NCBI GenBank assembly: GCA_030765065.1
Contig: CM060979.1
Location: forward strand, 106,938,350 to 107,002,349
DNA from: Deroplatys truncata
Lineage: Eukaryota; Arthropoda; Insecta; Mantodea; Mantidae
Reading direction: 5' to 3'
Length of the DNA stretch: 64,000 nt
Within the stretch, counting starts at the first letter, position 1. Each line of letters begins with the position of its first letter. Shown in pieces: positions 1-64,000 of the stretch. The notes under the pieces were generated by a model, which saw only the letters and a program-made list of their open reading frames with translations, was not told the origin of the DNA and ran no database searches. The translations under genes were made by a program, and so were the position numbers.

Positions 1-1235
1 TACATATCCAAAATACACTAGTAATAGAGTTTTTAAGTCAGCCGAGTTTCTGAGCACTTCGATCATAAAGATACCTTTATTAAACTTACCAGCAATATAT
101 TCTATGTGAGTTTATCACTATAATTTAGGGTGAAGAGTAAAAAGCAAACAGAAGCAGATTTATCATAATTAGAAGATTAAAACTATATCTCATATCAGTT
201 GTTTTAACTTAAACTTAGGTTTGTAGTGGTATTTAAGGATAAAAGTATTTCAGAGGAATTGTATTTAATATTATTATGTTGTGTTTAAAGCTGTTAACCT
301 AAGAGAAATGTATGGAAGCGATCTATAAGACATTGTTGGTTGAATGAAAAATCAACAAGCGAGAGGTAAGCCATGAAACCGAGATTTAAAAGGTGAAAGC
401 TATGGAAATTGAAAAGAATAATCACGAATGTTAAAGGAATCTGTGCATTTGTAATAATAATATACATAAAGTGATTAAATAGGATTGTAACAGATATTTT
501 ACAGTAAAATAATAAAACTACATACTGAGAAATGAAAAGATGCGAAGTTATTCGACACGATATACATGGTTATAGCGAGTAAAGGATTTAAGTGCTGATT
601 TTTTATGTACTTTCGTATGCAGACCACTACAGCCTGTTAATATTTATATTAAGTATATCAATAGGTAATAGAGATTATTAACGGCAACCTTGAGAGAAAA
701 TAACAACATTATTAAAACAGATTCTCAGCTCTATCGGAGAACGGTGTAACGACAGATCCAAGCTGCAATCTGAGTCAAGACTGGTAACCAACTGCCGAGG
801 TTATATTATAACTTACTACCATCAATACTCCATTGGCCTACGTTGTCTAAATCCGTCCCAAATTGTTAGCATTACACGATTCAATAATTTTAGCTGAAGA
901 ACTGAGGAACTATTAATTTCTTGAACTCAGCAACGTCTGGATTTCCCTCTGAAGTACTGTTTCGTTGTGCGTTTTTTGTGCATTTTCAACAACTAGAATA
1001 GCAAATCTCTGCAACACACTGCAAGTAAACATGCGGAACTATACACAGCAACAACAGGAACAGTCGCTTTTATTATGAAACATTCTAGCACCACGCCATC
1101 GATCTACTGTAGCACATCAAGATTTGGTGTGGGAAAGTTCCTTGGTGGTTTCCATGTGCAACAACACCATTAAGCGCGCCTTTTAGTTTATTTATGTGTC
1201 TTTTTAAGGTATATTTTTGGAGGATATACATTTTT
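1..1235. other. AT-rich intergenic DNA, no gene seen
   Basis: I see no convincing coding frame, RNA gene or recognisable repeat here. The stretch ends at the T run that precedes the first family H element. Confidence 0.6.
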
Positions 1236-3022
1236 ACTTTCTCTACTACGTATAGTAAGTAGGGGAAGTATTGTATTCCACCCAAAAATTCGATATCGAG
1301 ATTTCACCAGAAATATACGTTTTGAGACCCTCTGAATCCAAAAAAAGCATTTTTGGAAACATGTCCGTGTGTGTGTATGTGTGTCTGTGTGTGTGTCTGT
1401 GTGACTGTGAACAGCATAACTAAGAAACGAACAGTCTGATAACCACCAAACTTGGTATTTAGGTTCAGTATCTTCCAGAGATGTGACACGAAGGTTTTCA
1501 AGAAAATCCCCCCACCTCAGACTACCCTTTACATGGAACATTTTTCGAAAATTTTAATTTTCTCAAAAATGGCTCTAACGATTTTGATTAAAATATCATA
1601 TGTTTAAGATATTGTCATGAGAAATGAAATGTATATCTCGAATTTTCTGGGAATGTCTCCAAAAGTATTCTTCATTGTGAACGACTTTTGCGTAACTGGT
1701 AAACCATAAGAGATTGACAAAATTTTACTACACGAAAAATGTATATCGCGTTAAAATACACAATTTATGTCATATACATTTCTTTTGTTGAGTGAACCGT
1801 TTTCGAGATACTGCTTGTTATTCCCTTAAAGTTTCCAATACTTATACTTTTTCTCAAATTCGTTATTCATTTTTACTTTCTCTACTACGTATAGTAAGTA
1901 GGGGAAGTATTGCATTCCACCCAAAAATTCGATACCGAGATTTCACCGGAAATATATGTTTTGAAGCCCCCTGAATCCAAAAAAAGCATTTTTGGAAACA
2001 TGTCCGTGTGTGTGTCTGTGTGTCTGTGTGTCTGTCTGTGTGTGTGTGTCTGTCTGTGAACAGCATAACTCAGAAACGAACACTCGGATAAACACCAAAC
2101 TTGGTATTTAGGTTCAGTATTTCCAAGGATGCGACACGAAGGTTTTCAAGAAAATCCCCCATCCCAGATTACCCTTTACATGGAACATTTTTTGAAAATT
2201 TTAATTTTCTCAAAAATGGCTCTAACGATTTTGATGAAAATATCATATGTTTAAGATATTTTTATGACAAATAAAATGTATATCTTGAATTTCCTGGGAA
2301 TGTCTCCAAAAGTGTTCTTCATTCTGAACGACTTTTGCATAACTGGTAAACCATAAGAGATAGACAAAATTTTACTACACCAAAAATGTAGATGGCGTTA
2401 AAATACACAATTTATGTCATATACATTTTTTTTGTTGAGTGAACCATTTTCAAGATATTTCTTGTTATTCCCTTAAATGTTTCAATATTTTCTCGAATGG
2501 GAATTCGTTATTCATTTTTTTGTCTTGGATATTCAAAGAGTATTAATCTGTGAGAAAGGGAATGGTGCTGCACCTAGCAACCAGCTATTAAGAGATATGT
2601 ATGTGCTTAAAGGCTACTGTATTTCTATATTGCCCTTGTAAATATATATTCCCCTTACATCTACATGAAAATTAGCAATAAGATAGAGTTTGCAAATGTT
2701 TATCTTGATTAACATGAAGTAGATGGAAAATAAGGTTTGAAAAAATAGTTTGTACAAGAGTAGAGAAAGTCATGTGAGTGTAACACATCAGATTTTTTTA
2801 TGTCATGGACATGCAAAGAGAATTGAATGCGCCACATAGCAACCAGCGTTAAAATATTTGACTATCGCTTAAAACCTACCATATTCCCCTTGCATCTACA
2901 AGAAAATTACCAATAATATTGACATCTCGATATCTCGATTAACAGGAGCATATGGAGAATAAGCGTTTGTAAAAATTGTTTGTGCAGGAGTAGAGAAAGT
3001 CATGTGAGTGTAACACATCAGA
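1236..3022 (+). mobile_element. Family H element, copy A1, split by copy A2
   Basis: Non-autonomous repeat. It opens with the 11-bp motif ACTTTCTCTAC (1236-1246), carries a TG-rich tract around 1363-1400, and closes with the inverse motif GTAGAGAAAGT (2990-3000). A short tail ending ACACATCAGA (3013-3022) and a run of eight T follow. The body is interrupted at 1875-2792 by a second copy: the left part stops in the sequence GTTATTCAT plus T, and the sequence that normally follows (ATGTC, GGACATGCAAAG) resumes after the inserted copy. It encodes no protein. Ends and layout fit a Helentron-derived element, which is inference. Confidence 0.85.
1875..2792 (+). mobile_element. Family H element, copy A2, full length, nested in A1
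   Basis: A 918-bp copy with both end motifs: ACTTTCTCTAC at 1875-1885 and GTAGAGAAAGT at 2760-2770. The terminal tail has a small hairpin (ATGTG / CACAT, 2772-2788) and ends CAGA at 2792. It lies between T runs of the host H copy, so both boundaries are fixed by comparison with the uninterrupted copy at 15807-16714. The TG-repeat tract is near 2007-2057. No coding capacity. Confidence 0.88.
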
Positions 3023-3831
3023 TTTTTTTTGGAATCTTACAGTTTAGTATTGTTAAAAACAAAACCACGCTGTTAGATTGAGACGAAAGAAAAGAAAACG
3101 TACGTGAATTACGTGTTTGTTGTAAAATAAATACTAACACAAAAATAAAATAGTGAAAAAATTATTATTTGCGTTTCCTAATGTGGCACTAGAAGTTGTT
3201 AATTACATCCAGCATATATCATAATTATTTAGAACGAGGGAAGGAATTAATGGGAATAAACATTTCTTTTATAGATCTAAGCATTATAAACCCTTTTGAA
3301 TTGAACTTACTGGTGCATTATTTCAGTATGTTATATATGTAAAACTGACATCGAAAATGGGGGTTTTGACCTACCCTTCCGGAATGTTAAAAAGCTTGAG
3401 CGTTTTCAGTCTTTCGCGAAGCATCACTACTTTTGTCATTTTATAAAACCTGGAAGATCCCATCACAGATGGAAAAGGTTTCAGAAACGTCTGTTATATC
3501 CTAGAAAATATTTATCTCTTTGCTCTTTTGCTTCTTTAAAGCACCACAAAGTCTGCTTTGGTGGCATTAACGAGGGAAGTACGAAAATATGTGTACAAAA
3601 GATAATATGCTGAGAAATATTGCATAAAATGAACAAATCATCACTAGGCTTCGGACACGGTTGCTGTTTCGTTGCACTTTGACTGAAAAACAGTTACGTA
3701 CGCACAGGGTTTCACTGAGACCTCCCCCCTCCCCAAGCACTGACAGTCATTCGCTCTAAACAAGCGTTCAGTACATATACCTACAACCTGTTCTGAAGTT
3801 ACGAAGTCCGGTCGTTGATAGCTGACAAAAC
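3023..3831. other. Intergenic DNA without recognised genes
   Basis: AT-rich with no convincing ORF. A pyrimidine-rich patch lies near 3720-3740. It may include the 5' flank or terminal region of the hAT-like remnant that follows, but I cannot define a terminal inverted repeat. Confidence 0.5.
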
Positions 3832-4385
3832 ATGCCGAAAACAACCAGTAAGAAGAGTGTCTGACTTGTAAATGAATATGGACGCGAGTGTTTTGATGTA
3901 AGAGGGGAAAATATACTTTGTAAAGTATGCCAGATTGAAATCAAAGGAGATTGAAGGGTTTTTATTGCAAGACACTGTAAATCTAAAAAACACTTACAAA
4001 ATATTACGTTGCTTCCTAGAAATGAGGTGGTAAGGATATATTATCCACATCAGAAACCACGAACTCGTGTAGCTAAACCGAAGCTTACAGGGATTCGTCT
4101 GACGTTATGGTAAGCACAAACATCCCATTTAACAAGCTGCAAACTTTTGCTTTTAAAACGTTTCTGCAGAAATGTACAGCTATGAAATTTCCTTGTGAGC
4201 ATACTTTACGCAACTTTTATTTGTCTTTGTCATAGATGGCAATGCCAGAGTTCTTGAAACTTGTCGATAATTTTACACAACACTTTACAAAAGTAGACAA
4301 ATGTTCTACTGCTGAAATAGCACAGTAGAAACTGAATAGTGTTTTAGATAAAAACCCAGGATATGAAATTATGTTCCGTGTTAGG
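3832..4385 (+). pseudogene. Decayed hAT-like transposase N-terminal fragment
   Basis: An ATG at 3832 opens a frame reading MPKTTSKKSV, then a TGA, then LVNEYGRECFDV. A zinc-finger-like stretch follows with CKVC and HCKSKKH, as in BED-like or CGGBP1-like N-termini of hAT-related proteins. Further on, STNIPFNKLQ, FLQKC and TLRNFYL match the part of these proteins preceding the catalytic core. A later frame reads VLDKNPGYEI. At least two in-frame TGA codons (3862 and about 3952) sit where CGA arginine would be expected, which suggests CpG decay. The catalytic domain is missing. The family call rests on motif memory, not a search. Confidence 0.5.
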
Positions 4386-4984
4386 CATTAATAATAATAT
4401 TATATTCTAATGATATTCTAAATAATGAAACTGCATGCGTTTCCCAGAGATGTGTGACGTTCGTCAGTTTCGTCATGTGATGTGGAACGGAGCTTTTCAA
4501 GAAATAAACTTTTTTGAGTTTGAGAAGAGGTTTTGATTTTGATCCATTCAGAAAATATATTGTAATCCATTGTGATAGTTGTCCAGGCATGTGAATCACA
4601 CATGAAACTGATTATTTCATCTGCCACAGTTCAGATTTATTGTTTTATTCATCATATTTTACTTTGTAATAAAAGCTTAAGTTTACTACAGAATTGTATA
4701 CTTACTTCTGTGCCCAGTTGTACCTATAGCGTACACAGTAACAGCACATCACAGGCTTAGTAGCGCACGAGACTGCTGCCTCTCTCCTCTCCGCTCGCTT
4801 GTAAACAAAGTACCAGTATAATAGAAGCTAGCTTAACCTAAAGCCATGTCCGAAGCCTATTCATCACTAATCTCTATATAGGTGCAATATTATGAAACAG
4901 TTTTACCGTGGGAATCCATTCTACCGATCGGTAAGCATTCACAGCAAGCATTATTTATTACAAGCTCGTCTATTTTAAATTCTC
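4386..4984. other. Intergenic DNA, no gene seen
   Basis: AT-rich with short frames only. I recognise no repeat or RNA. Confidence 0.5.
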
Positions 4985-5204
4985 ATTGCCGAGATTTTTG
5001 AGACACGGTCTTGTGAACGGGAGGTCTGCGGTTCAAATCACATCAGAACCGTTCTCTCTGACTGAGAATTTCTTTCCAGGTTTACCTCAATACCCATAAG
5101 TAGCAAATACCGAGGAGGTAATCTAAACTTAGGCCTGGAACGTTTCCTTTCCAAATTTCATTTCCCAGTTATCATTTCATGTATCACTAGTACTACGGCC
5201 TGTT
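4985..5204 (+). mobile_element. tRNA-derived SINE, family S5
   Basis: Contains a polymerase III B-box-like GGTTCAAATCA (about 5031-5041) after a GAACGGGAGGTCTGC segment. A body with CTGAGAATTTCTTTCCAGG and CCATAAGTAGCAAATACCGAG follows. The body is shared with copies at 7560-7790 and 24545-24790, so this is a dispersed repeat and not a tRNA gene. Confidence 0.65.
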
Positions 5205-5520
5205 ATTTTTTAATTTATGTACGTTCTTTAACTACTATGGTTCTTAGCTCCCATTTTATAGGTATATTGGGAGTGAAAGACCGGAAAGTTTACTCCGAGG
5301 CCTCTTTATCAGGTTTGAGGTTCTTTTACGTGCCGTAAATCTACGACACGGGACCACCGGCTTTACTTTCCTTCCGAAGGAAGCCATGCTAAAGATTTTT
5401 ACTCCCGATAAAATCCATTTCCCTCCGCCGGAATTGAACCCGCGACCTCGGGAACTAAAAACATGGTACCCCTAGACTATGGAGGACGACACCTTCGCCG
5501 GTGGTGCCTTATGCAGTAAG
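5205..5520 (-). mobile_element. tRNA-derived SINE, family S2
   Basis: Read on the minus strand, it has an A-box-like TAGTCTAGGGGTA (about 5467-5480) and a B-box GGTTCAATTCC (about 5429-5440). The body contains GTAAAGCCGGTGGTCCCG and TTACGGCACGTAAAAGAA and ends near the 5210s with TAAAGAACGTACATAAA. The body aligns closely with the plus-strand copy at 43005-43270, which proves a dispersed family. Confidence 0.75.
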
Positions 5521-5655
5521 AGCGGGCATTAAGTTTATTCTTTTTTCTCTTCAAGACCTTTTGATGCTGGGCATCCAGTTCACATTTTCCGTTCATTTCT
5601 TCTATATTTCTCCATCCGTACTGTGACGCAGGAGCTAAGACGTACTGATCTATGG

Positions 5656-5846
5656 CCTATCGATAGGTAGGCGTTGGGCAGTTGGAGATAAACAACGATA
5701 AGTAGCGCAAACACTGGAAGATGTATGGGCAAATAACCAGAATCTTCTGGAAGTTTCTTCCCTTCCCAGGTGCTTCCAGATATTTCTAGAATGTTCTGTG
5801 GAGTATTTCATTGGCTATATAAGCGAGCGTTCTCGCGAGAACAGTC

Positions 5847-5887
<41 letters not shown>

Positions 5888-6035
5888 GAGTTGATTCAGT
5901 TAGTGAACGAGTTGCGAGTGCATTTCTAGTGCGACATGAAGTGTGGTTCTCTGAGCGCGCTTGTGACGACTGCTGTAACGTGCAGTGAGAATTTCTGCAG
6001 AAGAGATTAAAGAAGTGTTATGTTCGGACTCCCCA
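5656..6035 (+). promoter_or_regulatory. Heat-shock-type promoter module with TATA box and DRE-like site
   Basis: Elements in order: palindrome CCTATCGATAGG (5656-5667) containing TATCGATA, the DREF recognition sequence of Drosophila; a perfect heat-shock array GAA-TTC-GAA-TTC at exact 5-bp spacing (5740-5757); a second array at 5-bp steps from 5774 to 5796 with one imperfect unit; TATATAA at 5816-5822; palindrome GTTCTCGCGAGAAC (5829-5842); an initiator-like TCAGA with its A at 5847, 31 bp from the TATA start; then a GA repeat (5851-5884). A splice-donor-like CCA/GTGAGT lies at 6036. No chaperone coding sequence follows within the window. It could be the promoter and first exon of a host gene with a long intron, an orphan promoter, or part of a transposable element such as an LTR. 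Confidence 0.6.
5851..5884. repeat. (AG)n microsatellite
   Basis: About seventeen AG units directly downstream of the inferred start site. GAGA-type repeats are typical of Drosophila heat-shock promoters, although there they lie mainly upstream. Confidence 0.95.
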
Positions 6036-7555
6036 GTGAGTGAACCGTCCGCAAGAAGAGGCTATGCCACGAAGAAGGAAGTTGAACTAGTTCACTTTAG
6101 TGAAGTTCAATGAAAGCTGAACTAGCTAAAAACAGTGACAATTGAAAAGTTGGATAAAGTCAGAGTACACATTCTTTTTATTTAAACTGTTGTTTTCCCT
6201 TGTTTCTGCGGTAGCCTTTCTATTCTGTTTTCTAGTTTAATTCATGGCATTCCTCTTCCTATTTTTCCTTCTTCTACTTAACTTTCCTTTCCTCCGTATT
6301 TCTTCATTTGTTACTCTTCTATAACTTCAGTTATTGATTTCTTTAATTTTACCTCTTCACCTATTCTTTCATTTCTAATCCTATCGCTTCTAGGCTTTCC
6401 CACAATTTTCTTAACTGGCTTTAAACACTATTAAAATGGAAGATCCACAGGGAGAAAGAAACAAAGGAACGAAAAAAAAATTGGTAATTTTAGGCGGACA
6501 CAGCATATGTCCATATAACTTTGAAATAGTGCAATTTGAAACAATAATGTTATTTATTCCAAAGAGTTTGGAAATAGAGAGAACTGCTCATTACCGTTTA
6601 TATGATACAATTAACAATGACGTCACGTGGAGTGCGAACGCTTATGGAGTCAACCACACTAAGGTACACAATTTGCGTTCGGAAGCTACAAGGCACATGG
6701 TATGCTCTCAGGAGTCTACACATTGGGTAAGAAGGTAAATATTTGTCTTAAACAGTAACAATGGATAATCCCTGGTCCTGTGAAAACAAGGGGTTCCTGC
6801 GGGTTGTTTAATATTAGGAGGTGCTTGAAGCGGAGCGTAAATGATAAAATGAGCAAGGGAAGGTGATTTGCTGACGACAATGTGCAAGTCGCAGTGGGGG
6901 CCCCTTGTTAACTCAGGAAATAAGAGAGCGACGTACTTCAAGTATCCACTACACAATGGAGCGCTCCCAAACGCTGGCTTGTGTAGTGAGCGCTTGAAAA
7001 AGTTAACAACGGTTTGTTTGTTTGCTCGACCTTTCTCTGATGTAATATGGAACTTCTCCCTTGTGACGTCAGCTTTTAATATGTAGCGTGTAATGACGCG
7101 GCGACAGCGTGTTGTATCAGCAAATTAGGGTTCTGCCGAAATGCACCATTCCGACTCTTCAGCGCTGAACCCGCGCTTCTCAGATGGCAGTTCCATGATA
7201 CTTTTGCTGTCCCGCTGTTGGACCACAATGTTGATGAGCGATGTGCATATTTTAGCTGTAAAATGCATACATTGCAAACTGTTATTAAACTCTGGTCAAA
7301 ACAGTAATTTCATTTCAAATTATATTGTTGGAAACTGCAAGATATCGTGAAAACAAGTATAAACCTAGAATTGTATAATTAAACAAGAAAATATTAATGC
7401 AATATACAAATATTGAAACCAAAAATTTTAAAAATGTTACCCAGTACTCAAATGAAACCTATTATGCACTTAACAGCTTTATTTGTTTAAAAACGCAAGT
7501 GTAATTGTTTTAAAAAGCTGTGAATTATTAAGCTCCAAAAATTAATTAATCTTAA
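6036..7555. other. Unassigned DNA downstream of the promoter module
   Basis: Contains a hairpin-forming stretch (6082-6110), a strongly pyrimidine-rich block (6165-6430) and a 100-codon open frame at 6436-6738 that I do not recognise. A perfect 10-bp inverted repeat, CACTACACAA / TTGTGTAGTG, lies at 6947-6956 and 6979-6988. The frame begins MEDPQGERNKGTKKK, has no recognisable domain and may be chance. Confidence 0.4.
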
Positions 7556-7790
7556 CAATACCTACACGTGTGACCGAGCTCGTTAAAGCATGGACTCGGG
7601 AACGTGAGGTTCCCAGCCGGAACCTACTCTCTGAGTGAGGTTTTTTTTCCAGGATTTCCTCAGTCCTCATAACTGGCAAATGCCGAGGAAGTACTTTGAA
7701 CTTAAGCCAGCTTTCCAAATTTCCTTTTGCAATCATTTCATTTCATATATCAACAGTTTCCACCACCTGTGATGTCGTATGCATTAAGAA
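7556..7790 (+). mobile_element. SINE family S5, copy 2
   Basis: Shares with the 4985 copy the order: tRNA-like head (GTTAAAGCATGGACTCGGG), CTGAGTGAGG, TTTCCAGGATTTCCTCAG, CATAACTGGCAAATGCCGAGG, and a closing CATTTCATATATCA. Related to the copy at 24545. Confidence 0.65.
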
Positions 7791-8337
7791 AGAGCGTTAA
7801 CCTAAAAATTGCCAACAATGCTATCAATTGGCGTCTTTAATATTTTATTTCTGTGCTCCAAAATGAGCCTTTTGGGTATGCCTTTTTATGTTATACTTCT
7901 AAATTATTATTTCCTTATTAATGTTTTTATTCATTCCATTGTTAAGTTTATTAAGCTTAGGAAGCATTGTAGCCACGCATATACGATACGCTTACGTCAC
8001 GACACAATGCTGAACTACAACAGTTCCCTCTTGAAGTCCAATAAATACCGAGACATTATGGGATATTATGTACACTTAATTGCAACTGGAATAATAAGTA
8101 TAAAATTTACTTAACCTAAACTCAAGTAAACAATGAACAACGTTTTATTTGCGTGTTCAGTTTTTGTCTTTTGTTGTTTGTCGTTAACTACAAGAGAAGA
8201 CAGAAGATGCGAATCAAATGGGACGCATGATACCATCCGCTTCGTGCGAATATTAATGCATTTTAACTGCACGCGAAGTAGATTCATAGCTCTGCAACAC
8301 ACAGTAAAGTAATGCAATATTTAAGCATACGAGAAAC
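7791..8337. other. Intergenic DNA, no gene seen
   Basis: An open frame of about 100 codons (7809-8114) is hydrophobic and low in complexity, with no family resemblance. I treat it as chance. Confidence 0.5.
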
Positions 8338-8511
8338 AAGCATTATCTGGAAAATGGTTCACTCAACAAAAAAAATGTATATGACATAAATTGTGTATTT
8401 CAATGCGATCTACATTTTTTGTGTAGTAAAATTTTGTCTATCTCTTATGGTTTACCAGTTATGCAAAAGTCGTCCACAATGAAGAATACTTTTAGAGACA
8501 TTCCCAGAAAA
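8338..8511 (-). mobile_element. Family H element, copy A3, 3' part
   Basis: Inverse of the H interior: GTTCACTCAAC corresponds to GTTGAGTGAAC in plus-strand copies. The copy is truncated at 8338, so the hairpin end is missing. It is cut at 8511 by the LINE and resumes at 14563. Confidence 0.85.
8502..8511 (+). repeat. Left target-site duplication of the LINE
   Basis: TCCCAGAAAA, repeated exactly at 14563-14572. In intact H copies this is a single site (inverse TTTTCTGGGA), so the duplication arose on insertion. Confidence 0.92.
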
Positions 8512-9149
8512 ACCCCTCAGGGGCTCACCTTATGTGAGTACGGGTTTTTGGCGCACCCGGGGGTTCCCGAGCCAGTCATCGCCACATTCATCCCCTCACC
8601 CCCATCCGGTCGAGGTGGGTTCTTCAAGTGACCGGTGGACACAAGGTAGGCTCTCGTGCGTTCGTTACATTCCATTCATACCGCACCTCACCATCGTTTC
8701 TTTCTTCTCTTGTCACTTTCCGGCCATTTCGCACCACGACATTCGCATATCTCTCTTTTTCTTCCCCGCCGGCCTACCTTGCGTGCGAAACGCCCACACA
8801 GTTTTAGTTTCTTTTATCTTTTTATTTAAATCCTCCGTGGACACAGCCTGACGGATACCCGCGCACCGCGTGCGCAGCTGGGTGAGTGGGTAATGGCGTC
8901 ATCCCCACCACCCGGGGTCGTCATGTAGGGTATGTGTTCGTATCCGCTGTTCAACTGCAGTCCCGCGGGGGGGCCATTGCATGAGCTGCTGACTTCTGAC
9001 GGCGATTGGGTCCCTCTGTCTATGTTCTGGGAGGTGTGACCCTGGGGTGAGTCTGGTATAGATAGGCCACTCACCCAAGCCGGGGTAACGCCCGAGAAGT
9101 CAGAGCCCGAGGTCGGAGACGGTTGCAATGGTGGAGGATTTATTTCGCT
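8512..9149 (+). promoter_or_regulatory. LINE 5' UTR and presumed internal promoter
   Basis: Opens with two short hairpins: CCCCT/AGGGG (8513-8523) and CTCAC/GTGAG (8524-8528 with 8534-8538). Non-LTR elements start transcription from such regions without an upstream TATA box, but no promoter motif is certain here. An upstream in-frame TTG exists at 9123; the first ATG in frame is at 9150. Confidence 0.6.
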
Positions 9150-10439
9150 ATGGAGCACCCTTCCTCCATTACTACTAACAAGCGCCGAAAAGTCTATGTA
9201 ACAGAAGTGACACCACCGACAACTGGTTGTTACTTGGTCATTTCACGAACCGAAGAAGGACAAAGCTTTGAGAAGGTGAACCCTTTCATTATTCAAAAGG
9301 GCATTGATGCAATTGCTGGTGCGGTTCAGTCCTGCACTCGTCTACGGAATGGTTCCTTATTAGCCCAAACGAAATCCGATCTGCAAAGTAAGACCTTGTT
9401 GCGCGCTACGCTTCTCCACGGCTATCCTATCCGTGTCGAGAAGCACCGCACATTGAATTCCTGTCGAGGCGTTATTACCACCCATAGCCTCGATGGTATA
9501 TCGGACGAGGACCTGGTAGAATATCTTGCAGACCAGAAGGTGACAGCGGTCCATCGAGTGCAGGCCAAACGCGACGGCGTATTGGTACCCACTCGTACCC
9601 TGTTTATTACATTTGATGGCGTCGATCTGCCCACGAGCATTTCCGCAGGGTACGAACGGATTTCTGTGAGGCCTTATATTCCTAGACCTCTGCGTTGTTT
9701 TAAATGCCAACGTTTTGGGCATACGCAAGTCTCATGTAAGAGTGCCATTAACATCTGTGCAACATGTAGCCAGCCCTCACACGAAGGTACCTGTTCAACA
9801 GCCCCCGTCTGCGTTAATTGCAAAGGGTCTCATTCTGCTTCGTTTGCCGACTGTCCGCGGTACTTGGACGAGAAGGCGATCCAGGAGATCCGGGTAAAGG
9901 AAAAACTCTCCTTCGCTGAAGCCCGGAGGCGTTACCATGCGCGCCAACCTTCACTCATGCGATCTGGCACATTTAGTTCTGTTGTTGCCTCGCCAGTACC
10001 ACGAGTAGATGCCGAAACTCAGACCTGGACCTTGACTGGATTAACCGCCACTACCATCCGGCCGTCTATTAAAGCTACTGTTACCAAGCCTTATAAACCT
10101 GGTCCAAAGTCAATGAAGTCGCAAGCCGCTGAAAAGAAGCCCAAGCAGAAACTACGTAGGGAAGATTTCTTGAAAGACCCTCCGCGTGCGCGCGGTAGCA
10201 AAAGTTCACCTTCTCCTCCTCGGAGGTCGCTGTCCCAGGAAGGTCCTGGGACAAGCCGCGCTCAGCGGCACCCCTCACCCATCGCCACCCAGAACCGATT
10301 CACGGCGCTTGAATCGGTTTCTGGCACTGAGCGCGTGGGCCCTCCCTCCGAGGAAGCTATGGAGTCTGACCAACTCCATACAAAAAGCCCGAGCCCAAAG
10401 GTTAAACAAAAGGTAATTTTAAGCCGCCCTTCTAAGTAG
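9150..10439 (+). CDS. LINE ORF1: Gag-like nucleic-acid-binding protein
   Basis: 429 residues from the ATG at 9150 (MEHPSSITTNKRRK) to TAG. In retrotransposons of this type ORF1 binds element RNA and forms the ribonucleoprotein that reaches the nucleus. Three zinc knuckles stand in a row: CFKC..H..C at residues 183-196 (CX2CX4HX4C), CATC..H..C at 203-215 (CX2CX4HX3C) and CVNC..H..C at 221-235 (CX2CX3HX6C). The segment before them, with SLDGISDEDLVEYL and TFDGVDLP, looks like the RRM-type fold common in these proteins. The C-terminal third is basic and rich in Ser and Pro, so probably disordered. ORF2 follows after 20 bp in another frame, which suggests reinitiation or coupled translation. No stops or frameshifts. 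Confidence 0.93.
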   Translation: MEHPSSITTNKRRKVYVTEVTPPTTGCYLVISRTEEGQSFEKVNPFIIQKGIDAIAGAVQSCTRLRNGSLLAQTKSDLQSKTLLRATLLHGYPIRVEKHRTLNSCRGVITTHSLDGISDEDLVEYLADQKVTAVHRVQAKRDGVLVPTRTLFITFDGVDLPTSISAGYERISVRPYIPRPLRCFKCQRFGHTQVSCKSAINICATCSQPSHEGTCSTAPVCVNCKGSHSASFADCPRYLDEKAIQEIRVKEKLSFAEARRRYHARQPSLMRSGTFSSVVASPVPRVDAETQTWTLTGLTATTIRPSIKATVTKPYKPGPKSMKSQAAEKKPKQKLRREDFLKDPPRARGSKSSPSPPRRSLSQEGPGTSRAQRHPSPIATQNRFTALESVSGTERVGPPSEEAMESDQLHTKSPSPKVKQKVILSRPSK

Positions 10440-10459
10440 ACAGTTTATCCCTTTTATTC

Positions 10460-13400
10460 ATGGCTATCCTGACCTGGAATGTACGTGGTGTACGATCGCA
10501 TAGGGCGGAACTGCAACTTTTATTGCGTTCCCATTCACCTATGGTCGTGTGTTTGCAGGAGACCAAGCTTCGCCCTCACGACCCTTTCGATCTCCGAGGG
10601 TACACTCCGGTTCGCTACGATCTTGAACCGGAGGAGGGTGCTCCTGCTCATGGAGGTGTCATGTTGTTGGTGCGTAATGACGTTCATTTTCATCCTATCA
10701 CACTTACGTCCGACTTGCAAGCTGTTGCCATTAGACTGCAGTTACCCGGTTTTTTCTTTTCTGTTTGTTCTGTGTATACACCTCCATCGTCTCCCCTCGC
10801 TCCCGCGGACATTCGATCTCTCCTGTCCGCTCTCCCAACACCATTTCTTCTTTTGGGAGATTTTAATGCCCATCACCCACTATGGGGTTCGCCAAGGGCT
10901 TGTGCGAGGGGAACTCTTCTTTCGGACATTTTTTATCAGTTCAATCTTTCCATCCTCAATACAGGTGCACCTACTTTTATTTCTGATTCTTCTGGTACAT
11001 TTTCTCACCTGGATCTTGCAATTTGCTCACTCCAGCTTGCACGTCGTCTTCAGTGGAACGTCGTCGCTGACACCTACTCCAGCGACCATTACCCCTGCAT
11101 CGTTTCTCTACTGTCGCACCACGTACAGCATTCCAGAGTACCTACCTGGATATTCGCAAAAGCCGACTGGAGCTTGTATTCCAGCCTCGTGCATTTTGAC
11201 GACCAGCCCTTCTCCGACATTCACCAACTAGTGCAGCACCTTACGTCTGTTCTTTTCTCTGCCGCCGAACGCGCAATACCCCGTTCATCCTCCCAACCTC
11301 GGCGGCCACCTGTTCCGTGGTGGAACGAGGATTGTCGGGACGCCGTTCGTGCCCGTAGGACTGCACTTAGGGTGTTTCGGCGACACCCTACAGTTGATAA
11401 TTTGGTGACTTTTAAACAATCGCGCGCCAGGGCTCGTCGCATTATTCAGGATAGCAAGAAGGCATCTTGGGCTCGTTTTGTCGAGTCTTTTAATCGTTTT
11501 ACGCCTTCATCCGTTGTTTGGGATAAACTTCGTCGCTTCTCAGGTAAAGTGTCACATTGTACTGTTTCTGGCCTTCAGGTTTCTAATGCGACCATAGTGG
11601 ATCCGGCTGCCATCGCTAACACTCTGGGTTCTGCCTTTGAGGCGGTTTCCAGTTCAGACCATTATTCCGCCGGCTTTCGCTCTATTAAAGACCGGCAGGA
11701 TTCCGCATCATATACTTTTCGGTCTGTTAATGATGAATGCTATAACGAACTATTCACAATGAGGGAGCTGGAGCACGCTCTTCATTGCTCTCGGCACTCT
11801 GCTCCCGGGCCGGACGGCATTCATGTCCTGATGTTAAAGAACCTTTCAGCCGACAGTAAACTATTTCTCTTACAGGTCTATAACCGTATTTGGCAAGACG
11901 GCATTTTTCCTTCCGTTTGGCGCGAAGCCACCATTGTCCCTATACTTAAGCCTGGGAAGGATCGCCAACTACCTTCCAGCTACCGCCCTATCTCCCTCAC
12001 CAGTTGCATTTGCAAGGTGATGGAGCGCATGATCAACGGGCGGTTGACATGGTGGCTTGAGTCTCAGAAACTTCTAGCGAACGCTCAGTGCGGGTTTCGT
12101 CGCTATCGCTCTACCGTCGACCATCTGGTGTCCTTGTCGACGCATATTATGAATGGATTTCTGAGAAAGTGTCAAACCGTGGCTGTATTTTTTGACCTGG
12201 AGAAAGCTTATGACACTTGTTGGAGGGGCGGCATTTTACGTACACTTCACGATTGGAATCTCCGCGGTCGTCTTCCCATATTTCTTCGGGAGTTTATGAC
12301 GGACCGCGTCTTTCGTGTACGTGTGGGCTCGGTTTTATCTCGTCGTTTTATTCAAGAGAACGGAGTACCGCAGGGCTCTGTACTCAGTGTCACACTTTTT
12401 GCGATTGCTATCAACCCCATTGTTGATTGTATTCCACCTGGCATTTCATCGTCCCTTTTTGTTGACGATTTCGCTATTTATTGCAGTTCACGGCGGACCT
12501 GTCTACTCGAACGCCGTCTCCAGAGCTGTATCGACCGTCTCTACGCCTGGAGTAACGCCAACGGCTTTAATTTCTCCGCCGAGAAATCCGTCTGCATCAA
12601 CTTTTGGCGCCGGAAGTATTTCCCTCCGCCCACTCTCCATCTTGGGCCAGGGATACTTCCGTTTGCAGACGAGGCGAAATTTTTGGGGTTGATTTTTGAC
12701 AGGAAGTTGTGTTGGACCTCGCACGTTTCCTTTTTAAAAGCAAAGTGTGACCGTTCTCTTAATCTTTTACGTGTTTTAAGTGGCACATCCTGGGGAGCTG
12801 ATCGGACCGTCCTTCTTCGCCTTTATCGCTCTTTGGTCCGATCCAAGCTTGATTACGGGTGTATTGTTTATTCGTCGGCACGTCCATCTGTGTTACGTCG
12901 ATTGAATGCCATTCACCATCGTGGCATAAGAGTCGCTACAGGGGCCTTTCCAACTAGCCCTGTACCCAGTCTGTACGCAGAAGCTGCAGAGCCTCCGCTG
13001 TCCTTCAGGCGTGAGATGCTCTTGTGCAGCTATGCTTGTCGACTCTCAAGCTTGCCTAACCACCCGTCCTTCGATGTATTTTACGAGGATTCGCTTGACC
13101 GGCAATATTTAGTTCGCTCCTCTGCATTGCTCCCTCCAGGGGTTCGATTTCGACTGCTACTTCGGCATTTGGACGTTACGCCAGCGCCGGCCCTTCCACG
13201 GGGGGAAACGCGTTTTCCTCCATGGTCCCGCGCTGCGGCCCACTGTCACCTTGGGCTAACGTCACTGTCGAAGACTGAGACCCCTGCTTCAGTCTTTAGA
13301 TCGGCTTTTTTAGAAGTACGGGCTCAATTCGGGGACTTCCATTTTATCTTTACCGATGGATCTAAGACTGAAGCTGGAGTTGGATGTGCCTTTGTTTCTG

Positions 13401-14149
13401 GTCACTGTAGTTTTAAGTTTCGTTTACCTGCACAATGTTCAATTTTTACCGCCGAACTTTTTAGCATTTATCAATCTATTTTATACATTCAGCGGCACGC
13501 CTTACAGCACTGTTTTATTTGTACGGACTCTCTGAGTGCCCTTCAGACTATTACTGCGCTGTACCATTACCACCCGCTTGTACAGCGCATACATGACCTG
13601 CTCCACTCGCTTGGTGTCTCTGGCATCAGCGTGTCCTTCATGTGGATTCCAGGTCATGTGGGCATCTCAGGGAATGAGTCTGCCGACGCCGCTGCGAAAT
13701 CGGCGATTTTATTACCCAGATTTTTTACTTCTGTTGTTCCCTCGTCTGATTCGTGTATTATTTTACGTCGCCGCATCCTCTCGCGCTGGCGCGATGAGTG
13801 GACGGCCCTCCGGGGGAACAAATTGCGGGAAGTTAAGCCTTTCCCGTTGATCTGGGATACCTCTTCTCGTTCTTGTCGTCGGGAAGAGGTAATTTTAGCT
13901 CGTCTACGGATTGGACATTGTGTTTTTAGTCACAGGTATTTGCTCAGTGGTGACCCCGCACCACTCTGTGGGCAGTGTGTCGTGCCCTTAACGGTGCGTC
14001 ACATTTTAACAGAGTGTCAGGTTTTAGCTGCATTGCGTGCTCGTGTGGGTCTGCCTGTTGGCCTAGCCAACGTTTTGGCAGACGACACGCGTGCTGTAGA
14101 ATGTGTTTTACGTTTTATTCATGACAGTGATTTTAATCTGCGCATTTAA
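10460..14149 (+). CDS. LINE ORF2: endonuclease-reverse transcriptase-RNase H polyprotein
   Basis: 1,229 residues from ATG (MAILTWNVRG) to TAA. The apurinic-like endonuclease spans about 1-225 with N7, E34, GDFNAHH (D134, N136) and SSDHYP (D209, H210); it nicks the target. The reverse transcriptase spans about 430-720 with APGPDG at 448, D579 in FFDLEKAYD, GVPQGSVLSVTLF, and the catalytic FVDD at 667-670. RNase H spans about 960-1085 with all four acidic residues visible (D966 in FTDGSK, E999, D1023, D1076) and H1066 in WIPGHVG. A C-terminal zinc knuckle has C1170, C1173, H1181 and C1186. The frame has no stops and no catalytic loss, so the enzyme is plausibly active. RNase H separates it from Jockey itself, which lacks that domain. 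Confidence 0.95.
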   Translation: MAILTWNVRGVRSHRAELQLLLRSHSPMVVCLQETKLRPHDPFDLRGYTPVRYDLEPEEGAPAHGGVMLLVRNDVHFHPITLTSDLQAVAIRLQLPGFFFSVCSVYTPPSSPLAPADIRSLLSALPTPFLLLGDFNAHHPLWGSPRACARGTLLSDIFYQFNLSILNTGAPTFISDSSGTFSHLDLAICSLQLARRLQWNVVADTYSSDHYPCIVSLLSHHVQHSRVPTWIFAKADWSLYSSLVHFDDQPFSDIHQLVQHLTSVLFSAAERAIPRSSSQPRRPPVPWWNEDCRDAVRARRTALRVFRRHPTVDNLVTFKQSRARARRIIQDSKKASWARFVESFNRFTPSSVVWDKLRRFSGKVSHCTVSGLQVSNATIVDPAAIANTLGSAFEAVSSSDHYSAGFRSIKDRQDSASYTFRSVNDECYNELFTMRELEHALHCSRHSAPGPDGIHVLMLKNLSADSKLFLLQVYNRIWQDGIFPSVWREATIVPILKPGKDRQLPSSYRPISLTSCICKVMERMINGRLTWWLESQKLLANAQCGFRRYRSTVDHLVSLSTHIMNGFLRKCQTVAVFFDLEKAYDTCWRGGILRTLHDWNLRGRLPIFLREFMTDRVFRVRVGSVLSRRFIQENGVPQGSVLSVTLFAIAINPIVDCIPPGISSSLFVDDFAIYCSSRRTCLLERRLQSCIDRLYAWSNANGFNFSAEKSVCINFWRRKYFPPPTLHLGPGILPFADEAKFLGLIFDRKLCWTSHVSFLKAKCDRSLNLLRVLSGTSWGADRTVLLRLYRSLVRSKLDYGCIVYSSARPSVLRRLNAIHHRGIRVATGAFPTSPVPSLYAEAAEPPLSFRREMLLCSYACRLSSLPNHPSFDVFYEDSLDRQYLVRSSALLPPGVRFRLLLRHLDVTPAPALPRGETRFPPWSRAAAHCHLGLTSLSKTETPASVFRSAFLEVRAQFGDFHFIFTDGSKTEAGVGCAFVSGHCSFKFRLPAQCSIFTAELFSIYQSILYIQRHALQHCFICTDSLSALQTITALYHYHPLVQRIHDLLHSLGVSGISVSFMWIPGHVGISGNESADAAAKSAILLPRFFTSVVPSSDSCIILRRRILSRWRDEWTALRGNKLREVKPFPLIWDTSSRSCRREEVILARLRIGHCVFSHRYLLSGDPAPLCGQCVVPLTVRHILTECQVLAALRARVGLPVGLANVLADDTRAVECVLRFIHDSDFNLRI

Positions 14150-14562
14150 TGCGTTGGGCGCCTGTTGGCTTAGTACTTTTATTCTGTCTGTTTTTATGGG
14201 AACTCTTATCCCCAGTGGACATATGGCGCTCATGTCCCTCGCATTCTACAGTTCCTGACACGTTTTAATCGTTTCTTGCCCTTGCTTTTAGTGTGTTGAT
14301 TTTTCAGAACTTTGTATTGTTATTGTTATTCTTGTTGTTCTTGTTATTATTGTTGTTATTGTTATAGTTATTGTTGTTATTGTTATTTTGTTATTGTTCT
14401 GTTTTTAGTTTTAGCTTTTTGAACATCGCGGGTTTGTGTCCCGTTTTTAACTATGCGGTTTTTTACCTGTTTTATATTGTGACCTTATCTTTTATACATT
14501 GTAAGGGCGCTGATGACCGTAGCAGTTTAGCGCCCTTAAACCGCATATCATCATCATCATCA
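14150..14562 (+). promoter_or_regulatory. LINE 3' UTR with terminal hairpin and ATC-repeat tail
   Basis: Contains a TTG/TTA-rich stretch (about 14310-14400), then a perfect 9-bp stem AAGGGCGCT (14503-14511) / AGCGCCCTT (14529-14537). The end is a short CAT/ATC repeat, not poly(A). A 3' stem next to a simple repeat is the usual signal by which such an element's reverse transcriptase recognises its RNA; that role here is inference. Confidence 0.75.
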
Positions 14563-14572
14563 TCCCAGAAAA
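14563..14572 (+). repeat. Right target-site duplication of the LINE
   Basis: TCCCAGAAAA, identical to 8502-8511. Confidence 0.92.
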
Positions 14573-14976
14573 TTCGAGATATACATTTCATTTCTCATGA
14601 CATTATCTTAGGCATATGATATTTTCATCAAAATCGTTAGAGCCATTTTTGAGAAAATTAAAATTTTCGAAAAATGTTCCATGTAAAGGGTAGTCTGGAG
14701 TGGGGGGATTTTCTTGAAAACCTTCGTGTCGCATCTCTGGAAGATACTGAACCTAAATACCAAGTTGGTGTTTATCCGACTGTTCGTTTTTGAGTTATGC
14801 TGTTCAGACACACACACACAGACACACACACACAGACACACACACGGACATGTTACCAAAACTGCTTTTTTTGGATTCAGGAGGTCTCAAAACATGTATT
14901 TCCAGTGAAATCTCGGTATCGAATTTTTGGGTGGAATGCAATACTTCCCCTACTTACTATACGTAGTAGAGAAAGT
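14563..14976 (-). mobile_element. Family H element, copy A3, 5' part
   Basis: Continues the copy interrupted at 8511. On the minus strand it starts with ACTTTCTCTAC (inverse at 14966-14976), followed by the conserved ACGTATAGTAAGTAGGGG segment and the TG-rich tract (14807-14845). Confidence 0.9.
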
Positions 14977-15806
14977 AAAAATATACTTTAAAGAAGTGAA
15001 TACGACAGCGTCCTAATAAAAGGTTAAATGAGGGTAATCCAGGAAGCAATGTTTTGCATTGCCGCTGCGCAAATCACTGTCCGGCTGCTATACAAGGTTG
15101 AATAGTTTCCTCGAAATATTTTCTCATTGTTGCATTAATGTCAGTATAAATAAGTTATTGCGCATTCTGTGATTAGTGTACGAACAAGTGTGCATGACGA
15201 AACTCCACTCGAACTTCCGTCACTCAGCAGCCATCAGAGATGGTCTGAAGAATCAAGCGAATAAAAATGGTGATAGACGCGTAAATCTTGATGAGTCACA
15301 GATTTCTTTCCTAAGCATTTCTCGTTCTTTGCTTGGTGAAATTATGCCGAAACATCCTAACTTAATGACTGCGATACGCCAATTCTACGACTCATATGTG
15401 AAATGCTTAAATAATGAAGGTGATTATGTGCAGAAATAAACTAAGCTTCAATTTTGTGGCATTATATAGGTTCGCTAAGATCGAAAAGTTAAGCTAATTA
15501 TGCATTGGGGCTATTGAAGAAATAATTGATTAGATGCTTGTTATTGTAAAACATATAAAAGGATGAAAAATACTACAAAACCTCAGTTGGTAAGGTAAAT
15601 ACAATAATAATTCTGAAAATATGTTCTACGTAATGTTCTTCTGCATCAACCCTGTAGATTGTATATCAACCTACAAAGCAGCAAAGCAATAAAGACACCG
15701 AGACAGCTCACCTCTTTCATTACTGCATGCAGTATCCAGCGGCTTTACTTCAACATCAACCTATTACAAAGAATTCTCATATCAAAGTAGTACTTAACGA
15801 TTTTTT
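14977..15806. other. Intergenic DNA with a possible mariner C-terminal fragment
   Basis: Most is unassigned. A plus-strand open frame (15176-15439, 87 codons) ends YVKCLNNEGDYVQK before a stop, which resembles the C-terminus of mariner transposases (CLNxxGDYVEK). The first two-thirds of that frame match nothing I recognise, so only about 15356-15439 is tentatively assigned to mariner. Confidence 0.35.
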
Positions 15807-15943
15807 ACTTTCTCTACTACGTATAGTAAGTAGGGGAAGTATTGCATTCCACCCAAAAATTCGATACCGAGATTTCACCGGAAATACATGTTTTGAGACC
15901 TCCTGAATCCAAAAAAAGCATTTTTGGAAACATGTCCGTGTGT

Positions 15944-15977
<34 letters not shown>

Positions 15978-16714
15978 CTGTGTGTGTGTGTGTGTGTCTG
16001 TGTGTGTGTCTGTGTGTCTGTGAACAGCATAACTCAAAAACGAACAGTCGGATAAGCACCAAACTTGGTATTTAGGTTCAGTATCTTCCAGAGATGCGAC
16101 ACGAAGGTTTTCAAGAAAATCCCCCCACCCCAGACTACCCTTTACATGGAAGATTTTTCGAAAATTTTAATTTTTTCAAAAATGGCTCTAACGATTTTGA
16201 TGAAAATATCATATGTTTAAGATAATGTCATGAGAAATGAAATGTATATCTGGAATTTTCTGGGAATGTCTCCAAAAGTATTCTTCATTGTGAACGACTT
16301 TTGCATAACTGGTAAACCATAAGAGATAGACAAAATTTTACTACACAAAAAATGTAGATCGCGTTAAAATACACAACTTATGTCATTTACATTTCTTTTG
16401 TAGCGTGAACCGTTTTCGAGATATTGCTTGTTATTTCCTTAACTTTTCCAATACTTATACTTTTTCTCAAATTCGTTATTCATTTTTTTTATGTCCTGGA
16501 CATGCAAAGAGAATGGAATGCGCCACATAGCAACCAGCGTTAAAATATTTGACTATCGCTTAAAAGCTACGATATTTCCCTTGCATCTACAAGAAAATTA
16601 CCAATAAGATTGACATCTCGATATCTCGATTAACTTGAAGCATATGGAGAATAGGCGTTTGTAAAATTAGATTGTACAAGAGTAGAGAAAGTCATGTGAG
16701 TGTAACACATCAGA
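15807..16714 (+). mobile_element. Family H element, copy A4, full length
   Basis: A 908-bp reference-quality copy. ACTTTCTCTAC lies at 15807-15817 after six T, and GTAGAGAAAGT at 16682-16692. The tail ends CAGA at 16714 and four T follow. A long TG/TCTG microsatellite lies at about 15937-16022. Confidence 0.9.
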
Positions 16715-19700
16715 TTTTATATTAGTGTCGTATAGGAATACGTGATTCATAAAACAATTGCCAATAGAATAACATTAAAGTTTACGTTTTAAATATTAAG
16801 CATGTCTAAGCTGTAAATTCGTAACGACCCTTAATGTAATTAATATCATTTATCTACTATTGTTTGGCAACAGAATAGTTAATTGTTTGAGTAAGAGAAG
16901 ATCTTTATGTTCATTTGAAACACAACCCGATTAAAATCTAAAACATACACTTTTAAAACCAAATATACATTAGAATTCCTCGGAAACGACTTGTCGATCA
17001 TATAATATACATAGAAGTAGGTTTTGGCCATGATAAATAAACTACATGTAACTTATTATATATTTATTTTCTGTGTTTTTAAATTATTTTTCATGAAGCA
17101 GACAAAACATAAATAAAATAGTGTAGCCAAGAGCTGAGGCAGTATTTTTAACACTTAAATGATTTCAGTCTAATTATATAATATAATTCAATAACAACCC
17201 GCCTTGAAGCAATACGTGTATGTAATAATTTGTAAAATGTATATAACAGTCATTGCATATGCTTATATTATTGTATACATGTTCAATAATGTTATGTGAA
17301 TGTATTACGTAATTTAATAATGTGGGAGTTGTGAGAAAGAGGTCAAAAGTTGCTAACAATGAGGTAATGATGTGGTAACCTTGAGGCAATAATGAATTTG
17401 ATACTCTAACAATACTACTCGTCATTATTGGAGCAACAATAATGTAATTTTAGTGACAGTTTACAAACTAGGCAATCAACAACCAGAAAAAGCTTTAGTT
17501 AAATGAAGGTATTCTATTGGAGTAGGATTAGCCAATCAGAAACTGAAAAGAAGAAAATTTTACAAATTTAGAGTTCAGTTACCTGCAAACAGTGTCCTCG
17601 AGAAGTGTAATACGTATTCGTGTGAGGCGAAAATGGTTTACGTATTAAAAACTGCAAGTGTTTAATAAAAACATCTCACAGCTCTCTCTATATCAGTGAA
17701 GTGTTATATAAATTGTATCAAGTATTAACAAAAGGAGTGAAGTAAAATTATAATCTGTGTAAGCCTACATTCTTGTCGCATCACAACCCTGCTAAGAGAA
17801 ACGTGTCTCTAACAATAATACTGACGCAGCCGAGGCAAAAATGAATATATAATATTTAAAGAAAGAGTCAAAAATTAAAAAGTTAATATTTTTTTAAACT
17901 TGGGACAAAGGCCACCTGAAAGTACATTTAGGGCGAAGGCTACCGGAAACTCTTTACTATACGTGCGGTTGCAACTACTACAAGTTCGGCTCCCCAACAG
18001 TTGAAATATAATACAACTCCTTCAATACAATACTACTTCTTAAACTGACGCCCAAAGCGTGGTGCAAATAACGTAAAGATATAATAACCTTCTTCAAATT
18101 GGCATCCATACGTGGAGCTAATAGAAAAACGTTCTTCAGAGCTTACAAAATTAGTTTTACTAACTTACGGGTCTTAGAACTCTACCTCCTGTTGTATTCT
18201 GACCTGACTTCTCACAACTAAAGACAGATAGTTGTCTAAAGAACTATTAGGTGTTGCTGAAGGTTTCGAAATGTCTCTCTTGGAAGTGGGCAATGGTTGG
18301 AATGCAACTGAGTTTGTTTTGTTATTACTAAATATTAAACTTTCAAAATATTTATCTCTGTTAGAATAATTTCACGAATTATCAAAATTGGGTGCAGGTA
18401 ATACACAAAGAAAAAATCATTTCAGTTTTGGATATTAGTTTTACTACTTCGTTATTGCCATAATTCATAAACACTCTTAGTGAAACGCAAACAAAGCTAG
18501 AGATCGCCTTTAGCAGTTGAATAATCACAAATAAAATTCCCAATACGAGTGGCTGTTGTAAACCTAGAACATTTGAACAAACAAAAATTCCGCATATAAA
18601 GCTTCATTGGTTAGGATACTAAGTAGGTTAAATAATAAATGCACCTGTTGTAGCGGAAGGTGAATTATATGAAGCACGAACATATCTGGTGTATTCAGGG
18701 CAAAACGCCATAAGCGTAAACGTAACAAATAGAATATGGTACGAAAGACCAGAAATGGTTTATATTTATTTCATTCACTAACACATGTTTCGGTTTGTAC
18801 AGTAATGTTACATTTGAAGAGAAAAGTGTCCTAGGCTGTTAAAATGTCCAGCCCATATGCTTTTGTTACATCCTTCCTAAGTAAGCCGGCTAAGTAACCT
18901 CTATCAGCTATCAACAGCAGTTTTGCTACATACAGGGGTAGTTAGAATTCGCTTCCAGTGTGTTCTAAAACGGCTGGAATTAGAAATTCTGAGTGCAGGT
19001 ACTGAGTTTTCAGGCCAGTGTTTATATGCTCTATTTACAGATAAACTGAATGTTTCCGCTTTTTGGTAACATATAAGTCGTGCTATATGCTAAAATGTAA
19101 GTTTTTTTGATCGATAAGTCATGCAAAATCAATTATCGATATGAATCATGCGGGTCATATTAAAAAGGTCAATGTTTTAAGCACATTACAGTCCTCTTCA
19201 TTGTATTGAAGGGGAGGACTGTCATGTGCTTGAAACGTTCCCATTTTTAACTCATTACAGAGAAAATCGGTTTAAACTTGAACAATACGTTTGTATGTTC
19301 TGAAACTAAATGTCTTTTTAATACGTGTAGAAAGTAAAATAGCTATCAATTTAAGTAAAACAAAAAGGTGAATATTATGCATTCCACAGAAAAGTATAAA
19401 TTCATGCATTTTCGGATTCTTTTCAAAACGAATATAGCTCAGTTAGTAACTTTACAATTACAATTATATGCTATATCATAGATGGCTTTGATGCTGGAAC
19501 AATTACACATGAATAATTATCACTCGTTTATAGCCTGTAATAATTGCTGAGCTTTGTGTTAATTTTTTTTGCCCATTTAGCCGATTTGGGGCATGCCCCT
19601 TACACAGCATGTAAAACTTGAGGGCGGGATTGGCTCGGAAATGGTAACGAGGGGTCAAGTAAGAATCCAATTTCCATGCTGAACACTTTATTGTTCACAT

Positions 19701-19924
19701 TTACTAACCTAGGTATTCCGCAGGAGCAACAACAAATATTAAAGCCCGAATTTAAAAAATATAAGTAATAAGTAATAGCAGGTTGTAGCCGGAAAAAAGG
19801 AAAACCATGTTTTTTATTTAACTTTGAGCTTGAACACAAGATAAGGCAAATTACCAACCCATAAGCCTTAGCAAGACAGGGATTTACACAACCAGCCATA
19901 TAGCATCCTGAGACTTAATGTGTG
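16715..19924. other. AT-rich intergenic DNA, no gene seen
   Basis: No convincing coding frame. A strong hairpin sits at 19171-19239 (listed separately). A segment near 17640-17700 has AATAAA-like signals but no defined transcript. Confidence 0.5.
19171..19239. repeat. Near-perfect hairpin with a six-base loop
   Basis: The left arm (19171-19200, with AAGCACATTACAGTCCTC) pairs with the right arm (19207-19239, with GAGGACTGTCATGTGCTT). Pairing runs for almost 30 bp with few mismatches and a short bulge. It may be a palindromic transposon end, a cruciform or a precursor-like RNA hairpin. Confidence 0.7.
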
Positions 19925-21345
19925 GTCAAGGTAATTGAGGATGTGATTCTAGCCCTAAAATCAAAGGTATATAATCTGTGCAATCCAATGCTCATTTACT
20001 TGAGTGGTACCTTACATGTAAGTTAATCTTGCTGAAAATAAAGCAAAGTTACTGGTGCAGTTACTAAAACAAAGTACAAATATGATATTGTGCAACTAGC
20101 ACTATAATCTCAATGATTAAATGCAAGGTAACCTGGATGAAAGTAAAGCAAAGTACATAGTGGTTGCTAACCCTAGTGTAAATATAAATTGTGCGATTAG
20201 TGATATAATCTCAACAACTTGAGTGTCCAGTGAAAGTAATTAAATGTCAGATTTTAGTACCAACATCACCAATCTTTAACCTATGTTACCCCAAACTCAT
20301 TTAATAAAGTTTAACCTTGCTGAAAATAAAGCCAAATAACTGGTGCAGTTGCTAAGACTAGTACAAGTATGAAATTGTGCAACTCAATGACCTTTTATGC
20401 AAGGAAATCTTGATGAAAGTGCATGGTACGGTGCTAATCCTAGAAATATGAATTGTGCAAGTAGTAACGTAATTTCAAGTCTTATTTTAGCACTAAAGTC
20501 ACAAATCGATAATTGGTGTAAGCCACATCTCATTTACTAGAATGGTAATTTTGCATACAAGTCAACTCCGCTGAAACAAAGCCAAATAGCTGATGCAGTT
20601 GCTACGACTAGTACAAGTTTAGTATGAAATTGTGACTAGTACTATAATCCCGATGGCCTTTTGCAAGGTATTGTTGATGAAAACAAAGCAAAGCACATAG
20701 TGAAGTGGCCAATCTAACAAAAATATAAATTATGCAACTACTAATGTAATCTCAATAACTTGTGTCCAATGAAGGTAATTGAATGTCTGATTTTAGTATC
20801 AAAGTTATAAATCTATAATTTGCGTTACCCAAATCTCATCATTAGAATTTACCCTTGGTGAAAATAAGGCGAAGTAACTGGTGCAGTTGTTAAGACTAGT
20901 ACAAGTATGAAATTTTCTAACTAGCACTATAATCTCAATGAGCTTTTATGCAAGGAAATCTTGATGAAAGTAAGCAAAGTAAACAGTGAAGTTGCTAACC
21001 GTAGCACAAATATGAAATGCTGTAATTAATAATGAAACCTCAATAAATTTAGTATCCAGGAAAAGTAATTTTAATATCTGATTTTAGTACCAAAATCACA
21101 TTTACTAGAATGGTAATTCATCATACGAGTTAACTTTGCTGGAAATAAAGCAAGTAACAGGTGTAGTTGCTAACCGTAGTACAAATATGAAATTGTGCGA
21201 ACAGCACTAGAATATCAATCACCTTTTATGCAAGGTAACCTAGCATAAATTTGAAATTGTGCAACTAGCAATGCAATATCAATAACTTTAGTGTGTAGTA
21301 AAAATAATTGAAACGCTGAATTTTAGTACCACATCTTAAATTTAG
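19925..21345. repeat. Tandem repeat array, units of about 250-290 bp
   Basis: The anchor GGTGCAGTTGCTAAGACTAG and its variants recur at about 20051, 20339, 20589, 20877 and 21157, giving spacings of 288, 250, 288 and 280 bp. Each unit has further shared blocks, such as GCTGAAAATAAAGCCAA and GATTTTAGTACCAA, plus an internal sub-repeat about 105 bp after the anchor (TAGTGGTTGCTAACC with TATAATCTCAACAACTTG). Units are clearly diverged, so the array is old. No coding frame. Confidence 0.8.
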
Positions 21346-21599
21346 CTTATTAATTATATAATAACATATACCGCGTGACTCTTCCATCCTGCAGATTGGT
21401 AACTACGCAATTCTGCATTTTATAGACGATGCGAAATGCAGGTGCTGACACCGCATTTACCAGCCCACTGATTAAATAAATGAGTTTTTTATTCATTTCT
21501 GTTCATGTTTCGAGAACGTTCTGGCAAATCATGATTTCTTTCCGAATGCACTAGAAAGTGAATTTGCCTATAAACACGAAATTCCAGCCGCTGGTGCTC

Positions 21600-22560
21600 A
21601 CTATGGGGCAATGTTTCCCAATAGAGAGTTTTTGGACATGCTGTTAGTAAACGGGGAAGCGCAGCAAAACGCAACGGACGCACGTCGTCTAGACCAACAG
21701 AGGTTTCCGCAGAGAACACTTCCTACAGATCACACGCTTTTGCGAGTTGCGAACCGCCTTCTGGAACCATGAAAAGTGCACAAGCTACCACATCCACGAA
21801 GAGATCACCCTGTCTGTGACCAAGCAATGAGCATCCTGTGACTGACTATGCCATTCAGCACCCGCGTAGTAGTACGAGGGACATTAACAGTCATTTCAAT
21901 ATTAGCCAATCCTCCGCGTGGAGAATACTACATCATGCAAAGTTTCACCCTTATCTTCAACTACACTGGGAGCTACTGCAGCCGTACCATGGACAGAGAG
22001 TGGCATTCGCTAGGTGGATCATACGGCAAACTGAATAAGATCCATAGTTTTTGACAACTACTATTTACAGACGAAGCAGGGTTCCACAACACAGGCCATA
22101 TATGTCACCACAATATGAATTACTGGAGCACTGTAAACTCACATTGAATGCGAGAGGCGGCCTTACAAGTCCGATGGGGTTTCAACATTTGCACTGGCAT
22201 ATTTGGTGATCATCTAATAGGCCCGTATTTTTATGATGGCCAACTCGCTGGGAATCGCTATACACACACCCTACAACACCAGCTGCCTACTCTACTGGAT
22301 GAAGTGCCGTTGCAGAACCGACTGTGTGGTACCAACATGATGGGGCGCCAGCCGTCGTGTAACGGATTATCTCGACGTCACCTATCCTGAGCGATGGATC
22401 TATAGGAATGGACCAATAGGGGGATCAACACGCTCACCAGATCTAAGCCCATGAGATTTATTCTTATGGGGTTATCTTAAAGATATCGTGCACTAGGAGC
22501 AGCCAATGATCCCTCAACAACTCAGGGAACGAATCATCTTACCTTGCCGTGACATCAAAC
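21600..22560 (+). pseudogene. Decayed Tc1/mariner-superfamily (IS630-like) transposase
   Basis: Reading across frames, visible blocks are: N-terminal helix-turn-helix with GEAQQNATDARRLDQQRFPQ, TRDINSHFNISQSSAWRILH (second DNA-binding helix), HGQRVAFARWI, LFTDEAGFHNTGH (first catalytic Asp), GIFGDHLIGPYFYDGQL, LLDEVPLQNRL, and a final DLSP.DLFLWGYLKDIVH block. Stops (for example TGA at 21769 and about 21839) and frameshifts break it, so it is not functional. Length and block order match the roughly 300-residue insect transposases of this type. Confidence 0.78.
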
Positions 22561-23460
22561 CAGTCATATTGCGCCGGGTTAGGCTGGCGATGATGGTTGG
22601 ACTGAGATCTTGCATACCCGGCATGGTAGCCAGTTTGAAAACCGATTATAACCACATGGAGGAAACGGATAAATTGTAAAGGTTTATCTGTGTGATGGTC
22701 CGGCATGATGTTATAGTCACCGTTAAATGCACTACTTTGGGAACCAGAGAGGTTCACAACGATGATAATATGGGCTTGCAAATGTTATTTAATTTGTAAA
22801 CCCTCAGAACGATTTATTGGCTTTCTTTTGAATAAAATAATAGCTTTAAATAATACAATAATTAATTATTCCTTTTGTTGGTAAGTTATAATTACAATGT
22901 TATATGCATTTATTTATGATGTTTATTAAAGCATATTCTAAGAAGTAATAATTTGTGTTTTAATGAAATTCGCATAATTAAACTAATTAAGTGAAACGAC
23001 ATTTCCACGCCAAACTATCGGTTCTCCTTAAATTTTCTAAACATAAAAAGTACCTTCAAGTGGCAGTATTTGAAGCTGGGACCTTCATCACAGAAGGCCA
23101 ACGCGCACACTATTGCGCTACGAGTGCAAGTCATTGCACGCACAACTGTGCAAAGCAGTCATTTCGGCCGAAATTGATATGACGCGATGCAGCGGACAAT
23201 GTTTACGGCATATCGTGTACAACGCCGGGACTGCATAACTTCTCAATCCGCAGGCTGGGAAGGCTCACCCGGTATATATAAGTTATAATTCCAGCTAGAG
23301 TAAAGAATGCTCTAAAAGTCGCTTGGCCGAGAAATTGAAAAATGGAAATTAAGTAATGTAAATAAATAATACCTTTGTAGTTCATTTCACTATTATTTAA
23401 ATTCTTGAAAACTTAAACTTAAAAGTAGTTGCTCAAAAAGACACCTATTTATTTCAATGC
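22561..23460. other. Intergenic DNA, no gene seen
   Basis: AT-rich. A GC-richer patch at 23050-23280 has no recognised feature. Confidence 0.5.
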
Positions 23461-23905
23461 AGTTTTCACAACGTTTTTTTACATTATTAACCAAATGTTT
23501 ACTCAAAAAGTTGCTATTTTTTTAGCTCTTTAGCTTCTTCTTCGATGACTGCTTTTAGATGTTTCAATTTTGTAGACCTTTGAGGGGGGAAAATGCATTA
23601 TCTTTCAAAATTTTCCGTACTGAAAATCTAAAGTTGTTGTACCAGGTCTTCCGACCCACTCATCAACTTCCTGTCGAGTTAACCCCATTACCGATAAACT
23701 GATCAGTGGGTGCGCCCCACTTTATTGCCAAATTAAGTTTGTACAATCTCAAAGAAAGTGTGATTTTGTAACTCAGGTAAAATTACGTCTTGTAACATTT
23801 CCAGGTACGAATTATCAGTTATAGTATGATAGAAAAAGCGTTTTACAGGATCAAGCAAATTTTGGAACACCCAATTTAGTATTGTACTGAAGAAACTTTA
23901 CAGAG
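23460..23905 (-). pseudogene. Second decayed IS630-like transposase fragment
   Basis: On the minus strand, FFYHTITDNSYLEMLQD followed by ILPELQNHTFFEIVQT fits the segment between the second and third catalytic regions of insect DDE transposases. Degraded sequence with VGRPGTTTLDF, where a WPPRSPDLTPLDF block is expected, comes next. Several stops. The two ends of the element were not found. Confidence 0.42.
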
Positions 23906-24544
23906 TTATACGAATGGGCTGAGTTTTTAAATCTTCAGAAACTGCAGTTAACTGTAAACCCTGAGCAGCTATTAAGAATCTGAACTTATGTCATTGAGTA
24001 ATTTTATTTTAAATCTCATATTAGAAGTACTTTATCACGAAATTATAATATGAGATGTAGTATATAGAGAACGCAGGCTATTGGAATTCACCAAAAGCCA
24101 ACTGTGACACATTTACTCTATTATAGTGCTCTCTTGCTACATTTGGTGACATTCTGTCTGTTCAGTTGACAGCAAGACAGTACCTAAAAGAACAGTGAAG
24201 GTGAAGATATGATCGCAGTTGGTATCAATTGCAACTGTTAGGCATCTTGAAGGTATGTAAACCCTTGGGTTTAAATGGTTGTGCATAGGCCGTTGTGTTC
24301 CAGATGTACATTAGTTTATTACTTAAATAAGTGTTCTAAAAGTACGTTTTAGAACACAATTTCGTATTAGTAAATACAATATGAAACGATATTCAGCGCT
24401 TGAAGTTTTGTTTCAAAACAATATTTGTAAAATAGGTTTTACTGACTGGTATGATACTGATTGTAAGGTTGGCCGTACTTCAGCTTAGTCTGTTGGCCAT
24501 GTTGAACTCTTGAGAGATACCATTAAATTGTTTCCCCTATACTT
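23906..24544. other. Intergenic DNA, no gene seen
   Basis: AT-rich with no recognised element. Confidence 0.5.
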
Positions 24545-24790
24545 ACACGGATGGTCGAGGTCATTAAGGCATGGATTCGCGTATGGGACCCCACAGTTTG
24601 AATTCTTCAAGGTCCGTAATGCCTGACTTTTTCAGGTTTATCTTAGTTTTCATAACTGCCATATGCAGGGAAGGTAAATAAATTTAAAATGGAATGTGTC
24701 CTTGCCAAATTTCCTTCCTCAATTATAACTGAATTTCATTTTCCATACCATCAGTGTACGCCACCGGAAATGGCGTATACTAAAAAAAAC
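24545..24790 (+). mobile_element. SINE family S5, copy 3
   Basis: A tRNA-like head with GGTCGAGGTCATTAAGGCAT and a degenerate B-box (AGTTTGAATTC), followed by the S5 body (TTTTCAGGTTTATCTTAG, CATAACTGCCATATGCAGGG, CCAAATTTCCTTCC). Confidence 0.65.
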
Positions 24791-25273
24791 GGGTGTTAAA
24801 CTCTATTCAAAACAAAAGACGCAGTATCTAAGTTTTATTAGTTTTGGGGGCTCTTGCAGCTGTTGTGCATCAATAGCTCAAGCTAGCTTTGGCTTTGTAA
24901 TAAATTCCCATCTCACGATCTTATAATTACTAGGGCAGAAACGATAAAGTGGATAATAACAGAGTGATCTTCAGAATGCTCCACCGGAAGCTCCCGGTTT
25001 CCTAATTAGCATGATCCAGTATGCTCACGTGGGTCGAAGCCAAGTGAAAAGTTATTTTTTCCTCTAGAGATCATAACCAGAACGCCCTCTGTTGGAAAGA
25101 GGATTGAGTAATTGCAAGTGATGAAAAAACGCTTTTTCACCCCCTCTACCAGCCTGGACATCGGCTGGAGCGATCTTTCTATCGTTAGGTTCCCTATACA
25201 GGTTGCGCGCTTTCTTCCCGCCCGCTGCTGCCAAGTTGCTTTCCTCGGTCGCTTCTGATTAACACGAAACTTT

Positions 25274-25800
25274 ACCGAGCGGGATGGCTCAGGCGGTTAC
25301 ATCTGTGGCCCGCATTCGGGAGGTCGTGGGTCTGATTTCTGTGCCAGACGTTCCTGACCCATGGCTTTTTCGGAGGTTTCTCCCGGTCACTAAGCGAATG
25401 CTGGGAAGATCATTGTCTTCCACGAATTTCTCTCTCCCGCATCCCCTCTCATTTCATCGTCCTCTTTCACGTTACAGGTTGACTCCGGGGTTGTGTGTTG
25501 GACGACTGCGGACAGATGGTGCAGATGGCTTGCGTGTTGAATCTCTTCTCGGCCCCATCAGGTGAAGGTCGCTTGAGTCTCCGCGGCTGAGTCGAGTTTT
25601 TCTCGGTTTCCGTTGAAGGGGAAGCAGTGAGTCACCCTGTGGTGGCTTGGGAGGGCTGCCTTGGGTGGTCAAATCTGTGCTCTTAGGTACCTCTGACATC
25701 GCCTGCGTCGGCCGGTCCTGCAGTCATACGTCTCCTGCGGTTTCTTCATCTCACCCGTTCCTCCTGGGGTGTATGCACAAAAGATCCCCGTGTGGGTCGA
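25274..25800 (+). mobile_element. tRNA-derived SINE, family S3
   Basis: The head ACCGAGCGGGATGGCTCAGG supplies an A-box (GGATGGCTCAGGCGGTTA), with a degenerate B-box near 25330. The core includes TTCTCCCGGTCACTAAGCG and AATGCTGGGAAGATCATT, shared with the minus-strand copy ending at 62482. The region after about 25490 differs between copies. The GC-rich open frames here are not genes. Confidence 0.75.
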
Positions 25801-26079
25801 GGTGCTAGGTGTCCCCTCCATAGCATAATCCTAATCCTAATACAAAACTTTAGAGGCAAGGCAGGGAATGTTAACAAGGTATAGAATCTAACACTATTAA
25901 CGAATCGTTTATTAACTACATCATCGGCAGAAGTGGAACCGTTCCGCAAAGTTCCGCGCGCAGCTGAAAGTAGCGTAGACTTGTTCTATGCTACTGCATA
26001 GAGGTTACTTTAAAATTATTTATTATAATTAATCGTTCTTTCAAGTCATGCATAGGACAAGTTTGGAACGGTGGGATCA

Positions 26080-26165
26080 GACTGAAAAATTCAATAGCAT
26101 AGACGGAATTTGAACCACGGATCTTCCGATTTTCATCCGGTTGCTCTAACCAACCACTAATTGAC
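26080..26165 (-). mobile_element. tRNA-derived SINE, family S4, minus copy
   Basis: On the minus strand: TTGGTTAGAGCAACCGGATG, GGTTCAAATTCCG and GAATTTTTCAGTCTGAT. It forms an inverted pair with the next entry. Confidence 0.7.
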
Positions 26166-26249
26166 CTAATATTTGGTTAAACTATGAAGTACTTAAAGTA
26201 CTTCCAATATTTTAAGCCACCAAAGGGGTATGTCATAACAAAAAGAATA

Positions 26250-26400
26250 TCTGAACCCCTTGTGGTTTAAAGAGAAAATTGAGAGATATTTGGGGAGCTC
26301 TAACTTTGCCATGGTAGCTCAGTTGGTTAGAGCAAACGGACGGAAACCGGAAGATCTGTGGTTCAAAGTCTCCTATAGTATTGAATTTTTCAGACTGATT
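26250..26400 (+). mobile_element. tRNA-derived SINE, family S4, plus copy
   Basis: The A-box TGGTAGCTCAGTTGG (about 26314) and a B-box-like GGTTCAAAGTC are followed by the family tail GAATTTTTCAGACTGATTCT. A short family-specific head (CCTTGTGGTTTA) precedes the tRNA part and is also seen at about 40690. Confidence 0.75.
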
Positions 26401-27500
26401 CTACCTTAGTTATTATAATTCATTTAAATACTATAGGCAATTATGCGTCCAACATATGGTGTACAGCATGTCGACAGAAAGTTACTTCGCTTACTTAATA
26501 TGAGCAGTTTACATAATTTTACTGTTTACCTGGCATACGAAACACTTCGGTGCATGTAATCCACATATTCACCGCAGAAGTATTGCTTACTTTGCTTCTA
26601 AGTTAAATACGAATGTTATAGACAATAATACGTTTTGTACTTTTGCACCAACTGCAGCGTGTGGACTATACTTGCTCGGACCTCGAGATAAAAAGACTGA
26701 TTCTTACTGAGTTCTTGGAATAGCACAGGACATAATGAAACACTATGTAGTACTTCATTTGTTTATACCGGTGAAGGCAAATATTTTCGCATAGTTCGTA
26801 ACTCGGTATGAAACAAAGGAAGAAGCAGGTTGACATGTAAGCACTCAGTCAAATGTCACCACTGTGCCTCCAAAAGCTGAATTTTCATTTTCATTCGGTG
26901 TTTATAGCTTCTATTTGTAGTTCTTTATATACAAGCTTCTTCATATAAAGTGTTTTAAGTTGGCCTTCCAACAGTTGTATTGTTCAGCGCGACGTGGAGG
27001 GATACAGTAAACATGCAGATAAGGGGATGGAAACAGCTTCACTGAGTTGCAAGCGCCCAACAGGTCAAAAACATTCGGCGTAGTCTTGGGTCTTCTTGAT
27101 ATCGCTTTTGCAACGCGTCACTCCGCCCTACCGAGTACCGAACTGTGGACGAAAACTTCGCCTGTCCTCCGATAGGTCCTCTCCATTAACTTAGGTATAT
27201 ATTCCGACTCTCCTCCAGTGCGGGTGTAATACTACACATCATTACTTCCTTTATTTTCTTTATCTTTATGGCTTGTTCCAATGGAATTTGAATATAGGAA
27301 GTCCGAAATGTTAATCTCAAAGCAACATATTCGGTGGTTTCTGTAATTATTGGATGTCTGCATTCGTCATTTTTCGGCTTTCCTCAAGTTACTTTCTTCC
27401 AGCTTCAGCACAACGTGAAAGTGAGACATTTGAATATATTTCCCATACTTTCCAGAGTTGTTTAAAGTTGCGATGCTTCGAAAAGTTAATATATTGAAAG
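26401..27500. other. Intergenic DNA, no gene seen
   Basis: A GC-richer segment at 26990-27240 includes a TATATATTC motif, but I cannot assign it. Confidence 0.45.
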
Positions 27501-27660
27501 ATAGAATCAGACTGAAAAATTTAATGCCATGACTGGAATTTAAACTACACCTTTCCGTGTCGTTGCTCTAAGCAATCGAGCTACTATGTTAAAATGCCGG
27601 CACGACTTTTAAATTCCCCAACCGACTCGCGTTTTTTTCGGGCAAACACAAGGCATTGTG
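27500..27660 (-). mobile_element. SINE family S4, minus copy
   Basis: Minus-strand order: head GTCGTGCCGGCATTTTAA, degenerate A-box (TAGTAGCTCGATTGCTTAGA), B-box-like AGTTTAAATTCC, tail AATTTTTCAGTCTGAT. The GTCGTGCCGG head is shared with the copy at 40735. Confidence 0.7.
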
Positions 27661-30269
27661 AAATTCATTTTCAGATAACATACCTCAATGGCGACTTAAA
27701 ATCTCCTGAGTACTTTTAACTCCTAGTTCTCGTGTTTAACAATTAATGGGTCAATAATTGTCAATTAATTGCTCTTCAACACATCAATGTGATTCTACTT
27801 TTCTAACTTTAGCCAACAAACGATATCTGTGGAAGAACAACAATATCAGTTAATGTGTACCATTTATCTTGTACTGGGTGCTTGATTAATTTATTTTAGA
27901 AGGATGAAAGAGGTATTTAAGAGGCTCTTGTTGCTCATTTCTCTATTACTGTTAATTACTCTTTTTTACTTAATCCAGTTATATGATATTAACTATTACG
28001 TTTATGACTCAAACATGGATAGGGTTAGGAGACTTGTGTTCCATCTAAAATGCTTAAGTAACAACACTACTGCTTCATAAAATATCTTCTAACTAGAATG
28101 TATCACTAATTTCTGTTGGCCAATAGTGTTTCTAGCCAAAGCAAATAACGGAAAAAACAATGGTGTGAAATTTAATAAATATACATACTCTTCCCTCGTC
28201 ACCCTATAATCAACGCAAGGTCTCAAACGTTCTTCAGTCAGCAGATCTTAGAGTGTATACTTTTTACACCAAACTAGGAACACTGTCGGGACGTTTCTGA
28301 ACATTTTGGAACCCTTCCATGCATAACATTACGATATCACCATGTCACATATTTCTCATTCTAAAATGGATAACTAATGGCTGTTGGTTCAGTTTTCACG
28401 TTCCGCAGCTAATCCCTTTGCGACTTCGCTAGCAATGGTTTCAGCTAATGTGGGTCGTGCGCTTCTTTAGTATGCACTGGGTTTATAGTAATGAGTCTTG
28501 TATAGTTTGCGTGTTGGTGGATCTATAGGTGGTTTCATTTAATCTCAGATTTCGTACGGTATAGGCTTATTCACAGGCATCTTTGCCAAAGGATACAAAT
28601 GCGTTTTGAAACTCTTCTAACTTTAAAATATGAATGGAATGTAAAAACTGTTGCGTCCTAGGAAAGGTCCAGAGATGCCCTAGTGATTTTTGATTCGCTG
28701 GGCCACTCAGAACATTGTTACCTAGTGAAAGAATTTACATTCTGCCATATAGCTTCACCTTCTAACTATTTAAAGTCACATTTTGTACCCGCAATGTTAA
28801 CGCTATGATAAGCCCAAAAATTCTGAACACTAGTTGACACCTTTTAGTCTATGTCAGACATCCCTAAACTTTAGGATTCGAGAAGTGCTCGCGATCTATT
28901 CCTATGGTGTAGCCTCTTAGTCTTTACCGAGTAGGATGGGAGAGGAAGTGTAAAAACAGAAGGTTTTCATTTTGTTTCTTAATCTTTAACTTCATTTCTT
29001 TATCTTCCTGGAGCTGCTACGGAGCCCTTAGTGCCTCCGGAAGTGCAGACTAGTAAACTCTGGTCTATGTACAGTCGAGTGCGAACAAACGTGCCGATGC
29101 TTTTGGTTGCGTTTAGTGTTTTCCATTTTTAAATGTTGGCAGAATCTCATCGTTTGTGCTCCGTCCCGCTTTGGATGAGCCATCCTCTAATTGGTTTTAG
29201 TTGAAGTCCGACACGCTAGCATTACCCTATGAAGAAAGGACAGGCCTATTTGGGCGATGAAAGGGTTCATGAATCGTTATATATCACCTGAATGGTTGAA
29301 ACTATGTGCCTCCCGAAGTCTGTCCATACTATCCCCTGAATGAGTCCGGTTTTTTTGGTTCGAACCTCTATAACCGAATGAGGGATGGAAATAGGGCGTA
29401 CCAGAGGTGTGTTAATTATTGATTGCCAACTTAAACCACGGTTCCTCATATGAGCAGTTTTATTTTGCACCCCACTGTACATGCAATGTACGAATAAAAT
29501 ATTATTAAGGACAAAACATAGCGACTATTCTCAGTAATCCACACATTCCCTACATTACTGGCTATGTATCTAAACACTACAAATACATTTCTCGCAGGTG
29601 CAAAATAAATATGTTAATTTTCATTTTCTAAAGACATTGTGATGTTGCCTCACCACCGCAACCGAGGATTGTGCTAGTGACTTTGCTACAGCTCATACGT
29701 AACCTCTAGCCACCTTGTTATTGTCATGTTTATCAACCCATTGCGTGTTCCTCGACTATGTGGAGGCTCTTTGTGGCCTCTTTCCTGTGTATCAGGCTAA
29801 ACTTACTCAATGGATAAATCTCTCTATATCCGTTGGAACATATTTTACAGAGCTTCAATTTATTATATAAACGGAGTATGCTCAAAATAGACGGAAAGTA
29901 ATTTCTAACGGTAAAACCAATTCATAGCAAAATATCGCTCTTAGGAAAAATAATATTAGGAATTATGTTGCTTAGGAAAGGCGTTTGTGGGAATAAAAAG
30001 TGTATAAAATGATTTAGGAGAAACTTTGAGAAAAATAAATGTTAGGAGATGTAAATTAGAAGAAATTGTCGGAAACACTGTAACTCAGTTACTTGCTGGA
30101 CCAGATTTGCCACAGTTCATTCCAAATCACAGGTAAAATTGTAGACACCTGTATATATATTGTTTCAATATATACCATAAACGGTCCAGTGTTTCCTGAA
30201 AAATTAAGTAGTCAAATATATGTTTAGTTCATATCGAAAAAAGCGATTGTGACCTCAACGCTGAATTAA
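27661..30269. other. Intergenic DNA, no gene seen
   Basis: No recognisable coding frame or repeat across this 2.6-kb stretch. Open frames are short and low in complexity. Confidence 0.5.
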
Positions 30270-30530
30270 GACTAGTATTGGGCACAGAGCCTAACATAAC
30301 TGAAGTTGGCGATGGACTGCTGATTGGACTGAATTAGCATTAGAATGCAATGGTGTTACCAATTTCTCCCTTTGAGAAATGTAGAATGCAGCTCTGTCTA
30401 TACATTTTAATGTAAGAATTACACCATCAAGAATTTTTGGGTTAAATGACAAAATGGCTTGCGCAAATTCAGGTTTAATCCCTTCTAAAACACTTCTTAA
30501 CTTGCTCATCTTGAGACACTGACATCATCA
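30270..30530 (-). pseudogene. Possible retroelement Gag-like fragment
   Basis: A 72-codon minus-strand frame starts MSKLRSVLEGIKPEFAQAIL and continues FNPKILDGVI. The pattern resembles the capsid-like part of LTR-retrotransposon Gag proteins, but no zinc knuckle, protease or polymerase lies nearby. It could be chance. Low confidence. Confidence 0.22.
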
Positions 30531-30984
30531 TACAAAGGCAACACGTCATATACACCCTAAGACAAGGGCCCCCCCCCAAAAGAAAAAAGAGCAGACTCTC
30601 GAAGCGTAAATCAAATCGTTTCCGCGGCCGGTTCACGATGGTGTCTCGGAACGCGTGCTTTTAGCTTCATTTTATTGCCACCTTTCATACTGAGTCCCAG
30701 CCACTAAGTATGCGCTGACAGCCGAGCGTTTATAGGTGGGTATGTAGTAATGAGGCCTACTGAGGTTCGTATCCTGAGCATATTTTTTTTCAGGAAAACG
30801 CAATGTTTAATACGCATTCTATAGTATACTTTCTAAATTATTAAGATTTATTTTATTTTACGTCCCACAAAAACTGAAACACTCTCCTTTTCGTTTTCAA
30901 ACTAAATAGCAAATAAGTAAATATTGAAGTCCTAAATGAAAAACCTGGTGCCATATATTCATATGACTATCTCTATTCCTTATC
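30531..30984. other. Unassigned DNA
   Basis: Includes a run of nine C (about 30570-30578) and a GC-rich patch (30615-30660). No gene seen. Confidence 0.5.
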
Positions 30985-32062
30985 TTTATTAGTGGGAATA
31001 CAAATTATTCTTACTAAGCTTACTTTTCTATCAACTACATTTTAATCCAAATTAACCTTTGTAGAAATAGCTAGATTACACATTTCTTTATAGATACAAA
31101 GAAACCAGCGACAGTCAAAGGTTTAAGAACTGCACGCTATACGCTGACCTTAAAATTCAATACGCATGGAAACAGCATGGAATGCACTTTAGAATTCTTA
31201 GTAATATGACACTTATTTTAAAAACGAAAGGAGTAACCTGTTTGTATTTATATGTATGAATGAATGTCTTAAGATTAATAGATATCTTATGTATGGAAAA
31301 CATGTTGCATAGCCATAAATTTAACAAATTAGAATTTAAATAATTAAACATTTACTCCATGGATTCGAACCCAGGATGTTCCAATTACGAGACACCTCTC
31401 GGCTATTTGAAATGACTGTAGCTTCATTACTCATTTACACATTTCGTGTAACTATAAAAAGAATATATTAGACTAAAGCGATAGTCAACTCTCTTCAAAG
31501 TCGGTCGCTATGCGATGGTTTTGAAATTCTGTTCACTTTGCGTGAACACGGAAGTGGAAAGAAAGAAAGAAAAACAAAGAAAAGCGCTTTGTATTTCAGA
31601 GAAGTATAAAGTATTCAAACTAATAACAAAGAATGTCTCGGAAATTGATTAAATTAGTTAACAAATGATGTGGTTTAACGAGATATCTACATTTCTTGTG
31701 TAGCAAGATTTTATCTGTCTCTTGCATTTCACCAATTATACAAGTCATACAGAACGAAGAGGATCTCACCTGCTATTCCCAGATAATTCAAGATATGCAT
31801 TTCATTTGTCATGTAAGTAACTTAAATATACGGCATTTTAATAAAATTGTTACAGCCATTTTTGAAAAAAATAAAAAAATATAGAACATTTTTCCGTGTC
31901 AAGGGTAGTTTGGTGTGGGATATTTTCTTGAAAATCTTCGTGTCGTATCTTTGGAAGATACTAAAAGTAAGTGCTAAGTTTTGTATTTATCGAGCCGTTA
32001 GTTTTTGAGTTATGTTGTTCACAGACACAGACGGACACACTCAACAAACACAGAATTTTTTC
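30985..32062 (-). mobile_element. Family H-B element (copy Y), interrupted by a SINE
   Basis: A divergent H relative. On the minus strand it has TCTGTGAACAACATAACTC, CACGAAGATTTTCAAG and ACTTACATGACAAATG, then, beyond an insertion at about 31160-31600, GCAGTTCTTAAAC and TGACTGTCGCTG. It lies head-to-tail with copy X, separated only by a T run. Confidence 0.65.
31160..31425 (-). mobile_element. tRNA-derived insertion in copy Y
   Basis: On the minus strand, TAGCCGAGAGG (A-box) and GGGTTCGAATCC (a perfect B-box) stand about 40 bp apart (31365-31415). This resembles the two-box promoter of a Ser/Leu-type tRNA. An AT-rich body runs to lower coordinates. It interrupts H-B sequence, so it is a retroposed copy. 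Confidence 0.6.
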
Positions 32063-32653
32063 TAAAAATCTAATGCGTTATTTTTCGCATAAGGTTCTTT
32101 ACTCCCTATCGCTTATTAGTACGTACACATTATTCTTACGAAAGTCAATCTTTTTATCCACCTCATTTTAATCGAGATAACCCTCTGCAAAAACAACTAG
32201 TTACACATTTCGTTACAGTATCAAGAGGGCAGCGATAGTCACATTTTTAAGAACTGGACGCTATACGCTGACCTTAAAATTCCACTCTCCTTACGAGCAA
32301 TCGAGAGAAACAACTGTATACTGACGGGACTTGAAAAGAATGAGGAAGTATTGCACAAATTGAACCACTAATAACGGGATGTCTTGGAAAGGCTGATGTC
32401 ACAAAAACGTTATTTTAAATAAATTATTTGTTTTAAAGAGGTAAACAGTTTTTGTGTAGTACGTTTTCGTCTATCACAACGTTCACCATTTATACAAGAT
32501 TATACAAAATTCCATCCAAATGAAGAGGACTTCACAGGCTGTTCCCAAAAAATTCGAGACATACATTTTATATGCAAAGTAAACATCTTCAATATAGGGT
32601 ATTTCAATGGAAATCGTACAGCCATTTTTTAGAAAGTAAAATATTTCGAAAAA
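31714..32653. repeat. Left arm of a 940-bp inverted duplication
   Basis: The inverse of this segment aligns along its whole length with 33461-34403. Shared blocks include ACATCAGCCTTTCCAAGACA, GTCCAGTTCTTAAA and TCCGTCTGTGTCTGTGAACA in the same order. It contains the X-Y junction of the H-B elements. Confidence 0.85.
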
Positions 32654-32804
32654 TGTTTCATATAAAGGGAAGTTTGAGGTTGAGCATTGTGGAGAATGGA
32701 AAAATGTTTTTATGGACTAAGAGGGGTAGGATATAGAGTGGAGTAAAATCGAATACAGAATAAAGTACTTCCTCTACTTAATGTAGATAAGCAGTAGGGA
32801 AAGT
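32069..32804 (-). mobile_element. Family H-B element (copy X)
   Basis: The minus-strand 5' end is ACTTTCCCTAC (inverse at 32794-32804), one base from the H-A end motif. The 3' end is GCATTAGA (inverse near 32069) next to a T run and a degenerate hairpin. Confidence 0.7.
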
Positions 32805-33460
32805 AAAAAGACTGTACCTTCTGCACAACGGTCCATAAATTAACCTTAACTACCTGTTAAATCCCTTTACCAATTCGTCCGCTTCTATGGCGTCTGCGGT
32901 ATTAAACATTTCAAGATCCGTCTGATGTTCATGGATATTTTCGTTCCGTGAAAGGCTTAATAAGCTGCTACACAGAACTTAGGTCCCGGAGTATCGTTTT
33001 AAGATAAGACAACATTTCGAAGTTAGGAAATCCTAATAGTTGTTCCAATGTTTAACTCTGTACGTCTTCTTGTCAAGTAAGAGTGCTTTTGTGATGCTTC
33101 TGATATCATTTGACGCGGTTAATAGAAAAAATGCTTAAACTCACGTCAGTTTATGGGTATGCTTTCTTAATAGTGAACTGTTATATAAAATGGTGTTTCT
33201 TGAAATCAGATTGTAGTATATTTATCTGAGAATAAGGTTGATTTCCCGAACAGAGAGTTGAAGGGGCAGTACCATTCAACAGTGGTAGGAAATTAAATTT
33301 TTAAGTTAGCACTCTAAACGTCCAAACGTTAAATGCATCGGAAAGTTGAATTCCTTGAAGAAAAACTTATACTCTTTATGTTCCATCAAATGCAATTTCA
33401 TCCATTTAATACCTTCGGAAGGGCAACACATCAGAAAAATCATAGGGGTTTCTGTTCCTG
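32805..33460. other. Spacer between the inverted arms, no gene
   Basis: AT-rich with no recognised feature. The 5' end of copy X lies just to its left. Confidence 0.5.
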
Positions 33461-34403
33461 TTTTTCGAAATTTTTTACTTTCTAAAAAATGGCTGTAACG
33501 CTTTCCATTGAAATACCATATATTAAAGAAGTTTACATTGCAAATAAAATGTATATCTCGAATTTTTTGGAATAGCCTGTGAAGTCATCTTCATTGGAGG
33601 AATTTTGTATAATCTTGTATAAATGGTGAATGTTAAGGGATAGACGAAAACGAACTACACAATATGTGTTTACCTCTTTAAAACACATAATTTATTTAAA
33701 ATAACGTTTTTGTGACATCAGCCTTTCCAAGACATCCCGTTATTAGTGGTTCGATTTGTGCAATACTTCCTCATTCTTTTAAAGTCCCGTCAGTATACAG
33801 TTGTTTCTCGTGATTGCACGTAAGGAGAGTGGAATTTTAAGGCCAGCGTATAGCGTCCAGTTCTTAAACATGTGACTATCGCTGCCCTCTTGATACTGTA
33901 ACGAAATGTGTAACTAGTTGTTTTTGCAGAGGGTTATCTCGATTAAAATGAAGTGGATAAAAATATTAACTTTCGTAAGAATAATGTGCACCTACTAATA
34001 AGCGATAGGGGGTAAAGAACGTTATTCGAAAAATAACGCATTAGATTTTTAGAAAAAATTCTGTGTGGTGAGCGTGTCCGTCTGTGTCTGTGAACAACAT
34101 AACTCAAAAACTAACGGCTCGATAAATACAAAACTTAGTACTTACTTTTAGTATCCTCCAAAGATACGACACGAAGATTTTCAAGAAAATCTCCCACACC
34201 AAACTACCCTTTACACGGATAAATGTTCTATATTATTTTATTTTTTTCAAAAATGCCTCTAACAATTTTATTAAAATGCCATATATTTAAGTTACTTACA
34301 TGACAAATGAAATGCATATCTTGAATTATCTGGGAATAGCAGGTGAGTTCTTCTTCATTCTATAGGACTTTTGTATAATTGGTGAACTGCAAGAAATAGG
34401 AAG
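33461..34403. repeat. Right arm of the inverted duplication (H-B copies X' and Y')
   Basis: Plus-strand H-B sequence. X' has lost its 5' end and ends with a perfect 7-bp hairpin CGTTATT / AATAACG (34020-34038), then CATTAGA (to 34045) and five T. Y' begins at once (TCTGTGTGGTGAG, then TCTGTGAACAACATAACTC). The arm breaks off at about 34403, at the same point in Y as the left arm. Confidence 0.82.
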
Positions 34404-34659
34404 ACTGGGCCAAGTATCGGCTGCATAGCACAAGAAATTTGACAAGAAATCCAGGCAGTGCTAGAGAACAATCCAAGCCGTGCGGTATGTACGACGCAAA
34501 AAAATACGGACTTGTTCCTCTGAAGTTAAGTTATAGCTTAAACATTCGTTGTTTACCTCAACGAAAGAATCAGCTAAATGAAAATGCTCGAAGCATTTCC
34601 CTGGCAATTGCGATAGGCAAACCGAACAATAGAACAGAGGGATAGGTATACGTTATACA
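34404..34659. other. Unassigned DNA
   Basis: A 68-codon open frame is present but not recognised. Confidence 0.4.
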
Positions 34660-34970
34660 AGGAAGGAGACACCTCGTACACTTAAACCTTTTGTGGCTAC
34701 CACCTCCCAGGAGAAGGGGACAAAATGAAGGAACCACAGGAGGCTACAGGCCGCATACAGACAGGTCACATAGCCTCGCGGAAGTCCCTAAGAATTCCAG
34801 GCTCGAAGACCTGCCCACTGCTGGAGTTACTTAGAGAGAGCGATGAACGACCCATTGACCAAGAGCCCTCTACTGTCTACGGGGAATACTCTTTCCTTTC
34901 AGCACGCACTCGCGCCGCCATTCACCACGAAGCACACAATTTTCTATCCTTATACAATTATTTAGCATGT
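34660..34970 (-). mobile_element. SINE family S6, truncated copy
   Basis: Shares GACACCTCG, GGCTACCACCTCCCAGGAG, AACTACAGGAG-like and TCTACGGGGAATA blocks with 53180-53612. The tRNA-like end present there is missing here. Confidence 0.65.
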
Positions 34971-35252
34971 CCTAATATCTAACTTGATTACAGCATGCCT
35001 ACAAAGGAAATAAAGCAAAAGCTTCTAGCCTGAGGGTTAGCACAATATTCTGGTAGGTGCGATGGTACTGTACGGGAGTTGCTGTGCGCCAATTTGGCGG
35101 CACGGATTTTGCAGGAATGGTCCCGGATTCCATGCTAGCTCAGGAAATCGCATGGATCTTGGATCTAGGGTTGGTGGTTAATACGACTGGTTTATTTTCC
35201 TGCGCGTTTATTTCCCATCACCGTTTTAAAATCTGACTTGTAATATTACCTT

Positions 35253-35285
<33 letters not shown>

Positions 35286-36360
35286 GCGCGTGCATTTCTT
35301 TACTTCTTTGCTTCATACAATCTCCTCTATGCACCGGCACTCACATTTATTTTTAGAACAATCTCCAAGGAAATACCACGAACAAGTGTTTTCTAAACCC
35401 TCCTGTTTCTTTATTTCAAATTTCCTATCTTCCCATTTCACTGTCGCATGATTTCTACATTCTTTCTTATTGTTTGCCTGCGGCTATCAGAGCACTGACC
35501 GCTTCCTATGAATCTGTTTTTCAGGCGACCTAACGGTACACTGACAAAGCTATATAAAAATTGATTGATTAGTTCTTTAAATTACCTTACACTCACAAAC
35601 ACACACGCACACACATTGAGCCACATTCTCGTGCATAAAAAGTGGCCATTCCCCTAGATCACCATAGCGTTTTTCTCTCCGTAAGTTTCCACCTTCAGAT
35701 AACTAACTTTTGACTCCGCCCGACCGGTATCAGCTCTTTATGTGACTGGGTTGAAAAACAATACAGGGTTATAAAACTAACCAATGAACGATGTTTATAA
35801 TCTATGTTAAATTAAAGGGTGGTACGTACATCGCTCTATGAAATAGTTTCGCTACGATTGGCACACAAGAAAAGGTTAAAATAGTTAGAAATAATTCTGT
35901 CTTCTAGAGGGAGGGCTGAAAAATTGGTTACATTTGTGGTTAAACTGAACGACAGCTACGACATTCACATATACAAGAGCTTTCATCAGCGAAATGGAGA
36001 CGAAAGTTAAGTTTTTTGCTGCTATTAAATGACAACTGGAATTAAGCAATCGATAGTGTAGCATGGAAATATAAGGTTTAAGTTGTAATATTCGGCCGTA
36101 CTTGTAAAGTCTTAATACTTTAACAGAATAATATATACAAGCTTCTGAACATTTAACTATACCTTTGAATTACAACATGCAATTTCTATCTTTCACCAAA
36201 TAAAGTTTTAAAATATCATTGACAACATAAAGTTTTTAAATTTTGCTGCTTTCGCAAATAAACAAGCTCGAATTATAGTGAATACTTCTCTCAAGAAGTA
36301 ATATTGAAGCAAACCAAGGGCTCGGATATCAATTTAGACAAATTACAAAATAAATTACCA
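34971..36360. other. Intergenic DNA with CA repeats
   Basis: A (CA)n tract lies at 35253-35284 and a shorter CA-rich patch at 35595-35612. I recognise nothing else. Confidence 0.55.
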
Positions 36361-36389
36361 TATTGAATTTGGAAACTGCGAACTCTTAC

Positions 36390-36600
36390 CCTTGGTGTAA
36401 TGTTGCAGAGCTTCTAGCTCTCGCTGGCTGCATGCTCGATTCCTTCCTTGTAGACTAACTCTCGACCTGCCGGGGGAGGTTAACAGTGGTGCCGTTGATG
36501 TAGATGGTGCAGCGAGCGATGATGTCGACTTGACAGCCAATCATGGCTCCGGACAACCATGATGTGCTACCAGAACCATGTCATGAGTGATGACATCTTT
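36390..36600 (-). other. Candidate host exon
   Basis: A GC-rich island in AT-rich DNA. On the minus strand an open frame encodes a Ser/Pro/Thr-rich stretch (TSSLAAPSTSTAPLLTSPG) and then RNRACSQRELEALQHYTKG. It ends at a strong splice donor, AAGG/GTAAGAG, whose GT is the complement of 36388-36389. An in-frame TGA lies upstream and no ATG opens this frame, so it would be an internal exon or a remnant. A shorter ATG frame overlaps it. I recognise no domain. Confidence 0.28.
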
Positions 36601-37395
36601 CTGGAACTTTCTCGCTGTAGTGAGTTGGCCTGACATCCGGCGGTGTAGAAGGGGGCCGGAAATGGCACAACGTATATGTCTAAGTCAGTCTGATATACCT
36701 ATTTCTGCAGCGAGAAACTTTAATACAATATATACCTTAAGTAAATAAAACCACATATTGATCGATTAAGAGTGAAATTTCTATTATTGTTAATTTTATC
36801 ACTGCACTTTTATTTGTTTCCTTTTTATTTTTAGGGGCTTATAGGAAAGTTTCCCTCCAAGCAATAGAAAACAAGATTATCTCAATAAAGTGGAAAGGAG
36901 TATAATTTGCATAAAGTGTATAAAGAACACGCTCTTCTCGTTGACCTTACTCGTTTAATTAAGCTCTATTTTTATATAATTCATTTTACTAATATTTTTT
37001 AAACGTATAAATGGTTAGAATATTACATTGACCTATTATTTAGTTTAATGTTCTACTTAAAGGTGAGGTAACTAAATCCAAGCAAGAGAAAATAGAATTA
37101 GTGTACGAAATATAATTTCTAATAATAAAGAACAAAGTAAGAAACTGAGTAAATACCCACTGAGTGTATGCCTGCCGAGGCTCAAAATACAGAGAAGGTA
37201 AAAGAAGACAATGCGCACTAGTAAACAGAGAAGTTAGTAAGGTTTCACAAATTGCTGCAGTTGAAAAACGAAATAGTTGCTACTAGCGGGTACTTGTTTT
37301 CTTTGCAATTTCGCAACCCAGCGTGTACTAAATGTATTTTAAAAACAACTCATTTGCAGCCTAACGCTTACTGGAATGTTTCTGCTTCATTTTTT
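36601..37395. other. Intergenic DNA, no gene seen
   Basis: AT-rich up to the T run before H copy A5. Confidence 0.55.
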
Positions 37396-38620
37396 ACTTT
37401 CTCTATTACGTATAGTAAGTATGGGAAGTATTGCATTCCACCCAAAAATTCGATACCGAGGTTTCAGCGGAAATATGTTTTAAGGCCCCCAGAATCCAAA
37501 AAAAAAGCATTTTTGGAAACATGTCGTGTGTGTGTGTGTGTCTGTCTGTGAGCAGCATAACTCAGAAACGAACAGTCGGATAAACACCTAACTTGGTATT
37601 TAGGTTCAGTATCTCCAGAGATGCGACACGAAGGTTTTCATGAAAATCCCCCCACCCCAGATTACCCTTTACATGGAACATTTTTCAAAAATTGTAATTT
37701 TCTCAAAAAACGGATCCAACGATTTTGATTAAAATATCATATGTTTAAAATATCTTATAACAAATATATGTATATATAACAATTTTCTGGAAATGTCTCC
37801 AAAAGTATTCTTCATTGTGAACGACTTTTGCATAACTGGTAAACCATAAGAGATACACAATTTTACTGCACAAAAAGTATTCATTCAGTCATTATCTGTT
37901 TATCCTCCTCTTATTTAGGACTTACACCCCCCAGGAATTACAAGCGGGTGCCTGGGGTCAGAGGCCCGTCGAGGAGCAGACGGATCAGACAGACCATCCA
38001 AAATAGGTGATCAGCCCGATGCCTGGTATGGGATGAAGGAAGTAGATGAAACGAAATGTTGGTGAAATGGATGAAAGGAAAGGTGATGATGGAGCAATTG
38101 GTGGAATGAATGGCGGGGGAAACCGGAGAACCCGGAGAAAACCCGCCCAGACGCAGCTTCGTCCACCACAAATCTCACATGCAGGTCCCTGGGATTGAAC
38201 CCGGGCCGCCTCGGTGGGAAGCGAGCGGTCTAACCACTCGGCCACGGCGCCGCCTTACACAAAAAAGTAGATCGCGTTAAAATACACAGTTTATGTCATA
38301 CACATTGTTGTTGTTGAGTGAACCATTTTCGAGATATTGGTTGTTATTCCCTTAAATTTTCAAATACTTACACTTTCTCTCAAATGGGAATTCGTTATTC
38401 ATTTTCTTATGTCCTGTACATATAAAGGGAATGGAATGCTCCACATAGCAACCAGTTCTTAAAATATTTGACTATCGCTTAAAGCCTACCATATTCCCTT
38501 GCACCTACAAGAAAATTAGCAATAAGATTAACATCTTGATTAACATGAAGCATATGGAGAATAACCGTTTGTAAAAATAGTTCGTACAAGAGCGGAGTCA
38601 TGTGAGTGTAACACATCAGA
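37396..38620 (+). mobile_element. Family H element, copy A5, split by a SINE
   Basis: Starts ACTTTCTCTAT (one change from the consensus end) after five T and ends ACACATCAGA at 38620. The 3' inverted motif is eroded to AGCGGAGT. The interior is interrupted at 37880-38257. Confidence 0.85.
37880..38257 (-). mobile_element. tRNA-derived SINE, family S1, inserted in H copy A5
   Basis: On the minus strand: A-box TGGCCGAGTGGTTAG (about 38228-38243), B-box GGTTCAATCCC (about 38189-38199), then a body with GGGTTTTCTCCGGGTTCTCC and TTCCTTTCATCCATTTC and a 3' end with GGGGGGTGTAAGTCCTAAAT. Flanked by near-identical CACAAAAAGTA (37869-37879) and CACAAAAAAGTA (38258-38269), the target-site duplication. 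Confidence 0.85.
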
Positions 38621-39534
38621 TGTTTTCCTTTCTTTTTTGTAATTATCCTCAAAATACAATCACTTTTGAACCACACTATACAGTTCTGCATAATCTTAGA
38701 TAATCTGCGTATTTGTACATTCAAAGCCCTGTTTAAAATTGCAAAGTTCATCTTCTGGCAAAACATTCCGGTCGCACAGATACTGAGATGCAGAAGACTG
38801 TCTTTTTATAGAAACACCTGTTGGAGAACTATTCTATTAAGAGTTCCGCCCATAACATTTTTCAGCGCTCCTTATTAATGGGAATGTTCAAGAGTAAGTT
38901 AAGCTATTAAAAGCATAGCTTCATACACCAACCGTTTACAATCGAGGGAGAGGTTTATAGCGTTTTGCGGTAGAGTGTATGTAGACTCCAGCACGCGAGA
39001 ATAAGTGTATTCTGCAGAGGGATGTTCGCAGTGGCGGTAGTTTTGTTGATAAATGAACCGCCCTGACCGGCCCACGCAATTACTATTAACAATCCTGAGG
39101 TTTAGAAGCGCTTTCTCGCAGATGTATCAATGCGCCGACCTCCGTTCTGCGTTAATAATACAAACAATTCTATCCGCATAAATTTCAGCAGCCGTCTTAC
39201 CAAAGCAATGTTGCTGTCCAGGGTTCCACTCGCACAATTAGGGCTAAGTGGCCAATTTATAAGATTAAAAGCTTATCTAGAGGGACATTTTCTTTAATGG
39301 GAGCAACACAGAACATTAGAATTGTTTTGGTTAAAATAACGTTTTCTGGACTTGTTAAATTTCGTTGGATACTGGGGCTTCAGAATGAACGGTGTGGCTA
39401 CGTGTAAGTATAGCATGTACTGTTCGTAAAGTTCGTATTTGGTTCGCAACGACTTAATGAAATTCAGTTTCAATTGGCAATCTGAAAAAGGTTGCCACTG
39501 AAAAGAAACAATACTTTACCTATTCCTCATGAAG
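38621..39534. other. Intergenic DNA, no gene seen
   Basis: No recognised repeat or coding frame. Confidence 0.5.
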
Positions 39535-39740
39535 CGGGATAACTCTGTGGTAACATGTGAGTCTTGCATTCAGTAGATCCCGGCTTCAATTCCCGTCCAC
39601 CGCTCACTCTGACCTTGGGTATTTCGTAGTTTTACCTGGTCGGTATGCAATGTTGGGATGGTTTCTCATCTACCACGATTTTCTTTCCAGCAATTCTCTT
39701 TCATCCATCTCCTCACGTTTCAGGTATTTAGAAGTCATTC
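39535..39740 (+). mobile_element. tRNA-derived SINE related to S3
   Basis: The head AGCGGGATAACTCTGTGGTA and B-box-like GGCTTCAATTCC are followed by a pyrimidine-rich core (CAATTCTCTTTCATCCATCT) and CACGTTTCAGG, in the same order as S3 but diverged. Confidence 0.55.
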
Positions 39741-40355
39741 AACCGATATTTTATAATTCACAACTGAGAAGATTTATCTTGATGATCGCAGAATGTATCT
39801 TTTCCAAAACGGTTAACTTCGAGAATTGGTGGTGAAGAATCTTCATATTCGTTGTATATTTAAGGGTTGCTGCCTTATGTAGAAATGATGTAGCTTTTAT
39901 GTTGGTAAATAACTATGGAAACAAAAATAAAGTACAAAGATTTATTCACCTACTTGATTATATAATACAAAATTAGTCGACCATTTCGACTATGATTGTT
40001 CAATCTACAAAGGGCACTTCTGTATGCACCATTTCCAGAACCTGAAAGACTGTTGGGGCAGATGTTTTACATCCTTTATGTGCGAATATCACATTTTTCA
40101 TCCGTTATTACCTTTTAGAAATAGATGGGTTTGTACGAAATAAGAATTATAAGAGGTAAAGGGGGGACTCGTCATAAATATCTTACAGATCCTTGTACAA
40201 TAATTTCATAAAGAATGGGGAGAGGCAAATGAAAGTAGTTAAATCGTCGATTGAGTTTAAAAAGCCAATCGTGCAACGTTGGGTAAGGCAGTTGTTTAAT
40301 AAAGGCTGAAGTACAGTTACTTCCAGTTGTCTTGACTGCCTCCAAACATACGCGC

Positions 40356-40397
<42 letters not shown>

Positions 40398-40573
40398 GGA
40401 TTAATATAACTACATTTTCAACATGCTTCTACCTTTATAGAAAATAAATTCACATAAGTACTGGATAGATATAATCATGACAATTTAGATTTGAAGGATA
40501 TCTTACAAAACTGTGTGGAAAATAACCCTTTAATACTCCCTTCATAATAATCGAATGATGGAGATGAATAAAT

Positions 40574-40609
<36 letters not shown>

Positions 40610-40680
40610 GTAATAATAATAAATTATTATTACTATTATTATTACATGACAAAGTAAGTCGCCACATCTCAAAATTAATT
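39741..40680. repeat. Unassigned DNA with two AAT microsatellites
   Basis: (AAT)n tracts lie at about 40358-40396 and 40574-40656. The second turns into (ATT)n and forms a near-perfect palindrome. No gene seen. Confidence 0.8.
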
Positions 40681-40860
40681 TGAGATCTCCTTGTGGTTTA
40701 CCGGGAAAAAGGCGAGTCAAGTTGGGAATTTAATGTCGTGCCGGAATGCTGCTATGGTAGCTCAGTTGGTTAGAGTAAACGTACTGAAACCAGAAGATTC
40801 GTGGTTTAAATCTAGGCTATGGTATTAAACTTTTCAGTATCCAACTTTGTCCTACATACG
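40681..40860 (+). mobile_element. SINE family S4, long copy
   Basis: Head CTCCTTGTGGTTTACCGGG and GTCGTGCCGGAATG, A-box TGGTAGCTCAGTTGG (about 40756), B-box-like GGTTTAAATCT, tail TTAAACTTTTCAGT. Confidence 0.75.
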
Positions 40861-42290
40861 GCTTGTGTAAAATAACAATTTTAATTACCATGGTATATAT
40901 GCAACTAAGTTACATAATAGAACAGGCTATCGAATCAAACAAAATGGGAGGAAGATTTACTAAGAACTTCGCTATCAAGTATGGCAATAGAGGGAAGCAG
41001 ATGTCACAGAAGTATTAGCAGAATAGTATTTAATGACATTTGGATTTTATTAATTTTGTGGAACTTAATTTTTTATTTATTTCACAGCATGTCATATTTG
41101 GGTGCATCACAAAGCTAAAACATACCCATTGAACGGAACATTAAGGGAATTTTCTTTAGTTTGAATATATTAATAAAATTGAAATATAAATATCATTCCT
41201 TTAATCATAAAACATCTAAATATATTTTTCTACCTCTGACTGGAATAGAATATCCATAATTTTCCACTTTTAAATAAAGTGACATATTCCCTTTCGGAAA
41301 TAAGATTCTCACATACCCTGTGCGTGCTGTTTTCAGTACTTCCATAAATTTTCACTTGCACCAGCTTATATTCCTCCATTTTTAAATAACAGCACGCTGG
41401 AGGGAAAAAAATAATTCTAGTCCAACATTTACTTTTGTTTCTTTTCTATTGAAGTTACCTTTAAATTCAATTGGACCAACGATACTCTTTAAACTTTTTA
41501 TACCTTCAGTGTAAAACTATTTGTTCATCTCTGCAATAAGCGTTGTATGATTTGTTTTCACATTAATCATACTTGCAGAACGCGTTCTTAACTTAATACT
41601 AATACTTTGCTGATGAGTTCATTTCTGATAAAAGTTTAGAATATTTCACCGGAATGATGCACTCTCTTCTTCATTTTGTCTCCTTACGTGTAGTAAATAA
41701 TTCCTTTAGTAAACATCGTTGTCTTGGAACAATCTTTGCAGTGTTTGGTGAAGTTTTTGCTGGTATCTTAAATTTTGTTTGTATTTTATTTGCATGCACT
41801 TGAAGATGAATTTAACAGAGGAACAAGTGGTGTTTATTTCTTTATTGTCCTCTCGTATCCTCTTGTTCTTTCAACAACAAAAAAGGACAATATGAATGTG
41901 GTGGATAATTTGTTCTACAGAGGTAGCAAGAGACACGAAAGTGGCTCATATCAAGTCAAGGTATTATATACGTATACAAACATAACAATTCAACCCAAGC
42001 TTGGTATGGTACATCGTCTCAACAAAGAACTGTATGAATAAAATTGCTGTAGTTGGTCTGTATGTTCCTGCTCTCTTCTTTTTTCTTGCCAAGCACATGC
42101 TGTCCCAAACCACTCTGTTGTATTATCCATTTTATACGATCACTGCAATTCACTAAACTGAATGTCCCGCTGTTTTTGTAGTATATAGTACATTAGCTAG
42201 GTCAGGATTAGAAGGCTTTGAAAATTATGTTAGACAAGCTAAGCAATAATATCGTTATGAATGTCCTCTTTATAAGATGATGATAACAAA
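40861..42290. other. Intergenic DNA, no gene seen
   Basis: AT-rich. An 88-codon open frame near 41775-42041 has no family resemblance. Confidence 0.5.
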
Positions 42291-42450
42291 AAGCACCGAG
42301 CGAATAGCTCCCGCATTCGTGAGGTCCCGGGTGAGCCAACCAATCTGACTGCTTTTTTCGTGGTTTCTCTCAGTCGCCACGGTAAATACAGGGTTGAATA
42401 TATAATACCACTTAACAGAGTTTCACTTAGGTCTAAAACAATGAAAATAG
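42291..42450 (+). mobile_element. Degraded tRNA-derived SINE
   Basis: GCACCGAGCGAATAGCTCCC, CATTCGTGAGGTCCCGGGT and TTTTTTCGTGGTTTCTCTCA follow the S3 head-to-core order. The B-box is lost. Confidence 0.45.
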
Positions 42451-42952
42451 ATGGTATAATAACATATAAGATTGCCCGCCACGCGTAGAAGCATAGGTAT
42501 TGTTCCCTGGCGCTAAGGTCCCTGTGGACACGTGTCAAAGCTGCCATCTACCCGTCATGTATAGAAGCAGAGGTAATTCCATAACACTAAGACCTATGTG
42601 AACACATGACGAAGCAAGATGGTATGGTACATGAATGAGACATAGATGTGATCACGTAGTTAAAGCGACGTGAAATAATAACAGAAAAAAAAGCAAAGCG
42701 TTTGAGTATCGTAGTATGATACCTGAAATATTGCAGTATTAAGGTTTCCTCGAGAGGTTAACAAACACGCGGCATTTTTGCATGGTTTCTAGTGTGGAAA
42801 CGAATACATTTCAATCAAAGATATTGTTTTATTATACCACTACAAAAAGTGTCTACCTTAATCATTTTGAAATTACAATGCATCTATGATTCGTCTATTA
42901 ATATTTCAACTCCTATGGTAAAATATTACTTTCTGTAGCAGCTATGTATATA
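42451..42952. other. Unassigned DNA
   Basis: Two diverged copies of a 60-70-bp segment (CGCCACGCGTAGAAGCATAG near 42477, CCGTCATGTATAGAAGCAGA near 42551) form a short tandem duplication. No gene seen. Confidence 0.5.
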
Positions 42953-43500
42953 ACCGAGCGGGATGGCTCAGGCGATAGCGTCTGATGCTTGCATTTGGGA
43001 GGTTCATAGTTCAATTCTTCCCGAGGTCGCGGGTTCAAACCCGGCGGAAGGCGATGGATTTTTTTCGGGCGTAAAAACCCTTAGCATGGCATCCTTCGGA
43101 ACGGAAGTAAAGCCGGAAGTCCCGTGTGGTAGATATACGGCACGTAAAAGAATCTCAAGTCTAAGAAGAGGCCTCTGAGCAAAATAGCCGGTGTTTCACG
43201 CCCAATATAGAATGCCACGCTAAGGACCACAGTAGTTAAAGAGCGTCCATAAATAAAAGCTCAATTTACTTGAGTAGTTCGATTCTCATTGGACCAGCTA
43301 CCCTGAATTTGGGTTTTCCCAGGTTAGTAAGCGAATGCGGGATGGATTATTCCTGTCTTTCATTTCATTTCCCTGTTAATCTCTCGGTGTTGCAGGGCGA
43401 GGTGAGGTGGACAGTAATGTGCGGTGATGCTGTGGATGTGCTTTGTGGAGAGAATTTTCTCTTCTCTGGCAAATAACTTTCCGCCTGAACCTTCTGTTCG
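42953..43500 (+). mobile_element. SINE S3 copy interrupted by SINE S2
   Basis: The S3 head ACCGAGCGGGATGGCTCAGG starts at 42954. S2 sequence takes over at about 43018 (CCGAGGTCGCGGGTTCAAAC) and runs to about 43268 (AAAGAGCGTCCATAAATAAA). S3 core then resumes (CAGGTTAGTAAGCGAATGCG). TAGTTCAATTCT before and TAGTTCGATTCT after look like the target-site duplication. The S2 copy lacks its A-box. Confidence 0.7.
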
Positions 43501-44334
43501 GATAGGCGGGTCCATCAAAGGGACGACCGGGAATGTTTAATCTGGAAACTTTAGGGATCCCATTGCATTGCTCCTGCCGCTATCAGATCTGGCCAACCTT
43601 CGAGCTTCCTCACATCATCCCTTCCTCCCGGAGGTTTAGTACCTAGGCGCAATAGACTTAGGCTATAGTGCTCAAATCCTCCTCCGTTTCCAGTCCTCAT
43701 CACAATTCCTACTCCACTATTCCTAGCTATACATACATTCTATTATTTTATTCTGAAATATATCTCTGTTATAATACTAGGGGTTTATTTATTTTCGTAC
43801 TTACATGGTAAGCGTTTTAAGTAGTGCAGTCATGATAAGGAGAGTAAGCTTGATAGAGCTTATTAAAGCAGTAGTACTAATAGCCCTATCACTGCTAAAT
43901 GCGCTTCAGGACTACTGATCGAATCGCGTAATTCACGATGTCGCCAATAAGTTGCTTACTTCAGCCCCAACAGTGGCTTACTTAAAAATGGTACAGCTGA
44001 AAAGAACGGGAAGGAATCATTGGTTCAACTGCTGCTTTTATTATGAACGTATTTTCGCATCTGGGTTTTAACAAACAAGGCTACTTAAATAAATTAAATT
44101 TTTATAATCTAATGACTGTACAAAGTTAATGTCTGGAAATGAACCTTGGATAATATATGAAACACATAAAGGTAAGATACGATCGCCGGAAATAAAATTT
44201 CTCATGTAGTGATAGGATGCACAGGAATAGATTTGATACGAAAGTAATTAAGTATTTGTAACCTAAATGAAAAAAGAAGAGTATAATGACAATCGTAAAG
44301 ATTGCTCATGTCAAATGAGTACCGAAAGAATCGC
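43501..44334. other. Unassigned DNA, partly a divergent S3 tail
   Basis: GC-richer up to about 43720, then AT-rich. No gene seen. Confidence 0.4.
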
Positions 44335-44460
44335 AGCCTCGTGAGTAGTTATCGGTCTCAAGGTAGAAGAGGTGTTGGACGTCCAAGGAAGAGATGGTTA
44401 TAGCACTATGAAGTCGGATCAGGCAATAATGCCTAAGATTTGCAACGATGATGATTATAA
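44335..44460 (+). pseudogene. C-terminal tail of a non-LTR retrotransposon ORF
   Basis: One frame reads SYRSQGRRGVGRPRKRWL, a stop, then HYEVGSGNNA and a second stop. GRPRKRW-type tails close the polymerase ORF of RTE-like and related non-LTR elements, and the GATGATGATT that follows fits a simple-repeat 3' end. Upstream polymerase sequence is absent, as expected of a 5'-truncated copy. Confidence 0.42.
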
Positions 44461-46289
44461 TGACAGTGGTTAATGTATAAAAGGATTCTTACGAAAGAAA
44501 AGGCTGGAGTTACCTCTGCGCATGCAGAACACCTTCGAAAGACGCCGCAAAATACAAGGTTACATACTTGCTGCAGATACCTTCCTCGGCTTCCTCTCCC
44601 CGTCTTGCGTCTAATTCGTGAATGTTAGGCGCGAGGGTAGAAACCTACTTCACCCCCTCCCACAACAGTGTCCAGCAATGCTCGCCAACTAAGTCTCGCG
44701 TCATTGTATTTAAACGCAATATAGGGAAAGTGCGGAATTAAATGAATACCCGTTGTATTCTTGTTCCACTCGTATGTTGATTTTGTGCTGAATTTTCTTA
44801 ATCCGCCATATGTTTGTTTTTCCCGCACACTTTTCGCTATATTTTACTTTCTCTGCTACGTATTTACTGTTAATTTGCCGGTCCACCGCCGGGTGTCGGT
44901 CGTGCCGTCCTTGCCTATCGTTTGTTCGTTCTCTAGCGTTCGGGCCGCTTTGTTCGGCTTAACATACTTCGAAGGTGCTCTTGTACTTCGGCGAGTGCAA
45001 TACGCGATCTACTAAGTTTTCTTACACCTTTCATTTTTTTCGCACATTGCAGCTTGCTTTCGCGACCATCCCTTGATTCCTGCTCGGTTTCAGTGACAGC
45101 TCTCTTTGTGATTTATAATATGTAGCCGGAAGTTTTAGAATTCAGAATTACTAATTTAAATGTGTTTATGGATTTTAAATTTTAGCGGCAGGCTTTCAGA
45201 TAATTCAGGGTTATTATTATAAATGTTTCCTAGGAAGAAACGATGAGTTTCCTAGCCGATTTATGTGCCAGTCATGTAATGTCAATTCTTATCCTTTGTT
45301 ATGTCAAAGATCAAGCTAAAGACTGAAAGAATATCATAAATTTTCATCAAGATGCCTCAAGGCTAACTGTAAATCTTACGGTTGTATTTATCTTCTTTCT
45401 ATGCATTTGCCATAAGGCGGTAATGTATTCCTGAACTATATTTTCCGTCTTTTTTGTGATGGCTTCTGGGTGATAATTTCTCTCTTTTAGGGTCTTAGCG
45501 GAAGGGCAGGGGGCAGTGCAATTGTACGCATCACAATAAGGCTACAATAAAGCCGGAAATAATTATTGGGTCTATCTTGAGGTAATAACTGATTGATTGC
45601 AGAACGGCGATAATCACAAGCATCATGGTGGTTTTAGAATGGTAAGCTAAGCCTTCACCGAAGGTGCGTGTCACTGACTCAAGCTGTGCAGGAATGGGGC
45701 GGGCTAATTCTCAGAGAAAGGGCATACGTCTGGACAGTAACTGTTTTCAGTTTCAATGTGCCTCTACTAGTGAACATTGTCCGTTACACACGAAAGTAAT
45801 ATATGGCTGCAAATACACATACGCAGTGAAACCCACAACTTTGAATGGCTCTCAAGCGTAGTGCATTTTTCAATATACTACCATAGAAACAAACGTCTGT
45901 GAAGCATCTCTGAAGCATGTATAACACTGTTTAAACAACGTTCATGTATTTTATATCTCACATTCAGAGAATATATGCCATGGCAGGCGCTGTTTTAGTT
46001 CGGTTTTATTTGCACACCTGTAAACTCATTCTATTCAACAATTTTTAAATTGCGGCTTGTTTCTAAAAATCGCTAACCGACTTAGAAAACGTTTAGAGGA
46101 GTGCTGTGAAGTATTTGACATGAAACTATCAGCCATGTGTTTCTAATAGGGACATGCTCTCCATGCTGATGGCTATGTAAAGACATCCTGCCATAATCTC
46201 ATATAATCCACGCCCCCTCCACAAAAACATTAGTTACGCTTTGGATATAAAAGTTTTGGAAACAGGGTACATCTTTTTTTGTTACCCAG
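44461..46289. other. Unassigned DNA with an isolated H terminus
   Basis: At about 44844-44865, TTTTACTTTCTCTGCTACGT matches the 5' end of H copy A6, but the match then stops. A GC-rich stretch at 44875-45015 is unassigned. No gene seen. Confidence 0.45.
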
Positions 46290-46350
46290 AGCATGTATTT
46301 GCAGTGAACCTCGAATTTTTGGGTTGAATGCCATGCCTACTTCATTTATC
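46290..46350 (-). mobile_element. Family H fragment
   Basis: GCATGTATTTGCAGTGAA, TCGAATTTTTGGGTTGAATG and TACTTCATTTAT follow the inverse of the H 5' region. Confidence 0.6.
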
Positions 46351-47480
46351 CTATCAACTAGTGGAAACATTAAAAGTAGCATATAGGCTTGAATTACTCA
46401 CTTTAGTATTACGTTCCGTCTGTTAAATAATTGTTCAACTGAGCATTCAGGCCGGAATTAATGCAATTAGTAAAATACGGTACAAGCATTGCGTATAAAT
46501 GACAGTACTCAGTCGCAGTAAGCAATCCACAATTTTGGAGAGCTTCTTATTCGCTGAAACCCAAAAACTACCATAGATACCAATTAGATATGTTCCGAAT
46601 TTATTTCATTTGCACGCTTATATTAACTTCTCCACCATCAATCTAATAGCGACTATCTTTTTTTACAAACCAAGATCGCAATCCCTTTTGACTTATTACT
46701 AACGCCACTTCTAATTGAAATCACAACTTTCACTGCACTGTGAATGAATACACACAAACGTCTCCTTTCATTACTCTCAAGCACTTGAAGAAGCGCAGAA
46801 AGAGGAAAATGGAGTTAAGAAAGAAAGAAAAAAGCACATCAGATAACGAATTCCTTTCATAGCGTTTTGTTTAAAATAAAGAGAAATTCAACCAAACTAG
46901 CAAACCCTTATATCTTGATAAAACAAAAGTACATTTCCACATTGTGGGTTGGTATAATACTGTAGGAACACCAGCTTGCCACGAGAATCAATATTCCAAG
47001 CTGTAATTTTAGTTCCAGTCGTAAGGAAAGCAGACTCGACAGTTGAATGTCATGTAAAGGTGAACTCTTCACTATTCAAGCAAACATAAAAACATTAAAG
47101 GTGAAGAACGTTTTATAACCAGAACGTTTAGCAGTCCTATTCCGCCGGTTTAATGTTTCGCTAAAATTAAAGCTCGAAATATAATTGGAAATTCTGAGCA
47201 ACAGCGCATACTTTAACAGTATTATATTTAATAGACACAAATGACCATTTGTTTCCCAGAAATCCTCACTTTCCATCATTGCTTCAGATCTTAACATTTG
47301 GTAGTGATAACATGCAATATGAAAACTGGTACTCACATGCAAATATTGATAAAGTTCAAACATATTAACCTCACACTACTAACTCCTGGGTGACAGCCCA
47401 ATACAGTACCAGGGCGGACAACGCGAATACCATCGATACAGCGCAGTGCTGAGCACTCTGGGTTTCTTGAGCGTTCCGGT
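46351..47480. other. Intergenic DNA, no gene seen
   Basis: Short frames only. No recognised repeat. Confidence 0.5.
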
Positions 47481-47537
47481 TTCTAGACCTCACTCAATTA
47501 AATTCGCCAAGTGAACCAAGAAGTTCTCCCTCCTGTT

Positions 47538-47870
47538 TTTTTTTTTTTTTTTTTTTTATTATCCCCGAAAAGCCAACAGCCAGTAAATCTTGCGCATGTG
47601 ATATTTGGTGGTGGCATGTTGTCAGCATTCAGAGTCCCACTTGCCGTTTTTGTGTGACCCTTCGGAGCTGTAAGAACCACTTTTCTATTGCGTAGTTCTA
47701 AAATTGCCCTTCAGCATCTCAAGAGGCTAGGGTATCCTCAGAGCTTCCAATATAAAAAAATGTCCCTCCGGTAGCAGAGGTTGCACCGGGTTCCCCAGCT
47801 CCAAGGAATCGACTATACCACATAGCAACAGGGACATTACTTATCTTCTCATTGAGTATTGATCTTAGAT
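47538..47870 (-). repeat. Possible retroposed sequence with a poly(A) end
   Basis: About 21 T (47538-47558) read as a poly(A) tail on the minus strand after CGGGGATAAT. The sequence upstream on that strand carries a short frame (GHTKTASGTLNADNMPPPN) that I do not recognise. An inverted repeat AATGTCCCT / AGGGACATT (about 47759 and 47831) lies near the far end. No clear target duplication. Confidence 0.3.
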
Positions 47871-48705
47871 ATGTATGAAAATAAATACATATTAGATATT
47901 ATTACATATGAAATACATATAAATGTTATGAAAATTATGTGGTCGTGTATTTCACAGGGCTTTTACTTTGAGCTTTGACTGTGAAATGAAGGCATATTAA
48001 TTGAATTGTTGAACAGTGGTCGAAGTAAAGATGTTTCAGTGGATCCAGGTTTGTTATAATTATTCTACTATTCAGGTGCTTAGTCCTGAGATACTCTTAG
48101 ATTTGCGCATTTGAATCCAAGTGGTTGCTCTTTTGAACACAACTTTTACTGATACCAAAGGATTCCTTCGCTTGATGCAACGATAGATCAATGGCTACAA
48201 GCAGCGGACTAGGATTTTTACGAACTTATTTTGGAGTTGAAACCTCTGGAGTTATGTTTTAGACTGTATTCTTTCACCCCATTACTGCCATGTACCTAAG
48301 ATGTAAAGTTGCTTACATTTGTGGAGTTGAGACTGAAAATAAGAGTTTTCAAAGTTGCCACTAACTTGAAATAACTCAGCTTGCACAATAGTATGTGAAA
48401 CACCATGTGCACACTATGACGTTTTTATGTCTTTAGTTTACTTCATACAAGTTGAAGAGTTAACAACTTGTATGAGAAATATTCAAAGATTGTAACAACG
48501 TTCTTTTCTTTTTTCAGGTAACTTTTGCTGATTTAAGATACGTGTACGAGCATAATAATAGATCTGACACCAACCTCCTGCATACTATATAAGGTAAACA
48601 AATTTATAATTAGTTGACGTCATGTTAAAACTGAATATGTTTATTTTTATAAAGAGAATATGTTTATAATAGAGAAAAATAATGTACAAAACGTATCTGT
48701 ACAGA

Positions 48706-48754
<49 letters not shown>

Positions 48755-49479
48755 CTGTGTTATTTCTTAAGGTGATTCTGCATGCATGAATGAAGAATTA
48801 AATACTATTTTAGTCACTGGGCTCTTTAATTCAGCATTTTTCTGGTACCTTAATCAAATACGGAGCTATAAAGACAAGTTTTACTGGAGAATATAACAGA
48901 AACGCAGCAGATACACAATATTTGTTGTATTAACTTTCTTTTTTATGTCTCTAGTTTTGCTACAATTTCCAATCTTTTAAATAAACCCTCATTTCTACGA
49001 GTATAAAAACCATCACGGAACCATCTGCTAATCTTCTGCATTGACATGACTTAGCGCTTGATCCAGAGTACTCGTGGTACCCCTCTCTGAAGCCTGATCT
49101 AAACCGACGAAGGTAGTTCATAATCTGTACTGTTAAGTCCTTTTTTTTCTTCCCTTGCAAAATTTAGGACTTTGACCTGTTCCGAAGCTAATAATATATG
49201 TAATTAAAACTGTTTATCACACCATCTTCTGCGATGTGTGCCAAGATATCTCGTTCCCTTCGGTTTATAAAATAGTACTAGCTTTGGAAGTCTAAGGTGA
49301 TATTCTCATCATATGGTCTTTCCACTGTTTCTGGTAGTTACATATTTCACCCATCATATTTAATTCCCCCAACTGCAATCGAATACGTTGGTTTCTCACT
49401 CACTCCGTCTCTTCTTGTCTTACCAACCATGGATGGCATAAATCGCATCTATGATGCTTTCAATCATCCTTTATCTTCG
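47871..49479. other. Intergenic DNA with an AT/GT microsatellite
   Basis: (AT)n then (GT)n at about 48708-48756. No gene seen. Confidence 0.55.
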
Positions 49480-50302
49480 CTCACTAGAGTCATGTTTTAT
49501 TTCCGTATTTCAGTGCAGGCTTGGACACATTATATAATCTTCGTTTTATTTCTGTGCTCATATTTTTACCGAAATATTTTTTAATACAGCCATTTAAATT
49601 GTTATATTTATTTGCATTTTTTTCTAAGTCAGCGTTCAGCTGCTCTGTACTAATTTTACATCCCAGATATATAAATGATGACACCTGCTCAATCATATTA
49701 TCATCTGTCACTATTTTTACTCGCCTCTGAAGCTTTCCATGAGTTGCCATAGCGTTAGTTTTTATAGTTGATATTTTCAATAAATTCTTTTAATATTTTA
49801 TTTAATGGAGAGTGGTAGCTAATCTTTGCAGTTCATACTCTGACTCAGTAATAACTTGCCATCTGCAAATAGGATTGTTCTAATGTTATATTCTTTTGCT
49901 AAATAAATGTTCTTTGGCTTTTGTGCTAACCATGTTTCTATTATCTTATTTATATAAAGGTTAAATAGCAATGGTGACGGTCCGCATCCTTGTCGAAGAA
50001 CTTTGCTTACAGGAAGATTTTTGTGCCTGGCTTAATACTAAGAATTTTTAATATATATTTTATTGTTCATATACAGTGATTTCATGGCATTTATTAAGTT
50101 TGGATCTATTTCATACTGTCATTAGGTATTCAATAGATTTTCTCGATTCACCCGGTGATAGGCTTTTTCATAATCTTGAAACAGGAGATAGAGAGACTCG
50201 ATAAATTCTCTTTTCCTTTCCATAATTTGTTTCAGGGTAAACATCCCATCAATACATGATCTTTCCTTACGGAATCCACATTGTTCTATTAGTAGTATTT
50301 TT

Positions 50303-51130
50303 ACTTTCTCTGCTACGTATAGTAAGTAGGGGAAGTATTGTATTCCACCCAAAAATTCGATATCGAGATTTCACCGGAAATACATGTTTTGAGACTCCCT
50401 GAATCCAAAAAAGGCATTTTTGGAAACATGTCCGTGTGTGTGTGTCTGTCTGTGAGCAGCATAACTCAGAAACGAACAGTGGGATAAACACCAAACTTGG
50501 TATTTAGGTTCAGTAGCTTCCAGAGATGCTACACGAAGGTTTTCAAGAAAATCCCCCATCCCAGATTATCCTTTACATGGAACATTTTTCGAAAATTCTA
50601 ATCTTCTCAAAAATGGCTCCAACGATTTTGATTAAAATATCATATATTTAAGATACCTTCATGACTAATAAAATGTATATCTTGAATTTTCTGGGAATGC
50701 CTCCAGAAGTATTCTTCATTGTGAACGACTTTTGCATAACTGCTAAATCATAAGAAATACACAAATTGTACTACACAAACAATGTAGATCGCGTTAAAAT
50801 ACACAATTTACGCATATACATTTTTTTTGTTGAGTGAACCATTTTCGCTTGTGATTCCCTTAAATTTTCCAACACTTATACTTTTTCTCAAATGGGAATT
50901 CATTATTCATTTTTTTGTCCTGGTAATGCAAAGAAAATGGAATACTCCACATAACAACCAGGTTTTAAAATAATTGACTATCGCTTATAGCCTATCAATT
51001 CCCCTTGCATCTACAAGAAAATTAGCAATAAGATTAACATCTCGATTAACATGAAGTAGATGGATAATAAGCTTTTGTAAAAACAGGTTGTACAAGAGTA
51101 GAAAAAGTCATGTGAGTGTAACACATCAGA
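50303..51130 (+). mobile_element. Family H element, copy A6, inside the dead LINE
   Basis: 828 bp. Starts ACTTTCTCTGC after five T. The 3' inverted motif is GTAGAAAAAGT (51098-51108), and it ends ACACATCAGA at 51130 before six T. The LINE reading frame can be followed across the insertion site. Confidence 0.9.
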
Positions 51131-51647
51131 TTTTTTCAACAGTGGGTTGTAATTTACGTTTCAGTATTCTTGCATAGAGTTTATAAGAAGTAAGGATATT
51201 CCTCTATAATTTTCACACTCATTTTTGTTTCCGTACTTACATATATTTATTTTCCATGCTGTATTCCATTCATTTGGTATTTTTCCAGGATATCAAATGT
51301 CACTGAATAATTGTAGTAATCTAATTCTAAGTTTTCTATTCCCGTATTTCCAAATTTCCATATTCAGCCCATCTATCCCTGGAGCTTTTCTATTTTTCGA
51401 CTCCTTCAACGCAGATTACAATCGTGCATTTTTATAGCATTCCATTCTCCAACTTGGCTTATTACTGTATTTAGCTGAATATTTTCGCTGTAAGCAAGTT
51501 TTTGTAATGGTCTGGCCACTTTTCTTCTGAAATTACATCAATCTTTACCTTAACTTCTATTTTTTACATTTAAATTTTTGAGTATTCTAAAACTGTACCT
51601 TTGTGATCTAATTATCTATCTTTCCAACCGACTAATAAAGTTGATAC

Positions 51648-51651
<4 letters not shown>

Positions 51652-51682
<31 letters not shown>
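51652..51682. repeat. (TC)n microsatellite
   Basis: About fifteen TC units inside the LINE remnant. Confidence 0.95.
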
Positions 51683-51686
<4 letters not shown>

Positions 51687-53045
51687 GTCCTAGTCAGTAT
51701 ATCTACTTCTGCTATGCTGTATTTATAATTTATGTAACCATCTTGCTGTTTTGTAGAGAGCCATTTCCTAAATTCTGCTTTCTTTAATAATATTACTTTA
51801 TTTGGCTGTTCATTCCGTGTCTTCAATTTGTTTGGTTACGCCTCTTTTGGATCCCTAAGCATTCCACTGCTGAAACATACGAGTATACCGTAGTTTTTAT
51901 TTTCTCACAATCAACATTCACATCTCCAGTTCTCTCTTTCATTATCTTAATTTATATTATCTATTGATTATCTATTTTTGCTGATATAATAGCTGCACAC
52001 TCCTATCTTCTAACAATTTTAAATTTAGTTTCACAGTCCACATTTATTTTTGGTTTCATGAATCTCTTTTGTAGTCTAATTTAAGAATACAATACACAGT
52101 GATCCGTTCCAATTTCTAGTCCACGTCAAACTCCCGTATCCAGCACATAGGGCCATAGTTTTTGGTTAACAATTATAGCCTATTATCGATCTGATATTTC
52201 TCCTTTCGAAGGTACATTTGTGATTATCTTTATGCCTAAAGCAGGAGTTTATGATCCTTAAGTTATTAAAAGCACACAAATATCTCTTATCTTTCTGCCA
52301 TATTCATTTATTGGTTTTGCCCACTAGGTCCTATCATATTTAGAATCGCTTTATTCCAAACTCTGCATTTAAGTCATCCGCTATCACAACTCATATTTAG
52401 TATCTATATGCCCATGAAGGTAGGAACAGAATTCTCGGTTTCTTATTTTTTTGTCATCTGTGGGAGCATATACACCTATTATGTGTGGCAATGTGGTCTT
52501 CTTGTCTTTAGTTTTAGCGTCACTACTCTGTCACTTATCCAAGAATTCGTGTTTGAGAAATCGGGTTATTAATATGCCTACTCCCGAGGCTGCTCTCTCA
52601 GTTTTTCCTTTCCCTGAATTTATTAAAGTATATTTTGGGAATCTTTTAGCTCCTTTCCCAGTTTTTTTGAGGGGGGTTTCTGTAATTACCATTATGTCAA
52701 GTTTCTTAGCTTCCATTAACGGATCATCCATTTTTAGTGTTATAGCTTGTACATTCCATGTAGCTATTTTCAAGCTTTCTAATAGCTTTAAACCTATTTC
52801 TGAACCATTGTAATCAAGGTTTCCAGTCCAGTTTTTTCTCTGTTTAGCCTTTTGAGGAATTTTTGTTTTCCAGGAGTAAGTTACCAACCTTCAGCCCAAC
52901 CCCCAACCCGGAGGACCAGAGTTTTCTGTTGAGGTTCTCTCCCTTGAATGGTTGTCTCCTCTTGACTAACGAGAGGCCTCTTCCCGGTTTTATTTCTCTC
53001 TCCTAGATGGGTTGCCATACTGAGCTAACGGAACCCATCTGTCCG

Positions 53046-53179
53046 TCAATGTTAAGTTATTAAACAAAATAATTATTTTTGATTCATTACAAACCTATAA
53101 ATTGGGAAAGAAGACTTTTATTTTCTTTGAATACTTAGGTAAGCATATGGTTATATGGTATAAGGTATACAAGAGTGGG
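53046..53179. other. Short unassigned interval
   Basis: Between the LINE 5' end and SINE S6. Nothing recognised. Confidence 0.4.
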
Positions 53180-53612
53180 GGACACCTCGCACACTGCGAC
53201 CTACGTGATATTTATTGCGGCTACCACCCCCCAGGAGGAAGGGTTGAAGTGATGGAACTACAGGAGACTACAGGCCTCAGACAGGCCACAGAAACGCGCG
53301 GAAGTACCTAACAATTCCTGGCTCAAAGACAAATCCCACTACTGGAGCCGCCCGAAAGGGCGATGTACAACCCATCCGACCAGGCAGACCTCTAGTGTTC
53401 ACGGGGAATATTCTTCCTAGGAGCAAGCATCCGCGCCTCTGTCCGGCACACACCACGATACCTAGAAGCATATCTGAAAGATACGAAACGAACGGAATGA
53501 AGGGAAAATGCTGGAAAATAAATCGCGCTAGATGAAAAACCAAGCCAAGCATTCGCCTACCGATTAGGGAAAACCATGACGGAAATCGAACCCGGGACTC
53601 CCGAATGCGAGC
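53180..53612 (-). mobile_element. SINE family S6, longer copy with tRNA-like head
   Basis: On the minus strand it starts near a tRNA-like CTCGCATTCGGGAGTCCCGG with B-box GGTTCGATTTC (about 53585-53597). A body with CGCTCTTTCGGG-like and ACAGAGGCGCGGATGCTTGC blocks follows, and it ends near GGGGGGTGGTAGCCGC. Homologous to 34660-34970. Confidence 0.7.
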
Positions 53613-54304
53613 CTTTATTTCGCTACATCGCTCAAACTAACGCAAGTTTTACGACTTTAATACCTTTCATTAACTGGCTACATATGTACGAAAGAACTGA
53701 TTTGAGAACTAAATATAATTCCTATAATGCCGCCCATCTGCTTTCAGCCGTAGCCTCTGTTGTGAAGCAAACATAACCTATCCTTCAGACTGAATTCTCA
53801 TTTACCTGGAGGTTGAAGCGTGCCATTCCAAATGCCACCTCCTTCCAAAGAGTTTTTCAAAATTTGTAATGCCAATACATCTTTTAAATGAACGCCTCTC
53901 CTTCTCTCTTTCTCTTTGATTATATATAATGTCTTAGCATCTCTTTCCCTCAAGTGAGCACGCTCATTTAAACCTCTTATCACTGTGATGATCTGATTTA
54001 CATAAATGGATGTTTAAAGAAATATGCTGCCGTAACTAACCAGCTATAGCGATAATGCGGAACCCTTAAACACAACTCCACCACAATATCTACTTTAACA
54101 GCAGATTTGCAACCTATGCTTTTAGTTTAAATGCACAAACTTTAGTTTATTTATTTGCGAAATTTTTAGGAGTAGTACTGTGAAGCTTTATCTCCAGCTT
54201 AGCTGCCGATGAATCTGTGAAGCGTATTTTTAAAGCAAGCACCGATAATTCTTTTAAAGAGTAACTGAAGTTTGTTTTCCAAATATTTTATTATCATGCA
54301 TTAC
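53613..54304. other. Intergenic DNA, no gene seen
   Basis: No recognised feature. Confidence 0.5.
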
Positions 54305-54740
54305 CTTACACCTTACACTACTTCTCCACATAGACGCCGTTATTCAGGCACTTGTAACGGGAAACTACTTTGCGTATGCCTTCGTCAAAGAAAGATGCCG
54401 CCTGTAAAAAACCCAAGTCTGCACTTCCTATTTCACAACACCATCGTCCATGAAATGTTTTCCAGCAAGGAATTTCTTTAGATGAAGGAACACTTTAAAA
54501 CCGCTTGGTGCCAAATCCGGACAGTAGAAAGGGTGATCGTATTGTTCCCAAACCAAATGATGCACTCAGATCTTGAGTTTGTTTGACTGTATGTGGTCGG
54601 GCATTGTCACTCATTATTGTTTCCCCATAAACCTCACACATTTGGCGATGAATGTTTACTGGCGTAACATTTCGCATTCATAAAACGAATCACTGATATG
54701 ACCTCACAGTCGGCGTGTCGTACGATTGTTTTGAATACTT
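54305..54740 (-). pseudogene. Internally deleted mariner transposase
   Basis: On the minus strand the N-terminal helix-turn-helix region is visible (EVISVIRFMNAK, a frameshift, then NIHRQMCEVYGETIMS). It is joined directly to the late catalytic segment DNARPHTVKQTQ, which contains an Asp of the catalytic triad. The C-terminal block is FFDEGIRKVVSRYKCLNNGV-like, ending YVEK and a natural stop near 54316. Roughly 200 central residues, including the first catalytic Asp, are missing. Deletion derivatives of this kind are common in mariner families. Confidence 0.72.
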
Positions 54741-55619
54741 CGAAGTGCTCTAACAACAGAAAATCACAAAGTGAAGATCTTTCACAACTGCGTCTGGCTT
54801 CCTAAGGAATCGAGAAAGTGATCGCGCATGCTCAAAATTACAACTGCAGCGCTGCTGTGGTAAAATATTAAAACGGTATTTACTTTAAAAACACGCTCCG
54901 CATTTCTGCAATTAGCGTTGAAAACTTTTGCTTCAGTCGTCAAACTTTGACTGTATCTCTTGCATCATAACAGGTAATATGCTTTGAAATTAGATTCACC
55001 ATCTAGTCGAGTGTTCATGCGGTTTATTTGTATTTTCTTTCTGCATTGAATAGTTCTTGACAAATTGGAGAAAAGGTGATTGATAAACTCAAGATTAAAG
55101 CATACTATTGACACGATAACAACCAACGATTAATTTAAAATATTTCAAAAGCACAAACAATCCTCAAAGTTTAAGAGGAAATAACTAGAGGAACATTACA
55201 GTTTCTGTTGTAATGGCAAGGGTTAAGTTATTAGTATATGACTTTTATAATAAGAATATATGGAAATAAACCAAGAGAATAGTAAACATTTATTCTTGGA
55301 TAGCTTTGTTTTAATTTTTTTCTAATAATCCATAATATCTTCATGTAACAGTAATTCCTGAAGCACTTATGTTTCAGCTTTGATACATTATTCCACTCTA
55401 GTTAATCTAAATAATCTGCGTCGAAGATATTAAACATAAATGTATTCTACACGCTGCAAAGTAAAATGGCAGATACTCTAATATGTGCTCACAGTAAACT
55501 TCTCTTCAATCTGGCTCTTAAACACCTACAGCGTGTATATATTGCTGAGTTCTATTCGTAAGTAAATAAACAGCTTGAGAATTAGTTCTTATAAATTTGC
55601 AGTTATCAGTGTCATTTTT
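54741..55619. other. Intergenic DNA, no gene seen
   Basis: AT-rich with no recognised feature. Confidence 0.5.
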
Positions 55620-56890
55620 ACTTCCACTACCACGTACCTAGTTGGTAGAGGAGGTAAAATCTTCTTCCATGACGAGATTTCACCGGAAATACATGTTTTG
55701 AGGCAACCTGAAGTAGAGAAAGTTATTTTGAAAAACGTTTCCTGTGTCTGTATGTATTAATGTGTCTGTGGACATATTAACTCTCAAACGAAATGTTGAT
55801 AAATACCAAACTTAATATTTAAGTTCAATAACTTCCGAAGATGTGACAAAAGATTTCCAACAAAACCACTCCCACCACTATCATTTACATGAGGGAAAAT
55901 TTCGATTTTTTGTGGTTTTTCAGAGATGACTGATTAAAATACCATAAGTTTAAATTATTGCATATGAATCCGCCAGTGAGGCTATCTGCGTACCGCCAGT
56001 AAACACCTCTCGACTCGGCACCTGGTGACTTGACCGGCCGTCGGAACAATAGCCAACGCGTGCCGCTTACCTGTTCCGGAACATTCGTTTTTGGCGTGTT
56101 AAGTAGCCTTTCTTTCTAGAACCAACCGCTCTGTATCCGAGACCTGCTCTTGCCCGGAGTTCAGTTCAGTTAAGCCAGTTAAGCAGTAACGAAATAAAAA
56201 CTGAGCAGCGAAAGTGGACAGTGTCAGTGCAGTTCAGGTGCGAGCTGTGACCCAGCGGTTCATTTGTGAGTTATGATTCGACGGATCAATTCTGTTGTGT
56301 TCCGAGCGTAAGCCAAAAGTGACTCGAGTGTAACGCTGTGCCAGGCTGAATGCCTAAGTGATAAATAAAGTATGTTTCTCAGTAAATTCTGTTTTATTTC
56401 TTATAATATTTATATGATAACAAGTGTATCTGCAATGTGTCTGTGAATCGCCTGTAAAGCCCTCTTCATTCGAAAGAAAGTTTGTATAATTTTGTACAAC
56501 GGATCAACCATAAGAAATAGGTAAGAACTTACTGCATAAGGAGTGCAGTCTCTTTAAAACGCATAATGTATTTAACGTAACCGTTTTGCTGTGGCATCAA
56601 CCATTTCCGAGACATCCGTTATGATTGGTTCCAAATTTTAATTACTTTGTCGTTTTTTAAAGTTTCGCTATTCATTGTTTCTGGTGATATTGACGAAAGA
56701 GTATGCAGTTTTAAGTCTAGCATCTCTTTTAAATATTTGACTATCATTCGGTTTCCTGTATCCCCCATGTATTTACAACGAAATGTGTAATTAAACCATT
56801 AAACCAAAGGTGTATCCCGATTACAACGTAGTAGACAGAAAATTAAGACATTCCTAAGAATAGTTTGTAAAAGATGTGTAAAAATAAATT
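55620..56890 (+). mobile_element. Family H-C element, split by an LTR-like insertion
   Basis: Starts ACTTCCACTAC after five T, then GAGATTTCACCGGAAATACA and ACATGTTTTGAGG as in H-A, a TGTGTCTG tract, and later TGACTATCATTCGGTT and GATTACAACGTAGTAGACAG. The 3' end motif is not recognisable, so the right boundary is approximate. Interrupted at 55968-56411. Confidence 0.6.
55968..56411 (+). mobile_element. 444-bp LTR-like insertion carrying a heat-shock element
   Basis: Sits in H-C sequence between two ATATGA copies (55962-55967, 56412-56417). Contents in order: a perfect heat-shock trimer TTC-GAA-TTC (56074-56086); a further TTC-GAA pair (56114-56121) in the same 5-bp register; an initiator-like TCAGTT (56161); and AATAAA (56364-56369) followed by a T-rich end. 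Promoter-then-polyadenylation order suggests a solo LTR, but the termini are not TG...CA at these boundaries, so the class is unresolved. Confidence 0.45.
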
Positions 56891-58010
56891 ATATGCGTAT
56901 ACAAATTCCTGCAAATGTAAAATATAGGAATTTGTTCTCGCAATATGGAAGCATTTCAATTTTCTATAAATAGTCGCCATTGGACACACTAGTAATTAGA
57001 AACATACACACGTAAACGGAACCAAATTAACACCTAGTCGCTAATAAATGGAATCTTCTAAATCATCTACAAACATTTCGAATGGAATTTTTGTACCTTC
57101 ACTGATGTTGCCTCGATTTCACTCTAGCTGGCTGCTGGGTAATCAGAGCGGTAACTTCCGGCTAATCGGAAGTAATATGCGCACAAATTTTGGTACATAC
57201 AACTACAATTAAAATGAAAAACAAATGTACGTTGCGCCACGTGATATCGGAAATGTCGTTCTGGTAGTTATTTTATATGGGTTGGGCAAAGTTAGGTACA
57301 CAGTAGCTACATGGTAATTAAATATGAAGTATGGAGGGAAATTCTATTATAATAACGGTATAGATTGGATGAAATGACTCACAACATTAAAATATGCACA
57401 ACATCCCCAAGAAATAAATCCATAGGTGGAAGATCCGAAGATCTGTGCTGCCATTCAATTAATTCCCGTGGTCATATATACTTATTTAGAACTTCTTCGT
57501 CAAAATGTCCTACATAATTCATGCTTAGTGAGAGGAGACCCATCTTGCTGAAAACAGAGCTTTCATCAATGTGCTGCCCACCATAATATTACTTGTATAA
57601 TTGTATACCTACAGTATACCTGCTTTTCCCACCCCTATAAATTCAGTAGAAAAAGTGAAATAAGAAGCGAAACAGCAAGCTATTCTCAATGTTCCCTCCC
57701 ACTAAGACTTGACTTTTGAGGCTTGCAAAAGACCAACTTTGCGATATTAAATATAAAAAAACATGCTTATTGCTTAATCAATAGTTTTAAAAAGCTTTAG
57801 TGAATTCCTTAAAAACCTTACTTTTTTATTCTAACATTACTTAATTTTGGGCATAGGTAAGCTCAGTATAATCATTACTGCGATATTATAATGTTAAACA
57901 TTATGTTGCAAGGAATTATTTTACCGCGTGATAATTTAAAGCATTTAGGGTAGCGTAACAACTAGTGTTAGTCAATTTTTAGATTCTGAGAGGCTCTTAG
58001 AGCTGAAGAT
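56891..58010. other. Intergenic DNA, no gene seen
   Basis: No recognised feature. Confidence 0.5.
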
Positions 58011-58399
58011 ACGGATGAACGAAGTCTACGTTATGTTGCTGGCGTTCATTGCGCTGTTTAATCTAATGTAAGCAGGACTGTTCAGAGGTTCAGAGAGCGT
58101 TTTCAGCAGGAGGCTCGGTTCTGACTTTAGGAGTATAGCTGGCGCAAAACTTCTGGAATCGTGACCTTGATTGCCACCCCAGTTGCCGAGCCTAGGAATG
58201 GTGTGTGTTTAGCTTAATCAACGAGAACGATATAATACCTTTGCTTGCTCACAGTACGTATCACATAAGTCATCATAGAAGGTGTCCGCATTTGTTGTAA
58301 TTTCAAAGAGAGCTGTACCTAATAGTATTTATTTTATATTTGTTATATATACAAACCAATGGCTCCTACATTTTAAAAATTAAGTGGTAATGTCATAGT
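58011..58399 (+). pseudogene. Possible Tc1-type DNA-binding domain remnant
   Basis: Around 58060-58135 one frame reads YVAGVHCAV, and another VSRTVQRFRERFQQEARF, similar to the paired-like domain of Tc1-type transposases. It might be the start of the Tc1 copy whose end lies at 60110-61055, with the 58400-59980 element inserted between them. Weak. Confidence 0.25.
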
Positions 58400-59980
58400 C
58401 AAAACAGGGAAATAATTGCAAATGTCCTCAACTTCATAAAACAAGAAGCAGAGTCGAAGGAAGAAAATATACGTTCAACCGAGTTCCACAAATACCTTAA
58501 GAGAGTGAAAGAAAGAGTAGCCTAAGCAGCTGGTGCTTCACTGAGTTTCCGTTTCCGGAGCTCTCAAGGATAAGAGAAGCCATATGGATGAAAGAGTACC
58601 ACTTGACACATCTGTGAAGAAACATAAGGTCCCTAAACAGAAATAGACGATTTCGACAAATGCATCATTCGGCGCACAATTCATAATTTTATGTGGAAGT
58701 AAAAACTGTGCCAACAATAAGCAGATTGCTCATCAAGCTGAAGGATAGCATAAATGTTCAAGGTGATGCTACAAGTCTCAGAAAAATTATAAAAGATTCA
58801 GGGTTCATTTGGAAGAAACCGAAATCAATTAGAAGAGTTCTAATAGAAAAGCCCCCCCAAAAAATGTTGCCATGATAGCTTAGTCGATTAGAGCAACGGC
58901 ACGGAACGCATAAGATCCGTGGTTCAAATCCCGGCTATGGGATTGAATTTTTCAGTCTGATTCTACCTTTCCAAATAACTATAATTTTATATGTACTTAT
59001 ACCAGTGTGTATATCAGCATACATTTTCAAAATGGTGCTACAAACCTCACAAAAATTATAAAAGATTTAGGGTTCAAGTGGAAGAAAACGAAATCAAATA
59101 GATGAGTTCTAACAGAAAAGCACGACATACTATCTCAGCTGAAAGAGTAGGAAGAGTACCTTACTCAGAGGTACAAATTAGAGGATCAAATTACAGTGTA
59201 TGAAGATGAGTAATACATACACAGCAGTCATACAACATCTAAAAGTTGAAGTGACGGTAGCGAATTAGGTTTGCAGGTACCTGTTCTAAAGGACAAATAC
59301 TTATTATGGTTCATGCCGTTGGAAAGATCGGCTTCGTTCCAAATGCCCTTCTTTTACAAGTCGCAACAAAGCAGGAAATTTTCATCAAGAAACGAATACA
59401 GAAAATTACATGAAGTGAATCAACACCATGTTGATACCTAATATGCCTGCTGGGTCTGTTCTGGATATGGACAATGCTTCACAATGCATCAATACTTAAA
59501 TTGACAAACCATTTACCTCAAATTCCTTGAAGGAAGAAATGAGAGTCTAGTTACTTAGGCATAATACAGCTTTTGATGAAAGCATGAGTAAAACAAATAT
59601 AACTTAGTTAAAGCCAACAAACCCCTTCAGAAGTCACAATACTTGGCCAGATATTAATACAACATCGCCATAATGTACTTAGACTGCCACCGTATCACCC
59701 AGATCTAAACCCAATAGAATTAATCTGGGCTGATGTCAAAAAATGGGTGGCATGCGAAATATCACTTTTAAACTAAAAGATGTGGAGCAGTTATGTCGCC
59801 AGCGATTTGCAGAAATTGGAAGGCCAGAATGGGAAAATGTATGTCGAAATGTTGAATAAATTGAGAATCATTATTTCGAAAATTTTGGAATTGCAGACAA
59901 TCAAATAGAAGAAATTCTCATCCAGGATAATGGTGCAGAAAGTAGTGACAGCAGTGATGGCGGCAGTGAGTGAGTGATTC
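58400..59980 (+). pseudogene. Decayed DDE transposase of an insect Tc1/IS630-like family
   Basis: Visible blocks: DNA-binding helix with SLRKIIKDSGFIWKKPKSIR (58770-58835, partly repeated at 59040-59110), VYEDE..YIH (about 59200; first catalytic Asp/Glu region), MVHAVGKIGFVPNALLL (about 59310), WIWTMLHNA-like (where VMDNASYHN is expected, about 59470), and LRLPPYHPDLNPIELIWADV followed by KKWVA (59680-59755). The C-terminal tail ends in a serine-rich acidic segment. Many stops and frameshifts. Interrupted by SINE S4. Confidence 0.72.
58866..59005 (+). mobile_element. SINE family S4, inside the transposase remnant
   Basis: A-box-like ATAGCTTAGTCGATTAGAGC (58872), a near-perfect B-box GGTTCAAATCC (about 58920) and tail GAATTTTTCAGTCTGATTCT. 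Flanked by two copies of a 90-bp transposase segment. Confidence 0.78.
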
Positions 59981-60109
59981 CGTAGAACAGGAAGGCCTCT
60001 CTGGTGTGGCAGATGGTTGACAGTGTTTTTATGTTAAGGGCATTTTACAGCGGTAATTTAAATATACTGTATATAACTATAAGTTTATCAGTGCAGTGCA
60101 TAACCAATG

Positions 60110-61055
60110 TGCAGATATTGACAATGACTGTCCCACGCACTCCTGCAGACGACCTGATCTGGTAAGTAACTCGCTTCATAGCCGTCATTAAGATTTTGAC
60201 ATGTCTAGTACTGTTGCGCCAATTATACCTCTGATCGTGACGATCGCATTCTTTAATTGCAAGATCGGAGCGCAAAATTGGTGGAGGCAAGTAATAATTT
60301 GCAGCAAGTACGGCATGTTAACAGCAGTGAAGGGATAGAGTAGCCTGTATGAAGTGAATTTACAGTCCAGGAGACCTGCTAAAGGATCACTGCTGACCAA
60401 GGAACACCATATCTTTCGAAAATAATTTATCGCTCCCATCGAAACAGCTATAGACCAATGGAGCTCGCTGTTCTTCACGGATGAGAACAAGTTCTGCTTG
60501 AGGACACCAGATGGTAGGGAGAGAGTTTGAAGAAGACCAGGAGAACGTTATACACTCTGCATTTTCTCTTCAAGGGCACCTTTTAATGGAGATCCAGTAT
60601 TGTTTTTGGCAGGAATCAGCATTGAAGCAAGAACGGAACAGGGTTTCATCGAGAATGGGCCAATGACAGCTCATCGGTTATCGAGGAAATTCTTGCTCAC
60701 CATGCAACACCTTTTGCACCCGTTATAGGCGACATTATCCTTATGCACGATAACGCTCGTCCACACATTGAGAGATATGTTTCCGAGTTCCTGGCTGTGG
60801 TTGGGATTGAATGGTCGGCACGTAGTTCAGACGAGAACCTTAGCATGCCTGGGACAAGTTTTTGAGGCGTGTTAAGGATCGATTATTCGTCTCGCTGGCA
60901 GATCTTCGGTCTGCACTTCAAGCGGAATGGGAACTGATACTATAACAGGAGATTACAGATCTTATCCGGAGCACGCTTGACCGAACAGCAGGTGTAATTA
61001 GAGTGGAGCTGGGAACATTCGTTACTGAAACTGTGACAGCCAGAGTACCATAAAA
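60110..61055 (+). pseudogene. Decayed Tc1-like transposase
   Basis: Visible blocks: RRPAKGSLLTKEHHI (60370), WSSLFFTDENKFCLRTPDGR (60460; first catalytic Asp), RPGERYT, GDPVLFLAGISIEARTEQGF (60595), ILMHDNARPHIERYVSEFL (60740; second Asp), a degraded SPDLNPIEH-like block (about 60830), and a C-terminus resembling DLIRSTLDRTAGVIR. Several frameshifts and stops. Total size fits the roughly 340-residue Tc1 family. Confidence 0.78.
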
Positions 61056-61174
61056 CCATTAAAGGTGTCGCTTTTTAGCTCGTTTAAAAATACTACTTGT
61101 GTGTTATTTGGATGATAATGTTGTTAAATAAATGCTAAAGAAATCCTATTTTAATATTTATATGTTCATTTCAT
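61056..61174. other. Flank of the Tc1-like remnant
   Basis: AT-rich. It may include the right terminal repeat, not identified. Confidence 0.35.
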
Positions 61175-61492
61175 TAACCCCAGGTTCGATCCCAGGGACC
61201 CATGTTTGGTATTTGCGGTGGAGTAGCGACATCTGGACGGGGTTTCTCGGGTTCTCCAGTTTTCGCTGCGTTCATTCCGCTAATTGCTCTATCATCATCT
61301 TTCCTTTCATCCATTTCGCCTTCATTCCGTATCATCATCTTCCCTCACACTCATTGCTGGCTACGGGCCGATTTCCCATTCTCTGATCCAATGTTCGTCT
61401 GTTCCACCACAGGCCTCTAACTCTCGGCACCTTAAAGTCTTAGGGGGTGTAAGCCCTAAATACGAGGAGGGTAAGTCGACTAAGTAAGCAAG
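61175..61492 (+). mobile_element. SINE family S1, 5'-truncated copy
   Basis: B-box GGTTCGATCCC (61183-61193) is present and the A-box absent. The body matches the 37880 copy: GGGTTTCTCGGGTTCTCCAG, TTTCCTTTCATCCATTTCGC, GGGGGTGTAAGCCCTAAATA. Confidence 0.82.
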
Positions 61493-61984
61493 TTCCATTA
61501 AACACAGATTCTTCAAAAGAGTGTTTAAAATTAAATGTTTCTCTGTTTTGTCGTTCAGTACTTCTTGCATTTCTCTACATTGTAATTCAGCCTCGCAACA
61601 GCTCAGCTTCCGAAATTTCCTTTAGTTCTTCTAATGGAAGCAGATGGTGTTGTGGTTTGTAGTTTATCTTCTCATATTTTCGCTTTTTATCGAAAATATA
61701 AGTTGTAAATGTATTTTAAAAGTTTGCACAATATCTCTATGCGAGGTCGTTGTACGTGTAAATTTCTTTAAAATCATTTAACTTACCCGCAAAGCTCTCC
61801 TATAACTGTATATAAATATAATTTATTACTGCGTGCATACAGAGAGGCTATATCACACAATATTATTGACATTTGTAAGCAATAGTAACACTTCATAAGC
61901 GTGCCGATGACATACTTAGGATAGCATTGGACAGGACTAGAAGCGGAGAGGGACTTAGCAACCTACTCAGATTTTTGTACCTAG
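61493..61984. other. Intergenic DNA, no gene seen
   Basis: AT-rich with no recognised feature. Confidence 0.5.
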
Positions 61985-62482
61985 GCTTCCGACAGGGTGT
62001 CCTCGTGAGGGAGGGGTGTGTGAGAGGAGACAGAGGGCGACCGGATCAGGAGGCACGACAGGCAGAGGGCAGGGTCTCTACTGTTTACAGATCTGAACTC
62101 CTTTGTGTCGGCTGGTGCAGCCGGCCCTCTTCCCCCTGTGGGCTTATACATCCCCTGGGGACCGGGGACCCGGAGACCGGGTGCGCTTGCAGTCCAGGGG
62201 ACGAATGTTTCCACAAAGCGTCGTCTTTCCCTGCCATGCACACGCCGAAACCTACCGCCGACAGTTGCAACCCTGAAAGAAAGGTGAAGTGGTATGAGAA
62301 TGGAGATGAAATGGAGGTACAGGAAATTCGGGGATGTAATGATCCTTCCCAGCATTCTTTTGGTGACCAGGGGAAATCCCCGAAAAACATCATGGGTCAG
62401 GAAAGCTGGCCAAAGGAATCGAACCCACGAATCCCGAATGCGGGCCACAGACTCCACCGCCTGAGCCATCCCGCTTGGTGAC
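61985..62482 (-). mobile_element. SINE family S3, full minus-strand copy
   Basis: On the minus strand: head AAGCGGGATGGCTCAGGCGG (A-box), B-box GGTTCGATTCC (about 62416-62426), core TTTCCCCTGGTCACCAAAAG and AATGCTGGGAAGGATCATT, then a GC-rich 3' region unlike the tail of the 25274 copy. Long GC-rich open frames on both strands here are artefacts of the repeat. Confidence 0.8.
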
Positions 62483-64000
62483 TCTGGTGACTCCATACTT
62501 GGCAACACTTTCAGTCAAACTGAAGTGTTTACGAAGGCCACGACTTAAGCACAGGTCGGGCACCTGGTGCCACCCATCAGCTGCCATGAAACTAATACTA
62601 GAATAGTCCGTATTAAACCGCTCTTTTTTGTAGGAATGTAGTAATTAATAGTCTAGTTAAACCACAGAGTCAATTTAACATCCTCCGAATGGACTCTTTC
62701 ATGCTTGGTGGTATATGCATACTGCCTACTCTCTTCTTAGCAGGATATACAACTTCATTACTTTCTCTACTGTTTTCTACCATTCTATCTCGTTCTCTCA
62801 GCTATCTCAAATTATTTGCATTTGATTATGACGTTTATCTACATCAATCTCTCATCCGTTTTAGGTCTGCCTTTAGATCTAGCTGAAGAATCTTCCACTT
62901 AAGAGACATTGATTGCTCTTCGTATGCAATTTATTATGTGTGTGTGTGTGTGTAAAAATTTTCGTATTCTCTGAGATTTGTTAAAACTTAGGATTCATGC
63001 GTAGCATTGCAATTTCAAAATATTTCGAGAGCAGGTAACTTGCATTGTTGACATTTATATTTTAGAAAAGATGCTTTGAGTTTTCTTAACGGATGCTGTT
63101 TATCTAGGCACAGAAACAAAATTATTTACTCTCAAAATATTTTAAAATGGGGATACTACTACATGAAAAGGTGATCAGGCTTGTCGTATAATACTATGTT
63201 CAGCCTTCTCGCTTTCCTCGGAAGTGCGAGAGTAATAAACATCGCCACTATTATACGCACTTTCACGATACCCTCGGTCGTTCGTCAAGTGAAAATCTGT
63301 ATGAGAAACCGCTGGTTATATCATGACTTAAATTTTAAAAAATTAAGAAAGCAGATGGAAAGGCTCTTAACTACATTTATATAAACTAGTAAATACTATA
63401 TATAACATCTTCAAAGATAAATTCTTATCCATAACATGATCGTTCTGAATCGCCATTAATGAATTATGTTGCCTTAGGAGATCTCTGTGATTACTAGATG
63501 CTATTAAATAATTATTAATTCGTATATACATTTTCATTTGGTAGCTCCAGTATATTGTACAGTAATATTGTCTTTAACTTACTGAAGCAATTGTTGCTGT
63601 TATTTACTCGTTTTCGTTATGCATAAGTTTGATTTACTGTGTTTTACGTTTTGTATACCACTTTACTCTCGTGTTCACACTTTCCAGACTCTGTGGAGGA
63701 TTGGTAATGATCCAAATGAAAGACAAACCTTTCCCTTTATTCGAAGATCGTAACCTGAACATCTCGGTACAGAATCCAGCACACTGACCTCCAGATGATT
63801 AGGTTGCTGACAAAATCAATGACGTTGCTTCCAACATAATACAATCAGAACATGTACTCTCAATGCAGTCATTAAAACGTTTCAAAATGATTATTTAGCC
63901 CATATTTTTTGTTCCCTTCTGTATTCTATTATATTCTATTAAAGTTGTTCAGCCTTTATGCCATTTTAGTTTAAAAGGATACGAAACCTGATTCACAAAA
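62483..64000. other. Intergenic DNA, no gene seen
   Basis: A (TG)n tract lies at about 62936-62953. Short open frames only. Confidence 0.55.

Follow-up and report, generated by a model that had tools for sequence, protein, structure and literature searches.

Why should a densely built heat-shock-type promoter stand in a stretch of insect DNA in which no chaperone gene follows it? The question is raised by a locus of the mantis Deroplatys truncata that lies in a window of 64,000 nucleotides, the whole stretch of DNA analysed here (contig CM060979.1 of assembly GCA_030765065.1, positions 106,938,350 to 107,002,349). A preliminary description of the locus offered two answers, namely a host gene that begins here with a long first intron or a heat-responsive mobile promoter. 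As set out below, the region 5622-6164 is very probably a solo LTR from an old family of the Ty3/gypsy type, whose U3 region contains two phased arrays of heat-shock elements (HSEs) upstream of a TATA box in the layout of an hsp promoter, and whose ancestors would have been driven by heat shock factor (HSF). As the LTR of a retrotransposon with HSF motifs of its own, such a promoter does not imply that a chaperone gene follows.

Promoter motifs in the window

The following motifs were recognised in the window copy:

5658..5665, TATCGATA palindrome, private to the window copy (0/40 other copies)
5739..5758, distal heat-shock element array in U3, four perfect units at 5740, 5745, 5750 and 5755 (12/12 core letters)
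5773..5797, proximal heat-shock element array in U3, five units at 5774, 5779, 5784, 5789 and 5794 (14/15 core letters)
5816..5822, plus strand, TATA box TATATAA (245/271 letters match the window in other copies)
5847, plus strand, predicted transcription start and start of R, placed by the TATA spacing and an initiator-like A
5847..5890, plus strand, GA microsatellite, long in the window copy only
6036..6041, plus strand, GTGAGT donor-like site, a minority feature of the family (10/40 other copies)

The nine GAA/TTC units had been described as strictly phased with a single imperfect member, and this is confirmed: they contain 26 of 27 core letters, all are in 5-bp phase, and the sole imperfect unit, at 5779 in the proximal array, reads GAT. 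TATATAA at 5816 and the initiator-like A at 5847 are likewise present as read, and the arrays sit 51-107 bp upstream of the latter. The window copy thus bears the marks of a heat-shock-element promoter: upstream of a TATA box it has three or more units that alternate between nGAAn and nTTCn in 5-bp phase.

The view that such an assembly would hardly arise by chance was borne out by 400 simulated 64-kb windows, generated with a second-order Markov model built from the window. Four-unit sites with 12/12 core letters occurred 0.04 times per simulated window, five-unit sites with at least 14/15 letters occurred 0.0275 times, and none of the 400 windows contained both arrays with starts 18-60 bp apart. 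A chance origin of the arrays was rejected on these grounds; given the rarity of each array and the lack of any simulated window with both, the assembly is therefore a real promoter-like one.

Two further motifs had been counted as parts of the promoter design. The DRE-type palindrome TATCGATA is indeed present, and it is also found at 19134 in the window, but its lack in the other copies speaks against a role in the design. The GA repeat is present too, but its longest run amounts to 33 in the window copy and to at most 15 in the 40 other copies; GAGAGAGA occurs in 4/40 other copies. GA- or CT-rich microsatellites that match the GA run lie elsewhere in the fetched loci (L015 8689-8787, L020 3051-3108 and L022 5775-5834) and, thus, GA runs are not special to the LTR.

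Copies elsewhere in the genome

The stretch 5656-6160 served as the query in a search of the whole genome of the species (4.29 Gb, 818 contigs), as the preliminary description had proposed. Forty of 5141 first-look candidates were scored, the copies being picked by similarity to the window. The query is matched in at least 39 other places on 12 contigs, and the main matches are 66-82% identical among the matches listed (55 matches at 40 places, of which the window is one). Fifteen of the 39 other places match as a single piece running from query positions 3-26 to 427-487; the remaining places are partial, many of them beginning near query position 230, or broken into pieces. Self-comparison (E 1e-8) revealed no second copy inside the window, and a 21-mer found no match among viral contigs.

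Twenty loci (L009-L028) were fetched at about 10 kb, and paired LTRs are visible only in these; 19 loci (L029-L047) were fetched as short stretches, and the 40th place is the window. The 47 copies referred to below are pieces in these 40 loci, with two fragments each in L019, L023 and L046 and two copies each in the four loci with paired LTRs. HSE zones were compared in an alignment of 41 of the 47 copies (length at least 440), and pairwise identity and column diversity in 21 of the first 26 copies (length at least 500). Judged by its divergence, the LTR family is old, the median pairwise identity of the 21 copies being 0.756. Counts of copies are not independent and may overstate conservation because the copies share ancestry and were selected by their similarity to the window.

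Anatomy of the LTR

The copies share a common unit of about 560 bp, which runs from TGTGAC to GTCACA. In the window the unit and its borders are as follows:

5618..5621, target-site duplication GTAC, left, by direct reading identical to 6165-6168
5622..6164, plus strand, probable solo LTR of a Ty3/gypsy-type retrotransposon, recognised by genome matches, shared ends and paired LTRs elsewhere
6165..6168, target-site duplication GTAC, right, with no primer-binding site after it

The window copy starts with TGTGAC and ends with GTCAGA, where many other copies read GTCACA. Of the 47 copies, 17 have both a TGTGAC-like and a GTCACA-like end when a single mismatch is allowed in each. An exact 4-bp duplication flanks four of the 13 both-ended LTRs without a known partner (L017, L036, L045 and the window), eight of the 13 being short fetches in which a partner would be invisible.

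Four of the 20 loci fetched at about 10 kb (L021, L022, L026 and L028) contain two direct, near-full LTR copies, whose starts are 1.5-4.2 kb apart and which are 72-81% alike. In all four, TGGTGTCAGG(A/T)GTGG stands no more than two bases behind the first LTR, and in L029 an LTR is joined to this sequence with 0 mismatches. Primer-binding sites start with TGG, and by both position and form the sequence is PBS-like. In L021, L026 and L028, a run rich in purines lies before the second LTR. Behind the window LTR, the best fit to the 18-letter PBS has 15 mismatches and no primer-binding site was recognised. The sequence ATTAAA/AATAAA was rejected as a poly(A) signal setting the R/U5 border, as it stands at the window's position in just 5/40 other copies.

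Two internal pieces of a single locus, L026, match the reverse transcriptase and RNase H of Ty3 (PDB 4ol8) with E values of 6e-14 and 6e-10, and by this homology the family is assigned to the Ty3/gypsy type. The pieces are similar to the yeast Ty3 enzymes (PDB 4ol8, 7q5b), but L026 has fragments only: the open reading frames listed after RNase H, where a Ty3/gypsy element would have its integrase, are short and without an assignment, a gag-like piece has no PDB match at E 0.1, and neither an integrase nor an intact pol was seen in the fetched copies. The ONSEN family proper, which belongs to Ty1/copia, was rejected because the pieces are Ty3-type reverse transcriptase and RNase H.

For most of their length, the short internal regions of L021 (4523-5461) and L028 (4314-5300) can be aligned to one another, and each also matches the two ends of the internal region of L026 (4345-7986), the L021 alignment covering 53-410 and 3270-3589 of its 3642 positions. 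Both loci thus seem to be without the same middle part. This shared internal deletion suggests a gag-pol-less, non-autonomous derivative that would have been amplified in trans. The internal region of L022 is arranged differently from those of L021 and L028.

Heat-shock elements across the family

By their recurrence, the predicted heat-shock elements belong to the LTR family. At least one perfect adjacent pair of units is present in the HSE zone (5725-5812, 88 bp) of all 41 near-full copies, and at least two pairs are present in 34 of them. The control zone (5892-6100), which at about 209 bp is longer than the HSE zone, has no perfect adjacent pair in 38 of the 41 copies. With five perfect adjacent pairs, the window copy is among the top 7 of the 41.

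Identity to the window copy was counted letter by letter. According to these counts, the distal array (406/468 letters in cores, 261/311 in spacers) and the TATA box rank with the best-conserved parts of U3. The proximal array comes close to the average, its cores being better kept than its spacers (250/338 letters for units 5784-5796 and 132/226, respectively). The corresponding values are 958/1391 for the flank 5700-5735, 8098/10159 for 5892-6160 and 13983/18346 for all positions. Outside the arrays, the 20-bp stretch 5682-5701 is kept at 0.84, and the initiator columns 5844-5850 are at most moderately conserved (0.586). Column diversity amounts to 0.286 in the HSE cores, 0.371 in the letters between them, 0.225 in the rest of U3 and 0.193 in 5892-6163; part of the higher diversity of the cores may be due to misalignment. 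A TATA box was recognised in 24/40 other copies and a CCAAT-like ATTGG in 11/40. The loss of units and TATA boxes and the diversity of the cores fit decay after insertion combined with turnover of the arrays.

The same decay raises the question of whether the promoter still works. We consider the odds to be about even that the arrays are ancestral HSF sites that now lie idle, the window copy being dead and silenced, with motifs that are still there because they decay slowly. This is compatible with the explanation given at the outset, in which the predicted drive by HSF concerns the ancestors. A dead repeat would agree with the age of the family, with the solo state of the LTR and with the many copies that are without some units or the TATA box. 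However, the window copy has retained its 26 core letters, its TATA box and its spacing, and its number of perfect pairs places it near the top of the family.

It could also be argued that the GAA/TTC arrays serve another factor or are purine/pyrimidine-rich sequence rather than heat-shock elements, as there is a GA run in the neighbouring sequence as well. We regard this as very improbable, since the alternation is strict. Of the 47 copies, 31 have a perfect three-unit site with 5-bp spacing and 16 have none, whereas spacings of 4, 6, 7, 8, 9 and 10 gave 0, 2, 0, 1, 0 and 0 copies. The preliminary description had staked its reading on the motif spacing being conserved in other copies, and the spacing is kept. 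The trinucleotide is specific, too: when each of the 64 trinucleotides was alternated with its own reverse complement, GAA/TTC was found in 31 copies and the next best in seven. The arrays are, moreover, placed upstream of a TATA box. As a background, the three-unit site occurs in 10 of 498 windows of 560 bp taken from the first 20 loci and the surroundings of the LTR in the window.

Search for a gene behind the promoter

A gene behind the promoter was sought with Pfam on both strands. Seven large open reading frames were scanned. On the plus strand, the frames of 5900-8200 and 14401-64000 were scanned with stops replaced by X, and 8201-14400 was covered by its two largest open reading frames (9066-14149). 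On the minus strand, 1-5700 and 14401-64000 were scanned in the same way, and 5701-14400 was covered by two open reading frames. No chaperone or host domain was found on the plus strand in 5900-8200, 14401-64000 and the open reading frames of 9066-14149, and no host gene on the minus strand in 1-5700 and 14401-64000. Eight probes for chaperones and stress proteins gave a best E value of 0.11. Rfam at the gathering threshold and ARAGORN returned nothing. The statement that no chaperone coding sequence follows on the plus strand thus holds for these Pfam ranges and probes, and a host hsp gene with its chaperone coding sequence behind the promoter was rejected within the window.

The plus-strand Pfam matches are LINE domains and three matches below the cut-off, namely DUF7496 (E 0.08), a helix-turn-helix fragment of DUF4817 (21635-21757) and a DDE_3 transposase fragment (59660-59752). 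The LINE (9066-14149, plus strand) is apparently intact and possibly young; it consists of a 457-aa frame with CCHC-like motifs and a 1237-aa frame with endonuclease, reverse transcriptase and RNase H, and the stop-to-stop ranges of the two frames overlap by 4 nt. A reverse transcriptase fragment (RVT_1) lies at about 49831-50286 on the minus strand. Other repeats include a family with GT-rich microsatellites (1225-3029, 14563-16729, 37386-38626 and 50291-51137), several copies of which are about 82-94% alike and which occurs in both orientations, and diverged tandem-like units about 75% alike at 19946-21241. Near the solo LTR there are SINE-like repeats, which pair 5208-5454 with 43018-43258 and 5038-5135 with 7611-7708 and in which a tRNA-like B-box was seen by eye.

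The first of the two answers offered by the preliminary description fits these results poorly. A host gene of the hsp90, BAG or ubiquitin type would have to start at 5847, its first exon being noncoding and its first intron more than 58 kb long, and the promoter would be either its original one or a co-opted LTR. The promoter is strong and hsp-like, a simple matrix places the donor-like GTGAGT at 6036 within the best 3.1% of the 3707 GT sites in the window, and long introns are plausible in a genome of this size. However, the promoter and the putative exon both lie within an LTR flanked by a target-site duplication, the donor is shared with a minority of the family, and the scanned ranges hold no host exon that was recognised. 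We therefore consider such a gene very unlikely. Co-option of the LTR by a gene beyond the window may nevertheless have occurred.

The least probable reading, in which a genuine hsp70 promoter and 5' UTR would have lost their coding part or become separated from it, can hardly be upheld: a 16-letter stretch in 5847-6165 matches a Drosophila hsp70 5' UTR with one mismatch, but the match is weak, 9/1000 shuffles and 4/796 windows (two of which overlap the same 16 letters) score as high, and the paired copies, the PBS-like sequence and the pol pieces account for the stretch. An ancestor of the LTR may, at an earlier time, have captured an hsp promoter.

Proposed mechanism and comparison with known systems

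For the solo LTR, the following course of events is proposed. In active ancestors, the host HSF would have bound both arrays and switched on the TATA promoter, and the element's genomic RNA would have been produced during heat stress, with transcription beginning near 5847. Because HSF presumably bound the arrays, the element would have been transcribed and could have transposed under heat stress. Recombination between the two LTRs would then have left the solo copy in the window. This copy cannot move by itself; it could be the start of a heat-induced noncoding transcript running into the downstream intergenic DNA. Of the heat-responsive mobile promoter that had been suggested, the mobile part is upheld by the dispersed LTR, while the heat response is read from the motifs.

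Several systems resemble the family in part. ONSEN (ATCOPIA78) of Arabidopsis thaliana is a heat-activated LTR retrotransposon with a heat response element, nTTCnnGAAn, in its LTR that is bound by HSFA2 (PMC3907296, PMC5056178). Both families thus have such elements in the LTR. However, ONSEN is a Ty1/copia element of a plant and has active copies, whereas the family described here is Ty3/gypsy-like, old and resident in a large animal genome, has two arrays (nine units in the window copy) upstream of the TATA box, and is known from its sequence. In Caenorhabditis, Helitrons have spread HSF-1 binding sites through the genome (PMC6927752). They are likewise a transposon family that distributes such sites in an animal genome, but they are DNA transposons, and the sites described here are part of an LTR retrotransposon's promoter region. 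The promoters of insect hsp83, hsc70-4 and hsp40 have contiguous or split arrays about 30-115 bp upstream of the start (PMC4717527). The arrays are similar in size and position and also consist of several units; those promoters belong to host genes, whereas the one described here belongs to a dispersed repeat, behind which the window shows no chaperone. In the open-access literature searched, no title or abstract opening dealt with an insect HSE-bearing LTR, which does not show absence from print. We classify the family as a new one of a known kind, the HSE-bearing LTR retrotransposons.

Significance for the host genome

A wider scenario can be outlined, although we hold it to be rather doubtful as a whole. 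A Ty3/gypsy lineage would have gained an hsp-type U3 promoter, spread under active HSF and left many solo heat-shock promoters scattered over an animal genome of 4.3 Gb, a gag-pol-less derivative being amplified as well. The copies might act as a sink for HSF and give rise to heat-induced noncoding RNAs and heat-responsive alternative promoters. For genome annotation, the locus is a warning that a textbook heat-shock promoter does not necessarily mark a chaperone gene. If the arrays respond to heat, the family would be an animal Ty3/gypsy counterpart of ONSEN that has spread heat-shock promoters, ready for use, throughout a giant genome. If this is true, it would become testable whether transposons in such genomes become active in heat waves and whether solo LTRs draw neighbouring genes into the heat-shock response.
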